From Paramagnetospirillum caucaseum (GTDB taxonomy: Bacteria > Pseudomonadota > Alphaproteobacteria > Rhodospirillales > Magnetospirillaceae), in contig NZ_AONQ01000006.1 in NCBI RefSeq assembly GCF_000342045.1, positions 1-64,000 on the forward strand: 64,000 nucleotides of DNA. The letters are read 5' to 3'. How positions within the stretch are numbered: the stretch's first letter is position 1; every line of letters starts with the position of its first letter. Position numbers and translations under genes: made by a program. The notes beneath the pieces were generated by a model. That model made no database searches and had not been told where the DNA came from. It saw only the letters and a program-made list of their open reading frames with translations. Shown piece by piece: positions 1 to 64,000 of this stretch.

Positions 1-173
1 TCAAGGAGGCGGGTAAATCCTGGGCGCTGGGCGATGGCAACGCTTCCCGAGATCGTCTCAGTGATAACCCGTCGCGGTTCAATCGCAAAACCAGCGGCTT
101 CTATCTCCAAGACCTGATTGTCGGTCGTCTGACCGTTGGTCGAGACGCGGACATAGGCGAAAGTGCGTGCCAT
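1..173 (-). CDS. tnpR: Serine recombinase/resolvase, N-terminal part
   Basis: Fifty-seven codons read from ATG at 173 and run off the left edge. The start [12 protein letters not shown] is the resolvase/invertase fold opening, with the catalytic serine at residue 11, followed by the usual QTTDNQ and a GFTRLL segment. Such enzymes resolve Tn3-family cointegrates by recombining two res sites. A res-like array sits directly upstream (197-286). The DNA-binding C-terminus is outside the window, so resolvase versus invertase is judged from the neighbouring site and the distant tnpA. Confidence 0.85.
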
Positions 174-196
174 GGCCTAGTTCAGTCCATAAAGGG

Positions 197-286
197 TGTC
201 CGAAAGATAGGCCATGTTCGGAAGTGTGTAAAGCTATTTTTCGGACAGGGGCAGGAGGTGTGTCCGAAATCGACCGATTTCGTACA
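197..286. promoter_or_regulatory. Candidate tripartite res site for the resolvase
   Basis: TGTCCGAAA half-sites recur here. Site I is 261-286: arms TGTCCGAAATCG and CGATTTCGTACA match as an inverted repeat at 11 of 12 positions around a central AC, the layout of a crossover site. Site II is 215-247 (33 bp), with outer arms TGTTCGGAA and TTTCGGACA. Site III has one clear arm at 197-205. Site I is farthest from tnpR, as in Tn3/gamma-delta res. The resolvase promoter probably lies in the same stretch. Confidence 0.6.
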
Positions 287-368
287 GAACGACCGCAGTA
301 CCCCCGACAACGGCCGGTCAGGGCGAAGGTCCGCTATGGCCCCTGTGTGCCAGAAAGAGCCATTCGGT

Positions 369-2315
369 TCAGTGCGCTAAGGACTTTGTTACATCATCTG
401 CTATCGGCACAAAGCGACCAGCACCAAGGGCAATCGCTCTGTGGAGCATATTCAGCCCATTAGCCTGATGGGCCGATGACGGATCAGCGATCAGGCGCAC
501 CCCCCGAAACCATAACACGACGGGATGCGATGGCTGCAGCTGCTCTAGCTTGGGCAGGAGGGTATCGTCTGGACCATCGCGCCCCTCCGCAATCAGCCAA
601 TTTAGATAAATCGCGGCAATGTCCATCCTGTTGGGGGCGATCTCGATCAACCTGATGATCTCCTCCCGCCACATGGCATCCAATTCGGGCGTCATGGAAA
701 GCCAAGGGATGGTGGGAGAGGGAAACGCGGACTGCCCCACGGCATTGGCGATGACGATGGGGAGCAAAGCGGAACCGTTTGATTTTGTGCGCTCTGCTCC
801 CTCCCGAATCAGTCGCGACAGGAATTCTGCATGTTCGGGGGAAAGTTCGAGGGTGGTTGAGCGACGCTGTGATGCCGTCAATGAATTGCTGATCGAAACG
901 GCAAGGTCAAAATTCTGTCCGCGCGGATCGGTGGGAACTTGGACGTGGCCACAGTCGACTATGGCTGGCTGCGGGGAAAGGCAAGCCTCCAGACGGCCCG
1001 TCATGACTGCATTGTTGAACAGCACCAATGTCGCAGCCAGGGTGACGGCGCCCCCACCCACAGCCACCATCAGAGATCCCTGACGGCCAGCGGCCGTGTT
1101 GCGCCATTCGGTTCGCACTGGGGCTAAGGCGGCCAAGGCAAAACCGAGCGGAGCGAGGCTGAGGGGCAACATGAACCATGTGGCGTCGGTGAGCGCCAGG
1201 GCCAAGGCAAAGCCAAAGGCCATCCTGCCCGCTTGTGGCGCGGCTCCCAGCGCGATGCCGGCGCGGAGTATAATAGCCAGTGTCAGACCGGGCAGACCGG
1301 TGGCAAAGGCGGCTTCCAAGGCGGCATTGTGGCTGTGGAATTCGTCACGATAGAGATCCTTCCACTTGCCATCGACCAGGGAGATCCCGGTATCGGCCAC
1401 ATGGCGCGCCAGATATTCAGTAAAGTGTCCCCAGCCATGGCCGAAGAAAGCCGTTTTGAGGCTGTCAAAAACATGCGGTGCGATCACGCTGTGGAGGATA
1501 GAGCGGGACCACAGCGAGAATGTGCCGTGGAACCAAGTCACATGGTTCAGCAAAACATAGGGGGCCAGACTGACGATACTTATGACGGCGATGACGAGCG
1601 CCATGCGATATCGAATCAGCCAAGCCGGGATCGTCAGGCGGAGCGGCATCAGGAAGACCGCGATCACGACGAACCCCGCCATGGCGGTTCGGTTGCGCGA
1701 CATCAGCACGCCCAATATGCCGACAGCCGCTATGACGCTCCAAAACCGATTGCCTCGCTCTCTCGCATTCCAGGCCACGGGAAGCAGAGCCAGGGCGCTA
1801 TAGCCAAGGAATTCGGCGAAGCCGAAGAATCCAATGCCGGTACGGAATGGTAGCCATGTGACCGTCCGCGACAGATTGCAAACTCCAACTCCGAGGATGA
1901 CGAGCCCTCCGATCAGAACCAAGACATCATGAATCCGGGTATTCTCATCGCGCAGACGCCAGGCCGCCATGACGAAGGCGGCCAGATCGAGATACCAGAG
2001 GGGGCCTTCACCGCTTTGCGGGGCGCCAAGTAGCGCCAAGCCGGGGAATTCTGCCAGGGAAGCGGCCAATGCGCTCCAGACCGCCAAAGCCAGGGCCGGA
2101 AGGACAAGAGGGGACCGAAGCATCGACGCGAGAGACGGCTCGCGCCGCCATCCCACGGCCAGTCCCGCCCAACACAGGCTTGCTCCGAAATGAGTGGCGA
2201 TGATCACGGGTTCGGATTGCTGCCAAACCCCAAGGGCGAAATGCTTGTCGGACAACAGAACGGACAACAGGCCAATCAGCAGTCCCGTGGCCGACAGTAA
2301 GATTGTGGCCATCAT
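369..2315 (-). CDS. O-antigen ligase/polymerase-like membrane protein
   Basis: The 648-residue protein has about ten hydrophobic segments in the first two thirds. A large loop near residue 325 holds HSHN followed by ALEAAFATGLPG, resembling the conserved periplasmic loop of WaaL/Wzy-type enzymes that join or polymerise undecaprenyl-linked glycans. The last ~180 residues are soluble and could be periplasmic. The ATG at 2315 was chosen because it overlaps the upstream stop (ATGA) and follows GGAGAA. It is the last gene of a polysaccharide operon. Ligase versus polymerase cannot be decided from sequence. Confidence 0.65.
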   Translation of the reverse strand: MMATILLSATGLLIGLLSVLLSDKHFALGVWQQSEPVIIATHFGASLCWAGLAVGWRREPSLASMLRSPLVLPALALAVWSALAASLAEFPGLALLGAPQSGEGPLWYLDLAAFVMAAWRLRDENTRIHDVLVLIGGLVILGVGVCNLSRTVTWLPFRTGIGFFGFAEFLGYSALALLPVAWNARERGNRFWSVIAAVGILGVLMSRNRTAMAGFVVIAVFLMPLRLTIPAWLIRYRMALVIAVISIVSLAPYVLLNHVTWFHGTFSLWSRSILHSVIAPHVFDSLKTAFFGHGWGHFTEYLARHVADTGISLVDGKWKDLYRDEFHSHNAALEAAFATGLPGLTLAIILRAGIALGAAPQAGRMAFGFALALALTDATWFMLPLSLAPLGFALAALAPVRTEWRNTAAGRQGSLMVAVGGGAVTLAATLVLFNNAVMTGRLEACLSPQPAIVDCGHVQVPTDPRGQNFDLAVSISNSLTASQRRSTTLELSPEHAEFLSRLIREGAERTKSNGSALLPIVIANAVGQSAFPSPTIPWLSMTPELDAMWREEIIRLIEIAPNRMDIAAIYLNWLIAEGRDGPDDTLLPKLEQLQPSHPVVLWFRGVRLIADPSSAHQANGLNMLHRAIALGAGRFVPIADDVTKSLAH

Positions 2316-3423
2316 GATGGTTTCTCCAGCGCCTTCTGGATAGCCATGGACAGCGCCTCCCTGAACCGTGCGGGTGCGAACCGTTCGGCGTTCGCCCGGC
2401 AACCGAGGGGATCCATGATGGGATATTGCCGGTCCATCTCCTCCACCGCCTGACAGAGCGAGGCGGCGGTTTGCTCATGAAAGAAAACCGCCGTCGGTGC
2501 TTCCGCCTGGGGATTTTGCAGTGTCTCAAGCGCCCCACCCTTGGCCAAGGCGATCACCGGCTTTCCCGCCGCTTGGGCTTCGAGGGGAGCGATGCCGAAA
2601 TCCTCGACCGCAGCCAGGATGAAGGCCCGACAGCGCGATAGATGGTCCTCCACCACATGATCGGGCTGAGCGCCCAACAAAACCACATTGGCCGGTGCCG
2701 AGGCCCGCAGCCGCGCCAATTCCGGCCCGTCACCGATCACCACAAGCTTACGGTGCGGCATGGCCGCGAAAGCCGAGACCATGAGATCGATCCGCTTATA
2801 GGGAACTAGCCGGGATACCGTCAGATAAAAATCCTCGGAGTGATGACTGACCTGAAAGCGCTCCATAGCCACCGGCGGATAGACGGCCTCGGCGCTGCGG
2901 CGCCAATATTTGGCGATCCGCTTGGCTACAAAGCCGGAATTGGCGATCAAGACATCGGGCCGCTGCCCCGACAGCTGGTCCCAGAGGCGTAAGCGGTGCA
3001 GCATCCAACGGGCCGCCCACCGTCCCAACCAGGAGAGCTCCCCCCCCCCAGATACTGGTTCTGCAGATCCCAGGCATAGCGCATGGGCGTATGGATATAG
3101 GCGACATGCCGCTGGTCGGGGCCGGTCAAGACGCCTTTGGCGACGGCATAGCTGGAGGACAGCACCAGTTCATAGGCCGAGAAATCCCATTGCTCGATGG
3201 CCAGGGGCATCAGGGGGAGATACCGCCGATAGAAGCGGCTGGCGAAGGGAAGCTGCTGGATGAAGCTGGTGGTGACCGGGCGGCCTTGCAGGATGCGCCG
3301 GTCTTCCAGGAAATCGATCACCGCGAAAATATCGGCCGTCGGATACAGGGTGATCATCTCGGCCAGGACCCGCTCGGCACCACCGATCACGGTCAACCAG
3401 TCGAATACGATGGCCACTCTCAT
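2312..3423 (-). pseudogene. Glycosyltransferase family 4, frameshifted at a ten-G tract (possibly phase-variable)
   Basis: The N-terminal half (from ATG 3423, RVAIVFDWL...GGAERVL) and C-terminal half (IANSGFVAKRI, LVPYKRIDLMV, EDFGIAPLEAQAAGKPVIAL) are parts of one GT4 sugar transferase in different frames. The frames separate at ten Gs on the coding strand (3040-3049). Eleven or eight Gs would restore continuity, giving LGGGELSWLGRWAARW in the first case. Family members use nucleotide-sugar donors to extend lipid-linked glycans. It starts 2 nt after the sugar-phosphate transferase and overlaps the ligase gene by ATGA. Phase variation, true decay or a homopolymer read error are all possible. 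Confidence 0.75.
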
Positions 3424-3425
3424 GA

Positions 3426-4769
3426 TCAATACGCCTTGCTGTCACGAAAACAGAGGGCCAATGAGCGAGCCAGTATCATGACATCGAACATGATCGACCA
3501 GTTCTCGATATAGAACAGATCATAGGCGATCCGTTGTTCCAAATCCTCGGCGGACGTGATCTCCCCCCGGCAGCCATTGACTTGGGCCCAGCCCGTCATG
3601 CCTGGCCGAACCCGCGTCCGCCACAGATAGGAATCCGTGATGGCCGCCAAGCCTTGCGAATGGAAAACCTCATGCGGGCGCGGGCCAACCAGCGACATGG
3701 AGCCGGTCAGAACGTTGAAGAGCTGGGGAAGCTCGTCGAGGCTGGTCCGGCGGAGCAATCTGCCGATCCGGGTGACGCGTGGATCATTGCGGATTGTCGT
3801 GGTCATAACCTGTTCCGTCGGATCGTGACGCATGGTGCGAAACTTATAGACGGTGAATTCCCGATCCCGCCAGCCCGAGCGTCGCTGGGCATAAAGGATC
3901 GGCCCGGAACTGTCCAGTTTGATGGCGGCGGCGATCAGCCCCATGAGAGGGGCCAGCACAACAAGCAGCACCACCGCCCCCACCCGGTCCTCAATCGCCT
4001 TCAGGACCGATGCGACCCCGCGCCAAGGCCGGTTCATCACGCGCAGAACCGGCATACCGGCAAGGGTATCGGTCGTTTCAAACGGCCACCGGATGGCTGA
4101 GTATTCAAGGAAAAGATCGATATCCGTGTCGAATGACGACAGATCGACGATCATCCTCTCCACATCGGAAATATCCTGCCCACCGACGGCCACAACGATT
4201 CCGTGCGGGTCTGTATCCGCGCAGGCTGTCCGTAATGCCGCGACATGGTCCGAGATCTGGCTGTCCAGAGACAAGGCGACCACTGCCACGATGTCGGTCC
4301 CATCCGGCGTCAGGTCGATGCGGCGCCGGATCGTTTCGATCAAGTCCATCCGGCCGATGATCGCGATGCGGCGGCGCCCGATACCGGCTGACTTCAGATG
4401 CGCACTGGCGGCGCCGATGGCGGCCCGGCCGAACACCAAGAGAAGGAGACTCAAGGGGACCCACAGCATCAGCCAGACGCGGGAAAACTCGCCGCTGGTT
4501 TTGGTGGCATAGCCCAAGGTCATCAGGGTGACCCCCCCGGCCAATCCGCCAATGGCCAGGGCATTCATGCTATGGGCGCTGTTCAGAATCCGCCCCGATG
4601 AATAGGCGCCGAACACATGGAACCAGAACGACAAGACTGGGGGGGAAATCAGCAACAGCCCCGTCTGCAACGGCGACATGCTCAGGCTTCCATGACGCAA
4701 GACGAACGCCAAGCCGCCACCCATGAGAATGGCAACGATGTCGAAGAGCTTGACCAGTCCGATGAGCAC
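3426..4769 (-). CDS. Undecaprenyl-phosphate sugar-1-phosphate transferase (WbaP/ExoY type)
   Basis: This 447-residue enzyme should start polysaccharide synthesis by moving hexose-1-phosphate from a nucleotide sugar to undecaprenyl phosphate at the inner membrane. Four N-terminal membrane segments precede a cytosolic nucleotide-binding-like domain and the catalytic bacterial sugar transferase domain (about 255-440), with [24 protein letters not shown] and [16 protein letters not shown] lies just upstream in frame, so GTG at 4769 is the only early start. It is slightly short for the family, so the N-terminus may be trimmed. It leads the operon with the glycosyltransferase and ligase genes. Confidence 0.88.
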
Positions 4770-4826
4770 CTTTCGCCGCCCCTATGGATGCGTCGTCATC
4801 GCCGACATTGGAGAGCCCTAAATAAA

Positions 4827-4860
4827 AAACGGGATGCCACCATCACGTGGCATCCCGTTT
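4827..4860 (-). terminator. Rho-independent terminator of the autotransporter gene
   Basis: A perfect 14-bp stem (AAACGGGATGCCAC with its complement) closes a 6-nt loop. On the minus strand it is followed by TTTTTTATTT, so it ends transcripts from the gene at 4876-5982 and insulates the downstream polysaccharide operon. Confidence 0.88.
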
Positions 4861-4875
4861 CTCTTAGACTCGGGA

Positions 4876-5982
4876 TTAGAACCGATACCGGACTGTCCCG
4901 GTCACACCATTCATGGACATGTGAGAGCGGAACTGTCCGCTGCTGCCTTCAAGCATGAGGGTGAGGTCGTCTCCCACTCCGGCAACAAGACCACCGGTAA
5001 AGGTCGCACCGAAGCGGTCACCGACCGCCTTGGTCCCCGAGGCCGTATCAATGATGCCCGCCGGGCTCTTGTTGACGTCATATTCAGGACGAACCGACAC
5101 ATAGGGGTTGAGAAAACCCCAATCGGTGCTTTCCATGTAGCCGACCCGTGTGGTGGAGCGCAGCTGGCCCAGGCGAATATTCACCCGGTCCACCACGGTG
5201 CCACCCACGCCGGATTCCCGATAGGAGTTCTGAGCCTCCGAGAGATACATGTAACCCAGATTGGTGCCGAGCTGCCAATTCCCCATGGTGGTCTTGGCAT
5301 TGAAGTTGGTGGCTCCGAACACACGGCCGCCATAGGTCGTGCCATATACGGAATTGCTCAGGCGGGTCATGTTGTACTTCAGGAAGGCATAGCCCGCCGT
5401 GGCATCAACACTGTAATTCTGATTGAAGTTATAGCCCACATAGGGGGCAATGCCGACATTGTTGGCAATCAGGGAGCCGTTGTTAAAGGGGGTGTCGATA
5501 CGGGCACCTTCGTAGCCCGAGGCGACACCGACAATAAACTGGTCGGTCACACGATAGTCGGCACCGAGAACCGCCGTGGCGATAATACCGTGGAAGTTTT
5601 CGAACTTGTGGTCGTCCTTGATCCAGGCATTGCCGAAATTGGCCCAGACGCCAAAGTCCTTGGTCGCCGAACCCGCCGACTTGCCGTCACCGAAATTGAG
5701 CAGCGAACTTCCCTGCTGGGGAGCCGCGCCGGTTCCGGTTCCAGTTCCACCGCCGCCACCGCTCGGCACGGACGGCGTGATCGCGGTACCTGAACTGGTA
5801 CCGGCCGAGACGGCCTGACTGATGCGAGACGAAATAACGGTCGAAACCTGAGACGCCGACTGCTGCGCAACCTGCCCACCAGCAACCGTATTCGTTGCGG
5901 TATTATACGTGCCCGCAGCCCAGGCGCTTGACGAAACAACGACCCCGAACGAGATCGCGGCGACTTTTAAGGCCTTGTTCAT
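4876..5982 (-). CDS. Autotransporter beta-barrel outer-membrane protein
   Basis: The 368-residue protein starts with MNKALKVAAISFGVVVSSSAWA, a clear Sec signal peptide. A Ser/Thr/Gly-rich stretch with GGGGGTGTGTG follows, then a ~260-residue domain of alternating strands ending VTGTVRYRF, the terminal Phe expected for BAM-inserted barrels and for the autotransporter beta-domain family. The exported passenger is very short, so it may be a plain barrel rather than a secretion device. The ATG at 5982 follows GGGGGGATTCTA. It is monocistronic, with a promoter at 6025-6053 and its own terminator. Confidence 0.8.
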   Translation of the reverse strand: MNKALKVAAISFGVVVSSSAWAAGTYNTATNTVAGGQVAQQSASQVSTVISSRISQAVSAGTSSGTAITPSVPSGGGGGTGTGTGAAPQQGSSLLNFGDGKSAGSATKDFGVWANFGNAWIKDDHKFENFHGIIATAVLGADYRVTDQFIVGVASGYEGARIDTPFNNGSLIANNVGIAPYVGYNFNQNYSVDATAGYAFLKYNMTRLSNSVYGTTYGGRVFGATNFNAKTTMGNWQLGTNLGYMYLSEAQNSYRESGVGGTVVDRVNIRLGQLRSTTRVGYMESTDWGFLNPYVSVRPEYDVNKSPAGIIDTASGTKAVGDRFGATFTGGLVAGVGDDLTLMLEGSSGQFRSHMSMNGVTGTVRYRF

Positions 5983-6024
5983 TAGAATCCCCCCGGGGCT
6001 CAGCACACACATATATTAGCGGCC

Positions 6025-6053
6025 AATCTAACGGCCTATCACTTTGATCTCAA
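6025..6053 (-). promoter_or_regulatory. Predicted sigma-70 promoter for the autotransporter gene
   Basis: On the minus strand TTGAGA (6053-6048) and TAGATT (6030-6025) are separated by 17 bp, about 40 nt before the ATG at 5982. The -10 lies in a GGCC-AATCTAAC-GGCC dyad that could be an operator. Confidence 0.45.
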
Positions 6054-6158
6054 GCAAGGTTGTGCCTTGTGAAAGTGACATATTGTATCAGTGTTAAAAA
6101 TACCACAGGCCGAAACAAACAAACGCCTGGGTTGAATAGCAACGCCACGGATCCAGAA

Positions 6159-7043
6159 ATGCCTCATTCAAAACATTCATATTCCTTCCTTTTCATGATT
6201 CTTCTGGTGCTGAGCGCCTGCTCCTCGACGGAGTTTCTCCCTCGGCAACGCAAGGCGAAAGCCATCGCGGACACGTCCGGATGGAGCTACCAAAGCATTG
6301 CAGCAAAGCAATTCGACCTGATTGCCGTCGCGTCACCACGAGGTAACGGCACAGGCCAACTCACGATTTATGTCGAGGGTGACGGCCTTGCATTTCTGGG
6401 ACCGCGAACGATCTCCAGCGACCCTACCCCCGACGACCCAACCGCATTGCGGCTGGCCCTCGGCCATCCCGGCGGGAGTACCGCCTATCTTACCCGCCCC
6501 TGCCAGTATCAGATGGCTGGGAGCGGGCGAAATTGCCATCCGTCCTATTGGACCAGTCATCGCTATGCTCCGGAAGTGATCGAAAGCATGGGGCAGGCAG
6601 TCGATGTCTTGAAGGACCGGGCTGGAGCGCAGCGTCTGGTTCTGGTCGGCTATTCCGGCGGTGGGGCCATCGCGGTCCTGCTGGCCGCGCGCCGGTCGGA
6701 TGTGGTGGGCATCGTCACGGTCGCCGCCAATCTCGACCTTCGTTATTGGACCAGCACAGAGAAATTGGCCCCACTCTCGGGTTCCCTGGATCCCGCCGAC
6801 GCCGCGCATGACGTGGAGACCATCCCGCAGGTTCACTTCGTCGGCCGTGCGGATGACGTTGTTGCACCGGGGGTTGTTCGCTCCTATATCTCTCATATGG
6901 TGGACTCATCCAAAGTGCGGGTGATCGAAGTTCCCGGCTTTGGCCATGTGTGCTGCTGGGCGGGGAAATGGCCGGAATTGTCTGGACGGTCCGACCTGAA
7001 GATTATACCGGGCTGGGCTATACCAGCCGGTAACTTGCGTTGA
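6159..7043 (+). CDS. Alpha/beta-hydrolase lipoprotein
   Basis: The 294-residue protein begins with a lipoprotein signal whose lipobox is VLSAC, so Cys21 should be lipidated and membrane-anchored. The body is an alpha/beta hydrolase: nucleophile Ser166 in GYSGGG, a candidate acid in GRADDVV and a candidate His in GFGHVCC. The substrate is unknown; the polysaccharide neighbours suggest an envelope ester or acyl group. The ATG at 6159 was preferred over an upstream start because it places the signal peptide at the N-terminus. A small secreted protein gene follows at once. Confidence 0.72.
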   Translation: MPHSKHSYSFLFMILLVLSACSSTEFLPRQRKAKAIADTSGWSYQSIAAKQFDLIAVASPRGNGTGQLTIYVEGDGLAFLGPRTISSDPTPDDPTALRLALGHPGGSTAYLTRPCQYQMAGSGRNCHPSYWTSHRYAPEVIESMGQAVDVLKDRAGAQRLVLVGYSGGGAIAVLLAARRSDVVGIVTVAANLDLRYWTSTEKLAPLSGSLDPADAAHDVETIPQVHFVGRADDVVAPGVVRSYISHMVDSSKVRVIEVPGFGHVCCWAGKWPELSGRSDLKIIPGWAIPAGNLR

Positions 7044-7072
7044 GAAAACGCCGTGTCTCGAGGAGAACCCCC

Positions 7073-7321
7073 ATGAAGATCGCGCTTACCGCAGCCGTGT
7101 TGATGGCCTTGTCCGTACCGGCCATGGCCCAGTCCGGCGCAATGTCCCAGGCCGTGGGGCAGGTCGGAGCCCAGGGGGTCGGCACCATGACCGATGCAAC
7201 GAAGCAGCAGGCAACAGACAAGGCGGAGGCGGCCAAAGCCAAAGCTAAGGCGGAGGCAGAGGCGGCCAAGCCAGCGGCTCCCGACGTCAAGGGCGCCATC
7301 CCAGTGGCTCCGCCGAAATAG
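7073..7321 (+). CDS. Small secreted Ala/Lys/Glu-rich protein
   Basis: The 82-residue product has a strong signal peptide (MKIALTAAVLMALSVPAMA, cleavage before Gln20). The mature part is an Ala/Lys/Glu-rich helix-forming segment followed by a Pro-rich tail. AGGAGAA precedes the ATG at the normal distance, and the gene lies 29 nt after the lipoprotein hydrolase, so they are probably co-transcribed. I recognise no family. Confidence 0.65.
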   Translation: MKIALTAAVLMALSVPAMAQSGAMSQAVGQVGAQGVGTMTDATKQQATDKAEAAKAKAKAEAEAAKPAAPDVKGAIPVAPPK

Positions 7322-7365
7322 ATCCGTTTCGTTCTGATCGTTTTCCGTAGGAGACCTTGATGACC

Positions 7366-7394
7366 CGATCAGCGATGGCAATCATCGCTGATCG
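7366..7394. terminator. Bidirectional hairpin between convergent genes
   Basis: A perfect 12-bp stem (CGATCAGCGATG and its complement) closes a GCAAT loop, and a short GTTGGG/CCCAAC hairpin follows. No long U-run is present. Its place between convergent genes suggests a terminator. Confidence 0.5.
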
Positions 7395-7429
7395 TTGGGT
7401 GCCCCAACATCTGGATGCTGAATTCAGCT

Positions 7430-8458
7430 TCAGTGGATGCGGTTATATGGCATGCGGTTCATTTGGCCGACCGTAGGACGCGATGCCCCTATTTCCTTTG
7501 CGAAGGCGCGGGCGATGGCCTGATTCACCCAGGTGCGGAAATGTCCTCCGGAATGTGGGTTGCGGAGCGGCATGGTCGGCACTTGGTCACGGACACTCTG
7601 AACCGTCGGCCACCAATCGGCAAAGCCGACCCCGCGATGCAATGCCCAGTTTCGAAGCCAGTCATAGCTTGGAGCGTGGTCTTGGGTGACAGCCCAGGAA
7701 ACGATCAGCTTTCCTCCCGCAACCTCAACCTCGTCGGCAAGCATTTCGAGATAGGGCCGACACCGCTCTGCCACCGACATGCCATGGGGGCTTGGAGATC
7801 TTGAGATCAGGAGAGGGCGCAATGCCTCAAGGGCCAGGATGGTTACTTGGCGATCGAGAATCCAGCGAGCCACTGGGGTGAAAGCCCCCCAATACGGACT
7901 CCCCGCAACTGCCTTTCGGGCCCGACGCCCCGAGAGCAGTTCATCAATGTCCTCCGCATCGTTTTCGGCACCAAGCAGAAGCACAAAAGATGGCTTTCCA
8001 AGTTCTTTCAGCATCCGACGAAAGGTGATCAGCTCTTGCAGCGTCCCATAGCTGGAAACGCCCAAATTAACGACGGCAATATCCTTCCTATAACGCCCAT
8101 CCGAGCCGATGTTCAGTTGAAGGTCCAACTGGGCCGGATAGGATGCGTCCATCGGCACCCCCGTACCCTGGGTATAGGAATCCCCAAGTGCGAATACGAG
8201 CTCTCGGTAGCCCGTGAAATCGTCGGTGTAGTTAAAACTACCCAGACGGTTTGTTTCGAACTCGATCTGGTAGTCGGCGGAACGAAGGAAATGACTGGAG
8301 GGGCGGTAGCGATAGCCAAGTTCGCTGTCAAAAACCATCATTCCAGGAACATCAGAAGGGTATGTCGGGGAAAACTCCTGAAGAATAAGCTCGAACACCG
8401 CAATCGACAACAGAACAGACAGAAATACTGTCAAGATATTTCCTAATTTTCGCTTCAT
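7430..8458 (-). CDS. SGNH/GDSL-family hydrolase with N-terminal membrane anchor
   Basis: The 342-residue protein has one N-terminal hydrophobic helix, then an SGNH-like domain: block I GDSYTQG (Ser94), a later GAEND and a C-terminal NPHSGGHF that could supply the catalytic His. Related enzymes add or remove O-acetyl groups on periplasmic glycans, which suits the surrounding polysaccharide genes. The ATG at 8458 follows GGTGGGG. The substrate is not inferable. Confidence 0.65.
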   Translation of the reverse strand: MKRKLGNILTVFLSVLLSIAVFELILQEFSPTYPSDVPGMMVFDSELGYRYRPSSHFLRSADYQIEFETNRLGSFNYTDDFTGYRELVFALGDSYTQGTGVPMDASYPAQLDLQLNIGSDGRYRKDIAVVNLGVSSYGTLQELITFRRMLKELGKPSFVLLLGAENDAEDIDELLSGRRARKAVAGSPYWGAFTPVARWILDRQVTILALEALRPLLISRSPSPHGMSVAERCRPYLEMLADEVEVAGGKLIVSWAVTQDHAPSYDWLRNWALHRGVGFADWWPTVQSVRDQVPTMPLRNPHSGGHFRTWVNQAIARAFAKEIGASRPTVGQMNRMPYNRIH

Positions 8459-8586
8459 ATTCCCCACCAAAAATATGCGTTCAATGCCGAAGGATGCGCT
8501 GGAGGCAGGAAGATTTATGATTTAATCCGCAGGTGATTTTGCGGCATCATGGTTGACACCATAGGCTTGGGGCGCGCGACTTCATC

Positions 8587-9702
8587 ATGTCCAAAGATTG
8601 CCGAGTCGCCATCGATTGCTCAAGCCTTGGCAGGCAGTGGACCGGGGTCGCCCATTTTACCTATCGTCTGACCCAGTCCTTACAGGAAATCCGTCCCGAC
8701 TGGGATTTTCTCCTGTTCAATGGAATTGGTTGGGAACGGACACTCTCCGCCCCATCCGACCACCATCCATCCATCCGGTTCTGGCGCGAAATTCCATTTG
8801 CCTACGAGGCGTGGCGAAAAGTTCAACGAAGCTGTTTCAGTCGGCTTCCCCGCTCGTTTCGTCCGGATGTCTTTCTGGTGCCGAATCATCTTCCTCCGGC
8901 ACCTTGCCACCCCATCGTTCCCATTATTCATGATTTGTCCCATATGCGAATGCCCGAAACTCACCCAAAAGGGCGATTAAGATGGCTGAGCTCCCTCCAG
9001 GACGCTGCGGCAAGCGCGTCGGAAATCATCGCAGTATCGGATTTTACCAAGGCTGAAATTACCAGTCTGCTTGGCGTTTCTCCGGACCGCATAAGCGTCG
9101 CCACTCCGGGGCTCTCGCCGGGATTTCTCCCCCAGAACGACGCCCGTCTCGCGCCGGTCATGGATCGCTTAGGCCTTCAGTCCGGCACGTACTATCTCTG
9201 CCTGGCGGCTCAGGAACCACGAAAGAACTTGTCGACGCTGATTGCCGCCCACAAGGCCCTGCCGACCGAGTTCCGGCGAGACCACCCCCTGGTTCTGGCA
9301 GGAGCAGCGGGATGGGGCTCCCAGATAGTGGGCGCCCATGACGACATGGTCCGCGAGATCGGCTACGTTCCCGCGTCAGATCTACCTAGCCTGCTCGGCG
9401 GGGCTATTGCGCTATGCTACCCGTCGCACTACGAGGGGTTTGGTATGCCGGTTATAGAGGCCATGGCCTGCGGCACTCCGGTGATCGCATCCACCGCTCT
9501 TGGATTGGATACGGCGAGCGGAGACGCGGCGTTGCGAGTCCCACCGCAGGATGTCGCAGAGTGGACCGCGACGATGATCGTCATCACCAAGGACAAGCAT
9601 CGGCGCGAGGCATGTATCCAGCGGGGCCTGTCACACGCGTCGCACTTTTCCTGGACGGAGACCGCGTCCGTCGTCGCAAGGGTTCTGGAGCGGGTGATTT
9701 AG
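8587..9702 (+). CDS. Glycosyltransferase family 4
   Basis: This 371-residue protein has the two-domain GT-B layout: an N-terminal acceptor domain with IDCSSLGRQWTGVAHFTYRL, then a nucleotide-sugar domain with QEPRKNLSTLI and the retaining-GT EX7E motif at Glu283/Glu291 in EGFGMPVIEAMACGTPVI. It is divergent from the SGNH gene, and its stop overlaps the stop of the RiPP B2 gene tail to tail by 4 nt. It probably adds a hexose during polysaccharide assembly; a role in decorating the RiPP is possible but unsupported. Confidence 0.82.
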   Translation: MSKDCRVAIDCSSLGRQWTGVAHFTYRLTQSLQEIRPDWDFLLFNGIGWERTLSAPSDHHPSIRFWREIPFAYEAWRKVQRSCFSRLPRSFRPDVFLVPNHLPPAPCHPIVPIIHDLSHMRMPETHPKGRLRWLSSLQDAAASASEIIAVSDFTKAEITSLLGVSPDRISVATPGLSPGFLPQNDARLAPVMDRLGLQSGTYYLCLAAQEPRKNLSTLIAAHKALPTEFRRDHPLVLAGAAGWGSQIVGAHDDMVREIGYVPASDLPSLLGGAIALCYPSHYEGFGMPVIEAMACGTPVIASTALGLDTASGDAALRVPPQDVAEWTATMIVITKDKHRREACIQRGLSHASHFSWTETASVVARVLERVI

Positions 9703-10148
9703 CGGGGGCTTACGGTAAAGACTGAAATAACCCGATAGGTCTGATGCCCAGCATAGCCGGTTACAAAGACATCGCCACTTTTCAGCCATGCATGGGCGAT
9801 GAGGCCGCTTTCCTTCGCCACCCCCAATAGCAGCGAGGCCGGAATGCCCCGGCGGCGCAGCATGATTGCGCCGGTTATCGCCTGGACGAGGCAGGTGCTT
9901 TTCCAGGGGGTTCTGGCCGCCATGGCGCGCACGGCCTTGCCAACCCATTCAGGATCACCCTCTGGCCCCGCCTTCTCCGCCGTGGTCGCGGAGGACAACT
10001 CCAATCCGGTCAGCGCCGCAAGCCACCGGAACGGCAAGGTAAGCACCCCTGCCTTAACGACACATAACAGCGTCATAGCTTCCATAAGCAGCAAAATCTC
10101 GGCAGCAGAAGCCCGCCGTAATTTGTCGATGTCAGTCTTCAACGACAT
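9699..10148 (-). CDS. Lasso peptide biosynthesis B2 protein (transglutaminase-like leader peptidase)
   Basis: The 149-residue protein matches the lasso B2 family: a hydrophobic N-terminal helix pair, then a compact cysteine-protease domain with Cys86 (STCLVQA), His119 (AHAW) and Asp126 (SGDVFVTG) as likely triad. B2 enzymes cut the leader off the precursor so that the cyclase can close the ring. It overlaps the PqqD-like gene, matching the usual B1-B2 pairing. The start could also be ATG 10160; 10148 has better ribosome-site spacing. It is the last gene of the minus-strand RiPP operon. Confidence 0.88.
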   Translation of the reverse strand: MSLKTDIDKLRRASAAEILLLMEAMTLLCVVKAGVLTLPFRWLAALTGLELSSATTAEKAGPEGDPEWVGKAVRAMAARTPWKSTCLVQAITGAIMLRRRGIPASLLLGVAKESGLIAHAWLKSGDVFVTGYAGHQTYRVISVFTVSPR

Positions 10149-10416
10149 GGATGATTCCATCGCGTTCCAGTTCCGTGATGAACGTCATCACCTCTGCGGC
10201 GATAACCTCGGGATCACCACGAAAGGCCTCCGTCAGGAGCTTGATTAAATCATCCACCCGGTGAGGAGACTCCAATATTGACCAGATACGACGGCCGACA
10301 TCATTAAGGCCGATGTAGTTATTGGATGCCAGATTAAGGATGACGATCTCGTCACCAACGGTGGTCGACTGCAATCCGTCCGTTTGGGCGATAACTGATG
10401 TGGCACACAGAGGCAT
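10132..10416 (-). CDS. PqqD-family leader-binding protein (lasso B1 / RRE)
   Basis: The 94-residue protein has the PqqD/RRE pattern: a beta hairpin with GDEIVILNLASNNYIGLNDVGRRIW, then helices ending in ELERDGIIHV. In lasso pathways B1 binds the precursor leader and hands it to the B2 protease. GGAGATGAATAG immediately precedes the ATG, and the gene overlaps B2. Related proteins occur beside HprK-related kinases in families named, from memory, HPr-rel-A system PqqD proteins, which fits this operon. Confidence 0.88.
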   Translation of the reverse strand: MPLCATSVIAQTDGLQSTTVGDEIVILNLASNNYIGLNDVGRRIWSILESPHRVDDLIKLLTEAFRGDPEVIAAEVMTFITELERDGIIHVVED

Positions 10417-11295
10417 CTATTCATCTCCATAGGGAAGCGGATTGTTGTCACGGTCCAGGTATCCGAACCGGCGCATCACCTCGCCATGGGATCGGATGAT
10501 TTGGTCGGCAAGATGGGCGGCTAACTCCTGCCGCCATCCACCGGCTCGTCCCCGACGAAAGAAATTCCCAGTCCCGGCCGAGGGCTTCTCCCGGAACCCC
10601 CCGGCCAGCTCTTGTCGCTGCAGTTCATCAAAATTGGAGAACCGGACTGCGCGACAGACCCGGTCAGCATCGAAAGGCAAACCGCAGGCCCTCACAACCT
10701 CCCTGAACACCGCTTCGGGTGACTTTAACATATCCTCATAGCGCACGACATGCGTGAGCCCGTCGGGTTGATCGACCCAGCTTCTCACATGATCGCTCCA
10801 TGACCCGATAACTTGGCTCAGTTGATCCGTCATGCGTCGCGAACCGCCGCCAAGCCGGGACGAAGAATCCCCCATCCTCTCGACTGCATCTTCGATCGAT
10901 ACCCCGAGATGATGGGCAAATGACGTGGCGACATCCAGCGGATTGCGCAGAATATAGATCGAGCACCGTGTCAGCGATGGTGGAAAGATCGGCTCTCCGG
11001 ATAGGGCACTGCCCCCCCAAGCATCGTGAACCTTGATGAATATTGTATCCCTCATGGTTCCCGCCAGCCTGCGATAGACCTCAGGCCGGAGGCTTTCGAC
11101 AATAGAGTCGTTCAGGGATGACGACTTGATCCCGCACCAGTCATCGAACAATTCCCTGGAACTTGCCATGACGTTATTTTCGAGATCATTAATGCCAAGG
11201 GGCTCACAGCAGTTGCGGGTATAGTTATTTAAAAGCACCCTCATCCATGTGTTGCCTGACTTGGGAAATGACGCCAGCCAGACGATATCAGTCAC
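10417..11295 (-). CDS. Sulfotransferase (PAPS-dependent) in the RiPP operon
   Basis: The 292-residue protein has both PAPS-binding signatures of cytosolic sulfotransferases: FPKSGNTWM at residues 10-18 (5'-phosphosulfate loop) and RNPLDVATSFAHH near residue 117 (3'-phosphate site). It should transfer sulfate to a hydroxyl. It sits between a kinase gene (8-nt overlap) and the PqqD gene, so the peptide or its phosphate-bearing form is the likely acceptor, though a glycan acceptor cannot be excluded. The start is GTG 11295. Confidence 0.85.
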   Translation of the reverse strand: MTDIVWLASFPKSGNTWMRVLLNNYTRNCCEPLGINDLENNVMASSRELFDDWCGIKSSSLNDSIVESLRPEVYRRLAGTMRDTIFIKVHDAWGGSALSGEPIFPPSLTRCSIYILRNPLDVATSFAHHLGVSIEDAVERMGDSSSRLGGGSRRMTDQLSQVIGSWSDHVRSWVDQPDGLTHVVRYEDMLKSPEAVFREVVRACGLPFDADRVCRAVRFSNFDELQRQELAGGFREKPSAGTGNFFRRGRAGGWRQELAAHLADQIIRSHGEVMRRFGYLDRDNNPLPYGDE

Positions 11296-12169
11296 GGCAA
11301 ATCTCGCTCATGATGGCGGCGATGGTCCATGTTCCGTTCGGTCGGCAAACCCGGCGCATGGGAACGCCCCCTGCCACCGCCGAAAATACGGTAAAGTGGT
11401 CGCCAAGCTCCTCGGGAAGCAATGGGCCATAAATGCAGTCATGCAACGCCGCGAATTTCTCGGCCCCGATCAAGGGAATACTCTCCACGCGATCGTCATC
11501 CCAGGCATCAAGAATCACGATCTCGGCAAGGGGCGCCAAAGTTCCCATATCGGGGGCCGGAAGCGTGACTTTCTTGGCTTGGCACGGATTGCGCGGCAGG
11601 CTGGCTATATTCTTGCCCAGCCTCTCGGCCGCATCCAGACACATGGAAACATGGTTGTTTCCGGGCAGGACCGCGAATCCACCGTCCGGTCGCGCAGCGA
11701 GAACCGTTACGTCATCGGACAATGTTTTCCAACCGGCATCCAGAAGGGCCTGATGGGTCGTCGATTTGCCGGCCCCGGAACGGCCGCACAGAACGCTCAC
11801 CCCCCTGGGGCCGACAGCGGCATTGCCGTGCAGCACCAGATGGCCCCGCTGGCGCATGACCGCAGCCAATATCGAGTGGATGAAATGAAATGCGAGCCTG
11901 CCATCCTCGGACGCTTCATTCCTCTCGACGGTCACACGCTGCCCTCCCTCCACCAGGAAACGGCCTCCACGCGGGTCGCCCTTCCACAAAAAGAGGCCTG
12001 GGGCCGCATCATATCTGGGGGTCCGGAGGGTGGGAGCGGAAAGAGCTTGGGGCACCACGCCCTCCACCACGCTCAGATCCAGTGGTGACGCCCCATCCAC
12101 CGCAAGCAACGAAGGGCAGGAAAACGGCAACGACAGATGAAGGCCGTAAGCCATATAGGCAAAACTCAT
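11288..12169 (-). CDS. HprK-like kinase, second copy
   Basis: This 293-residue protein has the C-terminal fold of HPr kinase: Walker A GRSGAGKST near residue 130, then an SDD acidic motif (TLSDDVTVL). Kinases of this type phosphorylate lasso peptides such as paeninodin on serine. The ATG at 12169 overlaps the previous stop as ATGA. It is divergent from the other kinase, so the two are not a recent duplication and may act on different residues or form a pair. Confidence 0.82.
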   Translation of the reverse strand: MSFAYMAYGLHLSLPFSCPSLLAVDGASPLDLSVVEGVVPQALSAPTLRTPRYDAAPGLFLWKGDPRGGRFLVEGGQRVTVERNEASEDGRLAFHFIHSILAAVMRQRGHLVLHGNAAVGPRGVSVLCGRSGAGKSTTHQALLDAGWKTLSDDVTVLAARPDGGFAVLPGNNHVSMCLDAAERLGKNIASLPRNPCQAKKVTLPAPDMGTLAPLAEIVILDAWDDDRVESIPLIGAEKFAALHDCIYGPLLPEELGDHFTVFSAVAGGVPMRRVCRPNGTWTIAAIMSEICRD

Positions 12170-12987
12170 GAGTCCCACTCCAGGAATCGCCGCGTCACGT
12201 CATCAACCGACCATCCTCTGAGCGGGCGCCTTAGATGTAAGGATGAAGTCGTCCGGACAATCTCGGCAAGCAACTCAAAAATCCGAACCGGCGTCATAAT
12301 TGCCAACGCAATCCGCCTGTTATAGATCGCATAGCCCGCGCTCATAACGGCTTTGGCCCCAAGTTCAGCCTCCAGAGAGACCCGATCACCGTCTTCCAGC
12401 CCCAGCCTGACAATGGCCTTCAACCGGGAGGGCCCGGCAATTTTAGGGTTCTCCACCTGATGGAATGTCCGCCCGCTGTCCTTTGCCGATGGCAAGGACA
12501 ATCCGGCAGCTGCATCTGGCCAGAGCCAAAGTCCGCTATCGGCGGCTTCAGCGATCGGCCCACCCGCGTCGGACCATGATATCACGGCAAGATCATCCGA
12601 CAGCAGCCGCCACCCGTGCAACAGCAAGCTCATGGCCAATGTTGACTTGCCCGATACGCCAATGCCGGTAAAGGCCACCGCATCTCCCGAGCCGTTGACG
12701 ACGGTTGCGGCATTCAAGACAAGGCGGCCGCGCTGGTACGCCGCCGCCGCCAAAGGAGTCATGGCCGCGAAGCGCTTGACCTCCATCATCTGAGCCTCGG
12801 GGTCGGGCTGTATGGTGATGCGCTCGCCTCTCTCGACGAAATAGCGCGCGACATTCGGCACCCTCAGCAGGAATTGCCCGTCCGCCACCTCCCACAGCAC
12901 GCCGGACGACGTGATCGCATCGAGATGAAGCGGCACGCATCCAAATTCCATTTGAAGATCAGACAGAGTGGGCGGAAGTGGGATCAT
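12166..12987 (-). CDS. HprK-related kinase A
   Basis: The 273-residue protein carries Walker A GIGVSGKST at about 107-115 and the SDD motif (LLSDDLAVI) of HPr-kinase-related proteins. In comparable gene sets this family is found with a PqqD-like protein and an asparagine-synthase homologue. It overlaps the cyclase stop by ATGA and the next kinase by ATGA, so the set is translationally coupled. Its substrate is probably a serine in the precursor core (AGSGSNPD has two). Confidence 0.82.
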   Translation of the reverse strand: MIPLPPTLSDLQMEFGCVPLHLDAITSSGVLWEVADGQFLLRVPNVARYFVERGERITIQPDPEAQMMEVKRFAAMTPLAAAAYQRGRLVLNAATVVNGSGDAVAFTGIGVSGKSTLAMSLLLHGWRLLSDDLAVISWSDAGGPIAEAADSGLWLWPDAAAGLSLPSAKDSGRTFHQVENPKIAGPSRLKAIVRLGLEDGDRVSLEAELGAKAVMSAGYAIYNRRIALAIMTPVRIFELLAEIVRTTSSLHLRRPLRGWSVDDVTRRFLEWDS

Positions 12988-14858
12988 GCCCTGTCTGCTG
13001 CATACGTATTCACGAATTGCCCGGCCATAACCCCGCGCATGATGATGGAGTCGGCCTGCCTTAAAATATCCGGGCCGTCTTCGGTCTGTATGGAACGCCA
13101 GGTTGCGCGCATGTGATCCACATCGACGTAATTGGCCGCCGGTCCATGCGCCAATTCATCCAATGCCACGTCCATAGCCTGTGCGTCTCCCCTGAGCCTC
13201 GGAACGAGATCGGCGGCCTGTCTACCGATTTTCGAGTTCACCCGGATCACGTCAGGCAGGCGTCCCGTCATGGCGGACCGGATCACCCAACGGTCGAGGC
13301 CACTTTCCTGATCGATAAAGATATGGTCGGGTATGGACAAGACATATTCCAGCAAGCCAGCATCGGCCGTCGGGTCGCGATATTCGATACCGCCCTGCAG
13401 CCCCATTTCCGTATAGATCGCACTGCTGGAATTGGCCTCTGGGCTCAGCATCTTGAGCCGGTGCGTCAACCCGTCCTTGGCGCGGGGCGAAAGAGGCCCG
13501 CCGCCATCGTCCAGAATACGCTCTCTCAGGCGAATGCGGCGGGCGAACTCCGGATGGATCGCACTTGTGCGAAACCAATCCTCCGACAGCCGAAGGTCCT
13601 TCCACATGCGCATGGCCGGAGTCGGCACGATCTCGCGCAACAATTCCTTGAGGCAGCGCCCCAAGCCTATCCGACGAAGCCGTTGAACCAGCGGAAGCGA
13701 GAACGGGCTGCCGACCCAAGATATCCCGGGATTTCCCAAATGGCCGGTCAGGACCACCTGACAGCCCAGAGCCCGAGCCTGGGCCTGCAATTCCAACCGC
13801 CAGAAAAAGTTGGTGACCGCATAGCCGGGGGTGCCGGTAATGGAAAGCATGGCCCGAAGCCCCTGCAGCGGCGTAAGCGAGCGCCCCTCAACGAGGTGAT
13901 GGTCGATATTGCCCGCCATTTCCACGGCTGCCCGCGCATAGGGCAACTCATTGCCGAAGAGTGGGCCCGTATAGGGCGAGGTCTCGGTGGTCGGTATGGA
14001 GGTGAAGGCGTGGAGACGCTGGGCGCTGCGCGAGAGAATAGCTGCGGCGGTAACCGCAACCGAACTGGAATCGAGACCGCCGCTCAGGGTCGCGCCGAAC
14101 GGGCCGTCCCCCACAAGACGATTGCGCACGGCGGCGTCGAAGAGTTCCCGAAACCGGTCGGCATAATCCTGACGCTGACGAAACCGGCACAGGCTGACGT
14201 CTTCTATCCGCCAGTATCGTTCAATCCTGGTCTGTTCCGGGGTTACCACCATGACATGGGCTGGTGGAAGCAGCTTTATCTCGGGGTGAATCGTTCGATC
14301 ACCGGGAGAGGGATGCCACCCAACCAGCCTTTGCGCCAGATAGAGCTCATCAAAGTCACTGGGATGTTTGACGAAGGAGCGGAGAGTCAGGAAGCGGGGC
14401 GAGAAGGCGATGAAGGCTGGCGTGATGCAATAGGCCAGGGCTGTAGGGCCGAACCGGTCGCGGGCCAGGACAAGTCGCCGGTCCGCGGGATGCCAAGCCG
14501 CAAAGCACCAGTCTCCGCGCAGATGGTTGACGCAATCTGCGCCCCAGCGGCCATAGGCGTGACGGATCAAATCCCGGTCTGAAAGATCGGCCCCCCCGTC
14601 GGCAACCGAGTCCAAGGCCAGTGCCAAGTCAGTCCGGTTGTCCAGCCGCCCCGCAGCCGAGAACAACACGGCCTCGCCGAGGGGGCACGCCCCCTGTTCT
14701 CCCCGGTGGATTGAGCCGAGAATAGCCGTCTCGGCACAGAGAAAATCCGCGCGAATGTTTCCGGAGTACGACGAAACATCGGCCTGGAAGATCTCCAGTG
14801 TTTTCGCGGAAATCGGCCCGCCATCGCGTCGGACAAGGCCGAAAACACCGAAACTCAC
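12984..14858 (-). CDS. Asparagine-synthase-like lasso cyclase (C protein)
   Basis: This 624-residue protein has an N-terminal Ntn-glutaminase-like domain lacking the usual Cys2 (it starts MSFGVFG) and a C-terminal ATP-pyrophosphatase domain with PP-loop SGGLDSSSV near residue 256. Lasso cyclases have this layout: they adenylate an Asp/Glu side chain and let the new N-terminal amine close a macrolactam. The loss of Cys2 fits cyclase rather than asparagine synthetase. The start is GTG 14858, preceded by GGAG and lying in frame with the upstream precursor gene, separated from it by a TAA. It heads the coupled run cyclase-kinase-kinase-sulfotransferase-B1-B2. Confidence 0.87.
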   Translation of the reverse strand: MSFGVFGLVRRDGGPISAKTLEIFQADVSSYSGNIRADFLCAETAILGSIHRGEQGACPLGEAVLFSAAGRLDNRTDLALALDSVADGGADLSDRDLIRHAYGRWGADCVNHLRGDWCFAAWHPADRRLVLARDRFGPTALAYCITPAFIAFSPRFLTLRSFVKHPSDFDELYLAQRLVGWHPSPGDRTIHPEIKLLPPAHVMVVTPEQTRIERYWRIEDVSLCRFRQRQDYADRFRELFDAAVRNRLVGDGPFGATLSGGLDSSSVAVTAAAILSRSAQRLHAFTSIPTTETSPYTGPLFGNELPYARAAVEMAGNIDHHLVEGRSLTPLQGLRAMLSITGTPGYAVTNFFWRLELQAQARALGCQVVLTGHLGNPGISWVGSPFSLPLVQRLRRIGLGRCLKELLREIVPTPAMRMWKDLRLSEDWFRTSAIHPEFARRIRLRERILDDGGGPLSPRAKDGLTHRLKMLSPEANSSSAIYTEMGLQGGIEYRDPTADAGLLEYVLSIPDHIFIDQESGLDRWVIRSAMTGRLPDVIRVNSKIGRQAADLVPRLRGDAQAMDVALDELAHGPAANYVDVDHMRATWRSIQTEDGPDILRQADSIIMRGVMAGQFVNTYAADRA

Positions 14859-14909
14859 TTGAAAAACTCCAACACCGCTCCCGCCGACACGGAAGATGCC
14901 GTCAGCGAC

Positions 14910-15059
14910 TTAGTCCGGGTTCGAGCCAGACCCAGCAAGGGTGCGGGCCAAGTCAATCTTCATAACGGTGGGCGAGCGCCATTCCGGACGCGGATCAACC
15001 GTATCATCGCCAGCCTGGGAGGCAATCTCGATACGGTTCTCAGGATTGTATTCCGACAT
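14910..15059 (-). CDS. Lasso-type RiPP precursor peptide
   Basis: A 49-codon gene starts at ATG 15059 behind GCGGAGACAG. Residues 27-41 read W-x-x-P ... I-D-L-A-R-T-L and then AGSGSNPD to the stop. The Pro30-to-Thr40 spacing, the I/L-D before the Thr and the core start AG-x-G match what I recall of paeninodin-type precursors, where cleavage occurs two residues after the conserved Thr. The predicted core is A42-D49: ring closure would join Ala1 to Asp8, leaving no tail to thread. Ser44 and Ser46 are possible kinase or sulfotransferase sites. It sits directly upstream of the cyclase gene, where the precursor is expected. Confidence 0.78.
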   Translation of the reverse strand: MSEYNPENRIEIASQAGDDTVDPRPEWRSPTVMKIDLARTLAGSGSNPD

Positions 15060-15113
15060 CTGTCTCCGCTTTCATCTGCAATGCAGCCAGCTCCCAAACG
15101 AGCGCTCTGGCGA

Positions 15114-15142
15114 AGTGTACCATCCGGAAAAACAATAAACAA
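15114..15142 (-). promoter_or_regulatory. Predicted sigma-70 promoter for the precursor operon
   Basis: On the minus strand TTGTTT (15142-15137) and TACACT (15119-15114) are 17 bp apart, which would start transcription about 50 nt before the precursor ATG. Confidence 0.4.
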
Positions 15143-15240
15143 GTTCCAACCCCGGAAGAGCCCTTACCCGGAACGCCGGAATAATGGCTGAGAAAGGTTC
15201 GTCTGCGGTGATGGCGGACTGACTTCCAGCATGCTTCTCG

Positions 15241-15263
15241 ACATTAGACGTTTGGTCTAATGT
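15241..15263. promoter_or_regulatory. Perfect 9-bp dyad, candidate operator
   Basis: ACATTAGAC and GTCTAATGT form a perfect inverted repeat around GTTTG in the divergent RiPP intergenic region. The symmetric TTAGAC-N5-GTCTAA core is of the type bound by a dimeric repressor such as a TetR-class protein. No regulator gene lies in the cluster, so it would act in trans. Confidence 0.55.
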
Positions 15264-15376
15264 GGGGCGGAAACGGTTGGGGGCTGATGCGGGTGCCTGA
15301 CAATCAGACCGACAGACGGGAGCGCCTGCAACCATGGCATCGTCATGGGCAGGTCGCGATACCCAAGGAAATGAAT

Positions 15377-16534
15377 ATGCCGATGCTGGAGTTCCGCCTG
15401 CTGTGCCTGGCGGCAAGCCCGCAGCCCAACGGACAGGAACTGTCTCGCACCGTGGCTGGCGTCACCGACTGGCGCGCAATCGGCGAGGCGGCCCGGCGCC
15501 ATCGTCTGGCGCAACGGCTCTATCCCATTCTGGCGAAGTATGGAGAGGGAATGGTGCCTCCCGAGATCCTGGCTGAAATGCACATCCGGGTTCTGAGGGA
15601 AGTCGCTGTCTGTCATTCGCAATTGCCCGAGATCATGCGCGTGACCCGCGGTCTTGCAGGCGGCGGGGTCGCCGTCCTGGTGCTGAAGGGGGTTCCCCTG
15701 TCCCAGCAGCTTTATGGCGAGCCGACCATGAGAGGGGTTGGCGACATCGATCTTCTCGTCGAGCCAAGCCAATTGCGTCAGGCGGATGGGATTCTGAGGG
15801 AGGCTGGCTATCTGCGGCAAGGCGCCAACGTGCTGGATCGCAACCAGACCATCTGCCAGCAGCGGCTCAAGGACATCGCCTATCGGCATTTCGACACCGG
15901 GCAGTATGTCGAATTACACCAGCGCCTGACGGAGAACCCATATCTTCTGCCATGCGACTTTGCCGCGCTATGGCGGGATCGCGATACGGTCGCCGTCGCA
16001 GACGGAAGCCTCGCCACTTTACCCCGGCGTTTTCTCCCCCTCTATCTTTGCATTCACGGGGCCACCCATTGCTGGGAGCGCCTGCGCTGGTTGGCGGATC
16101 TGGCCGAACTTCTGCAAGAGCCTGGCGCCGTTAAGCTTGCTCTGGCCGACGCGGACATGGCGGGGCTTGGCGCCCCCATGCGTCAGGCGCTGGCGCTGTG
16201 CCATAACTGGCTTGGCCTGAACGTGGAAGCGAGCGACCTTCCCGCGGCGGCGACGCTTGATCGCTTCGTTCATCGCTTCTTTTCCGGTCGCCGGTGGGAA
16301 TGCCTGCCCAAGCCGGGCAGCCGCGAATGGCTGCGCCGCTATTCATTCTGGGGACGTGTTCACAATTGGTCCCTACGGTCCGATTGGCGGTACCGGATAC
16401 GGGAACTGTCGTCGATACTGATCTGGCCTCCGGACTGGGAGACAATTCCCCTGCCCGACACCCTGTTCTGGCTCTACCCGTTTCTTCGCCCCGTCGGTTG
16501 GGTGTTACGGCGCGGACGTAAGGAAACACCGTGA
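15377..16534 (+). CDS. Nucleotidyltransferase family protein of the RiPP cluster
   Basis: The 385-residue protein has the NTP_transf_5-type core: KGVPLSQQLYGEPTMRGVGDIDLLV at residues 104-128, where GDIDLL supplies metal ligands Asp123 and Asp125. Proteins of this family accompany PqqD-like proteins and ABC exporters, and in paeninodin-type clusters they accompany the kinase; their reaction is not well established. The ATG at 15377 follows AAGGA with a 7-nt gap, better than longer in-frame starts. Its stop overlaps the exporter start (GTGA), so the two are coupled. Confidence 0.8.
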   Translation: MPMLEFRLLCLAASPQPNGQELSRTVAGVTDWRAIGEAARRHRLAQRLYPILAKYGEGMVPPEILAEMHIRVLREVAVCHSQLPEIMRVTRGLAGGGVAVLVLKGVPLSQQLYGEPTMRGVGDIDLLVEPSQLRQADGILREAGYLRQGANVLDRNQTICQQRLKDIAYRHFDTGQYVELHQRLTENPYLLPCDFAALWRDRDTVAVADGSLATLPRRFLPLYLCIHGATHCWERLRWLADLAELLQEPGAVKLALADADMAGLGAPMRQALALCHNWLGLNVEASDLPAAATLDRFVHRFFSGRRWECLPKPGSREWLRRYSFWGRVHNWSLRSDWRYRIRELSSILIWPPDWETIPLPDTLFWLYPFLRPVGWVLRRGRKETP

Positions 16535-18267
16535 CACCGTCTGCTTCTCGCCAATTGCGCGGCTGTATCATTGATCTGGGTCGCTGGGCCGGGGGACTGG
16601 CGCTTTGCCGAACCGCTATTCTAATGCTGGCAGCCGCCGTGGCCGAGGGAGTGGGCTTCGCTCTATTGCTGCCGCTGCTTGCCGTTGTGGACGCAAGCGA
16701 ATCTCAGCGAACGGGACCTGTCAGAGAACTGCTTGATTGGCTTGGCCCCCAAGGCAATCTGTCCGTCTTGTTGACGCTCTTCGTCGCGGTGGTTTCACTG
16801 AGGTCAGTTCTCGTCTGGCGTCGGGAAGCCAGTCTGACGGCCATCCGCTTCGGCTTCGTCGAGGCCCTCAGAGTGCGGCTGTTCCAGGCTATCGCCTGTG
16901 CGGAATGGAAATATGTGGCAGGCCGCCCCCGCTCTGAATTGATCAATTTGCTGGGCGGGGATATCGCCCGGCTCGGATTGGGGTTCCTTAATCTGCTCAA
17001 ATTACCGCCTCTGATGTTGATGCTGGCGGCTCAGGCGGCAGCGGCGATATATGTGGCGTCCTCCATCGGACTGATCGCCGTCGGCTGCGTCTTCGCCATC
17101 GGGATGACGGTGAAGATGCGGACGAAGCTGGTTCAACGCCTCGGCGGGGACCTCACATACAAGCAAGGGCAGCTGTTTTCCGAAATCGCCGGCTTTCTGG
17201 AAGGGTTGAAGCCGGCCAAGTGCCACGCCTGCGAGCAGGCGCATGTCACTGCATTCGCGGCCATTACGGGGGAAATGTGCGAGCGCACTTATGCCTTCAC
17301 CGAGGGTGGAGCCCGGATGCGCATGGCTGCGCAAATCTTCATCGCCGTGGGACTGGCGATTCTGGTTTGGCTGTCGGTTACCTACGGGACACTGGCGCCC
17401 ACCACCTTGATGGTTCTGGCGGTAATCCTGGCTCGGATGATGCCCTTACTGCAAGATGCCCAGCAGAGTTGGGACGGCGTCATTCATATGCTGCCGACCT
17501 ATGAGGCAGTCACAACGGCCGAACATCATTGCCTAGCCGCTGCCGAAGCCCCGGACAGGGCCACGCCCCCCCTGGCGCTGACCCATGAGATCAGGATGCG
17601 CGACGTCAGCTTCCGCCATGACCATGACAGCCCATTCCTGTTTCAAGGGGCGAACGTCACCATCACTGCGGGGCAGGTTACCGCTCTGGTCGGCCTATCA
17701 GGAGCCGGTAAGACCTCCGTCGCCGACCTGCTGCTCGGACTGCTCTCCCCCGAAAGTGGCGCGATCACCATCGACGGCACCCCCCTGGTCGGCAGCAATC
17801 GCCGGGCATGGCGGAGTACGGCCGCCTATGTCCCTCAGGACCCCTTTCTGTTGAACGCCTCGGTCCGTGACAACATGCTGTGGGCGTCTCCTTCGGCGAG
17901 TCCGGCCGAGATCAACCGCGCATTGACCATGGCCTCGATCGATCAAGTGGTGGCAGCCCTGCCACAAGGCCTCGACACCATCGTCGGTGATCGCGGCTCT
18001 CGGCTGTCGGGAGGGGAACGACAGCGCCTTGTCCTTGCCCAGGCACTGCTTCGTCGGCCACGCTTTCTGGTTCTCGACGAAGCGACAAGCGGACTGGACG
18101 CCGAGGCTGAGCGGGCCGTTACCGAGGCGCTGACGACGTTGCGTGGCACCATGACGATCCTGGTCGTTGCTCACCGACCGGCGATGATCGCTGCCGCCGA
18201 TAACGTCATTGAAGTTTCTGACGGTAAACTATCTATCCAAACCCAGCAGTATGGCGCGCCAATTTGA
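16531..18267 (+). CDS. ABC exporter, fused permease-ATPase (lasso D-like)
   Basis: The 578-residue protein has an exporter-type membrane domain with about six helices (to ~330), then an ATPase with Walker A GLSGAGKTS near 388, signature LSGGERQRL near 492, Walker B VLDEATSGLD near 513 and the H-loop AHRP. There is no C39 peptidase domain, as expected for lasso exporters whose leader is removed by B2. It should secrete the mature peptide and give self-immunity. The GTG start overlaps the preceding stop. Confidence 0.87.
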   Translation: MTPSASRQLRGCIIDLGRWAGGLALCRTAILMLAAAVAEGVGFALLLPLLAVVDASESQRTGPVRELLDWLGPQGNLSVLLTLFVAVVSLRSVLVWRREASLTAIRFGFVEALRVRLFQAIACAEWKYVAGRPRSELINLLGGDIARLGLGFLNLLKLPPLMLMLAAQAAAAIYVASSIGLIAVGCVFAIGMTVKMRTKLVQRLGGDLTYKQGQLFSEIAGFLEGLKPAKCHACEQAHVTAFAAITGEMCERTYAFTEGGARMRMAAQIFIAVGLAILVWLSVTYGTLAPTTLMVLAVILARMMPLLQDAQQSWDGVIHMLPTYEAVTTAEHHCLAAAEAPDRATPPLALTHEIRMRDVSFRHDHDSPFLFQGANVTITAGQVTALVGLSGAGKTSVADLLLGLLSPESGAITIDGTPLVGSNRRAWRSTAAYVPQDPFLLNASVRDNMLWASPSASPAEINRALTMASIDQVVAALPQGLDTIVGDRGSRLSGGERQRLVLAQALLRRPRFLVLDEATSGLDAEAERAVTEALTTLRGTMTILVVAHRPAMIAAADNVIEVSDGKLSIQTQQYGAPI

Positions 18268-18763
18268 AAGGTTATCGCCATTTTTCGGGATGGCTTACGT
18301 GCTGGCCGGAAGGGCCGCAAGAAGGTTGATGTGGCCAAGCTGGCCTTTCGCTGGTGGCCTGATTCGGCGCTGACCTCGGTCTTGGCGATGTCGCGCACCA
18401 GATTGTGGGCGCCCTAACAACAGGGAACTTTACACGCATCAATGCACCCGATCCGGAGACCTTCCATGACGACGCCCGCTTCACGACTAATGCCCTGCAG
18501 GCCCAAGGGCTGGTGACATTGTCTATGGACGGTGAGCACGACAAGTTAGTGGCAATGTGCCCATCGTACATAGAGACGGCTGCACCAAGTGGCAAACGGC
18601 GGTTTTGGGTCACGAAGAGCCCGTAGGCCCCGGCGCTGTGGATGACCGCAGGACCCCCGGCAGCCGCCGCTCAGGGCCTCCGAACGAAGATCCATGGTCG
18701 ATTCTTGCTCTTTGCCGCCGGGAAGATGTATGCCGATAAAGGGGAACTGTAGAGGTCCGACCG
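18268..18763 (+). other. Intergenic stretch before the transposase, no convincing gene
   Basis: These 496 bp lie between the exporter and tnpA. A 73-codon open frame at 18405-18626 has no recognisable motif and no good ribosome site. No copy of the tnpA terminal repeat or of the TGTCCGAAA res half-site is visible. It is probably scar sequence from insertion or deletion upstream of the transposase. Confidence 0.5.
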
Positions 18764-21736
18764 ATGGCACGGCAGCGTATTCTCAGCGATAGGCATTGGG
18801 CCCAGTTGATGGCCGTTAATTTTGACGAGCGGGCGATCGTGCGCCACTACACGCTATCGCGGGACGATATAGACCTCATCGCGGGAAAGCGGGGCGACCA
18901 CAACCGCCTTGGCTTCGCCGTGCTGCTCTGCTCCATCCGGCAGTCCGGCCACCCACCGGCCGCCGATGAAGTGGCGCCATCGGAGGTGGTGGCATTCGTC
19001 GCCAAGCAGCTGGATGTTGATCCGAGCGTCCATGCCCGATACGCCCGCCGCGACGAAACCCGCCGCGAACATGTCGCCGACATCATTCGCCGGCTCAACC
19101 TCGTTTCCTTTGACCGTAAGGTGACCCGGTCGCTGATCGCTTGGCTGGTCACCATGGCCACCAATGAACGCTCGCCCGTTCGTCTCGCCGAATTGCTGAT
19201 TCAGGAAAGCCGGTCACGCCACATCCTGCTGCCCCAGGCAGCCATTCTCGACCTCGTCGTGCGACGAGCGCGCCTCAGGGCCGAGAGGATCATGATCCAG
19301 GCGCTGATCGGAGGCCTCGACGACACCCGACGGGCGGCACTGGACGGCCTCCTGGAACCGATGGCCAACACGTCGATCAGCCTTCTGGCCTGGCTGAAGA
19401 CGGGCAGTCCATCGCCCTCGGCCCGCAACATGGCGGCAATGGTGGAGCGCCTTCAGGCTGTTCGCCGGCTCGGGATCGGTCGCACGGTTGCCAAGCTGGT
19501 TCCCGCCGGCACGCTGTCCCGCCTGGCCGACGAAGGGCTGCGGATGACAGTGCAGCATCTCCGTGATTTGGCGACGGAGCGCCGCCATGCCACCCTGACC
19601 GCCGCCGCGTTGCAGTTGGAGACCTGCCTCATCGACGGCGTGCTGGGCATGTTCGACAAGTTGATGGGCACGCTGTCGCGGCGGGCAGAGCGCAAGACGG
19701 CCGACCGCGCCCTCGTGTCGGTCCGTGAGGCTCATGGCCAGCTGATGTCCCTGGCCAAGGCGTGCCGGGTGCTGATCGCCGCCTGCGAACAGGGGACCGA
19801 TCCCAAGAAGGCCATCGAAGACGAAACCGGATGGGCCAACTTCGTCACCAGCGTCGGCCTAGCCGAAGAGCTTGCCCGACCGGAGACCACGGACCCCCGA
19901 ACCGAGCTGATCGCCCGCTATACCGCAGTCCGATCCTTCGCGCCGGTTCTGTTGTCCGGGCTGTCGTTCCAGGGTGTGCCGGCGTGCAAGTCCCTGCTGG
20001 ATGCCCTTGCCATCATCGGCGACATGTATCAATCCGGCGGGCGCAAACTGCCGGACAAGGTGCCAACGACGTTCATTCGGCGGAGCTGGCGGGCGCTTGT
20101 GTTGGTCAAGGGTGAGGTCGAGCGGCGGTCCTATGAAATCTGCGCCTTCTCCGAATTGCGCGATCGTCTTCGTGCCGGCGATGTCTGGGTCGAGGGCAGC
20201 CAGACCTGTCGCAGTTTCGAGGACTGCCTGTTGCCAATACCCGTATTCGAGGCGCTCCGTCAGGAAGGGCCGCTTCCGGTAGCCGTATCCAGCAACCCGG
20301 AAAGTCACCTGGGTATGATGGCCATTAATCTGGAGGGTGCTCTCCAGGAGGTCAGCGTCCTTGCCGAAGGCAACGGGCTGCCCGACGTGACCATCAAGGC
20401 CGGCGATCTGAAGATCACTCCCCACAAGGCCGACACGCCGGAGGCCGCCCTAGCGCTGCGCAATGCCGCCTACGGGTTGCTTCCCCGCCTGCGGATCACC
20501 GATCTCCTGACGGAAGTGGACAGTTGGACCGGATTCTCCGACTGCTTCAGCCACCAGCGGAGCGGCAGACCGCCGGAAGATCGTACCGCCCTGATGACCG
20601 CCGTGCTGGCCGACGGCATCAACCTTGGCTTGGCCCGAATGGCGGAGTCCTGTCGTGGCGTTACGGCGGGGCGGCTGGCATGGGCCCATGACTGGCACGT
20701 CCGTGAGGATACCTATGGCGCGGCGCTGGCGAGGATCATCGATGTCCATCGCGGCATGCCACTGGCCAGCCTCTGGGGCGATGGATCGACCTCCTCGTCG
20801 GACGGCCAGTTCTTCCGGGCCGGTGGTCGCGGCGAGGGCATCGGCGACGTCAACGCTCATTACGGCAGCGAGCCCGGCGTCCGTTTCTACACTTGCATTT
20901 CCGACCAGTACGGGCCGTTCTACACCAAGGTGATCGCGGCGACCGCGAGCGAGGCGCCCCATGTTCTCGACGGCCTGCTCTACCACCAGACCGGCCTTCA
21001 GCCGAGCGAGCACTACACCGACACCGGCGGGGTCACCGATCACGTCTTCGGCCTCTGTCACCTGTTGGGGTTTCGGTTCGCACCTCGTATCCGCGATCTC
21101 AAGGACCGCCGTCTGTATCTGCCGCCTGGAATGAAGGCACCTGACATCCTGGTGCCACTGGTGGGCGGCACCATCGACGTCAAGCACTTGTCCCTGAACT
21201 GGGAAAGCCTGATCAGACTGGCGGTGTCGATCCGCTCGGGCACCGTGACGGCGTCGGCCGCCCTGCGCAAATTGTCGGCCTATCCCCGCCAGAACGGTCT
21301 GGCGGTGGCATTGCGCGATCTCGGTCGGCTGGAACGGACGCTATTCACGTTGGACTGGCTCCGCGATCCTGGGTTGCGGCGGCGTGTCGGGGCCGGCCTA
21401 AACAAAGGCGAGGCCCGCAATGCCCTGGCGCGGGCGGTATTCTTTTACAGGCTGGGTGAAATGCGTGATCGCAGCTACGAGAACCAAGCGTATCGCGCCT
21501 CGGGCCTCAACCTGCTGGTGGCCGCAATCATCCTGTGGAACACCCGCTACTTGGAGTTTGCCTATGCCGAGCTGGCGCGCCGGGGCATGGCCGTCACTCC
21601 CGACCTGATGAAGCACGTGGCACCGCTCGGCTGGGAGCACATCAGCTTGACCGGGGATTATAGTTGGGCAACCGAGGAATTCGGTGCCGGCGGAATGCGT
21701 CCATTGCACCGCCATGTGTCGCTCCTCGCGGCGTAG
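18764..21736 (+). CDS. tnpA: Tn3-family transposase
   Basis: The 990-residue length and layout are those of Tn3 TnpA: an N-terminal DUF4158-like repeat-binding region (MARQRILSDRHWAQL), a long helical middle, and the C-terminal DDE domain with WGDGSTSSSDGQFF, YTDTGGVTDHVF and the final LLVAAIILWNTRYLE containing the conserved helix. It catalyses replicative transposition to form cointegrates. The gene is intact, starts at ATG 18764 behind AGAGG, and lies 18 bp inside the right terminal repeat. Confidence 0.95.
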   Translation: MARQRILSDRHWAQLMAVNFDERAIVRHYTLSRDDIDLIAGKRGDHNRLGFAVLLCSIRQSGHPPAADEVAPSEVVAFVAKQLDVDPSVHARYARRDETRREHVADIIRRLNLVSFDRKVTRSLIAWLVTMATNERSPVRLAELLIQESRSRHILLPQAAILDLVVRRARLRAERIMIQALIGGLDDTRRAALDGLLEPMANTSISLLAWLKTGSPSPSARNMAAMVERLQAVRRLGIGRTVAKLVPAGTLSRLADEGLRMTVQHLRDLATERRHATLTAAALQLETCLIDGVLGMFDKLMGTLSRRAERKTADRALVSVREAHGQLMSLAKACRVLIAACEQGTDPKKAIEDETGWANFVTSVGLAEELARPETTDPRTELIARYTAVRSFAPVLLSGLSFQGVPACKSLLDALAIIGDMYQSGGRKLPDKVPTTFIRRSWRALVLVKGEVERRSYEICAFSELRDRLRAGDVWVEGSQTCRSFEDCLLPIPVFEALRQEGPLPVAVSSNPESHLGMMAINLEGALQEVSVLAEGNGLPDVTIKAGDLKITPHKADTPEAALALRNAAYGLLPRLRITDLLTEVDSWTGFSDCFSHQRSGRPPEDRTALMTAVLADGINLGLARMAESCRGVTAGRLAWAHDWHVREDTYGAALARIIDVHRGMPLASLWGDGSTSSSDGQFFRAGGRGEGIGDVNAHYGSEPGVRFYTCISDQYGPFYTKVIAATASEAPHVLDGLLYHQTGLQPSEHYTDTGGVTDHVFGLCHLLGFRFAPRIRDLKDRRLYLPPGMKAPDILVPLVGGTIDVKHLSLNWESLIRLAVSIRSGTVTASAALRKLSAYPRQNGLAVALRDLGRLERTLFTLDWLRDPGLRRRVGAGLNKGEARNALARAVFFYRLGEMRDRSYENQAYRASGLNLLVAAIILWNTRYLEFAYAELARRGMAVTPDLMKHVAPLGWEHISLTGDYSWATEEFGAGGMRPLHRHVSLLAA

Positions 21737-21753
21737 TTCTCGTTTCGTGCGAC

Positions 21754-21791
21754 CTTAGCGTACAAGGAATGCACTTTCGTTAGGTGACCCC
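21754..21791 (-). repeat. 38-bp Tn3-type right terminal inverted repeat
   Basis: Read inward on the minus strand it begins GGGGTCACCTAACGAAA and ends TACGCTAAG, exactly 38 bp, the length and end signature of Tn3/Tn21 repeats. It lies just past tnpA and abuts a cut reading frame, so 21791 is the element boundary. The first five target bases are ATTCG (21792-21796), the expected target duplication. Confidence 0.85.
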
Positions 21792-22351
21792 ATTCGCACA
21801 AGGACCATGCCGATCCCGAGACCCTGTGCTCCTGCGCCGGCAGCGGCCGGGTCAAGGCCTTCGCCGGGCCGGGCGATACCCAGGCGGTGTTCGCCCAGGC
21901 CGGGGTGGCGGAGAGCCAGCGGATGCTCACCTGGCCCAATCATCAAATTTTCCTGGGCGATCTGCGGGTTACCGGCACCTTCGCCTTGCCCACCGATGCC
22001 GGCGATCTCACCCATATGGGCTTCGTCATCCAGGTTGACGGCGGGCCGTCCCTGTGGATCACCGGCGACACCGCCTGGTGCGACCTGCTGGCCGAGGCCG
22101 GGGCCAGGCACCGGCCCGATGCCATCATTCTTCCCATCAACGGCGGCTACGCCAATTTGTCCCATTGGGAGGCGGCGGAACTGGTGCGCCGGGTGGGGCC
22201 GTCCCAGGCCATTCCCTGCCACTGGGACATGTTCGCCGACAATTCCTGCGATCCCCGCATGTTCGAGGCCTCGCTGAAGGTCAAGGAGGTGCGGGACGTC
22301 TACCGCCTGCCGGTGCACGGGCAAAGGATGAGCATCAGCCGAAACGGCTGA
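21792..22351 (+). pseudogene. MBL-fold metallo-hydrolase (UlaG-like), 5' part removed by the transposon
   Basis: An open frame enters directly from the terminal repeat. Its first residues are HSHKDHADPETL, the metal-binding H-x-H-x-D-H of the metallo-beta-lactamase fold (the first His codon borrows the last C of the repeat), followed by MGFVIQVDG, ITGDTAW and the late CHWDMF. The N-terminal strands that precede this motif in an intact enzyme are missing, so the protein is unlikely to fold. No start codon with a ribosome site restores them. The 3' end overlaps the convergent AEC gene by 17 nt. Confidence 0.85.
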
Positions 22352-23258
22352 ACACGATCGGCAGCCACGCCAGGGCGAACAGGGTGCTGGCCGCCACGGC
22401 GATGGCGGCGCGGTCGGGGTGGATGCCGCGCAGGGTGGCGTGGACCACGGTGACGGCGGCCAGGGGCACCAGGGATTCGATCAGCAGCACCTGATGCCCG
22501 ATCCGTCCGAAGATGTGCAGCCAGGCACGGTCCAGCCCGATGAAAGCCAGTGCCAGGGCCGGCCACACGGCGAACTTGACCGCCAGGGTGAAGGCGGTGA
22601 AGCCCAGGTCGAGGCGCAGGCTGCGCAGCTGGGCCAGCCCCAGCCCGACGATCATCATGCCCACCGGCACGAAGGCGCCCGACAGGATGTCCACGCCCTG
22701 CATCACCGCCGGGGGAACCTTGGTGCCGCTGAGATTGAGCAGGGCGCCCAGCCAGCAGGCGTGCAGGCCGGGATATTTCAGCACCCGCAGGATCGCGCCG
22801 GTCACCGAGGCCTCGGCGCGGGCCACGGTGTAGAAGCCCACCGAGTTCTCGTAGGCGGTGGCGCCGAACGACACCATCACCACGATGGGCAGGGCGTCCG
22901 GCCCCACCAGGGCCAGACAGGCGGGGATGCCGAAGAAGCCGGTATTGCCGGTGCCGGCGGTGAAGGCGGCGATACGCTCGCGCCCGTCCTTCCACAAACG
23001 CCCCGTCAACCGGGCGGCGAGCAGCGCCACGGCGGAGCACAGGCCGAACACCGCGAAGGGCAGCGCCAGCAGGGCGCCGCTCAGGTCGGCGGTGACGAAG
23101 CCCTTGAACACCACGGCGGGCGACAGCACGAACAGGGCGAGGCGGCCAAGGTCCTGGCCCCTGACCTCGCCGAACCGGCCCAGCGCGAAGCCGATGGCGA
23201 CCAGCAGGTAGAGCGGCAGCAGCTTCAGCGCCAGGGAGGTATCGAAGGGCAGGGTCAT
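22335..23258 (-). CDS. AEC (auxin efflux carrier) family permease
   Basis: The 307-residue protein is almost entirely hydrophobic, with about ten membrane helices in two repeats. It shows AEC-family features such as [12 protein letters not shown] and [17 protein letters not shown] in the discontinuous helix region. Bacterial members export or exchange small organic anions. ATG 23258 overlaps the glycerate kinase stop (ATGA), suggesting the two handle the same hydroxy-acid. Confidence 0.85.
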
Positions 23259-24491
23259 CGTACCAGGATCGCCCGGAAGTCGTTGACGTTGGTCAGCGTC
23301 GGACCGCTCTGAACAAGATCGCCCAACGCCTTGAAAAATCCGTAGGAATCGTTTTCCAGAAGATGAGATTCCGGATGAAGTCCCAGGGTGCGGGCGCGCT
23401 CCAGGGTGTCGGGGGCGATGATCGCCCCGGCATTGTCCTCGGAGCCGTCGATGCCGTCGGTGTCGCAGGCGATGGCCTCCACCCCGGCGCAGTCCTTCAG
23501 CGCCAGGGCCAGCGCCAGGGCGAATTCGGCGTTGGGCCCGCCCTTGCCCCGCCCTGAGGGTGACGGTGGCCTCGCCCCCCGACAGGATCACCGCCGGGAA
23601 GGGCACCGGCTGCTGGTGGGCGCGGATGGACTTGACCACGCCGGCCATCACCTTGGCCATTTCGCGCGCCTCGCCCTCCAGGGCGTCGCCCAGCAGCAAC
23701 GGCATCAGGCCGGCCCGCGCCGCCACCAGGGCGGCGGCCTCCAGCGAGCGCTGGGGCGTGGCGATCAGCCGGTATTCGCTGTCGGGCAGCGCCTTGGGCG
23801 TCTCGGCGGCGGGATCGTTCAGATGGGCGGCGATGGCCGGCGGCGGCGCGATGCCGTAGCGGGCCAGCACGTCACGCGCCTCGGCCAGGGTGGTGGGGTC
23901 GGCCACCGTGGGGCCGGAGGCGATCACCGAAGGGTCGTCGCCGGGCACGTCGGAAATGGCCAGCGTCACCAGCCGGGCCGGGGCGGCCAGGGCGGCGAGA
24001 CGGCCGCCCTTGACCGCCGAAAGATGCTTGCGCACGCAATTGATCTCGCCGATGGCGGCGCCCGAGCGCAGCAGCGCCGCCGTAAGGGCCTGTTTCTCTG
24101 CAAGGGTGATGCCGGGGGCGGGACGGGCCAGCAGCGCCGAGCCGCCGCCCGAGATGAGGCACAGCACCAGATCGTCCGGCCCCAGTCCGGCCAGCAGGCC
24201 GATCATGCGGCCGGCCGCCTTTTCCCCCGCCGCGTCGGGCACCGGGTGGGCGGCTTGCGCCACCTCGATGCGGCGGGTGGCGGCGGCATGGCCGTAGCGG
24301 GTGACCACCAGCCCCGACAGCGGGCCGGACCAGTGGTCCTCCACGGCGCGGGCCATGGCCGCCGCCGCCTTGCCGGCACCGATCACCAGGGTGCGGCCGG
24401 GCGGCGGAGCGGGCAGGGCGGGCGGCAGGCAGACCGATGGCCTTGCCGCCGCCACCGCCGCCTCGAACATGCGTAACAAGATGGTCGTCAC
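23255..24491 (-). pseudogene. Glycerate 2-kinase (MOFRL family), frameshifted
   Basis: The first ~315 codons from GTG 24491 encode the DUF4147 part of a glycerate kinase (LVIGAGKAAAAMARAVE, LISGGGSALL, NCVRKHLSAVKGGRLA, AISDVPGDDPSVIASGPT). The MOFRL C-terminus ([19 protein letters not shown] to [11 protein letters not shown]) is in another frame. Removing one G from GGGG at 23547-23550 joins them as [18 protein letters not shown]. The enzyme makes 2-phosphoglycerate from glycerate and ATP. It is a real frameshift mutation or a one-base consensus error. Confidence 0.82.
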
Positions 24492-24550
24492 TGGACTCTG
24501 TTTCCCTTTGCGGGCTCAATGGTCGCACCAGTAGACAGCGGAAATGGACC

Positions 24551-25444
24551 ATGAGCAATCTGGACGGCGTTCTCGCCCCCATCCTCACCCCGTTCACCAA
24601 CGCCCTGACGCCCCATGTGCCGCTGTTCGTGGCGCTGGCCCGTCACCTGATGGGGCAAGGGCTGGGGCTGGCGCCGTTCGGCACCACCAGCGAGGGTAAC
24701 TCGCTGGGGGTGGAGGAGAAGGTGGAACTGCTCGACGCCCTGGCGGAAACCGGCCTGGACATGGGCCGCACCATGCCGGGCACCGGATGCTGCGCCCTGA
24801 CCGATTCGGTGACGCTCTCCCGGCACGCGGTGAGCCTGGGCTGCGGCGGGGTGCTGATGCTGCCGCCCTTCTACTACAAGACTCCCAGCGAAGACGGGCT
24901 GTTCGCCTCCTTCGCCGAGGTGATCGAGCGGGTGGGGGATTCCCGCCTTAAGGTCTATCTCTACCATTTCCCCCAGCAGAGCCAGATTCCCATCACCCAT
25001 GGGCTGATCGCGCGCCTGCTGGCCGCCTATCCCGCCACCGTGGTGGGTATCAAGGATTCGTCGGGCGATCTGGCCAATATGGAAGGGATGTGCCGGGCCT
25101 TTCCCGGCTTCAAGGTGTTCGCCGGGACGGAACGGCTGATTCTGCCGGTGATGCGGGCCGGCGGCGCGGGCTGTATCAGCGCCAACGCCAACATCCACGG
25201 CCCGGCCATGCTGGAATTGTGGCGGCGCTGGCGCGAGCCGGAGGCCGAGGGGTTGCAGAAGGGCCTGGAAGGCTTCCGCACCGTCATGGAGGGCGTGCCG
25301 CTGATCGCCGCCCTGAAGGCGCTGACGGCCCGGCGCACCGGCGATTACGGCTGGCGCCGCGTGCGCCCGCCCCTGGTGGCCCTGCCGCCCGAGGCCGAGA
25401 TCGAACTGATCGAGCGGCTGGCCAAGGCCGGGATCGCCATTTGA
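24551..25444 (+). CDS. DapA/NAL-superfamily aldolase or dehydratase
   Basis: The 297-residue protein has the dihydrodipicolinate synthase fold: APFGTTSEGNSL at the N-terminus, VYLYHFPQQ with the catalytic Tyr, and Schiff-base Lys in VVGIKDSSGDL. The hydrophobic LYHFP surroundings differ from true DapA, so a 2-keto-acid aldolase or sugar-acid dehydratase is more likely. It is divergent from the glycerate kinase-AEC pair, which suggests a shared sugar-acid catabolic route. ATG 24551 follows GGACC. Confidence 0.82.
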   Translation: MSNLDGVLAPILTPFTNALTPHVPLFVALARHLMGQGLGLAPFGTTSEGNSLGVEEKVELLDALAETGLDMGRTMPGTGCCALTDSVTLSRHAVSLGCGGVLMLPPFYYKTPSEDGLFASFAEVIERVGDSRLKVYLYHFPQQSQIPITHGLIARLLAAYPATVVGIKDSSGDLANMEGMCRAFPGFKVFAGTERLILPVMRAGGAGCISANANIHGPAMLELWRRWREPEAEGLQKGLEGFRTVMEGVPLIAALKALTARRTGDYGWRRVRPPLVALPPEAEIELIERLAKAGIAI

Positions 25445-25454
25445 GCCGATCCGG

Positions 25455-26255
25455 CTATTTCAAATCGACGATGGCCTCCAGGCCATTGGCCTTGGCGGCG
25501 GCCAGCAGGCGGCCGTCGGCCTTGGCCCGCGCCACGAAGGAATCCACCGTCTCCTGCCACTCCCCGTCGCCCGGTGCCATGGCGTAGGCATAGGAACTGG
25601 GGGCCAGCGGGGCGGGCGGGGTCAGCAACTTGGCCCAGTCGTGGCGGGCCAGCATCTTGCGGCTGAAAGGATAGTCGGTGACGAACAGGTCGGCGCGGCC
25701 GCTCATCACCTCCTGCTCGCGGGCCTCGGGGGTGGCGACCTCCAGCAGACGGGCCTGCTTCAGCTCCCCCTTCATGACGTCGACCATGAAGGTTCCGGCG
25801 GCGGCGGCCACCACCACGCCGTCGCGGTCGATATCCTGCCATTCCTTGACCACCGGGTGGGTCTTGGTGGTGATGGCGAAGATGCCGCTGCGCAGATGGG
25901 GGCGGGTGAAGGCCAGCTTTTCCTGGCGCGGCGGCGTGATGGCCACTCCGTGCATGGAAACGTCGCACTTGTCCGACAGCAGGTCGTCGATCATGGTCTT
26001 GAACGAGGAATCCACGAAGCGCACCTGCACGCCGAGGTCCTTGGCCAATTCATGGGCCATGTCGATGTCGATGCCCTCGAGCCGGCCGGTGCGGGTGTTG
26101 CGGTAGGAAATGGAATAGTAATCGGGCCAGATGCAGACCCGGACCTCGCCGCTCTGGCGGATATGCGCCAGCCTGCCGCCGGGTGGGGCCGCCACGGCCC
26201 CGTTTCCCAGGACCAGAAGGGAAACGGCGGTGGCAAGGCGGGCCAATCTATGCAT
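25455..26255 (-). CDS. Periplasmic solute-binding protein, family 3
   Basis: The 266-residue protein has a signal peptide (to about AVA, residue 22) and a SBP_bac_3 domain: VRVCIWPDYYSISYRN, GIDIDMAHELAKDLG, SDKCDVSMHGVAITPPR and SGRADLFVTDYPFS. Such proteins bind polar amino acids or related cations. No permease or ATPase gene is adjacent, so it is either an orphan or a sensor partner of the divergent histidine kinase. Confidence 0.82.
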   Translation of the reverse strand: MHRLARLATAVSLLVLGNGAVAAPPGGRLAHIRQSGEVRVCIWPDYYSISYRNTRTGRLEGIDIDMAHELAKDLGVQVRFVDSSFKTMIDDLLSDKCDVSMHGVAITPPRQEKLAFTRPHLRSGIFAITTKTHPVVKEWQDIDRDGVVVAAAAGTFMVDVMKGELKQARLLEVATPEAREQEVMSGRADLFVTDYPFSRKMLARHDWAKLLTPPAPLAPSSYAYAMAPGDGEWQETVDSFVARAKADGRLLAAAKANGLEAIVDLK

Positions 26256-26300
26256 TTTTGTCCTCCAGATACGGACGTATTATGCTATTTCACCTAGGTC

Positions 26301-28439
26301 ATGCAAGCTAGCCCGATGAAGCCTGCGGTACCTCCGCCGGCCAATACCCCCGTGGTCCTGGGCAGCGTGCCGGTCCAGCCGCTGTTTTCCCGGCGGCTGA
26401 TCGGCGCGGTGGTGGTGTTCGGGGTCGGCATGGCCTTGCTGGTGGCGGTCGTCACCACCCTGGGCCTGTGGGCGGGGCGGCAGGAGGCGATCAGCGGCGC
26501 CGAGGCGGTGACCCGCAATCTGGCCCGCAGCCTGACCGAATCCGTCGAGCGTTCCGTCAATTCCATGGACGTCACCCTGGCCTCGGTCGCCGAACTGGCG
26601 GCGGAGCAGGGGATGGCGGCGGCGCATCTCGACCTGCGGGCGGCGGTGGCCCAGCGCCTGACCTTCATTCCCTATCTGCGGCAGATCCTGGTGGTCCGGG
26701 CGGATGGAATGGTGCTGTTCGATTCGGCCAATCAGGCCGACGGGCGTTCCCTCGACCTTGCCGCCCTGCTGGCGGAGCACGCCCGCCTGCCGCGCCCGCT
26801 GGTGATCGGCGTTCCGGTCGACGGACGCTTCATCGGCGGCAGCGGGCGGTGGCTCGGCCACAAGACCATTCCGGTCAGCCGCGCCGTCCGCGGCGCCGAT
26901 GGCGCGGTGCTGGGGCTGGTGATCGGCGCGGTCAACCCCGAATATTTCGTGGCCAGTTTCCAGGGAATCGAGGCGGAATCCGGAGCCCATGTCCATCTGT
27001 GGCGCTTCGACGGGCTGATGCTGGCCGGGGCGGGGGGGCTCAACGATCCCCACCAGGACCGGGGCTGGGACAACCCGCTGTTCTCGCGCCACCTGGGCGA
27101 ATCCGAGATGGGCACCTTCCTGGGACCGGGCGGCGACGGGGTGACGTGGATCACCAGCTATCGCACCGCCCTGTCCTGGCCGCTGGTGGTCAGCGTCGGG
27201 GTTTCCCAGGACGTTGCGCTGGAAAGCTGGCGGCACAGCGTCGAGGCCATCGCCTGGCCGGTGGGAGGGGTGACGCTGATCGTGCTGGGCCTGACCGCCG
27301 CCATGGCCTCCATGTTGCGCCACCGCGGGCGTGATGAGGCCCGGCTGCGGCTGTCCGACATGGTGCTGTCCAACGTCTCCAACGGCGTGACCATCGCCGA
27401 GGTGGGGGCGCGCGACCTGCCGCTGATCTACGTCAACCCCGCCTTCGAGCGCATCACCGGCTATACCGCCCAGAGTGCCCTGGGACGCAATGCCCGCTTC
27501 CTGCACGAATTCGATCCGGCGCAGGAGGGGCTGGACGAGGTCCGCGCCGCCCTGGCCGAGGGAAAGCCGGTTTCGGTGGTTTTGCGCAACCAGCGGGCGG
27601 ACGGCACGCTGTTCTGGAACCAGTTGTCGCTGTCGCCGGTGCACGGCGCCAACGGGCAGGTCAGCCATTGGGTGGGCGTGCAGCGCGACATCACCCAGCA
27701 GGAGGAAGCCCGCGCCGCCCTGGCCAAGGCCTATGACGACGTCGCCCATTACAGCGAGGACCTGGAGCGTTTCTCCTTCGTGCTGGCCCATCACCTGCAG
27801 GAGCCGGCCCGCCAGATGCGGCTGCAGGCCCAGGTGCTGCTGCAGCGCATCGAGGACATCCCCGAATCCGGCGCCCAGCAGCCGGCCCAGCTGATCATCG
27901 ACGCCGCCAAGCGGCTGGTGGAGATGCTGCGTGACGTGCAGGCCTACCTGGCCGTCGAGCGCCAGCCGGTGACCGGCGGCACCGCCTCGTCGGAATCGGC
28001 GCTGGGTGCCGCCCTCAACCGCTTCATCGATCCCGAGGCCATCGGCCCGGTGGAGGTGGTGCGGGGGCTGTTGCCCCGGGCCGGCCTGCCCCAGAAGCAT
28101 CTGGACGATTTGTTGGAGATCATGGTCGAGAACGCCGTGCGTTTCCGCCATCCCCAACGGCCCCTGCGGCTGTGGGTGGGGGCCGAGCCGCATGCCGACG
28201 GCTGGCTGTTCCGGGTCGAGGACAACGGCATCGGCATCGAGCCCGGCTATCATGAACGGGTCTTCGTGGCGCTGGAGCGCCTGCATTCCGGTAACACCTA
28301 CGGCGGTACCGGCATCGGGCTGGCCATCGCCCGCAAGATCGTCGAGGCGGCGGGCGGGCGCATCTGGGTGGAATCCGACGGCAGCAGCGGCAGCGCCTTC
28401 CTCTTCACCCTGCCCATGACGCCGGGCGGCGTGCTCTGA
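26301..28439 (+). CDS. Membrane sensor histidine kinase with LOV-like PAS domain
   Basis: The 712-residue protein has a membrane helix at ~32-57, a ~270-residue periplasmic double-Cache-like sensor, a second helix near 320, then a PAS domain closely resembling LOV (YVNPAFERITGY, GRNARFL, VGVQRDIT) in which the photoactive Cys of GRNCRFL is Ala. A kinase domain follows, with the phospho-His in FVLAHHLQEP and ATPase motifs ENAVRF, DNGIGIE and GGTGIGLAI. No response regulator is adjacent. The start may be ATG 26316. Confidence 0.85.
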   Translation: MQASPMKPAVPPPANTPVVLGSVPVQPLFSRRLIGAVVVFGVGMALLVAVVTTLGLWAGRQEAISGAEAVTRNLARSLTESVERSVNSMDVTLASVAELAAEQGMAAAHLDLRAAVAQRLTFIPYLRQILVVRADGMVLFDSANQADGRSLDLAALLAEHARLPRPLVIGVPVDGRFIGGSGRWLGHKTIPVSRAVRGADGAVLGLVIGAVNPEYFVASFQGIEAESGAHVHLWRFDGLMLAGAGGLNDPHQDRGWDNPLFSRHLGESEMGTFLGPGGDGVTWITSYRTALSWPLVVSVGVSQDVALESWRHSVEAIAWPVGGVTLIVLGLTAAMASMLRHRGRDEARLRLSDMVLSNVSNGVTIAEVGARDLPLIYVNPAFERITGYTAQSALGRNARFLHEFDPAQEGLDEVRAALAEGKPVSVVLRNQRADGTLFWNQLSLSPVHGANGQVSHWVGVQRDITQQEEARAALAKAYDDVAHYSEDLERFSFVLAHHLQEPARQMRLQAQVLLQRIEDIPESGAQQPAQLIIDAAKRLVEMLRDVQAYLAVERQPVTGGTASSESALGAALNRFIDPEAIGPVEVVRGLLPRAGLPQKHLDDLLEIMVENAVRFRHPQRPLRLWVGAEPHADGWLFRVEDNGIGIEPGYHERVFVALERLHSGNTYGGTGIGLAIARKIVEAAGGRIWVESDGSSGSAFLFTLPMTPGGVL

Positions 28440-28465
28440 TTCCCCGCCGTCCGGCCCAAACGGAA

Positions 28466-28500
28466 AAAGCCCCCGGCGGAGGATCATCGCCGGGGGCTTT
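28466..28500. terminator. Bidirectional rho-independent terminator
   Basis: GCCCCCGGCG and its perfect complement, flanked by AAA/TTT, form a 13-bp stem with a 9-nt loop between the convergent histidine kinase and Crp-type genes. The minus strand continues with TTTTT. Confidence 0.8.
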
Positions 28501-28650
28501 CGCCCAGAGGTAGTGCCCCAAAAGTCACCCTCGGGCCCGTCTGCAGTCCCGTTCGTTCGTTCGAGGAGGGGACGGACTGGAATTCGTGACAGGCCCAATA
28601 TAGGGGAGGGTGGGGTCTCGCGTCTGTGAAGAGTCTCACATAGCGGAAAA

Positions 28651-29352
28651 TCAATCGAGAGAGGTCAGGCCCTCCAGGGCGGTGAGCTTGTTCAGGGTGA
28701 TCTGGCCGCGGCCCAGCGTCACGATGCCGGCCTGTTCCCACTTGGACAGCACCTTGTTGACGCTTTCGCGGCTGATGCCCAGATGGTCGGCGATTTCCTG
28801 CTGCGACAGCTTGATGGAGGACGGCGTGCCCGGCTTGGCCTTGGTCCCCATGGTCTGGTCGAGCATCAGCAGATGCTTGGCCAGCCGCGAGGGCAGGGAG
28901 AGGAACACCATGTCCTCCAGCTGGTTGTCGGCCTTGCGGATGCGGTCGCACAGCACCTCGATCAGGTGCAGGGCCTGGGCGGGGTGCCGATGCAGGAAGG
29001 TGTGGACGTCCTTGCGCTCCAGGGCGATCAGCTCGGAGGCTTCCATGGCGGTGGCGTCGGCCGAGCGCTCCTTGCCGTCCAGCACGGCGATCTCGCCGAA
29101 CAGCTGGCCCGGCTTGATCAGGCCGTAGGTGACCTCGCGGCCGTCGGCGGACAGCACGCCGATGCGGATCAGCCCCCTGGCCACCAGATACAGCCGGTCG
29201 CCGGGATCGCCCTTGGAAAACAGCGTCTCGCGCGCATCGACCTTGACCATCTTGGCCTTGGCCGCCAGCTCGTCGAGCAGGTCGGTCTGGACGGACGCGA
29301 ACAAGGGCGTGTTCGCCAGCATCTCGCGGCGACGCAAAACTGTTTCCGGCAT
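28651..29352 (-). CDS. Crp/Fnr-family transcription regulator (Crp-type)
   Basis: The 233-residue protein has a cyclic-nucleotide domain with FGEIAVLDGKERSADATA, the Arg-Ser phosphate-binding cassette of cNMP-binding members, and a C-terminal winged helix (SQQEIADHLGISRESVNKVL). The N-terminal Cys cluster of FNR is absent, so it is not an oxygen sensor of that type. The start lies 21 nt after livM on the same strand, so it is probably co-transcribed with the liv operon. Confidence 0.88.
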   Translation of the reverse strand: MPETVLRRREMLANTPLFASVQTDLLDELAAKAKMVKVDARETLFSKGDPGDRLYLVARGLIRIGVLSADGREVTYGLIKPGQLFGEIAVLDGKERSADATAMEASELIALERKDVHTFLHRHPAQALHLIEVLCDRIRKADNQLEDMVFLSLPSRLAKHLLMLDQTMGTKAKPGTPSSIKLSQQEIADHLGISRESVNKVLSKWEQAGIVTLGRGQITLNKLTALEGLTSLD

Positions 29353-29373
29353 GCTCGAGCGTCTCTCCCCACC

Positions 29374-30324
29374 TCAGCCAGTGATGCCGCGCCGCTTCAA
29401 CCATGGCGCCAGCACGCCGATCATACCGCTACGGAACAACAACACGCAAACAACGAAGATGACGCCCTGGATGATAATCACCCACGAGCCGATGCCGGCG
29501 AAGAAATCCTGGATGGCCACCACCAGGAAGGCGCCGACCATCGGCCCCAGTACGGTGCCCACCCCGCCCAGCAGGGTCATCAGCACCACCTCGCCCGACA
29601 TGTGCCAACTGACGTCGGCCAGGGAGGCCAGCTGGAACACCAGGCTTTTCAGGGAACCGGCCAGCCCGGCGAAGGCCGAGGACAGCACGAAGGCGATCAG
29701 CTTGTAGCGTCCCACCTCGTAGCCCAGCGAGACGGCGCGGGGTTCGTTGTCGCGGATGGCCTTCAGCACCTGGCCGAAGGGAGAATTGACCACCCGGTGG
29801 AGGAACAGCAGCGAGGCGACGAACACCGCCAGCACGAAATAGTACATGGTCATGGTGTCGGAAAGGTCGAACAGGCCGAACAGATGGCCGCGCGGCACGC
29901 CCTGGATGCCGTCCTCGCCATGGGTCATGGGGGCTTGTACCGCCACGAAGAAGCCCAGCTGGGCCAGCGCCAGGGTGATCATGGCGAAATAGATGCCCTG
30001 GCGGCGGATGGCCAGCCAGCCGACCACGGCGCCCAGCACGGTGGCCAGGGCCACGCCCAGCAGGATGGCGATCTCCGGGGTCAGGCCCCATTCCTTGGCG
30101 GCATAGGCGGTGAGATAGGCCGACCAGCCGAAGAACATGGCGTGGCCGAAGGACAGCAGCCCCACATAGCCGAGCAGCAGGTTGAAGGCGGCGGCGAACA
30201 GGCCGAAGCACAGGCCCTTCATCAGGAAGACGGGATAGACGGCGAAGGGCAGTACCAGTCCCAGGCCGATCAGGGCCAGGATGAAGGGTTTCTGGCGCGA
30301 GGGGACGGAAGGAGAAAGGGTCAT
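29374..30324 (-). CDS. livM: Branched-chain amino acid ABC transporter permease LivM
   Basis: The 316-residue integral membrane protein has the LivM pattern, with GYVGLLSFGHAMFFGWSAY, the EAA-like loop KAIRDNEPRAVSLGYEVGRYKL and GGVGTVLGPMVGAF. It pairs with LivH to form the channel for branched-chain amino acids or a related substrate. Four nt separate it from livH. Confidence 0.92.
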   Translation of the reverse strand: MTLSPSVPSRQKPFILALIGLGLVLPFAVYPVFLMKGLCFGLFAAAFNLLLGYVGLLSFGHAMFFGWSAYLTAYAAKEWGLTPEIAILLGVALATVLGAVVGWLAIRRQGIYFAMITLALAQLGFFVAVQAPMTHGEDGIQGVPRGHLFGLFDLSDTMTMYYFVLAVFVASLLFLHRVVNSPFGQVLKAIRDNEPRAVSLGYEVGRYKLIAFVLSSAFAGLAGSLKSLVFQLASLADVSWHMSGEVVLMTLLGGVGTVLGPMVGAFLVVAIQDFFAGIGSWVIIIQGVIFVVCVLLFRSGMIGVLAPWLKRRGITG

Positions 30325-30328
30325 GGCG

Positions 30329-31216
30329 TCAGGCTCCCTTGCCGAACAGCCCGGCGGGCTTGATCAGAAGAACCACGACCATGACCATGAAGATCACGGT
30401 GCTGGCGGCTTCGGGGTAGAAGACCTTGGTCAGGCCTTCCACCAGCCCCAGCATGTAGCCGGTGACGATGGAGCCCAGGATCGAGCCCATGCCGCCGATC
30501 ACCACCACGGCGAACACCACGATGATCAGGTCCGAGCCCATCTTGGGGCTGACCTGATAGATGGGGGCGGCCAGCACGCCGGCGATGGCGGCCAGGGCGA
30601 CGCCGAAGCCGTAGGTGAGCGTGATCATCAGCGGCACGTTGATGCCGAAAGCTTGGACCAGGGTGGGGTTTTCCGTGCCGGCGCGCAGGTAGGCGCCCAG
30701 CTTGGTCTTCTCGATGGCGTACCAGGTGCCCAGGCACAGCACCAGCGAGGCCACCACCACCCAGCCGCGATAGATGGGCAGGAACATGAAGCCCAGGTTC
30801 CAGCCGCCGGCCAATTCCTTGGGCACCGAATAGGGCTGGCCCGACACGCCGTAACCCTCGCGGAACAGGCCCTCGATGATCAGGGCGAGGCCGAAGGTCA
30901 GCAGCAGGCCGTAGAGATGGTCCAGCTTGTACAGCCGGCACAGCATGGTGCGCTCGATAATGATGCCGACCAGCGCCACCACCAGGGGGGCGACGATCAG
31001 GGCCGGCCAGTAGCCCAGCCCCAGAAAGTTGAGCGCCAGCCAGGCGACGAAGGCGCCCATCATGTACAGGGCGCCGTGACTGAAATTGATGATGTTGAGC
31101 AGCCCGAAGATCAGCGCCAGCCCCAGGCTGAGCATGGCGTAGAAGGCGCCATTGATGAGACCCAGCAGCAATTGCCCGAACAGGGCCTGGGTCGGTATGC
31201 CGAGGATGGTCATCAT
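30329..31216 (-). CDS. livH: Branched-chain amino acid ABC transporter permease LivH
   Basis: The 295-residue permease has about eight helices and LivH motifs LINGAFYAMLSLGLALIFG, NFSHGALYMMGAF and GGMGSILGSIV. It is the second channel subunit of the system. Two tandem ATGs (31216, 31213) are equally possible starts. It follows the binding-protein gene after a hairpin-bearing gap. Confidence 0.92.
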   Translation of the reverse strand: MMTILGIPTQALFGQLLLGLINGAFYAMLSLGLALIFGLLNIINFSHGALYMMGAFVAWLALNFLGLGYWPALIVAPLVVALVGIIIERTMLCRLYKLDHLYGLLLTFGLALIIEGLFREGYGVSGQPYSVPKELAGGWNLGFMFLPIYRGWVVVASLVLCLGTWYAIEKTKLGAYLRAGTENPTLVQAFGINVPLMITLTYGFGVALAAIAGVLAAPIYQVSPKMGSDLIIVVFAVVVIGGMGSILGSIVTGYMLGLVEGLTKVFYPEAASTVIFMVMVVVLLIKPAGLFGKGA

Positions 31217-31246
31217 GGGCTGGGGCCTCTTGCGCTCAGGTCAATG

Positions 31247-31295
31247 CCCCCACCCTTCGCCCTCCCCGGGCCATGCCGGGGGAGGGGTGGGGTGG
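31247..31295 (-). repeat. GC-rich imperfect hairpin between livJ and livH
   Basis: CCTCCCC-GG and CCGGGGGAGG, extended by CCCCACCC/GGGGTGGGG, can form a strong stem. Intercistronic hairpins after a binding-protein gene often stabilise its mRNA and lower downstream expression, which would suit the higher need for the periplasmic subunit. Confidence 0.5.
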
Positions 31296-31304
31296 GGGGA
31301 ATGA

Positions 31305-32519
31305 TTACTTCTTCACCAGCGGGCAGGTGCTCTCGGCCAGCGGCTGGTAGGCCTCGTCGCCGGGGATGGTGCGGACGATCTTGTAGTAATCCCACGGCCC
31401 CTTGGACTCGGACGGCTTCTTGACCTGGGCCAGGTACATGTCGTGGACCATGCGGCCGTCGGCGCGGATCTTGCCGTTCTTGGCGAAGAAGTCGGCGATG
31501 GGCAGTTTGCGCATCTCGTCGGCCACCTTGATGCCCTCGTCGGTCTTGGCGGCGGCGGTGGACTTCAGGTAATGCAGCACCTGGGAATAGGTGCCGGCAT
31601 GGACCATGGACGGCATCTTGCCGCCGCCCATCTTCTCGGACCAGCGCTTGGACCACGCCCGGGTCTGGTCGTCCATGTCCCAGTAGAAGCCGGTGGTCAG
31701 CATCATGCCCTGGGCGTTTTCCAGGCCCAGCGAGTGCACGTCGGTGATGAACACCAAAAGGCCGGCCAGGGACTGGCCCGCCTGGGTGATGCCGAATTCC
31801 TTGGCCTGCTTGATGGCGTTGATGGTGTCGGCGCCGGCATTGGCCAGGCCGATGATCTGGGCGCCCGACGCCTGGGCCTGCAGCAGGAAGGACGAGAAGT
31901 CGGAATTGGGGAAGGGATGCTTCACCGCGCCCTTGACCGTGCCGCCGTTGGCCTTGACCACGCGCTCGGTCTGGGCCTGCAGGTTGTGGCCGAAGGCGTA
32001 GTCGGCGGTCAGGAAGAACCAGGTCTTGCCGCCGCTCTTCACCACCGCGTCGCCGGTGCCCACCGCCATGGCGTAGGTGTCGTAGGTCCAGTGGAAGCCG
32101 GTGGCCGAGCATTTGTCGTTGGTCAGCGGCGTCGAGGCGGCGCCCGACACCAGATCGACCTTGCCCTTCTCCTTGGAGACCTCGCGCACCGCGATGGCCG
32201 CCGCCGTGGTCACCAGCTCGGCGATCACGTCCACCTGTTCGGTGTCGTACCACTTCCGCGCGATGCCCGACGCGATGTCGGCCTTGTTCTGGTGGTCGGC
32301 GGAGATCAACTCGATGGTCTGGCCGTTCAGCTTGCCGCCGAAATCGTCGATGGCCATCTGGGCGGCGACGATGGTGCCCTTGCCGGCCAGGTCGGAATAG
32401 GTTCCCGACAGGTCGGTGAGCACGCCGATCTTGACCTTGCCGTCGCTGTACTGGGCATGCGCCATGCCGGTGGACAGGGCCAGCGCCGCGGCGCCGAGCA
32501 GAAGCCTCTTCATCACCAT
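31305..32519 (-). CDS. livJ: Branched-chain amino acid ABC transporter substrate-binding protein
   Basis: The 404-residue protein has a signal peptide (MVMKRLLLGAAALALSTGMAHA) and a type-I periplasmic binding fold (VKIGVLTDLSGTYSDLAGKG, AAQMAIDDFGG, FFLTADYAFGHNLQ). It feeds LivHMGF; the true ligand could be a non-branched amino acid, amide or urea. GGGAGGACC precedes the ATG. It sits inside the operon between the ATPase and permease genes. Confidence 0.9.
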   Translation of the reverse strand: MVMKRLLLGAAALALSTGMAHAQYSDGKVKIGVLTDLSGTYSDLAGKGTIVAAQMAIDDFGGKLNGQTIELISADHQNKADIASGIARKWYDTEQVDVIAELVTTAAAIAVREVSKEKGKVDLVSGAASTPLTNDKCSATGFHWTYDTYAMAVGTGDAVVKSGGKTWFFLTADYAFGHNLQAQTERVVKANGGTVKGAVKHPFPNSDFSSFLLQAQASGAQIIGLANAGADTINAIKQAKEFGITQAGQSLAGLLVFITDVHSLGLENAQGMMLTTGFYWDMDDQTRAWSKRWSEKMGGGKMPSMVHAGTYSQVLHYLKSTAAAKTDEGIKVADEMRKLPIADFFAKNGKIRADGRMVHDMYLAQVKKPSESKGPWDYYKIVRTIPGDEAYQPLAESTCPLVKK

Positions 32520-32538
32520 GTTAGGTCCTCCCGTTGGG

Positions 32539-33241
<703 letters not shown>

Positions 33242-33249
<8 letters not shown>

Positions 33250-34012
33250 GGCCAGCCGCTCCATGGCCCGAGCCCATATAGGCCTCGACCACCTCGGGAT
33301 TGTCGGAAATCTCGGCGTAGCTGCCCTCGGCCAGCACGCGGCCCAGCTTCAGCACCGTGATGGTGTCGGAGAGATCGGCCACCACCGAGAGATTATGCTC
33401 GACCATCAGGATGGTGCGGTTGGCCGAAACCCGGCGGATCAGATCGGCGGTGCGCCGCACGTCCTCGGCGCCCATGCCGGCCATGGGCTCGTCCAGCAGC
33501 AGCATCTCGGGGTCGAGCGCCAGGGTGGTGGCGATCTCCAGCGCCCGTTTGCGGCCGTAGGACAGCTCGCCGGCCGGGGTGTCGCGGTATTCGGCGACCC
33601 CCACCGCCTCGATCAGTTCCTCGGCGCGGGTGTTGAGTTCGTTCAGGCACTCGCCCGAGCGCCAGAACTGGAACGACTTGCCCTGCTTGCGCTGCAGCGC
33701 GACGCGGACGTTTTCCAGGACCGTCAGGTGGCCGAACACCGCCGAGATCTGGAACGACCGCACCATGCCGTGGCGGGCGATGGCCGCCGGCTGGGTGTGG
33801 GTGATGTCGGTGCCGTTGAACAGAATCTGGCCCTTGGTGGGCGTCAGGAACTTGGTCACCAGGTTGAAGCAGGTGGTCTTGCCCGCCCCGTTGGGACCGA
33901 TCAGCGCATGGATGGTGTGGCGGCGGACCCGCAAATTGACGTCGGATACGGCGACGAAGCCCTTGAACTCCTTGGTCAAGGAGCGGGTTTCGACGATGAA
34001 CTCGTCTCCCAT
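33242..34012 (-). CDS. livG: Branched-chain amino acid ABC transporter ATPase LivG
   Basis: The 256-residue ATPase has Walker A GPNGAGKTT, the LivG-type RSFQISAVFGHLTVLENV Q-loop region, LSYGRKRALEIATTLA as signature and LLLDEPMAGMG as Walker B. An upstream in-frame ATG exists, but 34012 has a perfect GGAGGTG ribosome site and gives the family length. It is the first gene of livG-livF-livJ-livH-livM-crp. Confidence 0.92.
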
Positions 34013-34527
34013 GCGGACACCTCCCTGCGGCGGCCCTGTCCGGCGAGCCTGCGCGGGATTGCTTCCCGTCTGCCCGGTCGCCTGAATATTATTCATCAAA
34101 TAAGGCCATCAAAATCGCACCCTGTCAAAGCATGGAATTGGTCCGGGCGACCCATCGGGTGAAAACCCTATTTCAAGGCTAGGTGGCCAATTGCCGCGAG
34201 ACGAAGTCTGTCGTCCCCTGGCCAATGAATGAGGGAATTGATCTTCCATTTTACAAGAGGGGTCGAAGGGGCGGTATCGCCGCCGCTCAAGTCTATGAGT
34301 GTTTCCCGGGGACCCCGGACATTGGTGGCGCGGCCATTGTCAAGAGGCGGGAAGTACGGAAACCTGCTCTTGGCGAAGCCGTTGGAATGCCGTATGAAGT
34401 TTAGCTTGGCTGATCGCTGCCGGCGATCGGGTGGGGGGCTGTCTGCCCGCCCAAGGTGACGGATTGGGTATGTTGGATCAGGCTGTGCGGCCGGTTGGGA
34501 CCGCAGGGCGGTATAAAGGAATACGAA
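34013..34527. other. Divergent intergenic region between livG and gltB
   Basis: These 515 bp carry the liv promoter (separate entry) and a weak gltB promoter candidate, TTGGCG (34370-34375) with TATGAA (34393-34398), 17 bp apart. Short open frames here lack ribosome sites or motifs. I see no RNA gene or riboswitch. Confidence 0.55.
34100..34128 (-). promoter_or_regulatory. Predicted sigma-70 promoter for the liv operon
   Basis: A consensus TTGACA on the minus strand (34128-34123) is 17 bp from CCTTAT (34105-34100). A GAATA-A-TATTC palindrome follows near the predicted start and could bind a regulator. Confidence 0.45.
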
Positions 34528-39159
<4,632 letters not shown>

Positions 39160-39160
39160 C

Positions 39161-40579
39161 ATGGGAAAGGCAACCGGTTTCAAGGAATTCGACCGCCAGA
39201 CCCCCGGCTACGAAGCGCCGGCGGAGCGCGTGAAGCACTACCGCGAGTTCGCCACGCCGCTGACCGACGAGGAATTGGCCCGCCAAGGGGCGCGCTGCAT
39301 GGATTGCGGCATCCCCTTCTGCCACCAGGGCTGCCCGGTCAACAACATCATTCCCGACTGGAATGACCTGGTGTACCGCAACCGCTGGAAGGAGGCCGCC
39401 GAGGTTCTCCACTCCACCAACAACTTCCCGGAATTCACCGGCCGCGTCTGCCCGGCGCCGTGCGAGGCGTCGTGCACCCTGAACATCACCGACTCTCCGG
39501 TGGCCATCAAGACCATCGAGCACGCCATCGTCGAGCGCGCCTTCGCCGAGGGCTGGATGGTGCCCGACCTGCCTAAGCGCGAGACCGGCAAGATGGTGGC
39601 GGTGGTGGGCGGCGGTCCGGCCGGCATGGCCGCCGCGCAGCAGCTGGCCCGCGCCGGCCATGCCGTGGTGCTGTTCGAGAAGAACGCCAAGGTGGGCGGC
39701 CTGCTGCGCTACGGCATTCCCGACTTCAAGCTGGAAAAGGACATCATCGACCGCCGCGTCGCCCAGATGGAGGCCGAGGGCGTCACCATCCGTGCCAACA
39801 CCCATGTGGGCGTCGATCTTTCGGCCCAGGACCTGTTGGACGGCTTCGACGCCGTGGTGCTCACCGGCGGCTCGGAAAAACCCCGCGACTTGGCCGTGCC
39901 CGGCCGCGAGTTGAAGGGCGTGCATTTCGCCATGGATTTCCTCACCCAGCAGAACCGCCGCAATGGCGGCGAGGCGGTGGGCGCCGAGGATATCCTGGCC
40001 AAGGGCAAGAAGGTGGTGGTGATCGGCGGCGGCGATACCGGCGCCGATTGCGTCGGCACCTCCAACCGCCATGGCGCCGCCTCGATCACCCAGATCGAGA
40101 TCATGCCCAAGCCGCCCGCGAAGGAAGACAAGGGGCTGTCCTGGCCGCTGTGGCCCAACAAGCTGCGGACCTCGTCCTCCCATGACGAGGGCTGCGAGCG
40201 CCGCTGGGCGGTGTCCACCCTGCGCTTCACCGGGCAGGACGGCCGGGTCACCGGCCTCGATTGCGCCGAGGTCGACGCCAGGTTCCAGCCCATCCCCGGC
40301 ACCGAGTTCAAGCTCGACGCCGATCTGGTGCTGCTGGCCATGGGCTTCGTTCATCCGGTCCACGAGGGTCTGGTGGACGGGCTGGGCCTGGAAAAGGACG
40401 GGCGCGGCAACGTCAAGGCCGATACCACCGCCTACCAGACCTCCAATCCCAAGGTCTTCGCCGCCGGCGATATCCGCCGGGGCCAGAGTCTGGTGGTGTG
40501 GGCCATCCGCGAGGGCCGTCAGGCCGCCCGCGCTGTGGACGCCTACCTCATGGGAAGCAGCGACCTGCCGGCCTGCTGA
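39161..40579 (+). CDS. gltD: Glutamate synthase small subunit
   Basis: The 472-residue subunit takes electrons from NADPH and passes them to GltB. Two Cys clusters near the N-terminus ([14 protein letters not shown] and CPAPCEASC) bind 4Fe-4S centres; the FAD site is [13 protein letters not shown] and the NADPH site [21 protein letters not shown] sits just before the ATG. It is co-transcribed with gltB and ends at a strong terminator. Confidence 0.96.
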
Positions 40580-40599
40580 TCGCGGGGACGGGATCGGGA

Positions 40600-40634
40600 A
40601 AAAGGGGTGCGGCCGGATCGGCCGCACCCCTTTT
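40600..40634 (+). terminator. Rho-independent terminator after gltBD
   Basis: A perfect 15-bp stem (AAAAGGGGTGCGGCC and its complement) with a GGATC loop and a TTTT tail follows gltD by about 20 nt. Confidence 0.9.
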
Positions 40635-40874
40635 CACTGGTAATACCAGAGTAGCCCGGGTGAGGACCTTTGTTGTTCACAGTAACAATATTCATAACCT
40701 GAAATCATCAGATCGAATTTGATGAGGCGATCTTGTCTTCTCCCGCTCATTTCTGTGAGAGCGGGTTGCTGTTCTATTGATATCCCGCATCGGTTGCCTT
40801 CTTTGGTATGAGCATACCGATTGGGCACTTGGACTTATTGACTAGTTCAAAAGATCGTCATAGAAGGAGGCCGG

Positions 40875-42605
40875 ATGGAGGCTCCATCACAACGGCAGTT
40901 TTGGGATACCCGGCGAATGTCAATCAGCAACTGGCGCTTCAGAGCGAAAATTCTTCTCATCGTCGTGTTGTCCCTATTGGGCATGGGGGCGATCATCGCC
41001 GTCAATCTCGCCAGTCTGCGCGGCGACCTCATGGCGGCGCGGCAGGTGAAGACCCAGCACGTGGTGGAGACCGCCCACAGCGTCATCGGCCATTACATCG
41101 CCCAGGCCAAGGCGGGGACCCTGACCACCGAGGCGGCCCAGGCCGCCGCCATCGAGGCGGTCAAGGCCATGCGCTATGCCGGGACCGAGTATTTCTGGAT
41201 CAACAGCCTGGCCGGCAGGATGGTGGTCCATCCCATCCGCCCCGACATGCAGGGCAAGGAGCTGATGGGCCTGACCGACCCGGCCGGCAAGCGGTTCTTC
41301 GAGGCCATGATCACCGTGGTCAACAAGGACAAGGCCGGCTTCGTCGATTACCTGTGGCCCAAGCCGGGCTTCGACCAGCCCGTGCCCAAGGTGTCCTACG
41401 TCAAGGGCATCGAGGAATGGGGCTGGCTGGTGGGTTCGGGTATCTATATCGACGACGTGGATGCCGCTTTCCGTGCCGAACTGACCCGGCTGGGCGGCAT
41501 CGCCGCCGGCGTGATGCTGCTGGTCCTGGCGGTGTCGTGGTGGGTCGGCAAGAACGTGGTCAGCGGCATGAACGGCGTCACCGGCGGCATCCGCAAGCTG
41601 GCCGAGGGCGATACGGCGGTCAGGATCGACGGCGCCGGGCGCGGCGACGAGATCGGTGATCTGGTCCGTGCCGCCGAGGTGTTCCGCGAGCATTCCCTGA
41701 CCATGGCGCGCATGTCGGAGGAGCGGGCGGAGCAGCGCCGCCAGGCCGAGACCGAACGCCGTTCCACCCTGGCCGGCCTGGCCAGCGAGTTGGAGCGCGG
41801 CGTCAAATCCACAGTGGTGACGGTCAGCGAATCCGCCGGGCGGATGCAGACCACCGCCAACAGCATGGCCGGCGCCATCGACCACGCCTCGCAGGAAAGC
41901 CAGGCGGTGGCCGCCGCTGCGCAGCAGACCTCGTGCAACGTGGAAACGGTGGCCGCCGCCGCCGAGGAATTGTCGGCCTCCATCCGCGGCATCGGCTCGC
42001 AGGTGATGGAAAGCGCCCAGATCGCCAAGGAGGCGGTGGATGCCGCCAACCGCACCGATTCGGTGGTGCGCGGCCTGTCCGAGGCCGCCGACCGCATCGG
42101 CGAGGTGGTGCGCCTGATCAACGACATCGCCGGCCAGACCAACCTGCTGGCGCTCAACGCCACCATCGAGGCGGCGCGGGCGGGAGAGGCCGGAAAAGGT
42201 TTTGCCGTCGTGGCCAACGAGGTCAAGCATCTGGCCAGCCAGACCGCCAAGGCCACCGACGAGATCGGCCAGCAGATCGCCGCCATCCAGTCCACCACCG
42301 CCGCCGCGGTGGGCGCCATCGAGGGCATCGGCAAGACCATCGGCCGCATGGACGAGATCGCCACCGCCATCGCCGAGGCGGTCGACCAGCAGGGTGCCGC
42401 CACCCAGGAAATCGCCCGCAACGTCCACGAGGCGGCCAGCGGGGCGCAGGACGTGTCCAGCCACATCACCTCCATCAGCCGGACCGCGTCGGAAGCCGGA
42501 CTGGCCGCCCGTGAATTGCTGGGCGCCGCCGCCGGCCTGGCCAGGGAATCCGATGCCCTGCGCACCGGCGTCGATCGCTTCCTGGGCGAAGTGCGGGCCA
42601 TGTAG
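40875..42605 (+). CDS. Methyl-accepting chemotaxis protein with single-Cache sensor
   Basis: The 576-residue receptor has a membrane helix at ~24-45, a periplasmic sCache domain with [20 protein letters not shown] and [14 protein letters not shown] (typical of carboxylate or small-ligand binding), a second helix near 205-225, HAMP, and a signalling domain whose tip reads [46 protein letters not shown] precedes ATG 40875. It appears monocistronic. A GGTATG-AG-CATACC dyad lies 57 bp upstream (40805-40818). Confidence 0.92.
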
Positions 42606-42644
42606 AGCTGTGGGCATCCTGTCCGCATTTTGACGGGGCTGCCC

Positions 42645-42658
42645 TTGACCCGCCTCAA
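42645..42658. promoter_or_regulatory. FNR/NnrR-type box upstream of nnrS
   Basis: TTGA-CCCGCC-TCAA has both perfect half-sites with 6-bp spacing of FNR/Dnr/NnrR boxes and lies about 60 nt before the nnrS start. NnrS genes are commonly controlled by nitric-oxide or oxygen responsive members of this family. Confidence 0.55.
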
Positions 42659-42717
42659 GGCGCGGACGACGTGAAGGGGGCACCATCCCCCGGTCATTCG
42701 CTTCAGGATGCTTGTTC

Positions 42718-43929
42718 ATGGCCACGATTCCGTTGATGGAGCCCGCCTACAAGGGCTCCCAGGGGCCGGTATTCTTCGCCGCCGGCTTCCGCCCGTTCTT
42801 TCTGTTCGCCGCAATCCAGGCGGCGGTCATGCTGCCCCTGTGGCTGCTCGCCTTCGCCGGCATCCTGCCGGTGGGGCCCAACTGGAATCCGGTGGTCTGG
42901 CACTCCCACGCCATGGTCTTCGGCTTCGCCGGGGCGGCGGTGGGCGGCTTCCTGCTGACGGCGGTGCCCAACTGGACCAACTCCCACCATGTGTCGGGCA
43001 AGCCGCTGATGGCGCTGTTCGGCCTGTGGCTGGCCGGCCGGGTGGCCATCGCCCTGGCCGGAATGCTGCCGCCGGTGCTGGTGGCGGTGATCGATCTCGG
43101 CTATCTGCCGCTGCTGGCCTTCCTGCTGGCCAAGCCGCTGATCGAGGCCGGCAAGTGGCGCAACATCGTCTTCCTGCCCATCCTCGGCGTGCTGTGGCTG
43201 GCCGGGCTGTGCGCCCATATCGAGGCGCTGACCGGCAAGGTGGTCGGGCTCAAGGGCGTCACGCTGGGCATCTTCGTCCTGCTGCTGATGATCGCCATCG
43301 TCGGCGGGCGCATCATTCCCTCCTTCACCCAAAACTGGCTGCGCATGCAGGGCCGTCCGGTGGACGTGGCGCCGGTGGGCTGGATCGAGACGGGCGGAGC
43401 GGGGGCGGTGGTCGCCCTGGCCGGCCTGGCCCAGGTCTTCCTGCCGTCCTCGCCGGTGGCCGGGGTGCTGCTGCTGCTGGCGGCGGCGGTTCACGCCTGG
43501 CGGCTGTCGGGCTGGCACGGGCTCAAGACCGTGTCCAACCCCATCCTGGTGGTCCTGCATGTGGGCTATGCCTGGATGGTGCTGGGCTTCGCCCTGCTGG
43601 GCCTTTCGGCCTTCATCGAGGCGCTGCCCGCCTCGGCGGCGCTGCACGCGCTGACCGCCGGTTCGGTCGCCACCATGGTCATCGGGGTGATGAGCCGCGC
43701 CGCCCTGGGCCATGCCGGCCATCCCCTGGTGGTGGCCAAGGCCACGGTGTGGGCCTACGGCCTGATCTCCGCCGGGGCGATGCTCCGCGTGGTGGCGCCG
43801 GTGATTCCCGACGGCATGATGGCGCTGACCATGGTCGGCGGCGCGGTGTGGACCCTGGGCTGGATTCTCTACGTCGTGGTCTACTTCCCCGTCTGCACCA
43901 AGCCGCGGGCCGACGGCCGGCCGGGGTAA
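42718..43929 (+). CDS. nnrS: NnrS family haem-copper membrane protein
   Basis: The 403-residue protein is very hydrophobic, with about twelve helices, and carries the conserved NnrS motifs FRPFFLFAA, WHSHAMVFGFAGAAVGGFLLTAVPNWT and GRIIPSFTQNW. NnrS proteins help cells withstand nitric oxide during denitrification, often under NnrR/FNR control. ATG 42718 is preceded by AGGA. No denitrification structural gene lies nearby in the window. Confidence 0.92.
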   Translation: MATIPLMEPAYKGSQGPVFFAAGFRPFFLFAAIQAAVMLPLWLLAFAGILPVGPNWNPVVWHSHAMVFGFAGAAVGGFLLTAVPNWTNSHHVSGKPLMALFGLWLAGRVAIALAGMLPPVLVAVIDLGYLPLLAFLLAKPLIEAGKWRNIVFLPILGVLWLAGLCAHIEALTGKVVGLKGVTLGIFVLLLMIAIVGGRIIPSFTQNWLRMQGRPVDVAPVGWIETGGAGAVVALAGLAQVFLPSSPVAGVLLLLAAAVHAWRLSGWHGLKTVSNPILVVLHVGYAWMVLGFALLGLSAFIEALPASAALHALTAGSVATMVIGVMSRAALGHAGHPLVVAKATVWAYGLISAGAMLRVVAPVIPDGMMALTMVGGAVWTLGWILYVVVYFPVCTKPRADGRPG

Positions 43930-43930
43930 G

Positions 43931-44043
43931 GGGGCGTTGCGTCGCCGGCCTCCCTTGAGGCCGGCTAGGCCCAAGGGGCCGCGCCGCTTACGCGGCGGGA
44001 GCCAAGCGGGCGGAGGCCCGCGCCCGGCGCCTGAGGGGCGTTG
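43931..44043. repeat. Short hairpin-rich intergenic element with 9-bp direct repeats
   Basis: GGGGCGTTG occurs at 43931-43939 and again at 44035-44043, enclosing 95 bp of nested hairpins (GCCGGCCTC/GAGGCCGGC, GCGGGC/GCCCGC). The inner AGCCAAGCG...GCGCCCGGCG-N-CTGAGGG is shared with the element at 51.9-52.0 kb. The layout resembles a small non-autonomous mobile element. Confidence 0.55.
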
Positions 44044-44062
44044 AAACAATGGAGTGCCGCCG

Positions 44063-44788
44063 ATGATCGTTCTCTTTACCGATTTCGGCGCCCACGGGCC
44101 CTATCTCGGGCAGATGGAGATGGTCATCCGCCAGACCCTGCCGGCCGAGCCGGTGGTCAATCTGGTCGCCGACGCGCCGGCCTTCGATCCCCGGGCCTCG
44201 GCCTATCTGCTGGCGGCCCTGGCCGCCGGCATCCCCCGCCAGTCGGTGGTGCTGGCGGTGGTCGACCCCGGGGTGGGCGGCGAGCGCCTGCCTTTGGTGG
44301 TCGAGGCCGACGGCGTGCTGTATGCCGGTCCCGGCAACGGCCTGTTCGAGCCGCTGATGCGCCGCGCCAGAACGCTTCGCGCCTGGGAGATCGTCTGGCG
44401 GCCCGAACGGCTGTCGGCCAGCTTCCATGGCCGTGACCTCTTCGCTCCCGTCGCCGCCCGCCTGGCCGCCGGGCTGGCCCCCGAGGACGCCGGTTGCCGC
44501 GCCGCCGAGCCGTCGCGCCGCGCCGATTGGCCCGACGATCTGGCCGCAATCATCTATCACGACCATTACGGCAACGCCTGGACCGGGCTGCGCGCCTCGG
44601 CCCTGGCCGGCGACGCCGTGCTGCGGGCCGGCGGCAGGGAGTTCCGCCGGGCGCGCACCTTCTCCGACGCGCCGCAAGGCGGGGCCTTCTGGTACGAGAA
44701 TTCCTCGGGTCTGGCGGAAATCGCCGTCAACGGCGGCGCCGCCTCCAGCCTTCCGGGACTGGCCGTTGGCGATAGCGTCACAATTTAA
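44063..44788 (+). CDS. S-adenosyl-L-methionine hydroxide adenosyltransferase family protein
   Basis: The 241-residue protein matches the SAM_HAT (former DUF62) family related to chlorinase/fluorinase: IVLFTDFGAHGPYLGQM, VDPGVGGERLPLVVE, YAGPGNGLFEPL and a C-terminal barrel. Members split SAM with water to adenosine and methionine. ATG 44063 follows GGAG; the earlier GTG does not. It stands alone after the repeat element. Confidence 0.88.
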   Translation: MIVLFTDFGAHGPYLGQMEMVIRQTLPAEPVVNLVADAPAFDPRASAYLLAALAAGIPRQSVVLAVVDPGVGGERLPLVVEADGVLYAGPGNGLFEPLMRRARTLRAWEIVWRPERLSASFHGRDLFAPVAARLAAGLAPEDAGCRAAEPSRRADWPDDLAAIIYHDHYGNAWTGLRASALAGDAVLRAGGREFRRARTFSDAPQGGAFWYENSSGLAEIAVNGGAASSLPGLAVGDSVTI

Positions 44789-44893
44789 CTAACATTCTTT
44801 CTTATTTTTCCCCGTTTGTGTGACCAAATACATAGGCGCAGGGCGCTACGATGGTTACAGTCGTGTCGTGGGGCAGACGCGGGGAGCTAGGGA

Positions 44894-45718
44894 ATGGCTT
44901 GCACGGTGAAGTTTTGGGGGGTGCGCGGAAGCATCGCCTGTCCTTCGCCCGATCATGTGGTCTATGGCGGCAATACGTCATGCATCGCCGTCACCACCGA
45001 TTGCGGGATCGTGGTCTTTGATGCCGGCACCGGCATCCGTTCCCTGGGGCGCGAGATCATCGGGCGCGGACTCGGCCAGGCCCACCTGTTCTTCACCCAC
45101 ACCCACTGGGACCACATCAACGGCTTTCCCTTCTTCGCGCCCGCCTACAATCCCGCCTTTCGCCTGGAGGTCCACGGGCCGAAGCAGGAGGGCAGCCCGC
45201 GCGGCATCCAGCACGTGCTGACCGGACAGATGGAGACCCCCAATTTTCCGGTGCCCCTGGCCGCCATGCGCGGCATCGTCTCCTACGAGGATTTCGAGGT
45301 GGGCAGCGTCTTCACCCCCTACGATGGGGTGACCCTGCGCACCGCGCCGCTCCGCCATCCCAACGGCGCCTGCGGCTATCGCCTGGAGACCGGCGGCGTC
45401 GCCATGGCCTATATCACCGATACCGAGCATACCCCCGGCACGCTGGACGAGAACGTCCTGTCCCTGATGCGCGGCGCCGACCTGGTGATCTACGACTGCA
45501 CCTATACCGATGCCGAGTTCCCCGCCAAGGTCGGCTGGGGCCATTCCACCTGGCAGGAGGGCGTCCGCCTCGCCCAGGCGGCGGGGGCCGGCCGTCTGGC
45601 CATCTTCCATCACGATCCCGAGCACACCGACGACGTCATGGCCGGCATCGAGGCCGAGGCGCTCCAGACCTGGGACCGGGTGGTGGTGGCCCGCGACGGC
45701 ATGGAAATCCCGCTATAG
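44894..45718 (+). CDS. MBL-fold metal-dependent hydrolase
   Basis: The 274-residue protein starts VKFWGVRGSIACP and has the metal motif THTHWDH, later DTEHTPG, YDCTYTD, GHSTWQEG and FHHDPEHTD. This set resembles phosphodiesterase-type MBL proteins that act on cyclic nucleotides or cyclic phosphates; in some organisms relatives sit with signalling genes. No partner is evident here. Confidence 0.8.
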   Translation: MACTVKFWGVRGSIACPSPDHVVYGGNTSCIAVTTDCGIVVFDAGTGIRSLGREIIGRGLGQAHLFFTHTHWDHINGFPFFAPAYNPAFRLEVHGPKQEGSPRGIQHVLTGQMETPNFPVPLAAMRGIVSYEDFEVGSVFTPYDGVTLRTAPLRHPNGACGYRLETGGVAMAYITDTEHTPGTLDENVLSLMRGADLVIYDCTYTDAEFPAKVGWGHSTWQEGVRLAQAAGAGRLAIFHHDPEHTDDVMAGIEAEALQTWDRVVVARDGMEIPL

Positions 45719-45723
45719 GGCTT

Positions 45724-45747
45724 CCGGTGATCGGTTGCGATCACCGG
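45724..45747. terminator. Hairpin between convergent genes
   Basis: CCGGTGATCG and its perfect complement around GTTG form a 10-bp stem just past both stop codons. The lack of a U-run makes intrinsic termination uncertain. Confidence 0.5.
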
Positions 45748-45754
45748 GGGCGGT

Positions 45755-47065
45755 TCAGCTGAACGGATCGTCGCACTTGCCGCACATGGGGACATGGCGG
45801 ACATCGCCGGCGCGGAAGGCCTCGAGGATGTGGCCATAGGCCGGGCCGCGGCGGATGTCGCCCAATCCCTGTTCCATGATGTTGCCGATCTTCAGCTGGG
45901 CGTTGGAATCGTAGCAGCCGCAGGCGGTCACCGTGCCGTCGCAGAACACGCCCACCGCCTTGAGGAACAGGCGGCAGGGCATCAGCCGGTGGTGGCCGAT
46001 CTCCTTCAGCGACCAGATGCCGTGGCGCTGGTTGAAGCTGCCGCACTGGACGGAACCGCCGAAATTATTGGCCGGCACCGTCCATACGTCGGTGATGCCG
46101 TGGGTGGCGAGGAAGGCCTTGGTCCGGCGCAGATTTTCCTCCCACTCGCCCAGGGCCACCGCCTTGACGGCGAAGCGGGTGGGGGTGCCCTTCAGCGCCC
46201 TGTGCATGGCCTTGAGATTGGCCAGGGTGCGGTCGAATTTCGAGCCCACATAGACGCTTTCGTAGCTTTCCGCGTCCCAGCCGGCGAACGAGAATTGCAG
46301 GTAGGCCAGCCCCACCTTGGCCAGCCGGGCGATCTTGTCGGGGGTGAAGGGGGTGCCGTTGGTGACGATGCCCACCTGGAAGCCTTCGGCCACGGCGCGC
46401 TCCAGCATCTCGAAGACACGGGGGTGGAGGAAGGGTTCGCCCTGGCCGGCCAGGATGTGCATGGCCGTGATGCCGCACGCCTTGCCCTCGGCAATCACCC
46501 GCTCGAAGACGTCGTCTTCCATGAAGCCGGAATTGTCCTTCCAGATCTCCCAGCCGCACATGGTGCAGCGCAGGTTGCAGCGGCGGCTCAGCTGGACGTA
46601 CAGCTCGTAGGGCACCAGCCGCCGCCGCTCGGCCGGGGCGATGACCAGGGCGCGGGCCTTGGCCAGATGGGGCGCCGCCGCCTCGCTCCGCCCGGCCTCG
46701 TCCAGCGCGATGCCCAGCAGGTACTGGATACGGCCCGATTGCGGCTGCACCTCGGCCGCCGGTTCCAGCAGCGGCAGCGCCTCGGCGGCGCGGCCCTGGG
46801 CCACCAGGGCGCCGGCCAGCCCCACCATGGTGTCGAGATGGCCGGGAACCGCCGACAGTACCCGGCGGAACAGATTCTCGGCCTCGGCGGCGTGGTTCCT
46901 GACCAGCAGCAACCCGGCCCGGCGGTAGTCGCATTCGGGATGGCCGTCGGCCTTCTCCAGGGCGGCGACGGCCTCGTCCACCAGTTGCCCCTCGGCCAGA
47001 CGCAGGGCCTCGGCCAGGACGCGGACGGGATCGGCGGGTTTGGTCTTTTTCTTCACGGGCTTCAT
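45755..47065 (-). CDS. TPR plus radical-SAM/SPASM-like protein
   Basis: The 436-residue protein joins an N-terminal ~140-residue TPR-like helical region (LLVRNHAAEAENLFRRVL, ALVAQGRAAEALPLLEPA) to a radical-SAM barrel with SRRCNLRCTMCGW and GQGEPFLHPRV. The C-terminus has a SPASM-like Cys set (MPCRLF, CDGTVTACGCYD, MCGKCDDPF) for extra iron-sulfur clusters. Such enzymes often modify peptides or complex substrates; no precursor peptide is visible beside it. It is divergent from the hybrid kinase. Confidence 0.83.
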   Translation of the reverse strand: MKPVKKKTKPADPVRVLAEALRLAEGQLVDEAVAALEKADGHPECDYRRAGLLLVRNHAAEAENLFRRVLSAVPGHLDTMVGLAGALVAQGRAAEALPLLEPAAEVQPQSGRIQYLLGIALDEAGRSEAAAPHLAKARALVIAPAERRRLVPYELYVQLSRRCNLRCTMCGWEIWKDNSGFMEDDVFERVIAEGKACGITAMHILAGQGEPFLHPRVFEMLERAVAEGFQVGIVTNGTPFTPDKIARLAKVGLAYLQFSFAGWDAESYESVYVGSKFDRTLANLKAMHRALKGTPTRFAVKAVALGEWEENLRRTKAFLATHGITDVWTVPANNFGGSVQCGSFNQRHGIWSLKEIGHHRLMPCRLFLKAVGVFCDGTVTACGCYDSNAQLKIGNIMEQGLGDIRRGPAYGHILEAFRAGDVRHVPMCGKCDDPFS

Positions 47066-47157
47066 GGATCGGGAGACTACACCGCCCGGTCTTGGCTTTC
47101 CATGGCCGCATGGTCTGGGGCATTATGCGCCCGGGGGCAGCAGGGGAGAACGGGCGA

Positions 47158-50100
47158 GTGCCGGGCGTGTCAGCCGACGACAGGATTACAGCCCAGGAGG
47201 GGCGGGCCGGCGGCCGCTGGCGTTTCGGCATCCGGGCCAAGCTGGTGGTGGCGGTGGGCACCGTGGCCGGCATGATCATGGTGGCCAGCCTGCTCACCTG
47301 GTTCAGCTATTCCGAGATCGAGCGGCTGCTGGCCGCCGTGACGCGGACCAACCTGCCCAGCCTGTCCAATGCCCTGAAGCTGTCCGAGGCCACCGCCCGG
47401 CTGGCCGCCGCCGCCCCCGCCCTGGACGGCTCGCAATCGCAGTTCCAGCGCCAGAGCAATTTCGTCGCCCTGCAGCAGCAGACCGAGCGCCTTCTCGCCC
47501 TGGTGGACCATCTGGCCGGCTCCATCGCCGATACCGGCCGGGTGGAGGAACTGCGCTCCATGATCGCCGCCTTCGCCGACAACGTGGTGGACCGCAACAT
47601 CCTGGTGGACAAGCGCCTGCAACTGGCCGAGCGCAGCCGGGTCCAGGCCGAGATCATCAGCCAGCTGGACGTGGAGGTTCACCGCGCCATGGGCGGGTTG
47701 GCCGGCGACCCGGCCCTGGCCACCGTGGTGCTGGCGTCCAACTACCTGCGCGAGGCGGTGGTGGCGGCCAATATGGAAAAGGTCGGTGACCTGCGCGGCG
47801 CCTATGAGGAGCAAGTGCGCTCCCTGGCCGAACTGGTGGATGCCAGCGGGGCGAAGAGCCAGCGGACCCGGGAACTGACCCGGCGCGTCCTGGCGCTGGG
47901 CACCGGGCCGGAGAACGTCTTCGAGCTGCGCACCCTGCAGATGCTGACCATCGCCCGGCTGGCCGCCGCCAACGACGAGGGCCGCGACCTGGTGGCCCGC
48001 ACCTCGTCCTCGGTGGGCCGCCTGGTCTCGGCCGCCGAGGCCGAGGCGGCGGAGAACGAGCGCCGCACCGAGGCCGCGGTGTCCAGCGGACGGACCACCA
48101 TGCTGGTGGTGGCCATGCTGACCTTCTTCGGGCCGTTATTGTTCATCTGGCTGTATCTGGGGCGCAGCGTGGTGGCCCGTCTGGCCGGGCTGGCGTCGTC
48201 CATGCACGCCATCGCCGAGGGCGATTTCCAGGCGCCCATCCCCGGCGAGGGCAACGACGAGATTTCCGACATGGCCGCCGAGCTGGCGGTATTCCGCGAC
48301 GCCATGGCCAAGCTGCAGGAATCCAGCGAGGCGCTGATCGAAAGCGAGCGGCGCCTGCGCCGCATCCTCGACACCTCGCCCCTGGCCCTGGCCATCTCGC
48401 GGGTGTCGGACAACGCCATCCTGCTGGTCAATCCCCGCTGGTCCGAACTGTACCGGGTGCCCAAGGCCCGGGCACTCGGCACCTCGGTGGCCTCGTGCTA
48501 CGCCGATCCCGACAACCGCGCGCGGCTGGTGGAGATGGTGCGCAAGCGCGGTTTCGTCGGCGGCTTCGAATGCCGCATGCGGGCCAGCGACGGCCACGAG
48601 TTCTGGGCCATGCTGTCGGCCGCCGAGATCGAGATGGACGGCGAGCCGGCGGTGATCGCGTCCTCCACCGACATCACCCGGCACAAGGAGGAGGAAGCCG
48701 CCCTGGCCGAGGCCAAGAAGGTGGCGGAGGAGGCCAGCCAGGCCAAGTCGCTGTTCCTCGCCACCATGAGCCACGAGATCCGCACCCCCATGAACGGGGT
48801 GCTGACCATGGCCCATCTGCTGGAAGACATGCCGCTGCCCGCCGAGCAGCGGGAAATGGCCCGCGTCATCCGCGATTCCGCCACCTCGCTGCTCACCATC
48901 ATCAACGACATCCTGGACTTCTCCAAGATCGAGGCCGGCAAGCTGCAGCTGGAACTGGTGGAGCTGTCGGTGTCCGAACTGGTGGAAGGGGTGGCTGACC
49001 TGCTGACCATCCGCGCCCAGGAAAAGGGCATCAGCCTGATCACCTTCGTCGAGCCCGCCTTGGCCGACCGGGTGGTGGGCGACCCCATCCGGCTGCGGCA
49101 GATCATCACCAACCTGGCCGGCAACGCCATCAAGTTCACCGACAAGGGCTATGTGCGCATCTCGGCCAGGGCCATGGACCCGCGCGAACGGCCGCTGCGC
49201 CTGGAATTCGCCATCACCGACACCGGCATCGGCCTGGATGCCGAGCAGCAGGCCCGCCTGTTCGAGCCTTTCATGCAGGCCGACGTCACCATTTCCCGGC
49301 GCTATGGCGGTACCGGGCTCGGCCTGTCCATCTGCCGCCGCCTGGTGGCCATGATGGAGGGCGACATCGGAGTCCGCAGCAATATCGGCCAGGGTTCCAC
49401 CTTCTGGTTCCAGGTGCCGCTGGAGCCGGTCGAGGCCGAGGCCGAGGCCGGTCCCGACCTGTCGGGCATCGCCGTGCTGGTGCTGGCCGAGGGGCCGGTG
49501 GCGGCGGAATGCCTGCGCCAGTATCTCGGCCATCTCGGCGCCCAGGTGGCGGTGGTGGTCGGAGCCGAAGGCGCGGTGGCCGCCGTGCGCGCCGCCGCCC
49601 TGGCCGGCTGGACCTACGATGTCGCCCTGCTGGACGGCGGCCAGGATTTCCGTATGCGCATGGGGGTGGCCGGCGCCCTGGTGACCGCCGCCGGGCCGGA
49701 CCTTGAGCTGAAGGTGGCCATGCTGGTGTCCCAGGACGCCTTCGCCGCCGTTTCCGCCGAGGTCAAGGCCGCCGGCCTGTACGCCGCCCTGCCCAAGCCG
49801 GTGCGCCGCCGCCAGCTGTGGCGCAGCGTGGCGGCGGCGGTGGGCCGCGCCTCGGCCGAGGCCGACACGGCGGAAGGCGAGGGAATCGAGGAGGGGTGGA
49901 AGCCTCCCGCCATGGAAGAGGCCGCCGCCGCCGGCGCCCTGATTCTGGTGGCCGAGGACAATCCCACCAACAAGGTGGTGATCCGCCACCTGATGGAACG
50001 CCTGGGCTATGCCATCGAGGTGGTGGGCAACGGCGCCGAAGCCTGGGAACGCATGCAGATCAGGGATTACGGCCTGCTGCTCACCGATTGCCACATGCCG

Positions 50101-50721
50101 GAGATGGACGGTTACGAACTGACCCAGCGTATCCGCGAATGGGAGATGGAGACCGGCCATCTGCTGCCCATCGTGGCGCTGACCGCCGACGCCCTGGCCG
50201 GCACGGCGCGGCGCTGCCTGGATTGCGGCATGAACGCCTTCCTGGCCAAGCCCATCGACCTTGCCCAGTTGGATGCCACCATCCGCCGCCTGCTGCCGGC
50301 GGCGGTGGGGTTGCGGCGGCGCCGTTCCGAGACGGCGCGCCCGGCCGCGGGGGTGCCGGTTGCCGTCGCCCCGCCGGAAGACCCGGCCTTGCCGCCGGTT
50401 CTCGACCTCGCCCCCATGCGGCAGATTTTCGGCGATATCGGCGACGAGGTGCGGGAATTGCTGGCCCTGTTCGTCGACACCACCCGGCCGCTGGTGGCAG
50501 ATCTGGGTGACGCCCTGGTGGCGGGCGACGCCGTGGCGGGGCGCGAGGCCGCCCATTCCGCCAAGGGGGCGGGCAACAGTGCCGGCGCCTTCCGCTTCGC
50601 CCGGCTGTGCGCCGAGGCGGAGGCCGCTTGCGCCGCCTCCGACCTGGCCCGGGCCGCCTCGCTCCAGCCCGCCCTGGAGGCCGCCTTCGACGAGGCGGCC
50701 GAGGCGGTGGCGGCGGTATAG
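47158..50721 (+). CDS. Hybrid sensor histidine kinase with PAS, two receiver domains and Hpt
   Basis: The 1187-residue protein has a membrane helix near the N-terminus, a ~270-residue helical periplasmic sensor, a second helix, HAMP, PAS ([13 protein letters not shown]), HisKA with His539 in [11 protein letters not shown], ATPase ([28 protein letters not shown]), a degenerate receiver, a good receiver with Asp977 in [12 protein letters not shown], and Hpt with His1133 in [10 protein letters not shown]. This is a full phosphorelay in one chain. GTG 47158 has GGGGAGA; ATG 47125 is an alternative. Confidence 0.88.
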
Positions 50722-50775
50722 GGGCTTGGGCGGGCAGGATGCCTGTTGGGAGCGCGGCCGTCCCGGCCCAAAAGA

Positions 50776-50805
50776 AAACCGCGCTCCCGGTGGGGAGCGC
50801 GGTTT
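50776..50805. terminator. Bidirectional terminator between hybrid kinase and rpmJ
   Basis: AAACCGCGCTCCC and its perfect complement with loop GGTG form a 13-bp stem. The minus strand continues TTTTCTTTT, ideal for ending the rpmJ transcript; the plus strand has TTTGCTTC. Confidence 0.85.
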
Positions 50806-50848
50806 GCTTCGATCCGAGCCTGTAAGGGCGCCGACCGGCGGCCGGGGA

Positions 50849-50974
50849 TCAGCCCTGGCGAGCCTTGAAGCGGGGGTTCGTCTTGTTGATGACGTAGACC
50901 CGGCCCTTGCGGCGAACGATGCGGCAATTCTTGTCGCGCAGCTTGGCCGACTTCAGCGAGTTACGAATCTTCAT
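50849..50974 (-). CDS. rpmJ: 50S ribosomal protein L36 (41-residue form)
   Basis: The short frame reads [18 protein letters not shown], then [13 protein letters not shown] and ends NPRFKARQG. This is the 41-residue L36 variant, which has a four-residue insert and lacks most zinc-ligand Cys residues. It is stand-alone, as in most Alphaproteobacteria, and has its own terminator. It is too short for a usual ORF cut-off. Confidence 0.95.
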
Positions 50975-51120
50975 GGTCCGACTTCCTAAAGCGTAATTGT
51001 CGCCGAAACGACGTCACTTGGGTTCGCAAGCGCGAGGCCGGGAAAATACGGAATGGAACGGGGGCTGTCAACAGCTCGTGAAACGTTTTTTTTCGAATTT
51101 CCGAAGTTATACTCCTTTCC

Positions 51121-51913
51121 ATGCTGAAGTTCATTCCCGATCCCCACGGAACCCCCGTCGCCTTCCAGGCCATCGAAGGCGGTCCGCAGGCCCGCGTCCT
51201 GGTGGTCTGCGACCACGCCTCGGCGGCCATTCCTCCGGGCCTGGGCGATCTGGGCGTCGACGAGGCAGTCCGGAGCAGCCACGTGGCCTGGGATATCGGC
51301 GCCGCCCGGGTGGCCGGCCTGCTGGCCGGAACGCTGGGCTGTCCGGCGGTGCTGGCCGGCATCAGCCGCCTGGTGATCGACTGCAACCGCCAGCCCGGCG
51401 ATCCGTCCTCCATTCCGCCGCTCACCTGCGGGATCAGTGTGCCGGGCAACGAGGGCGTCGATGAGGCCGAGGCCGATGGCCGGGCCCGCGACTGGTTCTG
51501 GCCCTATCACAACGCCATCGGCGACCGTATCGCCCATCTGTGGCGGCACGGCACCGCTCCGGCGGTGGTGGCGGTGCACAGCTTCACGCCCCGCATCGAC
51601 GGACAGGCGCCGCGCCCCCTGGCATGTGGGGGTGCTGTGGAACCGCGACCCGCGCATGGCGGAACCGGTGCTGGCGGCCCTGCGGGCGCGCGGCGGTCTG
51701 ACGGTGGGCGACAACCAGCCCTATTCGGGGCGCGAGATCAACTACACTTTGGACACCCATGCCGGAGCGGCGGGATTGCCCAACGTCTCGTTCGAGATCC
51801 GCCAGGATCTGGTGGCCGACGAGGCGGGCTGCGTCCGCTGGGCCGCCATTCTGGCCGAGGCGCTGGCCGGCGTTCTCGCCGACGAGGGGCTGTACCGCGC
51901 CGAGGTCTATTGA
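51121..51913 (+). pseudogene. N-formylglutamate amidohydrolase family, frameshifted
   Basis: The first part (VLVVCDHASAAIPPGLG, SRLVIDCNRQPGDPSSIP, VVAVHSFTPRIDGQ) and second part (PWHVGVLWNRDPR, VGDNQPYSGREINYTLDTHA, NVSFEIRQDLV) are one FGase-family enzyme in two frames. They join if one C is removed from CCCCC at 51615-51619. Members hydrolyse N-formylglutamate or related N-acyl amino acids. It is a true frameshift or a homopolymer read error. Confidence 0.8.
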
Positions 51914-52045
51914 CCGACGGGCCGGTTTGCGGCCCGGAGGCAAGCGCGAAGCGCGCCGCGGCTCATGCCCGCGAAAGCCAAGCGAAGCGCCCGGCGATTG
52001 AGGGCTTCGGGCATCCCGGTCAACCGGGATGCCGAGGTCTATTGA
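51899..52045. repeat. Short intergenic element flanked by a 15-bp direct repeat
   Basis: GCCGAGGTCTATTGA at the end of the amidohydrolase gene (51899-51913) is repeated at 52031-52045. The 117 bp between hold hairpins (GGCATCCCGGT/ACCGGGATGCC; CGGGCCG/CGGCCCG) and the core AGCCAAGCG...GCGCCCGGCG-N-TTGAGGG shared with the 43.9-kb element. It looks like an insertion that duplicated the gene's last codons. Confidence 0.55.
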
Positions 52046-52100
52046 AACCCGGCGGGGCCTTGGCTATGGTCTGGGCCGATTTCGACCAGGAGAGCTGTCC

Positions 52101-52364
52101 ATGAGCGACGAACAGAACACCAGCCAGATCGGCGGCATCGCGGCCGAGGCGCTGCGGCAGTTCATCGACCGCATCGAGCGGCTGGAAGAGGAAAAGAAGG
52201 CGCTGGCCGCCGATATCAAGGACGTCTACGCCCAGTGCAAGTCCCAGGGCTTCGACACCAAGATCATCCGTAAGATCGTGGCGCTCAGGAAGCGCGACCG
52301 CCAGGAGCGGGAGGAGGAGCAGCAGATTCTCGACCTCTACCTCGCCGCCATCGGCGAGGCGTAA
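52101..52364 (+). CDS. gapR: GapR-family DNA-binding protein (DUF2312)
   Basis: The 87-residue protein is a near-textbook DUF2312 member: a long coiled-coil helix ([35 protein letters not shown]) and [20 protein letters not shown]. Caulobacter GapR encircles overtwisted AT-rich DNA and supports replication. ATG 52101 follows AGGAGAG. Some genomes carry several copies, so orthology to the essential one is not proved. Confidence 0.88.
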
Positions 52365-52411
52365 CCGCAGCCAGGGTCGGGCAAGGCTGATGCGGGGGCC
52401 GGGCCGGCCCC

Positions 52412-53206
52412 CTATTCCCGCGCCAGCGGCTCGTACCAGTCGCGGAGAAAACCCGCCTCGGCGCGGCCCTGGTGGTTGAAGGGCGCCTTCAGGCCGGCGG
52501 GGTAATGCTCGGCCATGTAGCGGTGATAGGCGGCCTTGGGATCGAGGCCGCGCCGTTCCGCCACCACCGTGAACCAGCGCACCCCCGCCGCCACATGGCG
52601 GATTTCGTCGCGGTAGATGATGTCGAGCGCCGGGGGCGTCAGGGTATCGCCGTTGCGCGCCAGCTTGTCCATGGTGGGAGGCGTGGTGTCGACCCCACGG
52701 GCCTCCAGGGTCATGGGCACCACCACCAACCGGGCCAGGAGGTCGCCGGCCGTCTTCTCGGCGGCCTGCCACAGCCCGTCATGGGCGGGAAGGTCGCCAT
52801 AGGCGGCCCCCAGGCTGCCCAGCAGGCGCTCCAGCATCTCGAAATGCTCGACCTCGTCCAGCGCCACCTGCACCCAGTCGGAAGAGAAATCGCGGGGCAG
52901 GGCCTCGTGGGCGAAGCGCGCCACGATGTCCCAGCCGAGATCGATGGCGTTGAGCTCGATATGGGCCAGGGCGTGGATCAGGCCGATCCGCCCCTTCTCG
53001 CCGCCATAGGACCGGCGCGGCATGTCCCGGGGCGGCAGCAGGCGGGGCCGTTCGGGCCGCGCCGGGCGGGCGGACGGCAGGGCGTCGCCCATCTCGGTGA
53101 TGCGGCCCTCGCGCCAGTCGGCGGCGAAGGCGCGGGTCAGGCGGCATTTCTCGGCCGGCGCGGCGGCGGCCAGGACGGCGCAGGCGGCTTCGGAAAGGGT
53201 GGTCAC
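52412..53206 (-). CDS. DUF455 ferritin-like protein
   Basis: The 264-residue protein has the DUF455 pattern with paired carboxylate/His motifs on helices: LIHALAHIELNAIDLGWD, ALDEVEHFEMLERLLGSLGA and YRDEIRHVAAGVRWF. These suggest a di-iron site as in ferritin-like oxidases, reaction unknown. GTG 53206 overlaps the bcp stop, so it is coupled to bcp and glnE. Confidence 0.82.
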   Translation of the reverse strand: MTTLSEAACAVLAAAAPAEKCRLTRAFAADWREGRITEMGDALPSARPARPERPRLLPPRDMPRRSYGGEKGRIGLIHALAHIELNAIDLGWDIVARFAHEALPRDFSSDWVQVALDEVEHFEMLERLLGSLGAAYGDLPAHDGLWQAAEKTAGDLLARLVVVPMTLEARGVDTTPPTMDKLARNGDTLTPPALDIIYRDEIRHVAAGVRWFTVVAERRGLDPKAAYHRYMAEHYPAGLKAPFNHQGRAEAGFLRDWYEPLARE

Positions 53207-53664
53207 AGCCCTTTTGCCGCCTTCAGCACCGCTTCGGCGTGGCCGGTGACCTTGACCTTGCGCCATTCGGCGCGCAGCACGCCGTCCTGGCCGATCAGGA
53301 AGGTGGAGCGCTCGATGCCCATGTATTCGCGGCCGTACATGCTCTTTTTCTTCCACACGCCATAGGCCTCGCAGACGGCGCCGTCGGGGTCGGAGCCCAG
53401 GCGGAAGGGCAGGTCATGCTTGGCGCGGAACCTGGCGTGGCTGGCCACCGAATCCTTCGACACGCCAAGGATTTCGACGCCCGCCGCCCGGTACTCCTCC
53501 ATGGCGTCGCGGAAGGCCTTGGCCTCGGAGGTGCAGCCCGAGGTGTCGTCCTTGGGGTAGAAGTACAGCACCAGGACCTTGCCCCGGTAATCGGCCAGGG
53601 CGGTCTTGCCGTCGTCGCAATCCATGGCGAAGGCGGGGGCGGGGGCGCCGATGGCGGTGGTCAT
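53203..53664 (-). CDS. bcp: Peroxiredoxin, BCP/PrxQ type
   Basis: The 153-residue thiol peroxidase has YFYPKDDTSGCTSEA with the peroxidatic Cys; the resolving Cys five residues later in many BCPs is Ala/Lys here, so it would act as a 1-Cys enzyme or use another thiol. It also has ILGVSKDSVASHARF and ERSTFLIGQDG. The start overlaps the glnE stop (ATGA). Confidence 0.92.
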   Translation of the reverse strand: MTTAIGAPAPAFAMDCDDGKTALADYRGKVLVLYFYPKDDTSGCTSEAKAFRDAMEEYRAAGVEILGVSKDSVASHARFRAKHDLPFRLGSDPDGAVCEAYGVWKKKSMYGREYMGIERSTFLIGQDGVLRAEWRKVKVTGHAEAVLKAAKGL

Positions 53665-56630
53665 TGCGGAGGCTCCTTTTTCTTCAGGTCGGCGGCAGGC
53701 TGGTCGATCAGCCGGCGGAACACCTCGTGGGCGCCGGCGGCGCAGTCTTCCATGCGGTCGGTGAGGCTCTTGAAATCGGTCATCCCGGCGGCGCGCACCA
53801 GCACGTCCTTGAGCCCCCTGGGGGCGGTGGCCTCGTCGAAGCCGCCGGCGATGGTCTGGCGCAGCACGGTCTGCACCGCCGACCACAGGCGCAGGGCCTC
53901 GGTCAGGGTGGTGCAGTCGCCCCGCTCCAGCACCCCGGCGGCGGCGGCCCGCTCCAGCGCCTCGGCGGTGTTGCTGTCGAGCATTTCCGGGTGGTCGGGG
54001 CCGTGGGCCAGTTGCAGGTACTGGGCGGTGAACTCGATGTCCACCAGCCCGCCGCGCAGGTGCTTGACCTCCCAGATGGAGGCGGCCTTGTGTTCCCTGG
54101 CCATGCGCTCGCGCATGTCGGCCACGTCGGCCAGCAGCTTCGAGCGGTCGCGGGGCCGGGTCAGGGTGTCGCGGATGACGGCGTCGACGCGGGCCGCCAG
54201 GGCCTGGTCGCCGGCCACCACCCGGGCGCGGGTGAGCGCCATGTGCTCCCAGGTCCAGGCGGCTTCCTCCTGATAGCGGCGGAAGGCCTCCAGGCTCGAC
54301 GCGATGGGGCCGGAATTGCCCGAGGGCCGCAGACGCATGTCCACCTCGTAGAGGGTGCCCTCGCCGGTCTTGGCGGTCAGGGCAACCACCATGCGCTGGG
54401 TCAGGCGGGAGAACCACACCGGCGGAGCCAGCGGGCGGGTGCCGTCGGACTCCTCGGCCTCCTCCGGGCAGTCGTAGACCAGGATGAGGTCCAGGTCCGA
54501 GGTGGCCGACATCTCGCGCCCGCCGGCCTTGCCCATGGCCAGGATTACCCAGGCGCCGCCCGCCACATGGCCGTGGGCGCGGGCGAATTCCTCCTCCACC
54601 TTGGGTCCCAGCTGGCGGAGGATGGCGCCGGCCACGTCGGACAGCGCGCCGGCCGCCTCGCCGGCCTCGACGACGTTCCTGAGCGTCAGCACGCCCACCT
54701 GGAACTTACGGTCGTTGGCCCAGCGCCGCGTCACGTCGAGGACCAGCTGGAAGTCGTCGGCCTCGGACAGCGCCTTGGCCAGCTCGGCCTCCAGTGCGTC
54801 CAGGGGCGGCAGGGGCTCGAAGAAATTGGCCTGCAGCACCGAATCCAGGGTGGTGGTGTGGCGCGCCAGATGCTCGGCCAGCAAGGGGGCGTCGCCCATG
54901 ATCTCCGCCACCAGCTCCAGCAGGGAGGGGTTGGCGTAGAACAGCGAGAACAGCGGCACCCCGGCGGGCAGGCGGGTGAGGAATTCGTCGAAGCGCATGA
55001 AGGCGTCGTCGGGGGCGGTGGTGGTGGCCAGGGCCGACAGCAGGGCCGGGGTCAGCTCGGTCAGCAATTCCCGCGCCCGGGTCGAGCGGGTGGCCCGTAC
55101 CCGTCCGTGATGCCAGCCGCGGATGGTGGAACACACCGCGTCGGCATTGGTGAAGCCCATTTCGGTGATGGTATGCACCGTCTCGGGGTCGTTCTCGCCG
55201 CCGGTGAACACCAGGTTGCCGCCAGCGCCCAGGGGGGGCGCGTCCTCGAACAGGCCGGCATAGTGGTGCTCGACCTTCTGCAGGTGGGCGGTCAGCTCGG
55301 CCGCGAAGGAATCCAGGTCCGCCGCCCCCATGAAGGCGGCGATCTCGGCCAGTACCTGGGGATTGGCGGGCAGGGTCTGGGTCTGCTTGTCGTCCACCAT
55401 CTGCAGGCGGTGTTCCAGGGTGCGCAGATAGCGGTAGGCGGCTTCCATGTCGTCGACCACCTGGGGGGTGACGTGGCCGGCGGCGGAAAGCGCTTCCAGC
55501 GCCGCCATGGTGCCGGAGACCCGCATCTCCGGCTGGCGGCCGCCCCAGATCAGCTGCTGGGTCTGGGCGAAGAACTCGATTTCGCGGATGCCGCCGCGGC
55601 CCAGCTTGACGTTGTGGCCGGCCACCGCGATGGAGCGCCCGCCCTTGTGGGCGTTGATCTGGCGCTTGATGGAATGGATGTCCTGGATGGCGGCGAAATC
55701 CAGGGATTTGCGCCAGATGAACGGGCGCAGGAAGCGGAGGAAGGCCGCCCCGGTCTCCTCGTCGCCGGCCACCAGCCGGGCCTTGATCATGGCGGCCCGT
55801 TCCCAGTTCTGGCCGAATCCCTCGTAATAGGCCTCGGCCGCCACCAGGGCGACGGCGGGCGGCGTCGAACCGGGATCGGGGCGCAGACGCAGGTCGGTGC
55901 GGAAGACGTAGCCGTCGGGGTCGCGCTCGTCGAGGATGCGCACCAGGTCCTTGGTCAGGGCGATGACGCATTCCTGGATCGAGCGCTTGCCGGTGTAGAC
56001 CAGCTTTTCATGGTCGTAGAAGATGATCAGGTCGATGTCGCTGGAATAGTTCAGCTCCCGCGCCCCCAGCTTGCCCATGCCCAGCACGATCAGCCCGGAG
56101 CCCTTTTCCGGGTCCTCGGGATGGGCCAGCCGGAGATTGCCGCGCCCGGCCTCGCGGCGCAGCAGGAAGGCCAGCCCCAGGCGGATGGCGGTCTCGGCCA
56201 TCAGGGCCAGGGACCCGGTGACCTTTTCCAGCGGCCAGACGCCGCCCAGATCGGCCAGGGCGGCCAGCAGCGAGCAGCGGCGTTTGGCGATGCGCAAATT
56301 CCGCATCAGGCGGCCCAGATCGGTCTCGGCGCCGAGACCGGCCTTCAGGTCGCCGATCAGCGCCTCCAGCGCCGCGTCGGGCCCGACCTCCAGCGTACGG
56401 CGCAGAAAGGCCGGCTCCTTTTCCAGGCACAGGGTGAGAAACGGTGAATTGGCGAAGATGCCGCGCAACAGATCGCCCACGCCCTCCCGTGCCGGCAGGG
56501 CGCGCATGAAGGCGGCCAATTCGGCGTCGTCCTGGGAATCGGCGGCTTCCCGCCAGCGGGCCAGTCCGACCTCGACGCGGCCATGATCGGCGATTTGGGG
56601 GAAGAAACATGGATCGAGGGGAAAACTCAC
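53661..56630 (-). CDS. glnE: Glutamine synthetase adenylyltransferase/adenylyl-removing enzyme
   Basis: The 989-residue bifunctional enzyme has two nucleotidyltransferase domains, each with G-x-GK-x-G-x-RE and the catalytic D-x-D: LGMGKLGARELNYSSDIDLIIFYD (deadenylylase half) and MGKAGGREMSATSDLDLILVYD (adenylylase half). It sets glutamine synthetase activity under PII control. GTG 56630 (MSFPLDP) is preferred because TTG 56690 would crowd the divergent gene; no start has a strong ribosome site. It heads glnE-bcp-DUF455. Confidence 0.93.
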   Translation of the reverse strand: MSFPLDPCFFPQIADHGRVEVGLARWREAADSQDDAELAAFMRALPAREGVGDLLRGIFANSPFLTLCLEKEPAFLRRTLEVGPDAALEALIGDLKAGLGAETDLGRLMRNLRIAKRRCSLLAALADLGGVWPLEKVTGSLALMAETAIRLGLAFLLRREAGRGNLRLAHPEDPEKGSGLIVLGMGKLGARELNYSSDIDLIIFYDHEKLVYTGKRSIQECVIALTKDLVRILDERDPDGYVFRTDLRLRPDPGSTPPAVALVAAEAYYEGFGQNWERAAMIKARLVAGDEETGAAFLRFLRPFIWRKSLDFAAIQDIHSIKRQINAHKGGRSIAVAGHNVKLGRGGIREIEFFAQTQQLIWGGRQPEMRVSGTMAALEALSAAGHVTPQVVDDMEAAYRYLRTLEHRLQMVDDKQTQTLPANPQVLAEIAAFMGAADLDSFAAELTAHLQKVEHHYAGLFEDAPPLGAGGNLVFTGGENDPETVHTITEMGFTNADAVCSTIRGWHHGRVRATRSTRARELLTELTPALLSALATTTAPDDAFMRFDEFLTRLPAGVPLFSLFYANPSLLELVAEIMGDAPLLAEHLARHTTTLDSVLQANFFEPLPPLDALEAELAKALSEADDFQLVLDVTRRWANDRKFQVGVLTLRNVVEAGEAAGALSDVAGAILRQLGPKVEEEFARAHGHVAGGAWVILAMGKAGGREMSATSDLDLILVYDCPEEAEESDGTRPLAPPVWFSRLTQRMVVALTAKTGEGTLYEVDMRLRPSGNSGPIASSLEAFRRYQEEAAWTWEHMALTRARVVAGDQALAARVDAVIRDTLTRPRDRSKLLADVADMRERMAREHKAASIWEVKHLRGGLVDIEFTAQYLQLAHGPDHPEMLDSNTAEALERAAAAGVLERGDCTTLTEALRLWSAVQTVLRQTIAGGFDEATAPRGLKDVLVRAAGMTDFKSLTDRMEDCAAGAHEVFRRLIDQPAADLKKKEPPQ

Positions 56631-56712
56631 CTTGTGCGGCCCCAAATGTTGTGGTTGCTTCACACTGCGGAATACGGGATCAAGGGTCAAGCGGGCATGG
56701 AGATGGCGGCGA

Positions 56713-59700
56713 GTGGTTCACGGCACCGTTAGGAGTCTGTTCCAGCTTCTCGGGGCCGTTTCGGTGGGGCTGTTGGTCGCTTTGCCGCTGGCGGCGTGGC
56801 GGCTGTCGCACGGCCCGATTTCGCTGGAATTCCTGACTCCCTATATCGAGGATGCGCTGACCGCGCGGGACGGATCGCTGACCGTTCGGCTCGACACCAC
56901 CCTGCTGCAGCGCGGCGACGACGAGCGCATGCTGGAAATCCATGTGCGCAACGTGCGGGCCTATGTGGCCGGCAACGACGTTCCGGTGGTGGCGGTGCCC
57001 GACATGGCCCTGAGCCTGAGCGGGCGGGCACTGCTCCGGGGCGTCATCGCCCCCAATTCCATCCGCCTGAACGGGCCGCGCCTGACCCTGGTCCGCGACT
57101 CCTCGGGGTATTTCCAGTTCGGCATGCCCGATGGCGGCGGCGACGATGCCGGAGTGGTGCTGGCCCGGATCAAGGACGCCCTGCTGGGCGAGCCCGATCC
57201 GTCCAAGCCGGGCCGCTCGCTGCAATCGCTGAGCATCCGGGACGCCGACATCCTGGTCGATGACCGGGCGCTTTCAACCAGCTGGCATGCCCCGGGGGCC
57301 GACCTGACCATCCGCCGCGTTCCGTCGGGTATCCAGGCCAAGGGCCGTCTGCCCCTGGACCTGGCCGGCGAGGTGGGCGAGGTGACGGTCGAGGCCGCCT
57401 ATGCCAAGGCCGACGGCGCCGCCGACGCCGAACTGCGCCTGTCCGGCATCCGTCCGGCGGTGCTGGCCCGCTTCGGCGGTCCGGCGCTGCATCTGCGGGT
57501 GATGGACATGCCGCTGGCCGGCAGCGTGCGGGTGCGGGTCGGCGGCGGCGGCGTGGTGGAGCATCTGGCCTTCGACCTGTCGGGCGGCGCCGGCCGCCTC
57601 GACCTGCCGGCGCCGTTCCATACCGTCCATCAGGTGGCTTCGGCGACCCTGCGCGGCGAATTGAGCAAGGGCATGACCCGCCTGGACCTGGCCGAGGCCC
57701 GGCTCGACCTGAACGGCCCCACCTTCGCGCTGGCGGCGGTGGTCGACGGGCTGGGCGGCGAGACCTCCATCAAGGCCGAGGGAGCCTTGCGCGACGTGCC
57801 GGTGGATCAGGTGCGCGACCTGTGGCCCAACGGTCTGGCCCAGAACGCCCGGGACTGGGTGATTCCCAACCTGTCCAAGGGCATGGTGCGCGAGGCGACC
57901 ATCCAGCTTTCGGCCCGCTCGCCCTCGGGCCGCTTCGACGATCTGGTGATCGACCACCTGGGCGGCGAGGTCCGTCCCGACGGCGTCACCGTGGACTATC
58001 TCCATCCCATGCCGATGGCGCGCAACACGGCGGCGGTGTGCACCTTCGACGCCTCGTCGTTCCGCATCGCGCTGAATGCGGGCGAGGTCTACGGCCTGCG
58101 GCTGAAGGAAGGCACCATCGTCTTCACCGGGCTGGACAAGGAGGACCAGTTCGCCGACATCGAACTGGTGATCGCCGGCCCCGCCACCGATGCCCTGAAG
58201 CTGATCGACAACCCGCCGCTGCGCTATGCCCAGGCCTTAGGGATCGAGCCCGCCAAGGTGGGCGGCGACGCGGTCGCCAAGGTGCGCCTCACCTTCCCGC
58301 TGCTCAAGACGCTGCGCCTCGACGACGTGGGCATCAAGGCCAACGCCACGGTCAAGGGCGTGGTGATCCCCAAGGTGATGATGGGGCTCGACCTGTCGGA
58401 CGGCACGCTGGAACTGGATGTGGACGCCAAGGGCCTGAACGCCACCGGGCCGGTGGTGCTGGCCGGCATTCCCGGTCATCTGGCCTGGCGGGAGAACTTC
58501 TCCAAGGGCCAGCCCTTCCGTTCGCGCTATCACCTCAGGGCGCCCGAAATCACCGAGGATCAGCGCAAGCTGCTGGGTCTCGACGGGGTGCCCTTCGTGG
58601 CGCCCTTCACCATTGGCCCGATGGGGGGCGAGGTCACCGCCACCTTCTCCGACGGCGGCAAGGGCGAGATCGACGCCAAGGTGGACCTTGCCGCGGCCCG
58701 CATGGCGCTGCCCGGCCTGGGCTGGAGCAAGGCCGCCGACAAGCCCGGCGGCGCCGAGGTCCTGGTCCGGCTCGATCACAAGCAGGTGGCGGCGGTGCCG
58801 CGCTTCGCGGTCAAGGCCGGCGACCTCGAGGTGGCCGGCTCGGTGGCCTTCGCCGAGGGGGAGGCGCGCAAGGTGGACTTCTCCCGCCTCAAATACCTGC
58901 GCACCGATGGCGAGGGCTCCATCGGCATCCGGCCGGACAAGGCGGGCCTCGATGTCGTCTTCCGGGGGGCCAGCTTCGACGCCGAGCCGGTGTTGGCCCG
59001 CGACGAGGACGCCAAGGCCGGCAAGACGCCGGACGACGCCGACAAGCCGCCGCCCATGACGGTGTCGGCCTCGGCCCGCTCCATGTGGGTGTCGGAGACG
59101 GGGGCGCTGACCAACGCCACCGCCAGCCTGACCCGCGACGCCCATGACTGGCAGCAGGTCCAGGTCAAGGGGGGGCTGCCCGGCGGCAAGAGCTTTACCG
59201 CCACCGTCCAGCCCGGCGGCCCCAAGCGGCGCGATTTCAGCATCGTCTCGGACGATGCCGGGGCGGTGATGCGGACGTTCGACATCTATGGCGACCTGAT
59301 GGGCGGCCAATTGTCGGTGGACGGCCATATCGACGATTCCCGCAAGGAACAGCCCTATGGCGGCGTTATCAAGGTCTCGGATTATCATGTCCGCAACGCG
59401 CCGGTCCTCGCCCGCCTGCTGACCGTGGCGGCGCTGACCGGCATTCTCGACGTGCTGCAGGGTGAAGGGGTCAGCTTCTCGTCCCTCGAAGCCCCCTTCA
59501 CCATGACCGACGGGCTGGTGGAAGTGCGCGACGTGCGGGCCTGGGGCACGGCGCTGGGCATCACCGCCAAGGGCCAGATCGATCTCGACAATTCCCGCAT
59601 GGCCCTGGAGGGCACGGTGGTGCCGGCCTATGCCATCAATTCGGTGCTGGGTAAGATTCCGGTGCTGGGCTGGCTGGTGACCGGCGGCGAGAAGGGTGGC

Positions 59701-59874
59701 GGCCTCGTGGCCTTCAACTACTCCATGAAGGGGCCGACCGAAGACCCGTCGGTGGTGGTCAACCCCCTGTCGGCGCTGACCCCCGGGTTCCTGCGCAACC
59801 TGTTCAACATCTTCGACGACGGCAGCGAGACCAACGCCCGGAAGCCGGCGCCGCCCGCCAAGGATTCCAAATAA
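56713..59874 (+). CDS. YhdP/AsmA-like envelope protein (DUF3971)
   Basis: The 1053-residue protein has one N-terminal membrane helix and a very long beta-rich periplasmic part with AsmA-type C-terminal sequence (VSDYHVRNAPVLARLLTVAALTGILDVLQGEGVSFSSLEAPF, TVVPAYAINSVLGKIPVLGWLVTGGEKGGGLVAFNYSMKG). Such proteins form a hydrophobic groove that moves phospholipids between the membranes. GTG 56713 follows GGAG. It is divergent from glnE. Confidence 0.85.
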   Translation: MVHGTVRSLFQLLGAVSVGLLVALPLAAWRLSHGPISLEFLTPYIEDALTARDGSLTVRLDTTLLQRGDDERMLEIHVRNVRAYVAGNDVPVVAVPDMALSLSGRALLRGVIAPNSIRLNGPRLTLVRDSSGYFQFGMPDGGGDDAGVVLARIKDALLGEPDPSKPGRSLQSLSIRDADILVDDRALSTSWHAPGADLTIRRVPSGIQAKGRLPLDLAGEVGEVTVEAAYAKADGAADAELRLSGIRPAVLARFGGPALHLRVMDMPLAGSVRVRVGGGGVVEHLAFDLSGGAGRLDLPAPFHTVHQVASATLRGELSKGMTRLDLAEARLDLNGPTFALAAVVDGLGGETSIKAEGALRDVPVDQVRDLWPNGLAQNARDWVIPNLSKGMVREATIQLSARSPSGRFDDLVIDHLGGEVRPDGVTVDYLHPMPMARNTAAVCTFDASSFRIALNAGEVYGLRLKEGTIVFTGLDKEDQFADIELVIAGPATDALKLIDNPPLRYAQALGIEPAKVGGDAVAKVRLTFPLLKTLRLDDVGIKANATVKGVVIPKVMMGLDLSDGTLELDVDAKGLNATGPVVLAGIPGHLAWRENFSKGQPFRSRYHLRAPEITEDQRKLLGLDGVPFVAPFTIGPMGGEVTATFSDGGKGEIDAKVDLAAARMALPGLGWSKAADKPGGAEVLVRLDHKQVAAVPRFAVKAGDLEVAGSVAFAEGEARKVDFSRLKYLRTDGEGSIGIRPDKAGLDVVFRGASFDAEPVLARDEDAKAGKTPDDADKPPPMTVSASARSMWVSETGALTNATASLTRDAHDWQQVQVKGGLPGGKSFTATVQPGGPKRRDFSIVSDDAGAVMRTFDIYGDLMGGQLSVDGHIDDSRKEQPYGGVIKVSDYHVRNAPVLARLLTVAALTGILDVLQGEGVSFSSLEAPFTMTDGLVEVRDVRAWGTALGITAKGQIDLDNSRMALEGTVVPAYAINSVLGKIPVLGWLVTGGEKGGGLVAFNYSMKGPTEDPSVVVNPLSALTPGFLRNLFNIFDDGSETNARKPAPPAKDSK

Positions 59875-59876
59875 CA

Positions 59877-59903
59877 AAACGCCCACCGGTGGGGCGGGCG
59901 TTT
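59877..59903. terminator. Bidirectional terminator
   Basis: AAACGCCC and GGGCGTTT pair around an inner ACC/GGT stem between the convergent YhdP-like and TrcR genes. Confidence 0.7.
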
Positions 59904-59927
59904 CATCACGTTCGACGCGGGAGGCGG

Positions 59928-60509
59928 TCAGTCCTCGGCGGGGCCGTTGTCCTGGTGGACCGGCTCGGCCTCGTTGTGGACGACGGAGCGCGAGCGGCCC
60001 GACAGCGCCACCACCTTCTCCAGTTCCGCCTCGGTGCACATGCCGAGCGTCACCGGATTGCGCGGCTTGATGTTGGCGGCGTTCCAATGGCTCTTGTCGC
60101 GCACCGACTGGATGGTCGGCTTGGTGGTGCCGACCAGCTTGGAGATGGCGGCGTCCGACAGCTCGGGATGGTGCTTGATGATCCAGGCGATGGCGTCGGG
60201 ACGGTCCTGGCGCTTGGACACCGGGGTATAGCGGGCGCCCTTGGGCTTGGCGCGCGGCTGGGGAATGTCGGTGATGGTCAGCTTCAGGCGGCCGTCGGGA
60301 TTGGCCTCGCAGCGCTCGAGCTCGGCGCGGGTCACCTGGCCGTTGGCCACGGGGTCGAGACCGACGATGCCGGCGGCCACTTCGCCATCGGCGATGGCCT
60401 GGACTTCGAGCGGATGCAGGCCGCAGAAATCGGCGATCTGCTCGAAGGAGAGAGCGGTGTTCTCGACCAGCCAGACGGCGGTCGCCTTGGGCATGAGCGG
60501 CAGAGCCAT
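59928..60509 (-). CDS. trcR: TrcR-family cell-cycle regulator (DUF1013)
   Basis: The 193-residue protein matches alphaproteobacterial DUF1013 from end to end: MPKATAVWLVENTALSFEQIADFCGLHPLEVQAIADGEV (helix-turn-helix-like), RYTPVSKRQDRPDAIAWI and KLVGTTKPTIQSVRDKSHWN (second helix-turn-helix). TrcR is described as a transcription regulator linked to the cell cycle. It is monocistronic here. Confidence 0.9.
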   Translation of the reverse strand: MALPLMPKATAVWLVENTALSFEQIADFCGLHPLEVQAIADGEVAAGIVGLDPVANGQVTRAELERCEANPDGRLKLTITDIPQPRAKPKGARYTPVSKRQDRPDAIAWIIKHHPELSDAAISKLVGTTKPTIQSVRDKSHWNAANIKPRNPVTLGMCTEAELEKVVALSGRSRSVVHNEAEPVHQDNGPAED

Positions 60510-60672
60510 GAAACCTCCTGACGCGGTGTTGTTCCCCTCCGTCCGCCCTGGACGGGGCGGGAACGATCCCCCGCGAAACTATTCCGAAATGCCCCGGGGA
60601 CCCATGGATCCCGCCGGGGGCGGTGTCGCCCGATGGAGCGCCCGCTAGTTATAGGAGCGAACGTGCCTTTGG

Positions 60673-61665
60673 TCAAACCTGCAGCACGATCTTCCCCACA
60701 TGGGCGTTGCTTTCCATCAGGGCGTGGGCCTTGGCGGCCTCGGCCAGGGGGAACACCGCGTGGATCAGCGGCGCGATGGCTCCCCTGTCGAGCAGTGGCC
60801 ACACGGTTTCGGCGAGCCCCCGGGCCATGCGCGCCTTGGCATCGCCCGATTGCGGCCGCAGCGTCGAGCCGGTGAGCGTCAGGCGCTTCAGCATCACCGG
60901 CATCAGGTTGATCTCGGCGCTGCTGCCGCGCAGGAAGGCGATGGAGACCAGGCGGCCGTCGGCGGCCAGGCTCTTGATGTTGCGCGCGATGTAGTCGCCG
61001 CCCACCATGTCGAGAATCACGTCGATCCCCTTGCCCTTGGTCTGCTCCTTGATCACCTCGACGAAATCGGCCGTCGAATAGTCGATGGCGAAATCGGCCC
61101 CCAGCTCGCGGCAGGCCTTGCACTTGGCCTCGCCGTTGGCGGTGGCGAAGACCTGGGCGCCCAGCGCCTTGGCCAACTGGATGGCGGTGGTGCCGATGCC
61201 GCCGGCGCCGCCATGGACCAGGAAGCGCTCGCCGGCCTTCAGGGCGCCGCGTTCCACCACGTTGTGCCAGACGGTGAAGAACGTCTCGGGCAAGGCGGCG
61301 GCGCGGATCATGTCGTAGCCCGCAGGAATGGGCAGGCAATGGCGGGCGTCCACCGTGCAATATTCGGCATAGCCGCCGCCGGGGGCCAGGGCGCATACTT
61401 GGGTGCCGAGGGCGGGGGAGGCGACGCCCTCGCCCAGGGCGGCGACGATGCCCGCCACCTCCAGGCCGGGCAGGTCCGAGGCGCCGGGCGGGGCGGGATA
61501 GGCGCCGGCCCGCTGCAGCACGTCGGGACGGTTGATGCCCGCCGCCGCCACCTTGATCAGCACCTCACCCGGCTTCGGCAGCGGCAGCTTCCGGGTGACG
61601 GGGACCAGCACCTCGGGCGCGCCGGGGGTGGAAATCTCGATGCAGGTCATGGTCGCGGGCAGCAT
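60673..61665 (-). CDS. NAD(P)H-quinone oxidoreductase, PIG3/zeta-crystallin type
   Basis: The 330-residue zinc-free medium-chain reductase has KVAAAGINRPDVLQRAGAYPAPPG, the nucleotide site VHGGAGGIGTTAIQLAKALGA and GADFAIDYS. It should reduce quinones with NADPH. ATG 61665 has GAGAGG upstream; 61650 does not. It is divergent from the DUF1192 gene. Confidence 0.92.
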   Translation of the reverse strand: MLPATMTCIEISTPGAPEVLVPVTRKLPLPKPGEVLIKVAAAGINRPDVLQRAGAYPAPPGASDLPGLEVAGIVAALGEGVASPALGTQVCALAPGGGYAEYCTVDARHCLPIPAGYDMIRAAALPETFFTVWHNVVERGALKAGERFLVHGGAGGIGTTAIQLAKALGAQVFATANGEAKCKACRELGADFAIDYSTADFVEVIKEQTKGKGIDVILDMVGGDYIARNIKSLAADGRLVSIAFLRGSSAEINLMPVMLKRLTLTGSTLRPQSGDAKARMARGLAETVWPLLDRGAIAPLIHAVFPLAEAAKAHALMESNAHVGKIVLQV

Positions 61666-61741
61666 CCGGCGGGCCTCTCTTGTGTCGGTGAGGCGCCCAA
61701 TCTGGTACGTTCCATCAGATGTGGCAAGAGAGGATCGCCCC

Positions 61742-61924
61742 ATGGATACCGACGATCTGGAACCGCGCAACAAGCCCCAAGCCTTAAGGAACCTCGATCC
61801 CATGTCCATCGAGGAGCTGAGGGACTACATCGCCGATCTGCGGGCCGAGATCGCCCGCACCGAGCAGGCCATTTCCACCAAGCAGGCGGTGAAAATGGGG
61901 GCCGAGGCGTTTTTCAAGCGGTAA
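61742..61924 (+). CDS. DUF1192 small protein
   Basis: The 60-residue protein reads LDPMSIEELRDYIADLRAEIARTEQAI, the DUF1192 signature, a single amphipathic coiled helix. The function is unknown; relatives occur in most Alphaproteobacteria. AGAGGATCG precedes the ATG. Confidence 0.85.
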   Translation: MDTDDLEPRNKPQALRNLDPMSIEELRDYIADLRAEIARTEQAISTKQAVKMGAEAFFKR

Positions 61925-61983
61925 ATCGGTACTTGTTTACCGCTTTGTGGCTTGGTAAGACCAAAGGGTATGGAGGAAACGGC

Positions 61984-62766
61984 ATGTTGAACGGCAAGCG
62001 GGCTCTGGTCACCGGGTCCACCAGCGGCATCGGCCTCGGTATCGCCCGCGCCCTGGCGGCCAAGGGAGCATCGGTGATGCTCAACGGTTTCGGCGATGGA
62101 GCCGAGATCGAGGCGCTGCGCGCCGGCCTCGCCCGGGAATTCGGCGTCACCGTGCTCTATAACGGCGCCGATCTGTCCAGACCGGACGGTGCCGGCGATC
62201 TGGTGCGCGACACGCAAGCCCGCCTGGGCGGCCTCGACATCCTGGTCAACAACGCCGGCATCCAGCATGTGGCGCCGGTGGAGGAGTTTCCGCTGGAGCG
62301 CTGGGATTCGGTGATCGCCATCAATCTCACCGCCGTGTTCCAGGCCATCCGCGCCGCCCTGCCGGGCATGAAGGCGCAGGGCTGGGGCCGCATCGTCAAC
62401 GTCGCCTCGGTGCACGGATTGGTGGCTTCGGTCAACAAGGCGGCCTATATCGCCGCCAAGCACGGCGTGGTCGGCCTGACCAAGGTGGTCGGGCTGGAAA
62501 CCGCCGAAATCGACATCACCTGCAACGCCATCTGCCCCGGCTGGGTGCTGACGCCGCTGGTGCAAAAGCAGATCGACACCCGCGCCGAGGCGCAAGGCGT
62601 GGCGGTGGAGGAGGCGGGCCGCGACCTGCTCTCCGAAAAGCAGCCGTCGAAGAAATTCACCACCCCGGAGCAGATCGGCGATCTGGCGGTGTTCCTGTGT
62701 TCGTCCGCCGCCGCCAACATGACCGGCTCGGCCCTGACCATGGACGGGGGCTGGGCGGCGCAATGA
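61984..62766 (+). CDS. bdhA: 3-hydroxybutyrate dehydrogenase
   Basis: The 260-residue SDR has TGSTSGIGLGIA (NAD site), NNAGIQHV, catalytic Ser in VASVHGL, Y-x3-K in AAYIAAKHG, and the ICPGWVLTPLVQKQI region diagnostic of D-3-hydroxybutyrate dehydrogenases. It oxidises 3-hydroxybutyrate from PHB to acetoacetate. The thioesterase start overlaps its stop. Confidence 0.93.
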   Translation: MLNGKRALVTGSTSGIGLGIARALAAKGASVMLNGFGDGAEIEALRAGLAREFGVTVLYNGADLSRPDGAGDLVRDTQARLGGLDILVNNAGIQHVAPVEEFPLERWDSVIAINLTAVFQAIRAALPGMKAQGWGRIVNVASVHGLVASVNKAAYIAAKHGVVGLTKVVGLETAEIDITCNAICPGWVLTPLVQKQIDTRAEAQGVAVEEAGRDLLSEKQPSKKFTTPEQIGDLAVFLCSSAAANMTGSALTMDGGWAAQ

Positions 62767-63206
62767 GCCACAAGAAGGAACCGTCGCGGCAGGCCGATTA
62801 TCCCTTTCGCGTCGAGATTCAGACCCGCTGGTCGGACAACGACATGTTCGGCCATCTCAACAACGTGGTCTACCAGCGCTTCTTCGAACACATCGTGGTC
62901 AAGTTCCTTACCGGCCCTTGCGGGCTGGACCTGATGAGCACGCCGGTGATCACCTTCGCCGCCGAATCGTCCTGCCGCTTCCTGAAGCCCCTGTCCTATC
63001 CCTCGGCCGTCGTGGCGGGCATCCGCATCGACCATATGGGCCGCACCAGCGCCCGCTACGGTCTGGCCCTGTTCGAGGAGGGATGCGACGAGGCCGCCGC
63101 CGAGGGCCACTGGATTCACGTCTTCGTCGACCGGGCCTCGGGGCGCCCGGTTCCCATTCCCGACACGGTGCGCGCCGTGTTCGAAGCCCATCGGAGGATG
63201 CCATGA
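62763..63206 (+). CDS. Acyl-CoA thioesterase, hotdog fold (4HBT type)
   Basis: The 147-residue protein has the 4-hydroxybenzoyl-CoA thioesterase motif RWSDNDMFGHLNNVVYQRFFEHI, with the catalytic Asp in WSDNDMFGH. It hydrolyses an acyl- or aryl-CoA. ATGA overlaps on both sides couple it to bdhA and the paaY-like gene, suggesting one CoA-ester pathway. Confidence 0.88.
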   Translation: MSHKKEPSRQADYPFRVEIQTRWSDNDMFGHLNNVVYQRFFEHIVVKFLTGPCGLDLMSTPVITFAAESSCRFLKPLSYPSAVVAGIRIDHMGRTSARYGLALFEEGCDEAAAEGHWIHVFVDRASGRPVPIPDTVRAVFEAHRRMP

Positions 63207-63820
63207 CCGGCCTTTGCTATTCGTTCGAGGGGATGGTGCCGGTGGTCGATCCCACCTCCTACGTCCATCCCACCGCCGTGCTGATCGGTGACGTGCGCAT
63301 CGGCCCCGGCTGCTTCATCGGGCCGGGGGCGAGCTTGCGCGCCGATTTCTCCAGCGTGATCATCGGGGCCGGCGTCAACATCCAGGATAACTGCATCCTG
63401 CACGGAACGCCGGGCTTCCATACGGTGGTCGAGGATTACGGCCATATCGGCCATGCCGCCGTGGTGCACGGCTGCCGCATCCGCCGCAACGCCCTGGTGG
63501 GCATGGCGTCGTCCATCTATGACGGCGCCGAGGTGGGCGAGGAGGCGATCATCGCCGCCATGGCCTTCGTCCCCGCCGGTTTCAAGATTCCGCCCCGCAC
63601 CCTGGTGGCCGGGCTGCCGGCCAAGGTACTGCGCGAATTGTCGGCGGAAGAGGTGGCGCGCAAGACCCGCGGCACCGAGGCCTACCAGCAGCTGGCGGCC
63701 CGCGCGCTGAAATCCATGGTGCCGTGCCAGCCGCTCTCCGCCCCGGAACCGGGCCGGGCCGAACTCAATCCCAGCGCGCTGTGGCCCGACGACCTGACCC
63801 GGCATAAGCCCAAGGAGTAG
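63203..63820 (+). CDS. paaY: PaaY/gamma-carbonic-anhydrase-like hexapeptide protein
   Basis: The 205-residue protein is a left-handed beta-helix of hexapeptide repeats (AVLIGDVRIGPGCFIGPGASLRAD, VNIQDNCILHG, YGHIGHAAVVHGCRI) with three metal-ligand His residues. The C-terminal extension after GLPAKVLRELS is that of PaaY, a thioesterase helper in phenylacetate breakdown, rather than plain gamma-carbonic anhydrase. The upstream thioesterase supports a CoA-ester role. Confidence 0.83.
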   Translation: MTGLCYSFEGMVPVVDPTSYVHPTAVLIGDVRIGPGCFIGPGASLRADFSSVIIGAGVNIQDNCILHGTPGFHTVVEDYGHIGHAAVVHGCRIRRNALVGMASSIYDGAEVGEEAIIAAMAFVPAGFKIPPRTLVAGLPAKVLRELSAEEVARKTRGTEAYQQLAARALKSMVPCQPLSAPEPGRAELNPSALWPDDLTRHKPKE

Positions 63821-63826
63821 AAGAGG

Positions 63827-63888
63827 GCGAGCGGGACACCCGCGCTCCAACGAGACACGGATTTTCCGAGCGCGGGCGTCCCGCCCGC
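63827..63888. terminator. Long inverted repeat between convergent genes
   Basis: Two 21-nt arms (63827-63847 and 63868-63888) pair at 19 of 21 positions around a 20-nt loop containing ATTTTCC. It may be a terminator or a copy of a dispersed GC-rich palindrome. Confidence 0.5.
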
Positions 63889-63891
63889 AGT

Positions 63892-64000
63892 CTACTCCGC
63901 CGCCTTCGGCTCGCGCTTTTCCACGTCCTCGACCCAGGCGGCATGGTGCTCGCGCGCCCATTCGCGGTCCACATAGCCGGTGGTGACGGCGGTGCTGGCG
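63892..64000 (-). CDS. C-terminal end of an unidentified protein
   Basis: A frame entering from the right edge ends at TAG 63892. Its last 36 residues include TGYVDREWAREHHAAWVEDVEKREPKAAE, a charged tail. Codon use fits the chromosome. I do not recognise the family from this fragment. Confidence 0.55.
   Translation of the reverse strand, partial: ASTAVTTGYVDREWAREHHAAWVEDVEKREPKAAE

Follow-up and report, generated by a model that had tools for sequence, protein, structure and literature searches.

The locus raises the question which product is made by lasso-type peptide enzymes that lie inside an exopolysaccharide locus and are accompanied by kinases, a sulfotransferase, and a nucleotidyltransferase. 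The window, i.e., the whole analyzed stretch of 64 kb, was therefore searched for the genes, the precursor and their relatives. We put about even weight on the following answer: the cluster belongs to a line of Alphaproteobacteria that is sister to the paeninodin-type machinery, and its product is a macrolactam of eight residues without a tail, not a lasso.

Gene content and organization

The initial annotation had listed B1, B2, a cyclase, two HprK-like kinases, a sulfotransferase, a nucleotidyltransferase, and an ABC exporter. All of them were found as open frames (Table 1). The order on the minus strand is precursor A, C, K1, K2, S, B1, B2, and N and D follow one another on the plus strand. 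Within the run C to B2, and likewise between N and D, neighboring genes overlap or abut, which fits translational coupling and the two divergent coupled operons proposed earlier. The end of A and the start of C are separated by 51 bases, and C is in the same frame as A, with a single TAA in between. The true start of N is probably near 15371, and not at 15260, because the similarity to its homolog in a genome of the same genus (locus L083) begins only at ORF residue 44.

Table 1. Features of the cluster and of the surrounding polysaccharide locus.
Feature	Coordinates	Strand	Basis
O-antigen ligase/polymerase-like protein, polysaccharide locus	369..2402	-	weak Wzy_C match under Pfam cut-off
Bacterial sugar transferase (Bac_transf), polysaccharide locus	3426..4769	-	Bac_transf match
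Family-4 glycosyltransferase (GT4), flanking polysaccharide locus	8587..9702	+	Pfam
B2, transglutaminase-fold leader peptidase	9699..10160	-	Pfam, NCBIfam, motifs
B1, PqqD-like leader-binding protein (RRE)	10132..10416	-	Pfam, NCBIfam
S, sulfotransferase, PAPS-type motifs	10417..11295	-	Pfam, motifs
K2, HprK-like peptide kinase, His-Lys-Asp-Asp intact	11288..12178	-	NCBIfam, motif check
K1, HprK-like kinase, Asn at catalytic His position, possible pseudokinase	12166..12987	-	NCBIfam, motif check
C, asparagine-synthetase-like macrolactam cyclase, GTG start	12984..14858	-	Pfam, NCBIfam, tree, motifs
A, precursor peptide, 49 aa, leader WxxPxV, predicted Thr(-2), predicted core AGSGSNPD	14910..15059	-	leader matrix, alignment with relatives
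N, NTP_transf_5 protein	15260..16534	+	Pfam; similarity to L083
D, ABC exporter	16531..18267	+	Pfam, NCBIfam; 67% identity to L083 exporter

The Pfam matches were Transglut_core3 for B2 (1.9e-25), PqqD for B1 (3.7e-16), Sulfotransfer_1 for S (8.3e-23), Asn_synthase for C (1.6e-30), NTP_transf_5 for N (1.2e-50), and ABC_tran for the exporter (6.4e-31), while neither kinase had a Pfam match at 0.001. B2 reached 93.1 bits with the NCBIfam model lasso_biosyn_B2 (cut-off 33). For B1 and C the lasso PqqD and lasso cyclase models were the best NCBIfam matches, yet the scores were 53.4 (cut-off 80) and 227 (cut-off 525), respectively, and the kinases were far under the cut-off of 200 of the HprK-related models (24.8 and 43.4). 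Catalytic motifs were present in C (SGGLDS), in B2 (TCL, HAW), in the exporter, and in the sulfotransferase (PKSGNTW, which we take to be of the PAPS type). Both kinase genes contain the P-loop and Asp-Asp. The His-Lys-Asp-Asp set of the kinases of paeninodin clusters was found in K2, and not in K1. Thus, two kinase genes exist as annotated, but one of the enzymes may be inactive, and our guess from this single residue is that K1 is a helper or a pseudokinase.

The precursor and its predicted core

A precursor gene had been claimed without coordinates, and it could be located as A. It scored 23.5 with a leader matrix that had been built without it, and the runner-up among the 122 candidates of the window scored 14.7. 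Control DNA of 419 kb contained 956 candidates, 2 of which reached at least 23.5, and the matrix is soft, i.e., two of its own members scored 0.5 and 18.0 when they were left out. The remaining small ORFs of the region from C to N were rejected: in the plus-strand ORF 14859-15191 neither a lasso leader nor a family match was seen, ORF 14956-14855 in another frame has WxxP two residues past a TTG start and scored 9.6, a YxxP in 15416-15072 scored 5.5, and all remaining matches scored at most 2.5.

The leader of A contains WRSPTV, which fits the lasso motif (Y/W)xxPx(L/V/I), and its C-terminus reads WRSPTVMKIDLARTL directly before the predicted core. If the core starts at Ala1, as predicted, Thr is the penultimate leader residue. 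Aligned with its relatives, the predicted core has Asp8 as its final residue, which is within the range of positions 7-9 for lasso ring residues. Hence, the B1 (RRE)/B2/C machinery, the leader motif with Thr, and the position of Asp are those of lasso clusters, but a tail that could be threaded through the ring was not found. As the predicted core stops at the ring-closing Asp8, no residue would be left to thread, and the product would not be a lasso. Of the original proposal of a lasso-type cluster, the machinery and a small cyclic product are therefore retained, and a strict lasso is not. In each of the 18 further precursors in the matrix, at least five residues come after the Asp that was taken by eye as the ring residue, in A there are none. 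The tailless core was seen in this one sequence, and no second strain with it was found. The C-terminal Ser, which is the usual phosphorylation site of the paeninodin family, is also absent, and Ser3 or Ser5 are candidate modification sites. Cyclases of the lasso type are, to our knowledge, not known to accept a core without a tail.

Relatives of the cyclase

The nearest relative of C that was found (34% identity) belongs to a syntenic cluster of Thalassospira lucentensis. In the tree the two formed a pair (100/100), which was joined by a Paenibacillus cyclase (100/99). After addition of a Priestia paeninodin-type cyclase the four grouped together with an SH-aLRT of 98, in a tree calculated without L102, L078, L090 and L094, which are long-branched or not lasso-like, and without all own-genome rows. 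The alphaproteobacterial pair is sister to, and not inside, the two sampled paeninodin-type cyclases of Bacillota, and it is apart from the other alphaproteobacterial cyclases. The split between the side of C and most own-genome homologs had weak support (41/83), and a single own-genome row with a long branch was on the lasso side. That C is an ordinary asparagine synthetase was not favored, because its best match is the lasso cyclase model and its partners in the tree come from lasso clusters. Its PDB relatives were asparagine synthetases, beta-lactam synthetase, CarA, and a hydroxyamidotransferase, and none was named lasso cyclase.

Within the order, a search of 317 genomes at 1e-80 gave relatives of C in 2; they were also present in 2 of 385 genomes of the class at 1e-70, and, with a two-row profile, in 5 of 398 genomes of the phylum at 1e-60, the own genome being counted each time. 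A scan of genome contigs revealed 29 loci, and only the Thalassospira locus had an E-value below 1e-31. Megablast against plasmids gave no match.

Comparison with known clusters

The locus of T. lucentensis HF2 (L010/L015) has the same gene order, C-K1-K2-S-B1-B2-N, and K1 is likewise devoid of the His. The cores of its two precursors align without gaps with the core of A and have G4, S5 and D8 in common with it, but Asp8 is followed by tails of 6-7 residues. No exporter was found beside its N, and no polysaccharide genes were detected with the seeds used. In the second related locus, L083, the N homolog is fused to B2, and three precursors have ten-residue cores. This version of the cluster is also located in an exopolysaccharide locus and has N, D and GT4 in common with the window, and no cyclase was detected.

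The paeninodin-type clusters of Bacillota (paeninodin, pseudomycoidin) have B1, B2, C, an HprK-like kinase, an NTP-transferase and an ABC exporter in common with the window, and a Priestia peptide annotated as paeninodin family also has the WxxP leader and Thr 13 residues past Trp. The window differs by its alphaproteobacterial host, the missing C-terminal Ser, the missing tail, and the extra His-less kinase copy. The bsf cluster of Bradymonas sediminis is similar in its predicted ring from residue 1 to Asp8, in Ser3, in the C-terminal Asp instead of Ser, and in having a kinase and N; in contrast, BsfA has residues past the ring (Ser10, Thr11) and Ile(-2) instead of Thr, and the part of the report used here names no sulfotransferase (PMC10368454). 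Linear polyphosphorylated peptides have a PqqD-like RRE, an HprK-like kinase, an NTP-transferase, an exporter and location in capsule loci in common with the window, but they are described with a signal-peptidase-like LppS and without a cyclase, whereas the window has B2 and C (PMC13381572). The L083 locus is their closer analog.

The initial annotation had called the tailoring set unusual, which could not be upheld. In a provisional HMM survey of the order a sulfotransferase was labeled in 15 of 27 lasso-B2 loci, which remained from 29 B2 places after L069 and one place inside L082 had been left out; the gene labels are provisional, as a drift of the GT4 model was seen. The survey "C" of L090 and L094 grouped with own-genome homologs in the tree, that of L088 had no Pfam match, and no precursor was recognized in L087, L088, L090 and L098. 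A kinase together with a sulfotransferase was noted in lasso clusters already in 2014 (PMC4289311), some Firmicutes clusters have a sulfotransferase (PMC8498205, PMC11381294), and a paeninodin-family operon with both an NTP-transferase and a sulfotransferase was described in 2024 (PMC11381294). An alphaproteobacterial gene table of 2023 contains, under adjacent numbers, lasso B2, NTP-transferase, two sulfotransferases, PqqD, asparagine synthase and glycosyltransferase (PMC10040529). Gene sets of this kind are therefore already in print.

Predicted pathway

B1 would bind the WxxPxV leader, and K2 would phosphorylate a core Ser, either Ser3, as BsfK does in BsfA (PMC10368454), or Ser5, which is common with Thalassospira. 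Phosphorylation of Ser3 is also known for LppK (PMC13381572). The other Ser is a possible target of S. B2 would cleave after Thr(-2)-Leu(-1), C would activate Asp8 and link it to the amine of Ala1, and N might glycosylate the phosphate, in line with PsmN, which is reported to put hexoses on phosphorylated peptide, although another explanation is possible there (PMC9266682). D would export the product, which may be phosphorylated and/or sulfated. The genes, their motifs, the synteny, the tree placement and the position of Asp8 were observed, and all chemical steps, their sites and their order are predictions.

If C closes the ring on such a core, a tail for threading is dispensable for a lasso cyclase, the macrolactam chemistry would be separable from the fold-shaping role, and the cyclase could become a general ring-forming tool. 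Counted against this product were the single tailless sequence, the tailed T. lucentensis cores, the soft leader matrix, a possible decay of the locus, and the low scores of the kinases (Pfam/NCBIfam) and of C (lasso model).

Alternative explanations and the polysaccharide neighborhood

The main alternative, which we consider less likely, is that A is a truncated relic that lost its tail by an indel, and that the cluster is being lost or has no product. A glycosyltransferase of the same locus (2312-3429) is broken across two frames and a transposase-like ORF (18764-21736) adjoins the exporter, so that the locus may be decaying, and the tails of the 18 other matrix precursors point in the same direction. 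However, none of the eight ORFs for biosynthesis, tailoring and export is interrupted, they have kept the checked motifs except the His of K1, and the stop sits exactly after the ring residue. A simple nonsense truncation was judged unlikely, because the frame past the stop of A is open through C without a further stop. It is improbable that a true lasso is made from another, unrecognized precursor elsewhere in the genome: the loci of T. lucentensis and L083 have two and three precursors, respectively, but none of the other window candidates came near the score of A, and B2 had a single match in the host genome.

A linear or ring phosphopeptide might also be linked to the exopolysaccharide or leave the cell together with it, as part of its assembly, which we regard as hardly probable. 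The cluster is flanked by polysaccharide genes, and matches to E. coli colanic-acid/O-antigen proteins were found in 11 of 27 lasso loci versus 2 of 22 control stretches, two of them short (Fisher p 0.02), with a test that is insensitive and overlooks the window's own GT4 genes. The genes common to the window and to L083 would fit as well. On the other hand, a covalent link is a supposition, the syntenic T. lucentensis locus had no match in the E. coli-seeded test, and the co-location may stem from hot spots of horizontal gain. An iterated count (14 of 25 versus 3 of 22) was discarded, because the GT4 model had drifted and labeled N and D as glycosyltransferases.

Returning to the tailless macrolactam, a broader proposal is tentative: lasso enzymes next to those of paeninodin might have been reduced in Alphaproteobacteria to make a ring-only phospho-/sulfo-octapeptide with a role in, or alongside, the assembly of exopolysaccharide. 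The sister-genome locus without a detected cyclase, which has kept ten-residue cores, would then extend a gradient from lasso to ring to linear across related loci. A 2026 paper confines paeninodins to Bacillota and describes a polysaccharide neighborhood for the clusters of Bacilli (PMC13381572); the line next to paeninodin was found here outside that phylum, and the association with polysaccharide loci is extended to Alphaproteobacteria.

Gene content of the cluster

All genes listed in the initial annotation were found by ORF and Pfam/NCBIfam analysis, and the cluster is real. On the minus strand, a 49-codon ORF is followed by the genes for the cyclase (C), two HprK-like kinases (K1 and K2), a sulfotransferase (S), the PqqD-like leader binder B1 and the leader peptidase B2, and the genes from C to B2 overlap or abut. 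The plus strand encodes an NTP_transf_5 protein (N) and an ABC exporter (D). B2 exceeds its NCBIfam cut-off, and the best NCBIfam matches of B1 and C were lasso models, with scores below cut-off. The catalytic motifs that were checked were intact in C, S, B2 and the exporter.

Positions of the features in the window and in the compared loci
Feature	Sequence	Position	Strand
Split family-4 glycosyltransferase	window	2312-3429	-
Gene cluster	window	9699-18267	
Precursor (49-codon ORF)	window	15059-14910	-
Large transposase-like ORF	window	18764-21736	
Lasso-related locus	L083	7280-13323	
Lasso-related locus	L087	8029-19277	
Putative precursor	L076	6944-7107	

Precursor and predicted core

The 49-codon ORF, the position of which was absent from the initial annotation, lies 51 bases upstream of C and encodes MSEYNPENRIEIASQAGDDTVDPRPEWRSPTVMKIDLARTLAGSGSNPD. 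None of the family models searched matched it. It carries W-x-x-P-x-V, described as the leader motif of lasso precursors (PMC13381572). With a matrix built from the other 18 of 19 precursors it scored 23.5, the highest value of 122 candidates in the window (runner-up 14.7). The score by itself is not decisive, because the control stretches (419 kb, 956 candidates) contained 2 that scored as high and two matrix members reached only 0.5 and 18.0 in a leave-one-out analysis. The site directly upstream of C, as in a syntenic locus of Thalassospira lucentensis HF2, adds weight to the assignment as putative precursor.

That species, which NCBI taxonomy places within the Rhodospirillales, was the only other source of a C match at 1e-80 (2 of 317 genomes of the order, including the window's own). 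The order C-K1-K2-S-B1-B2-N is the same in both loci, and the identities are 34% for C, 41% for S, 31% for K2, 33% over 161 residues for K1 and 23% over 166 residues for N. The T. lucentensis locus holds two precursors, with ASMGSLNDGGTPTV following ETL and SNVGSVADGGLGSTP following QTL. G4, S5 and D8 are identical in position to the window core, and thus Ser5 is held in common, whereas Ser3 is missing in T. lucentensis.

Since Thr is at position -2, the cut in the window precursor was placed after Thr-Leu, between RTL and AGSGSNPD; a cut one residue further on would yield a seven-residue core, likewise tailless. The final residue of the predicted core is the ring Asp. In the other 18 matrix precursors the presumed ring Asp occupies one of positions 7 to 10 of the predicted core, and at least five residues (counted by eye) follow it; this set was chosen by the W..P pattern and is thus not unbiased. 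A lasso requires a tail, and a core that stops at the ring Asp as predicted therefore cannot give one. Of the lasso-like RiPP proposed in the initial annotation, the machinery is supported, but not a lasso product in the strict sense. The product is best read as a modified octapeptide consisting of the ring alone, for which we see about even chances. A description of a tailless core was not met in the seen portions of the cited papers. This core and the cyclase position beside the paeninodins, a lasso family of Bacillota, are the new points.

The main rival to the ring-only octapeptide is a decaying precursor, which we regard as rather doubtful. The precursor and C share one frame with a single TAA between them, and a simple nonsense change would therefore imply an ancestral fusion of the two; alternatively, an insertion or deletion may have removed the tail.

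Kinases and phosphorylation site

K1 and K2 were aligned with 33 kinases from the compared loci. K2 has the complete His-Lys-Asp-Asp set reported for lasso kinases (PMC9266682; PMC10368454). In K1 the His is replaced by Asn, as in K1 of T. lucentensis. The His is retained in 28 of the 35 sequences. Six loci contributed more than one kinase to the alignment, and five of these include a His-less copy. A C-terminal Ser is found in 15/19 matrix precursors; this known site is absent from the window core, which contains Ser3 and Ser5. Core Ser3 is phosphorylated by the peptide kinases BsfK (PMC10368454) and LppK (PMC13381572).

Cyclase phylogeny

The window cyclase paired with that of T. lucentensis (100/100) in a tree built from 37 cyclase-like rows, with the Paenibacillus cellulosilyticus cyclase as sister to the pair (100/99). 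After addition of a Priestia cyclase adjoining an annotated paeninodin-family precursor, a quick tree (28 rows) placed the two Bacillota rows as sister to the two alphaproteobacterial rows (SH-aLRT 98); the trees sample few taxa and have several long branches and weak deep forks. Other alphaproteobacterial lasso cyclases, including those of the same-genus loci L099 and L103, were placed elsewhere.

Distribution of the tailoring genes

The tailoring set had been described as unusual, which was not borne out. Within the order, the B2 model NF033537 matched 23 of the 317 genomes. In 27 survey loci (the window, T. lucentensis and 25 refetched loci), provisional HMM labels place a sulfotransferase in 15, in 13 of these beside a kinase; other loci of the order share the set. 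One published gene table concerns organisms which we take to be Erythrobacter-like Alphaproteobacteria. It contains, under neighbouring numbers, a lasso B2, an NTP-transferase, two sulfotransferases, PqqD, an asparagine synthase and a glycosyltransferase (PMC10040529). Some lasso clusters combine kinase and sulfotransferase (PMC4289311), and Firmicutes clusters NTP-transferase and sulfotransferase (PMC8498205; PMC11381294). Given the survey counts and these published clusters, neither the enzymes nor their combination are new.

In one genome of the survey (G210), four loci (L082, L085, L086 and L101) together account for five B2 matches; L085 contains three kinase-like genes, two of them without the catalytic His, and two sulfotransferase-like genes. 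In L076, a putative precursor upstream of C ends with TL and GPSTFSSGQAAHVS, a putative core without Asp or Glu despite the cyclase downstream.

Polysaccharide neighbourhood and same-genus loci

Genes for a sugar transferase and glycosyltransferases, along with a weak Wzy_C match, flank the window cluster, which together with these polysaccharide genes looks like an acquired island. The GC content is about 60% over 1-18 kb and about 68% from 22 kb; the transposase-like ORF, presumably of Tn3 type, lies near this step. Twelve E. coli colanic-acid and O-antigen proteins served as independent seeds; they matched in 11 of 27 lasso loci versus 2 of 22 control stretches (Fisher p 0.02; loci unequal in length and not all independent). 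In Bacilli, paeninodins and linear polyphosphorylated peptides are associated with capsule loci, with unknown role (PMC13381572).

A matching polysaccharide locus is present in a genome of the same genus (G149, locus L083), with identities of 60% for N, 67% for D, 55% for an outer-membrane protein and 45% for Wzy. L083 encodes B1, a CxxCxxCC protein, three precursors, an intact kinase, a B2-N fusion and an exporter. The three ten-residue cores contain Cys; two are without an acidic residue and one has a terminal Asp at position 10. The 20-kb stretch yielded no cyclase, and L083 is a possible linear relative of the window system. L087, also of the genus, contains S-K-B2 and B1-D-N together with Wzz; in its 20 kb no cyclase was found and no precursor was recognised. 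Based on these two loci, the cyclase seems optional in the genus. A more divergent cyclase may sit elsewhere in the two genomes, but the order-wide C search at 1e-80 found none there.

In comparison with its L083 homologue, a family-4 glycosyltransferase of the window's polysaccharide locus is split over two frames, either by sequencing error or by real loss. A plasmid of the haloarchaeon Halopiger xanaduensis (L080) also carries a lasso-type set, which includes a kinase-like gene and an NTP-transferase and adjoins flippase and sulfatase genes.
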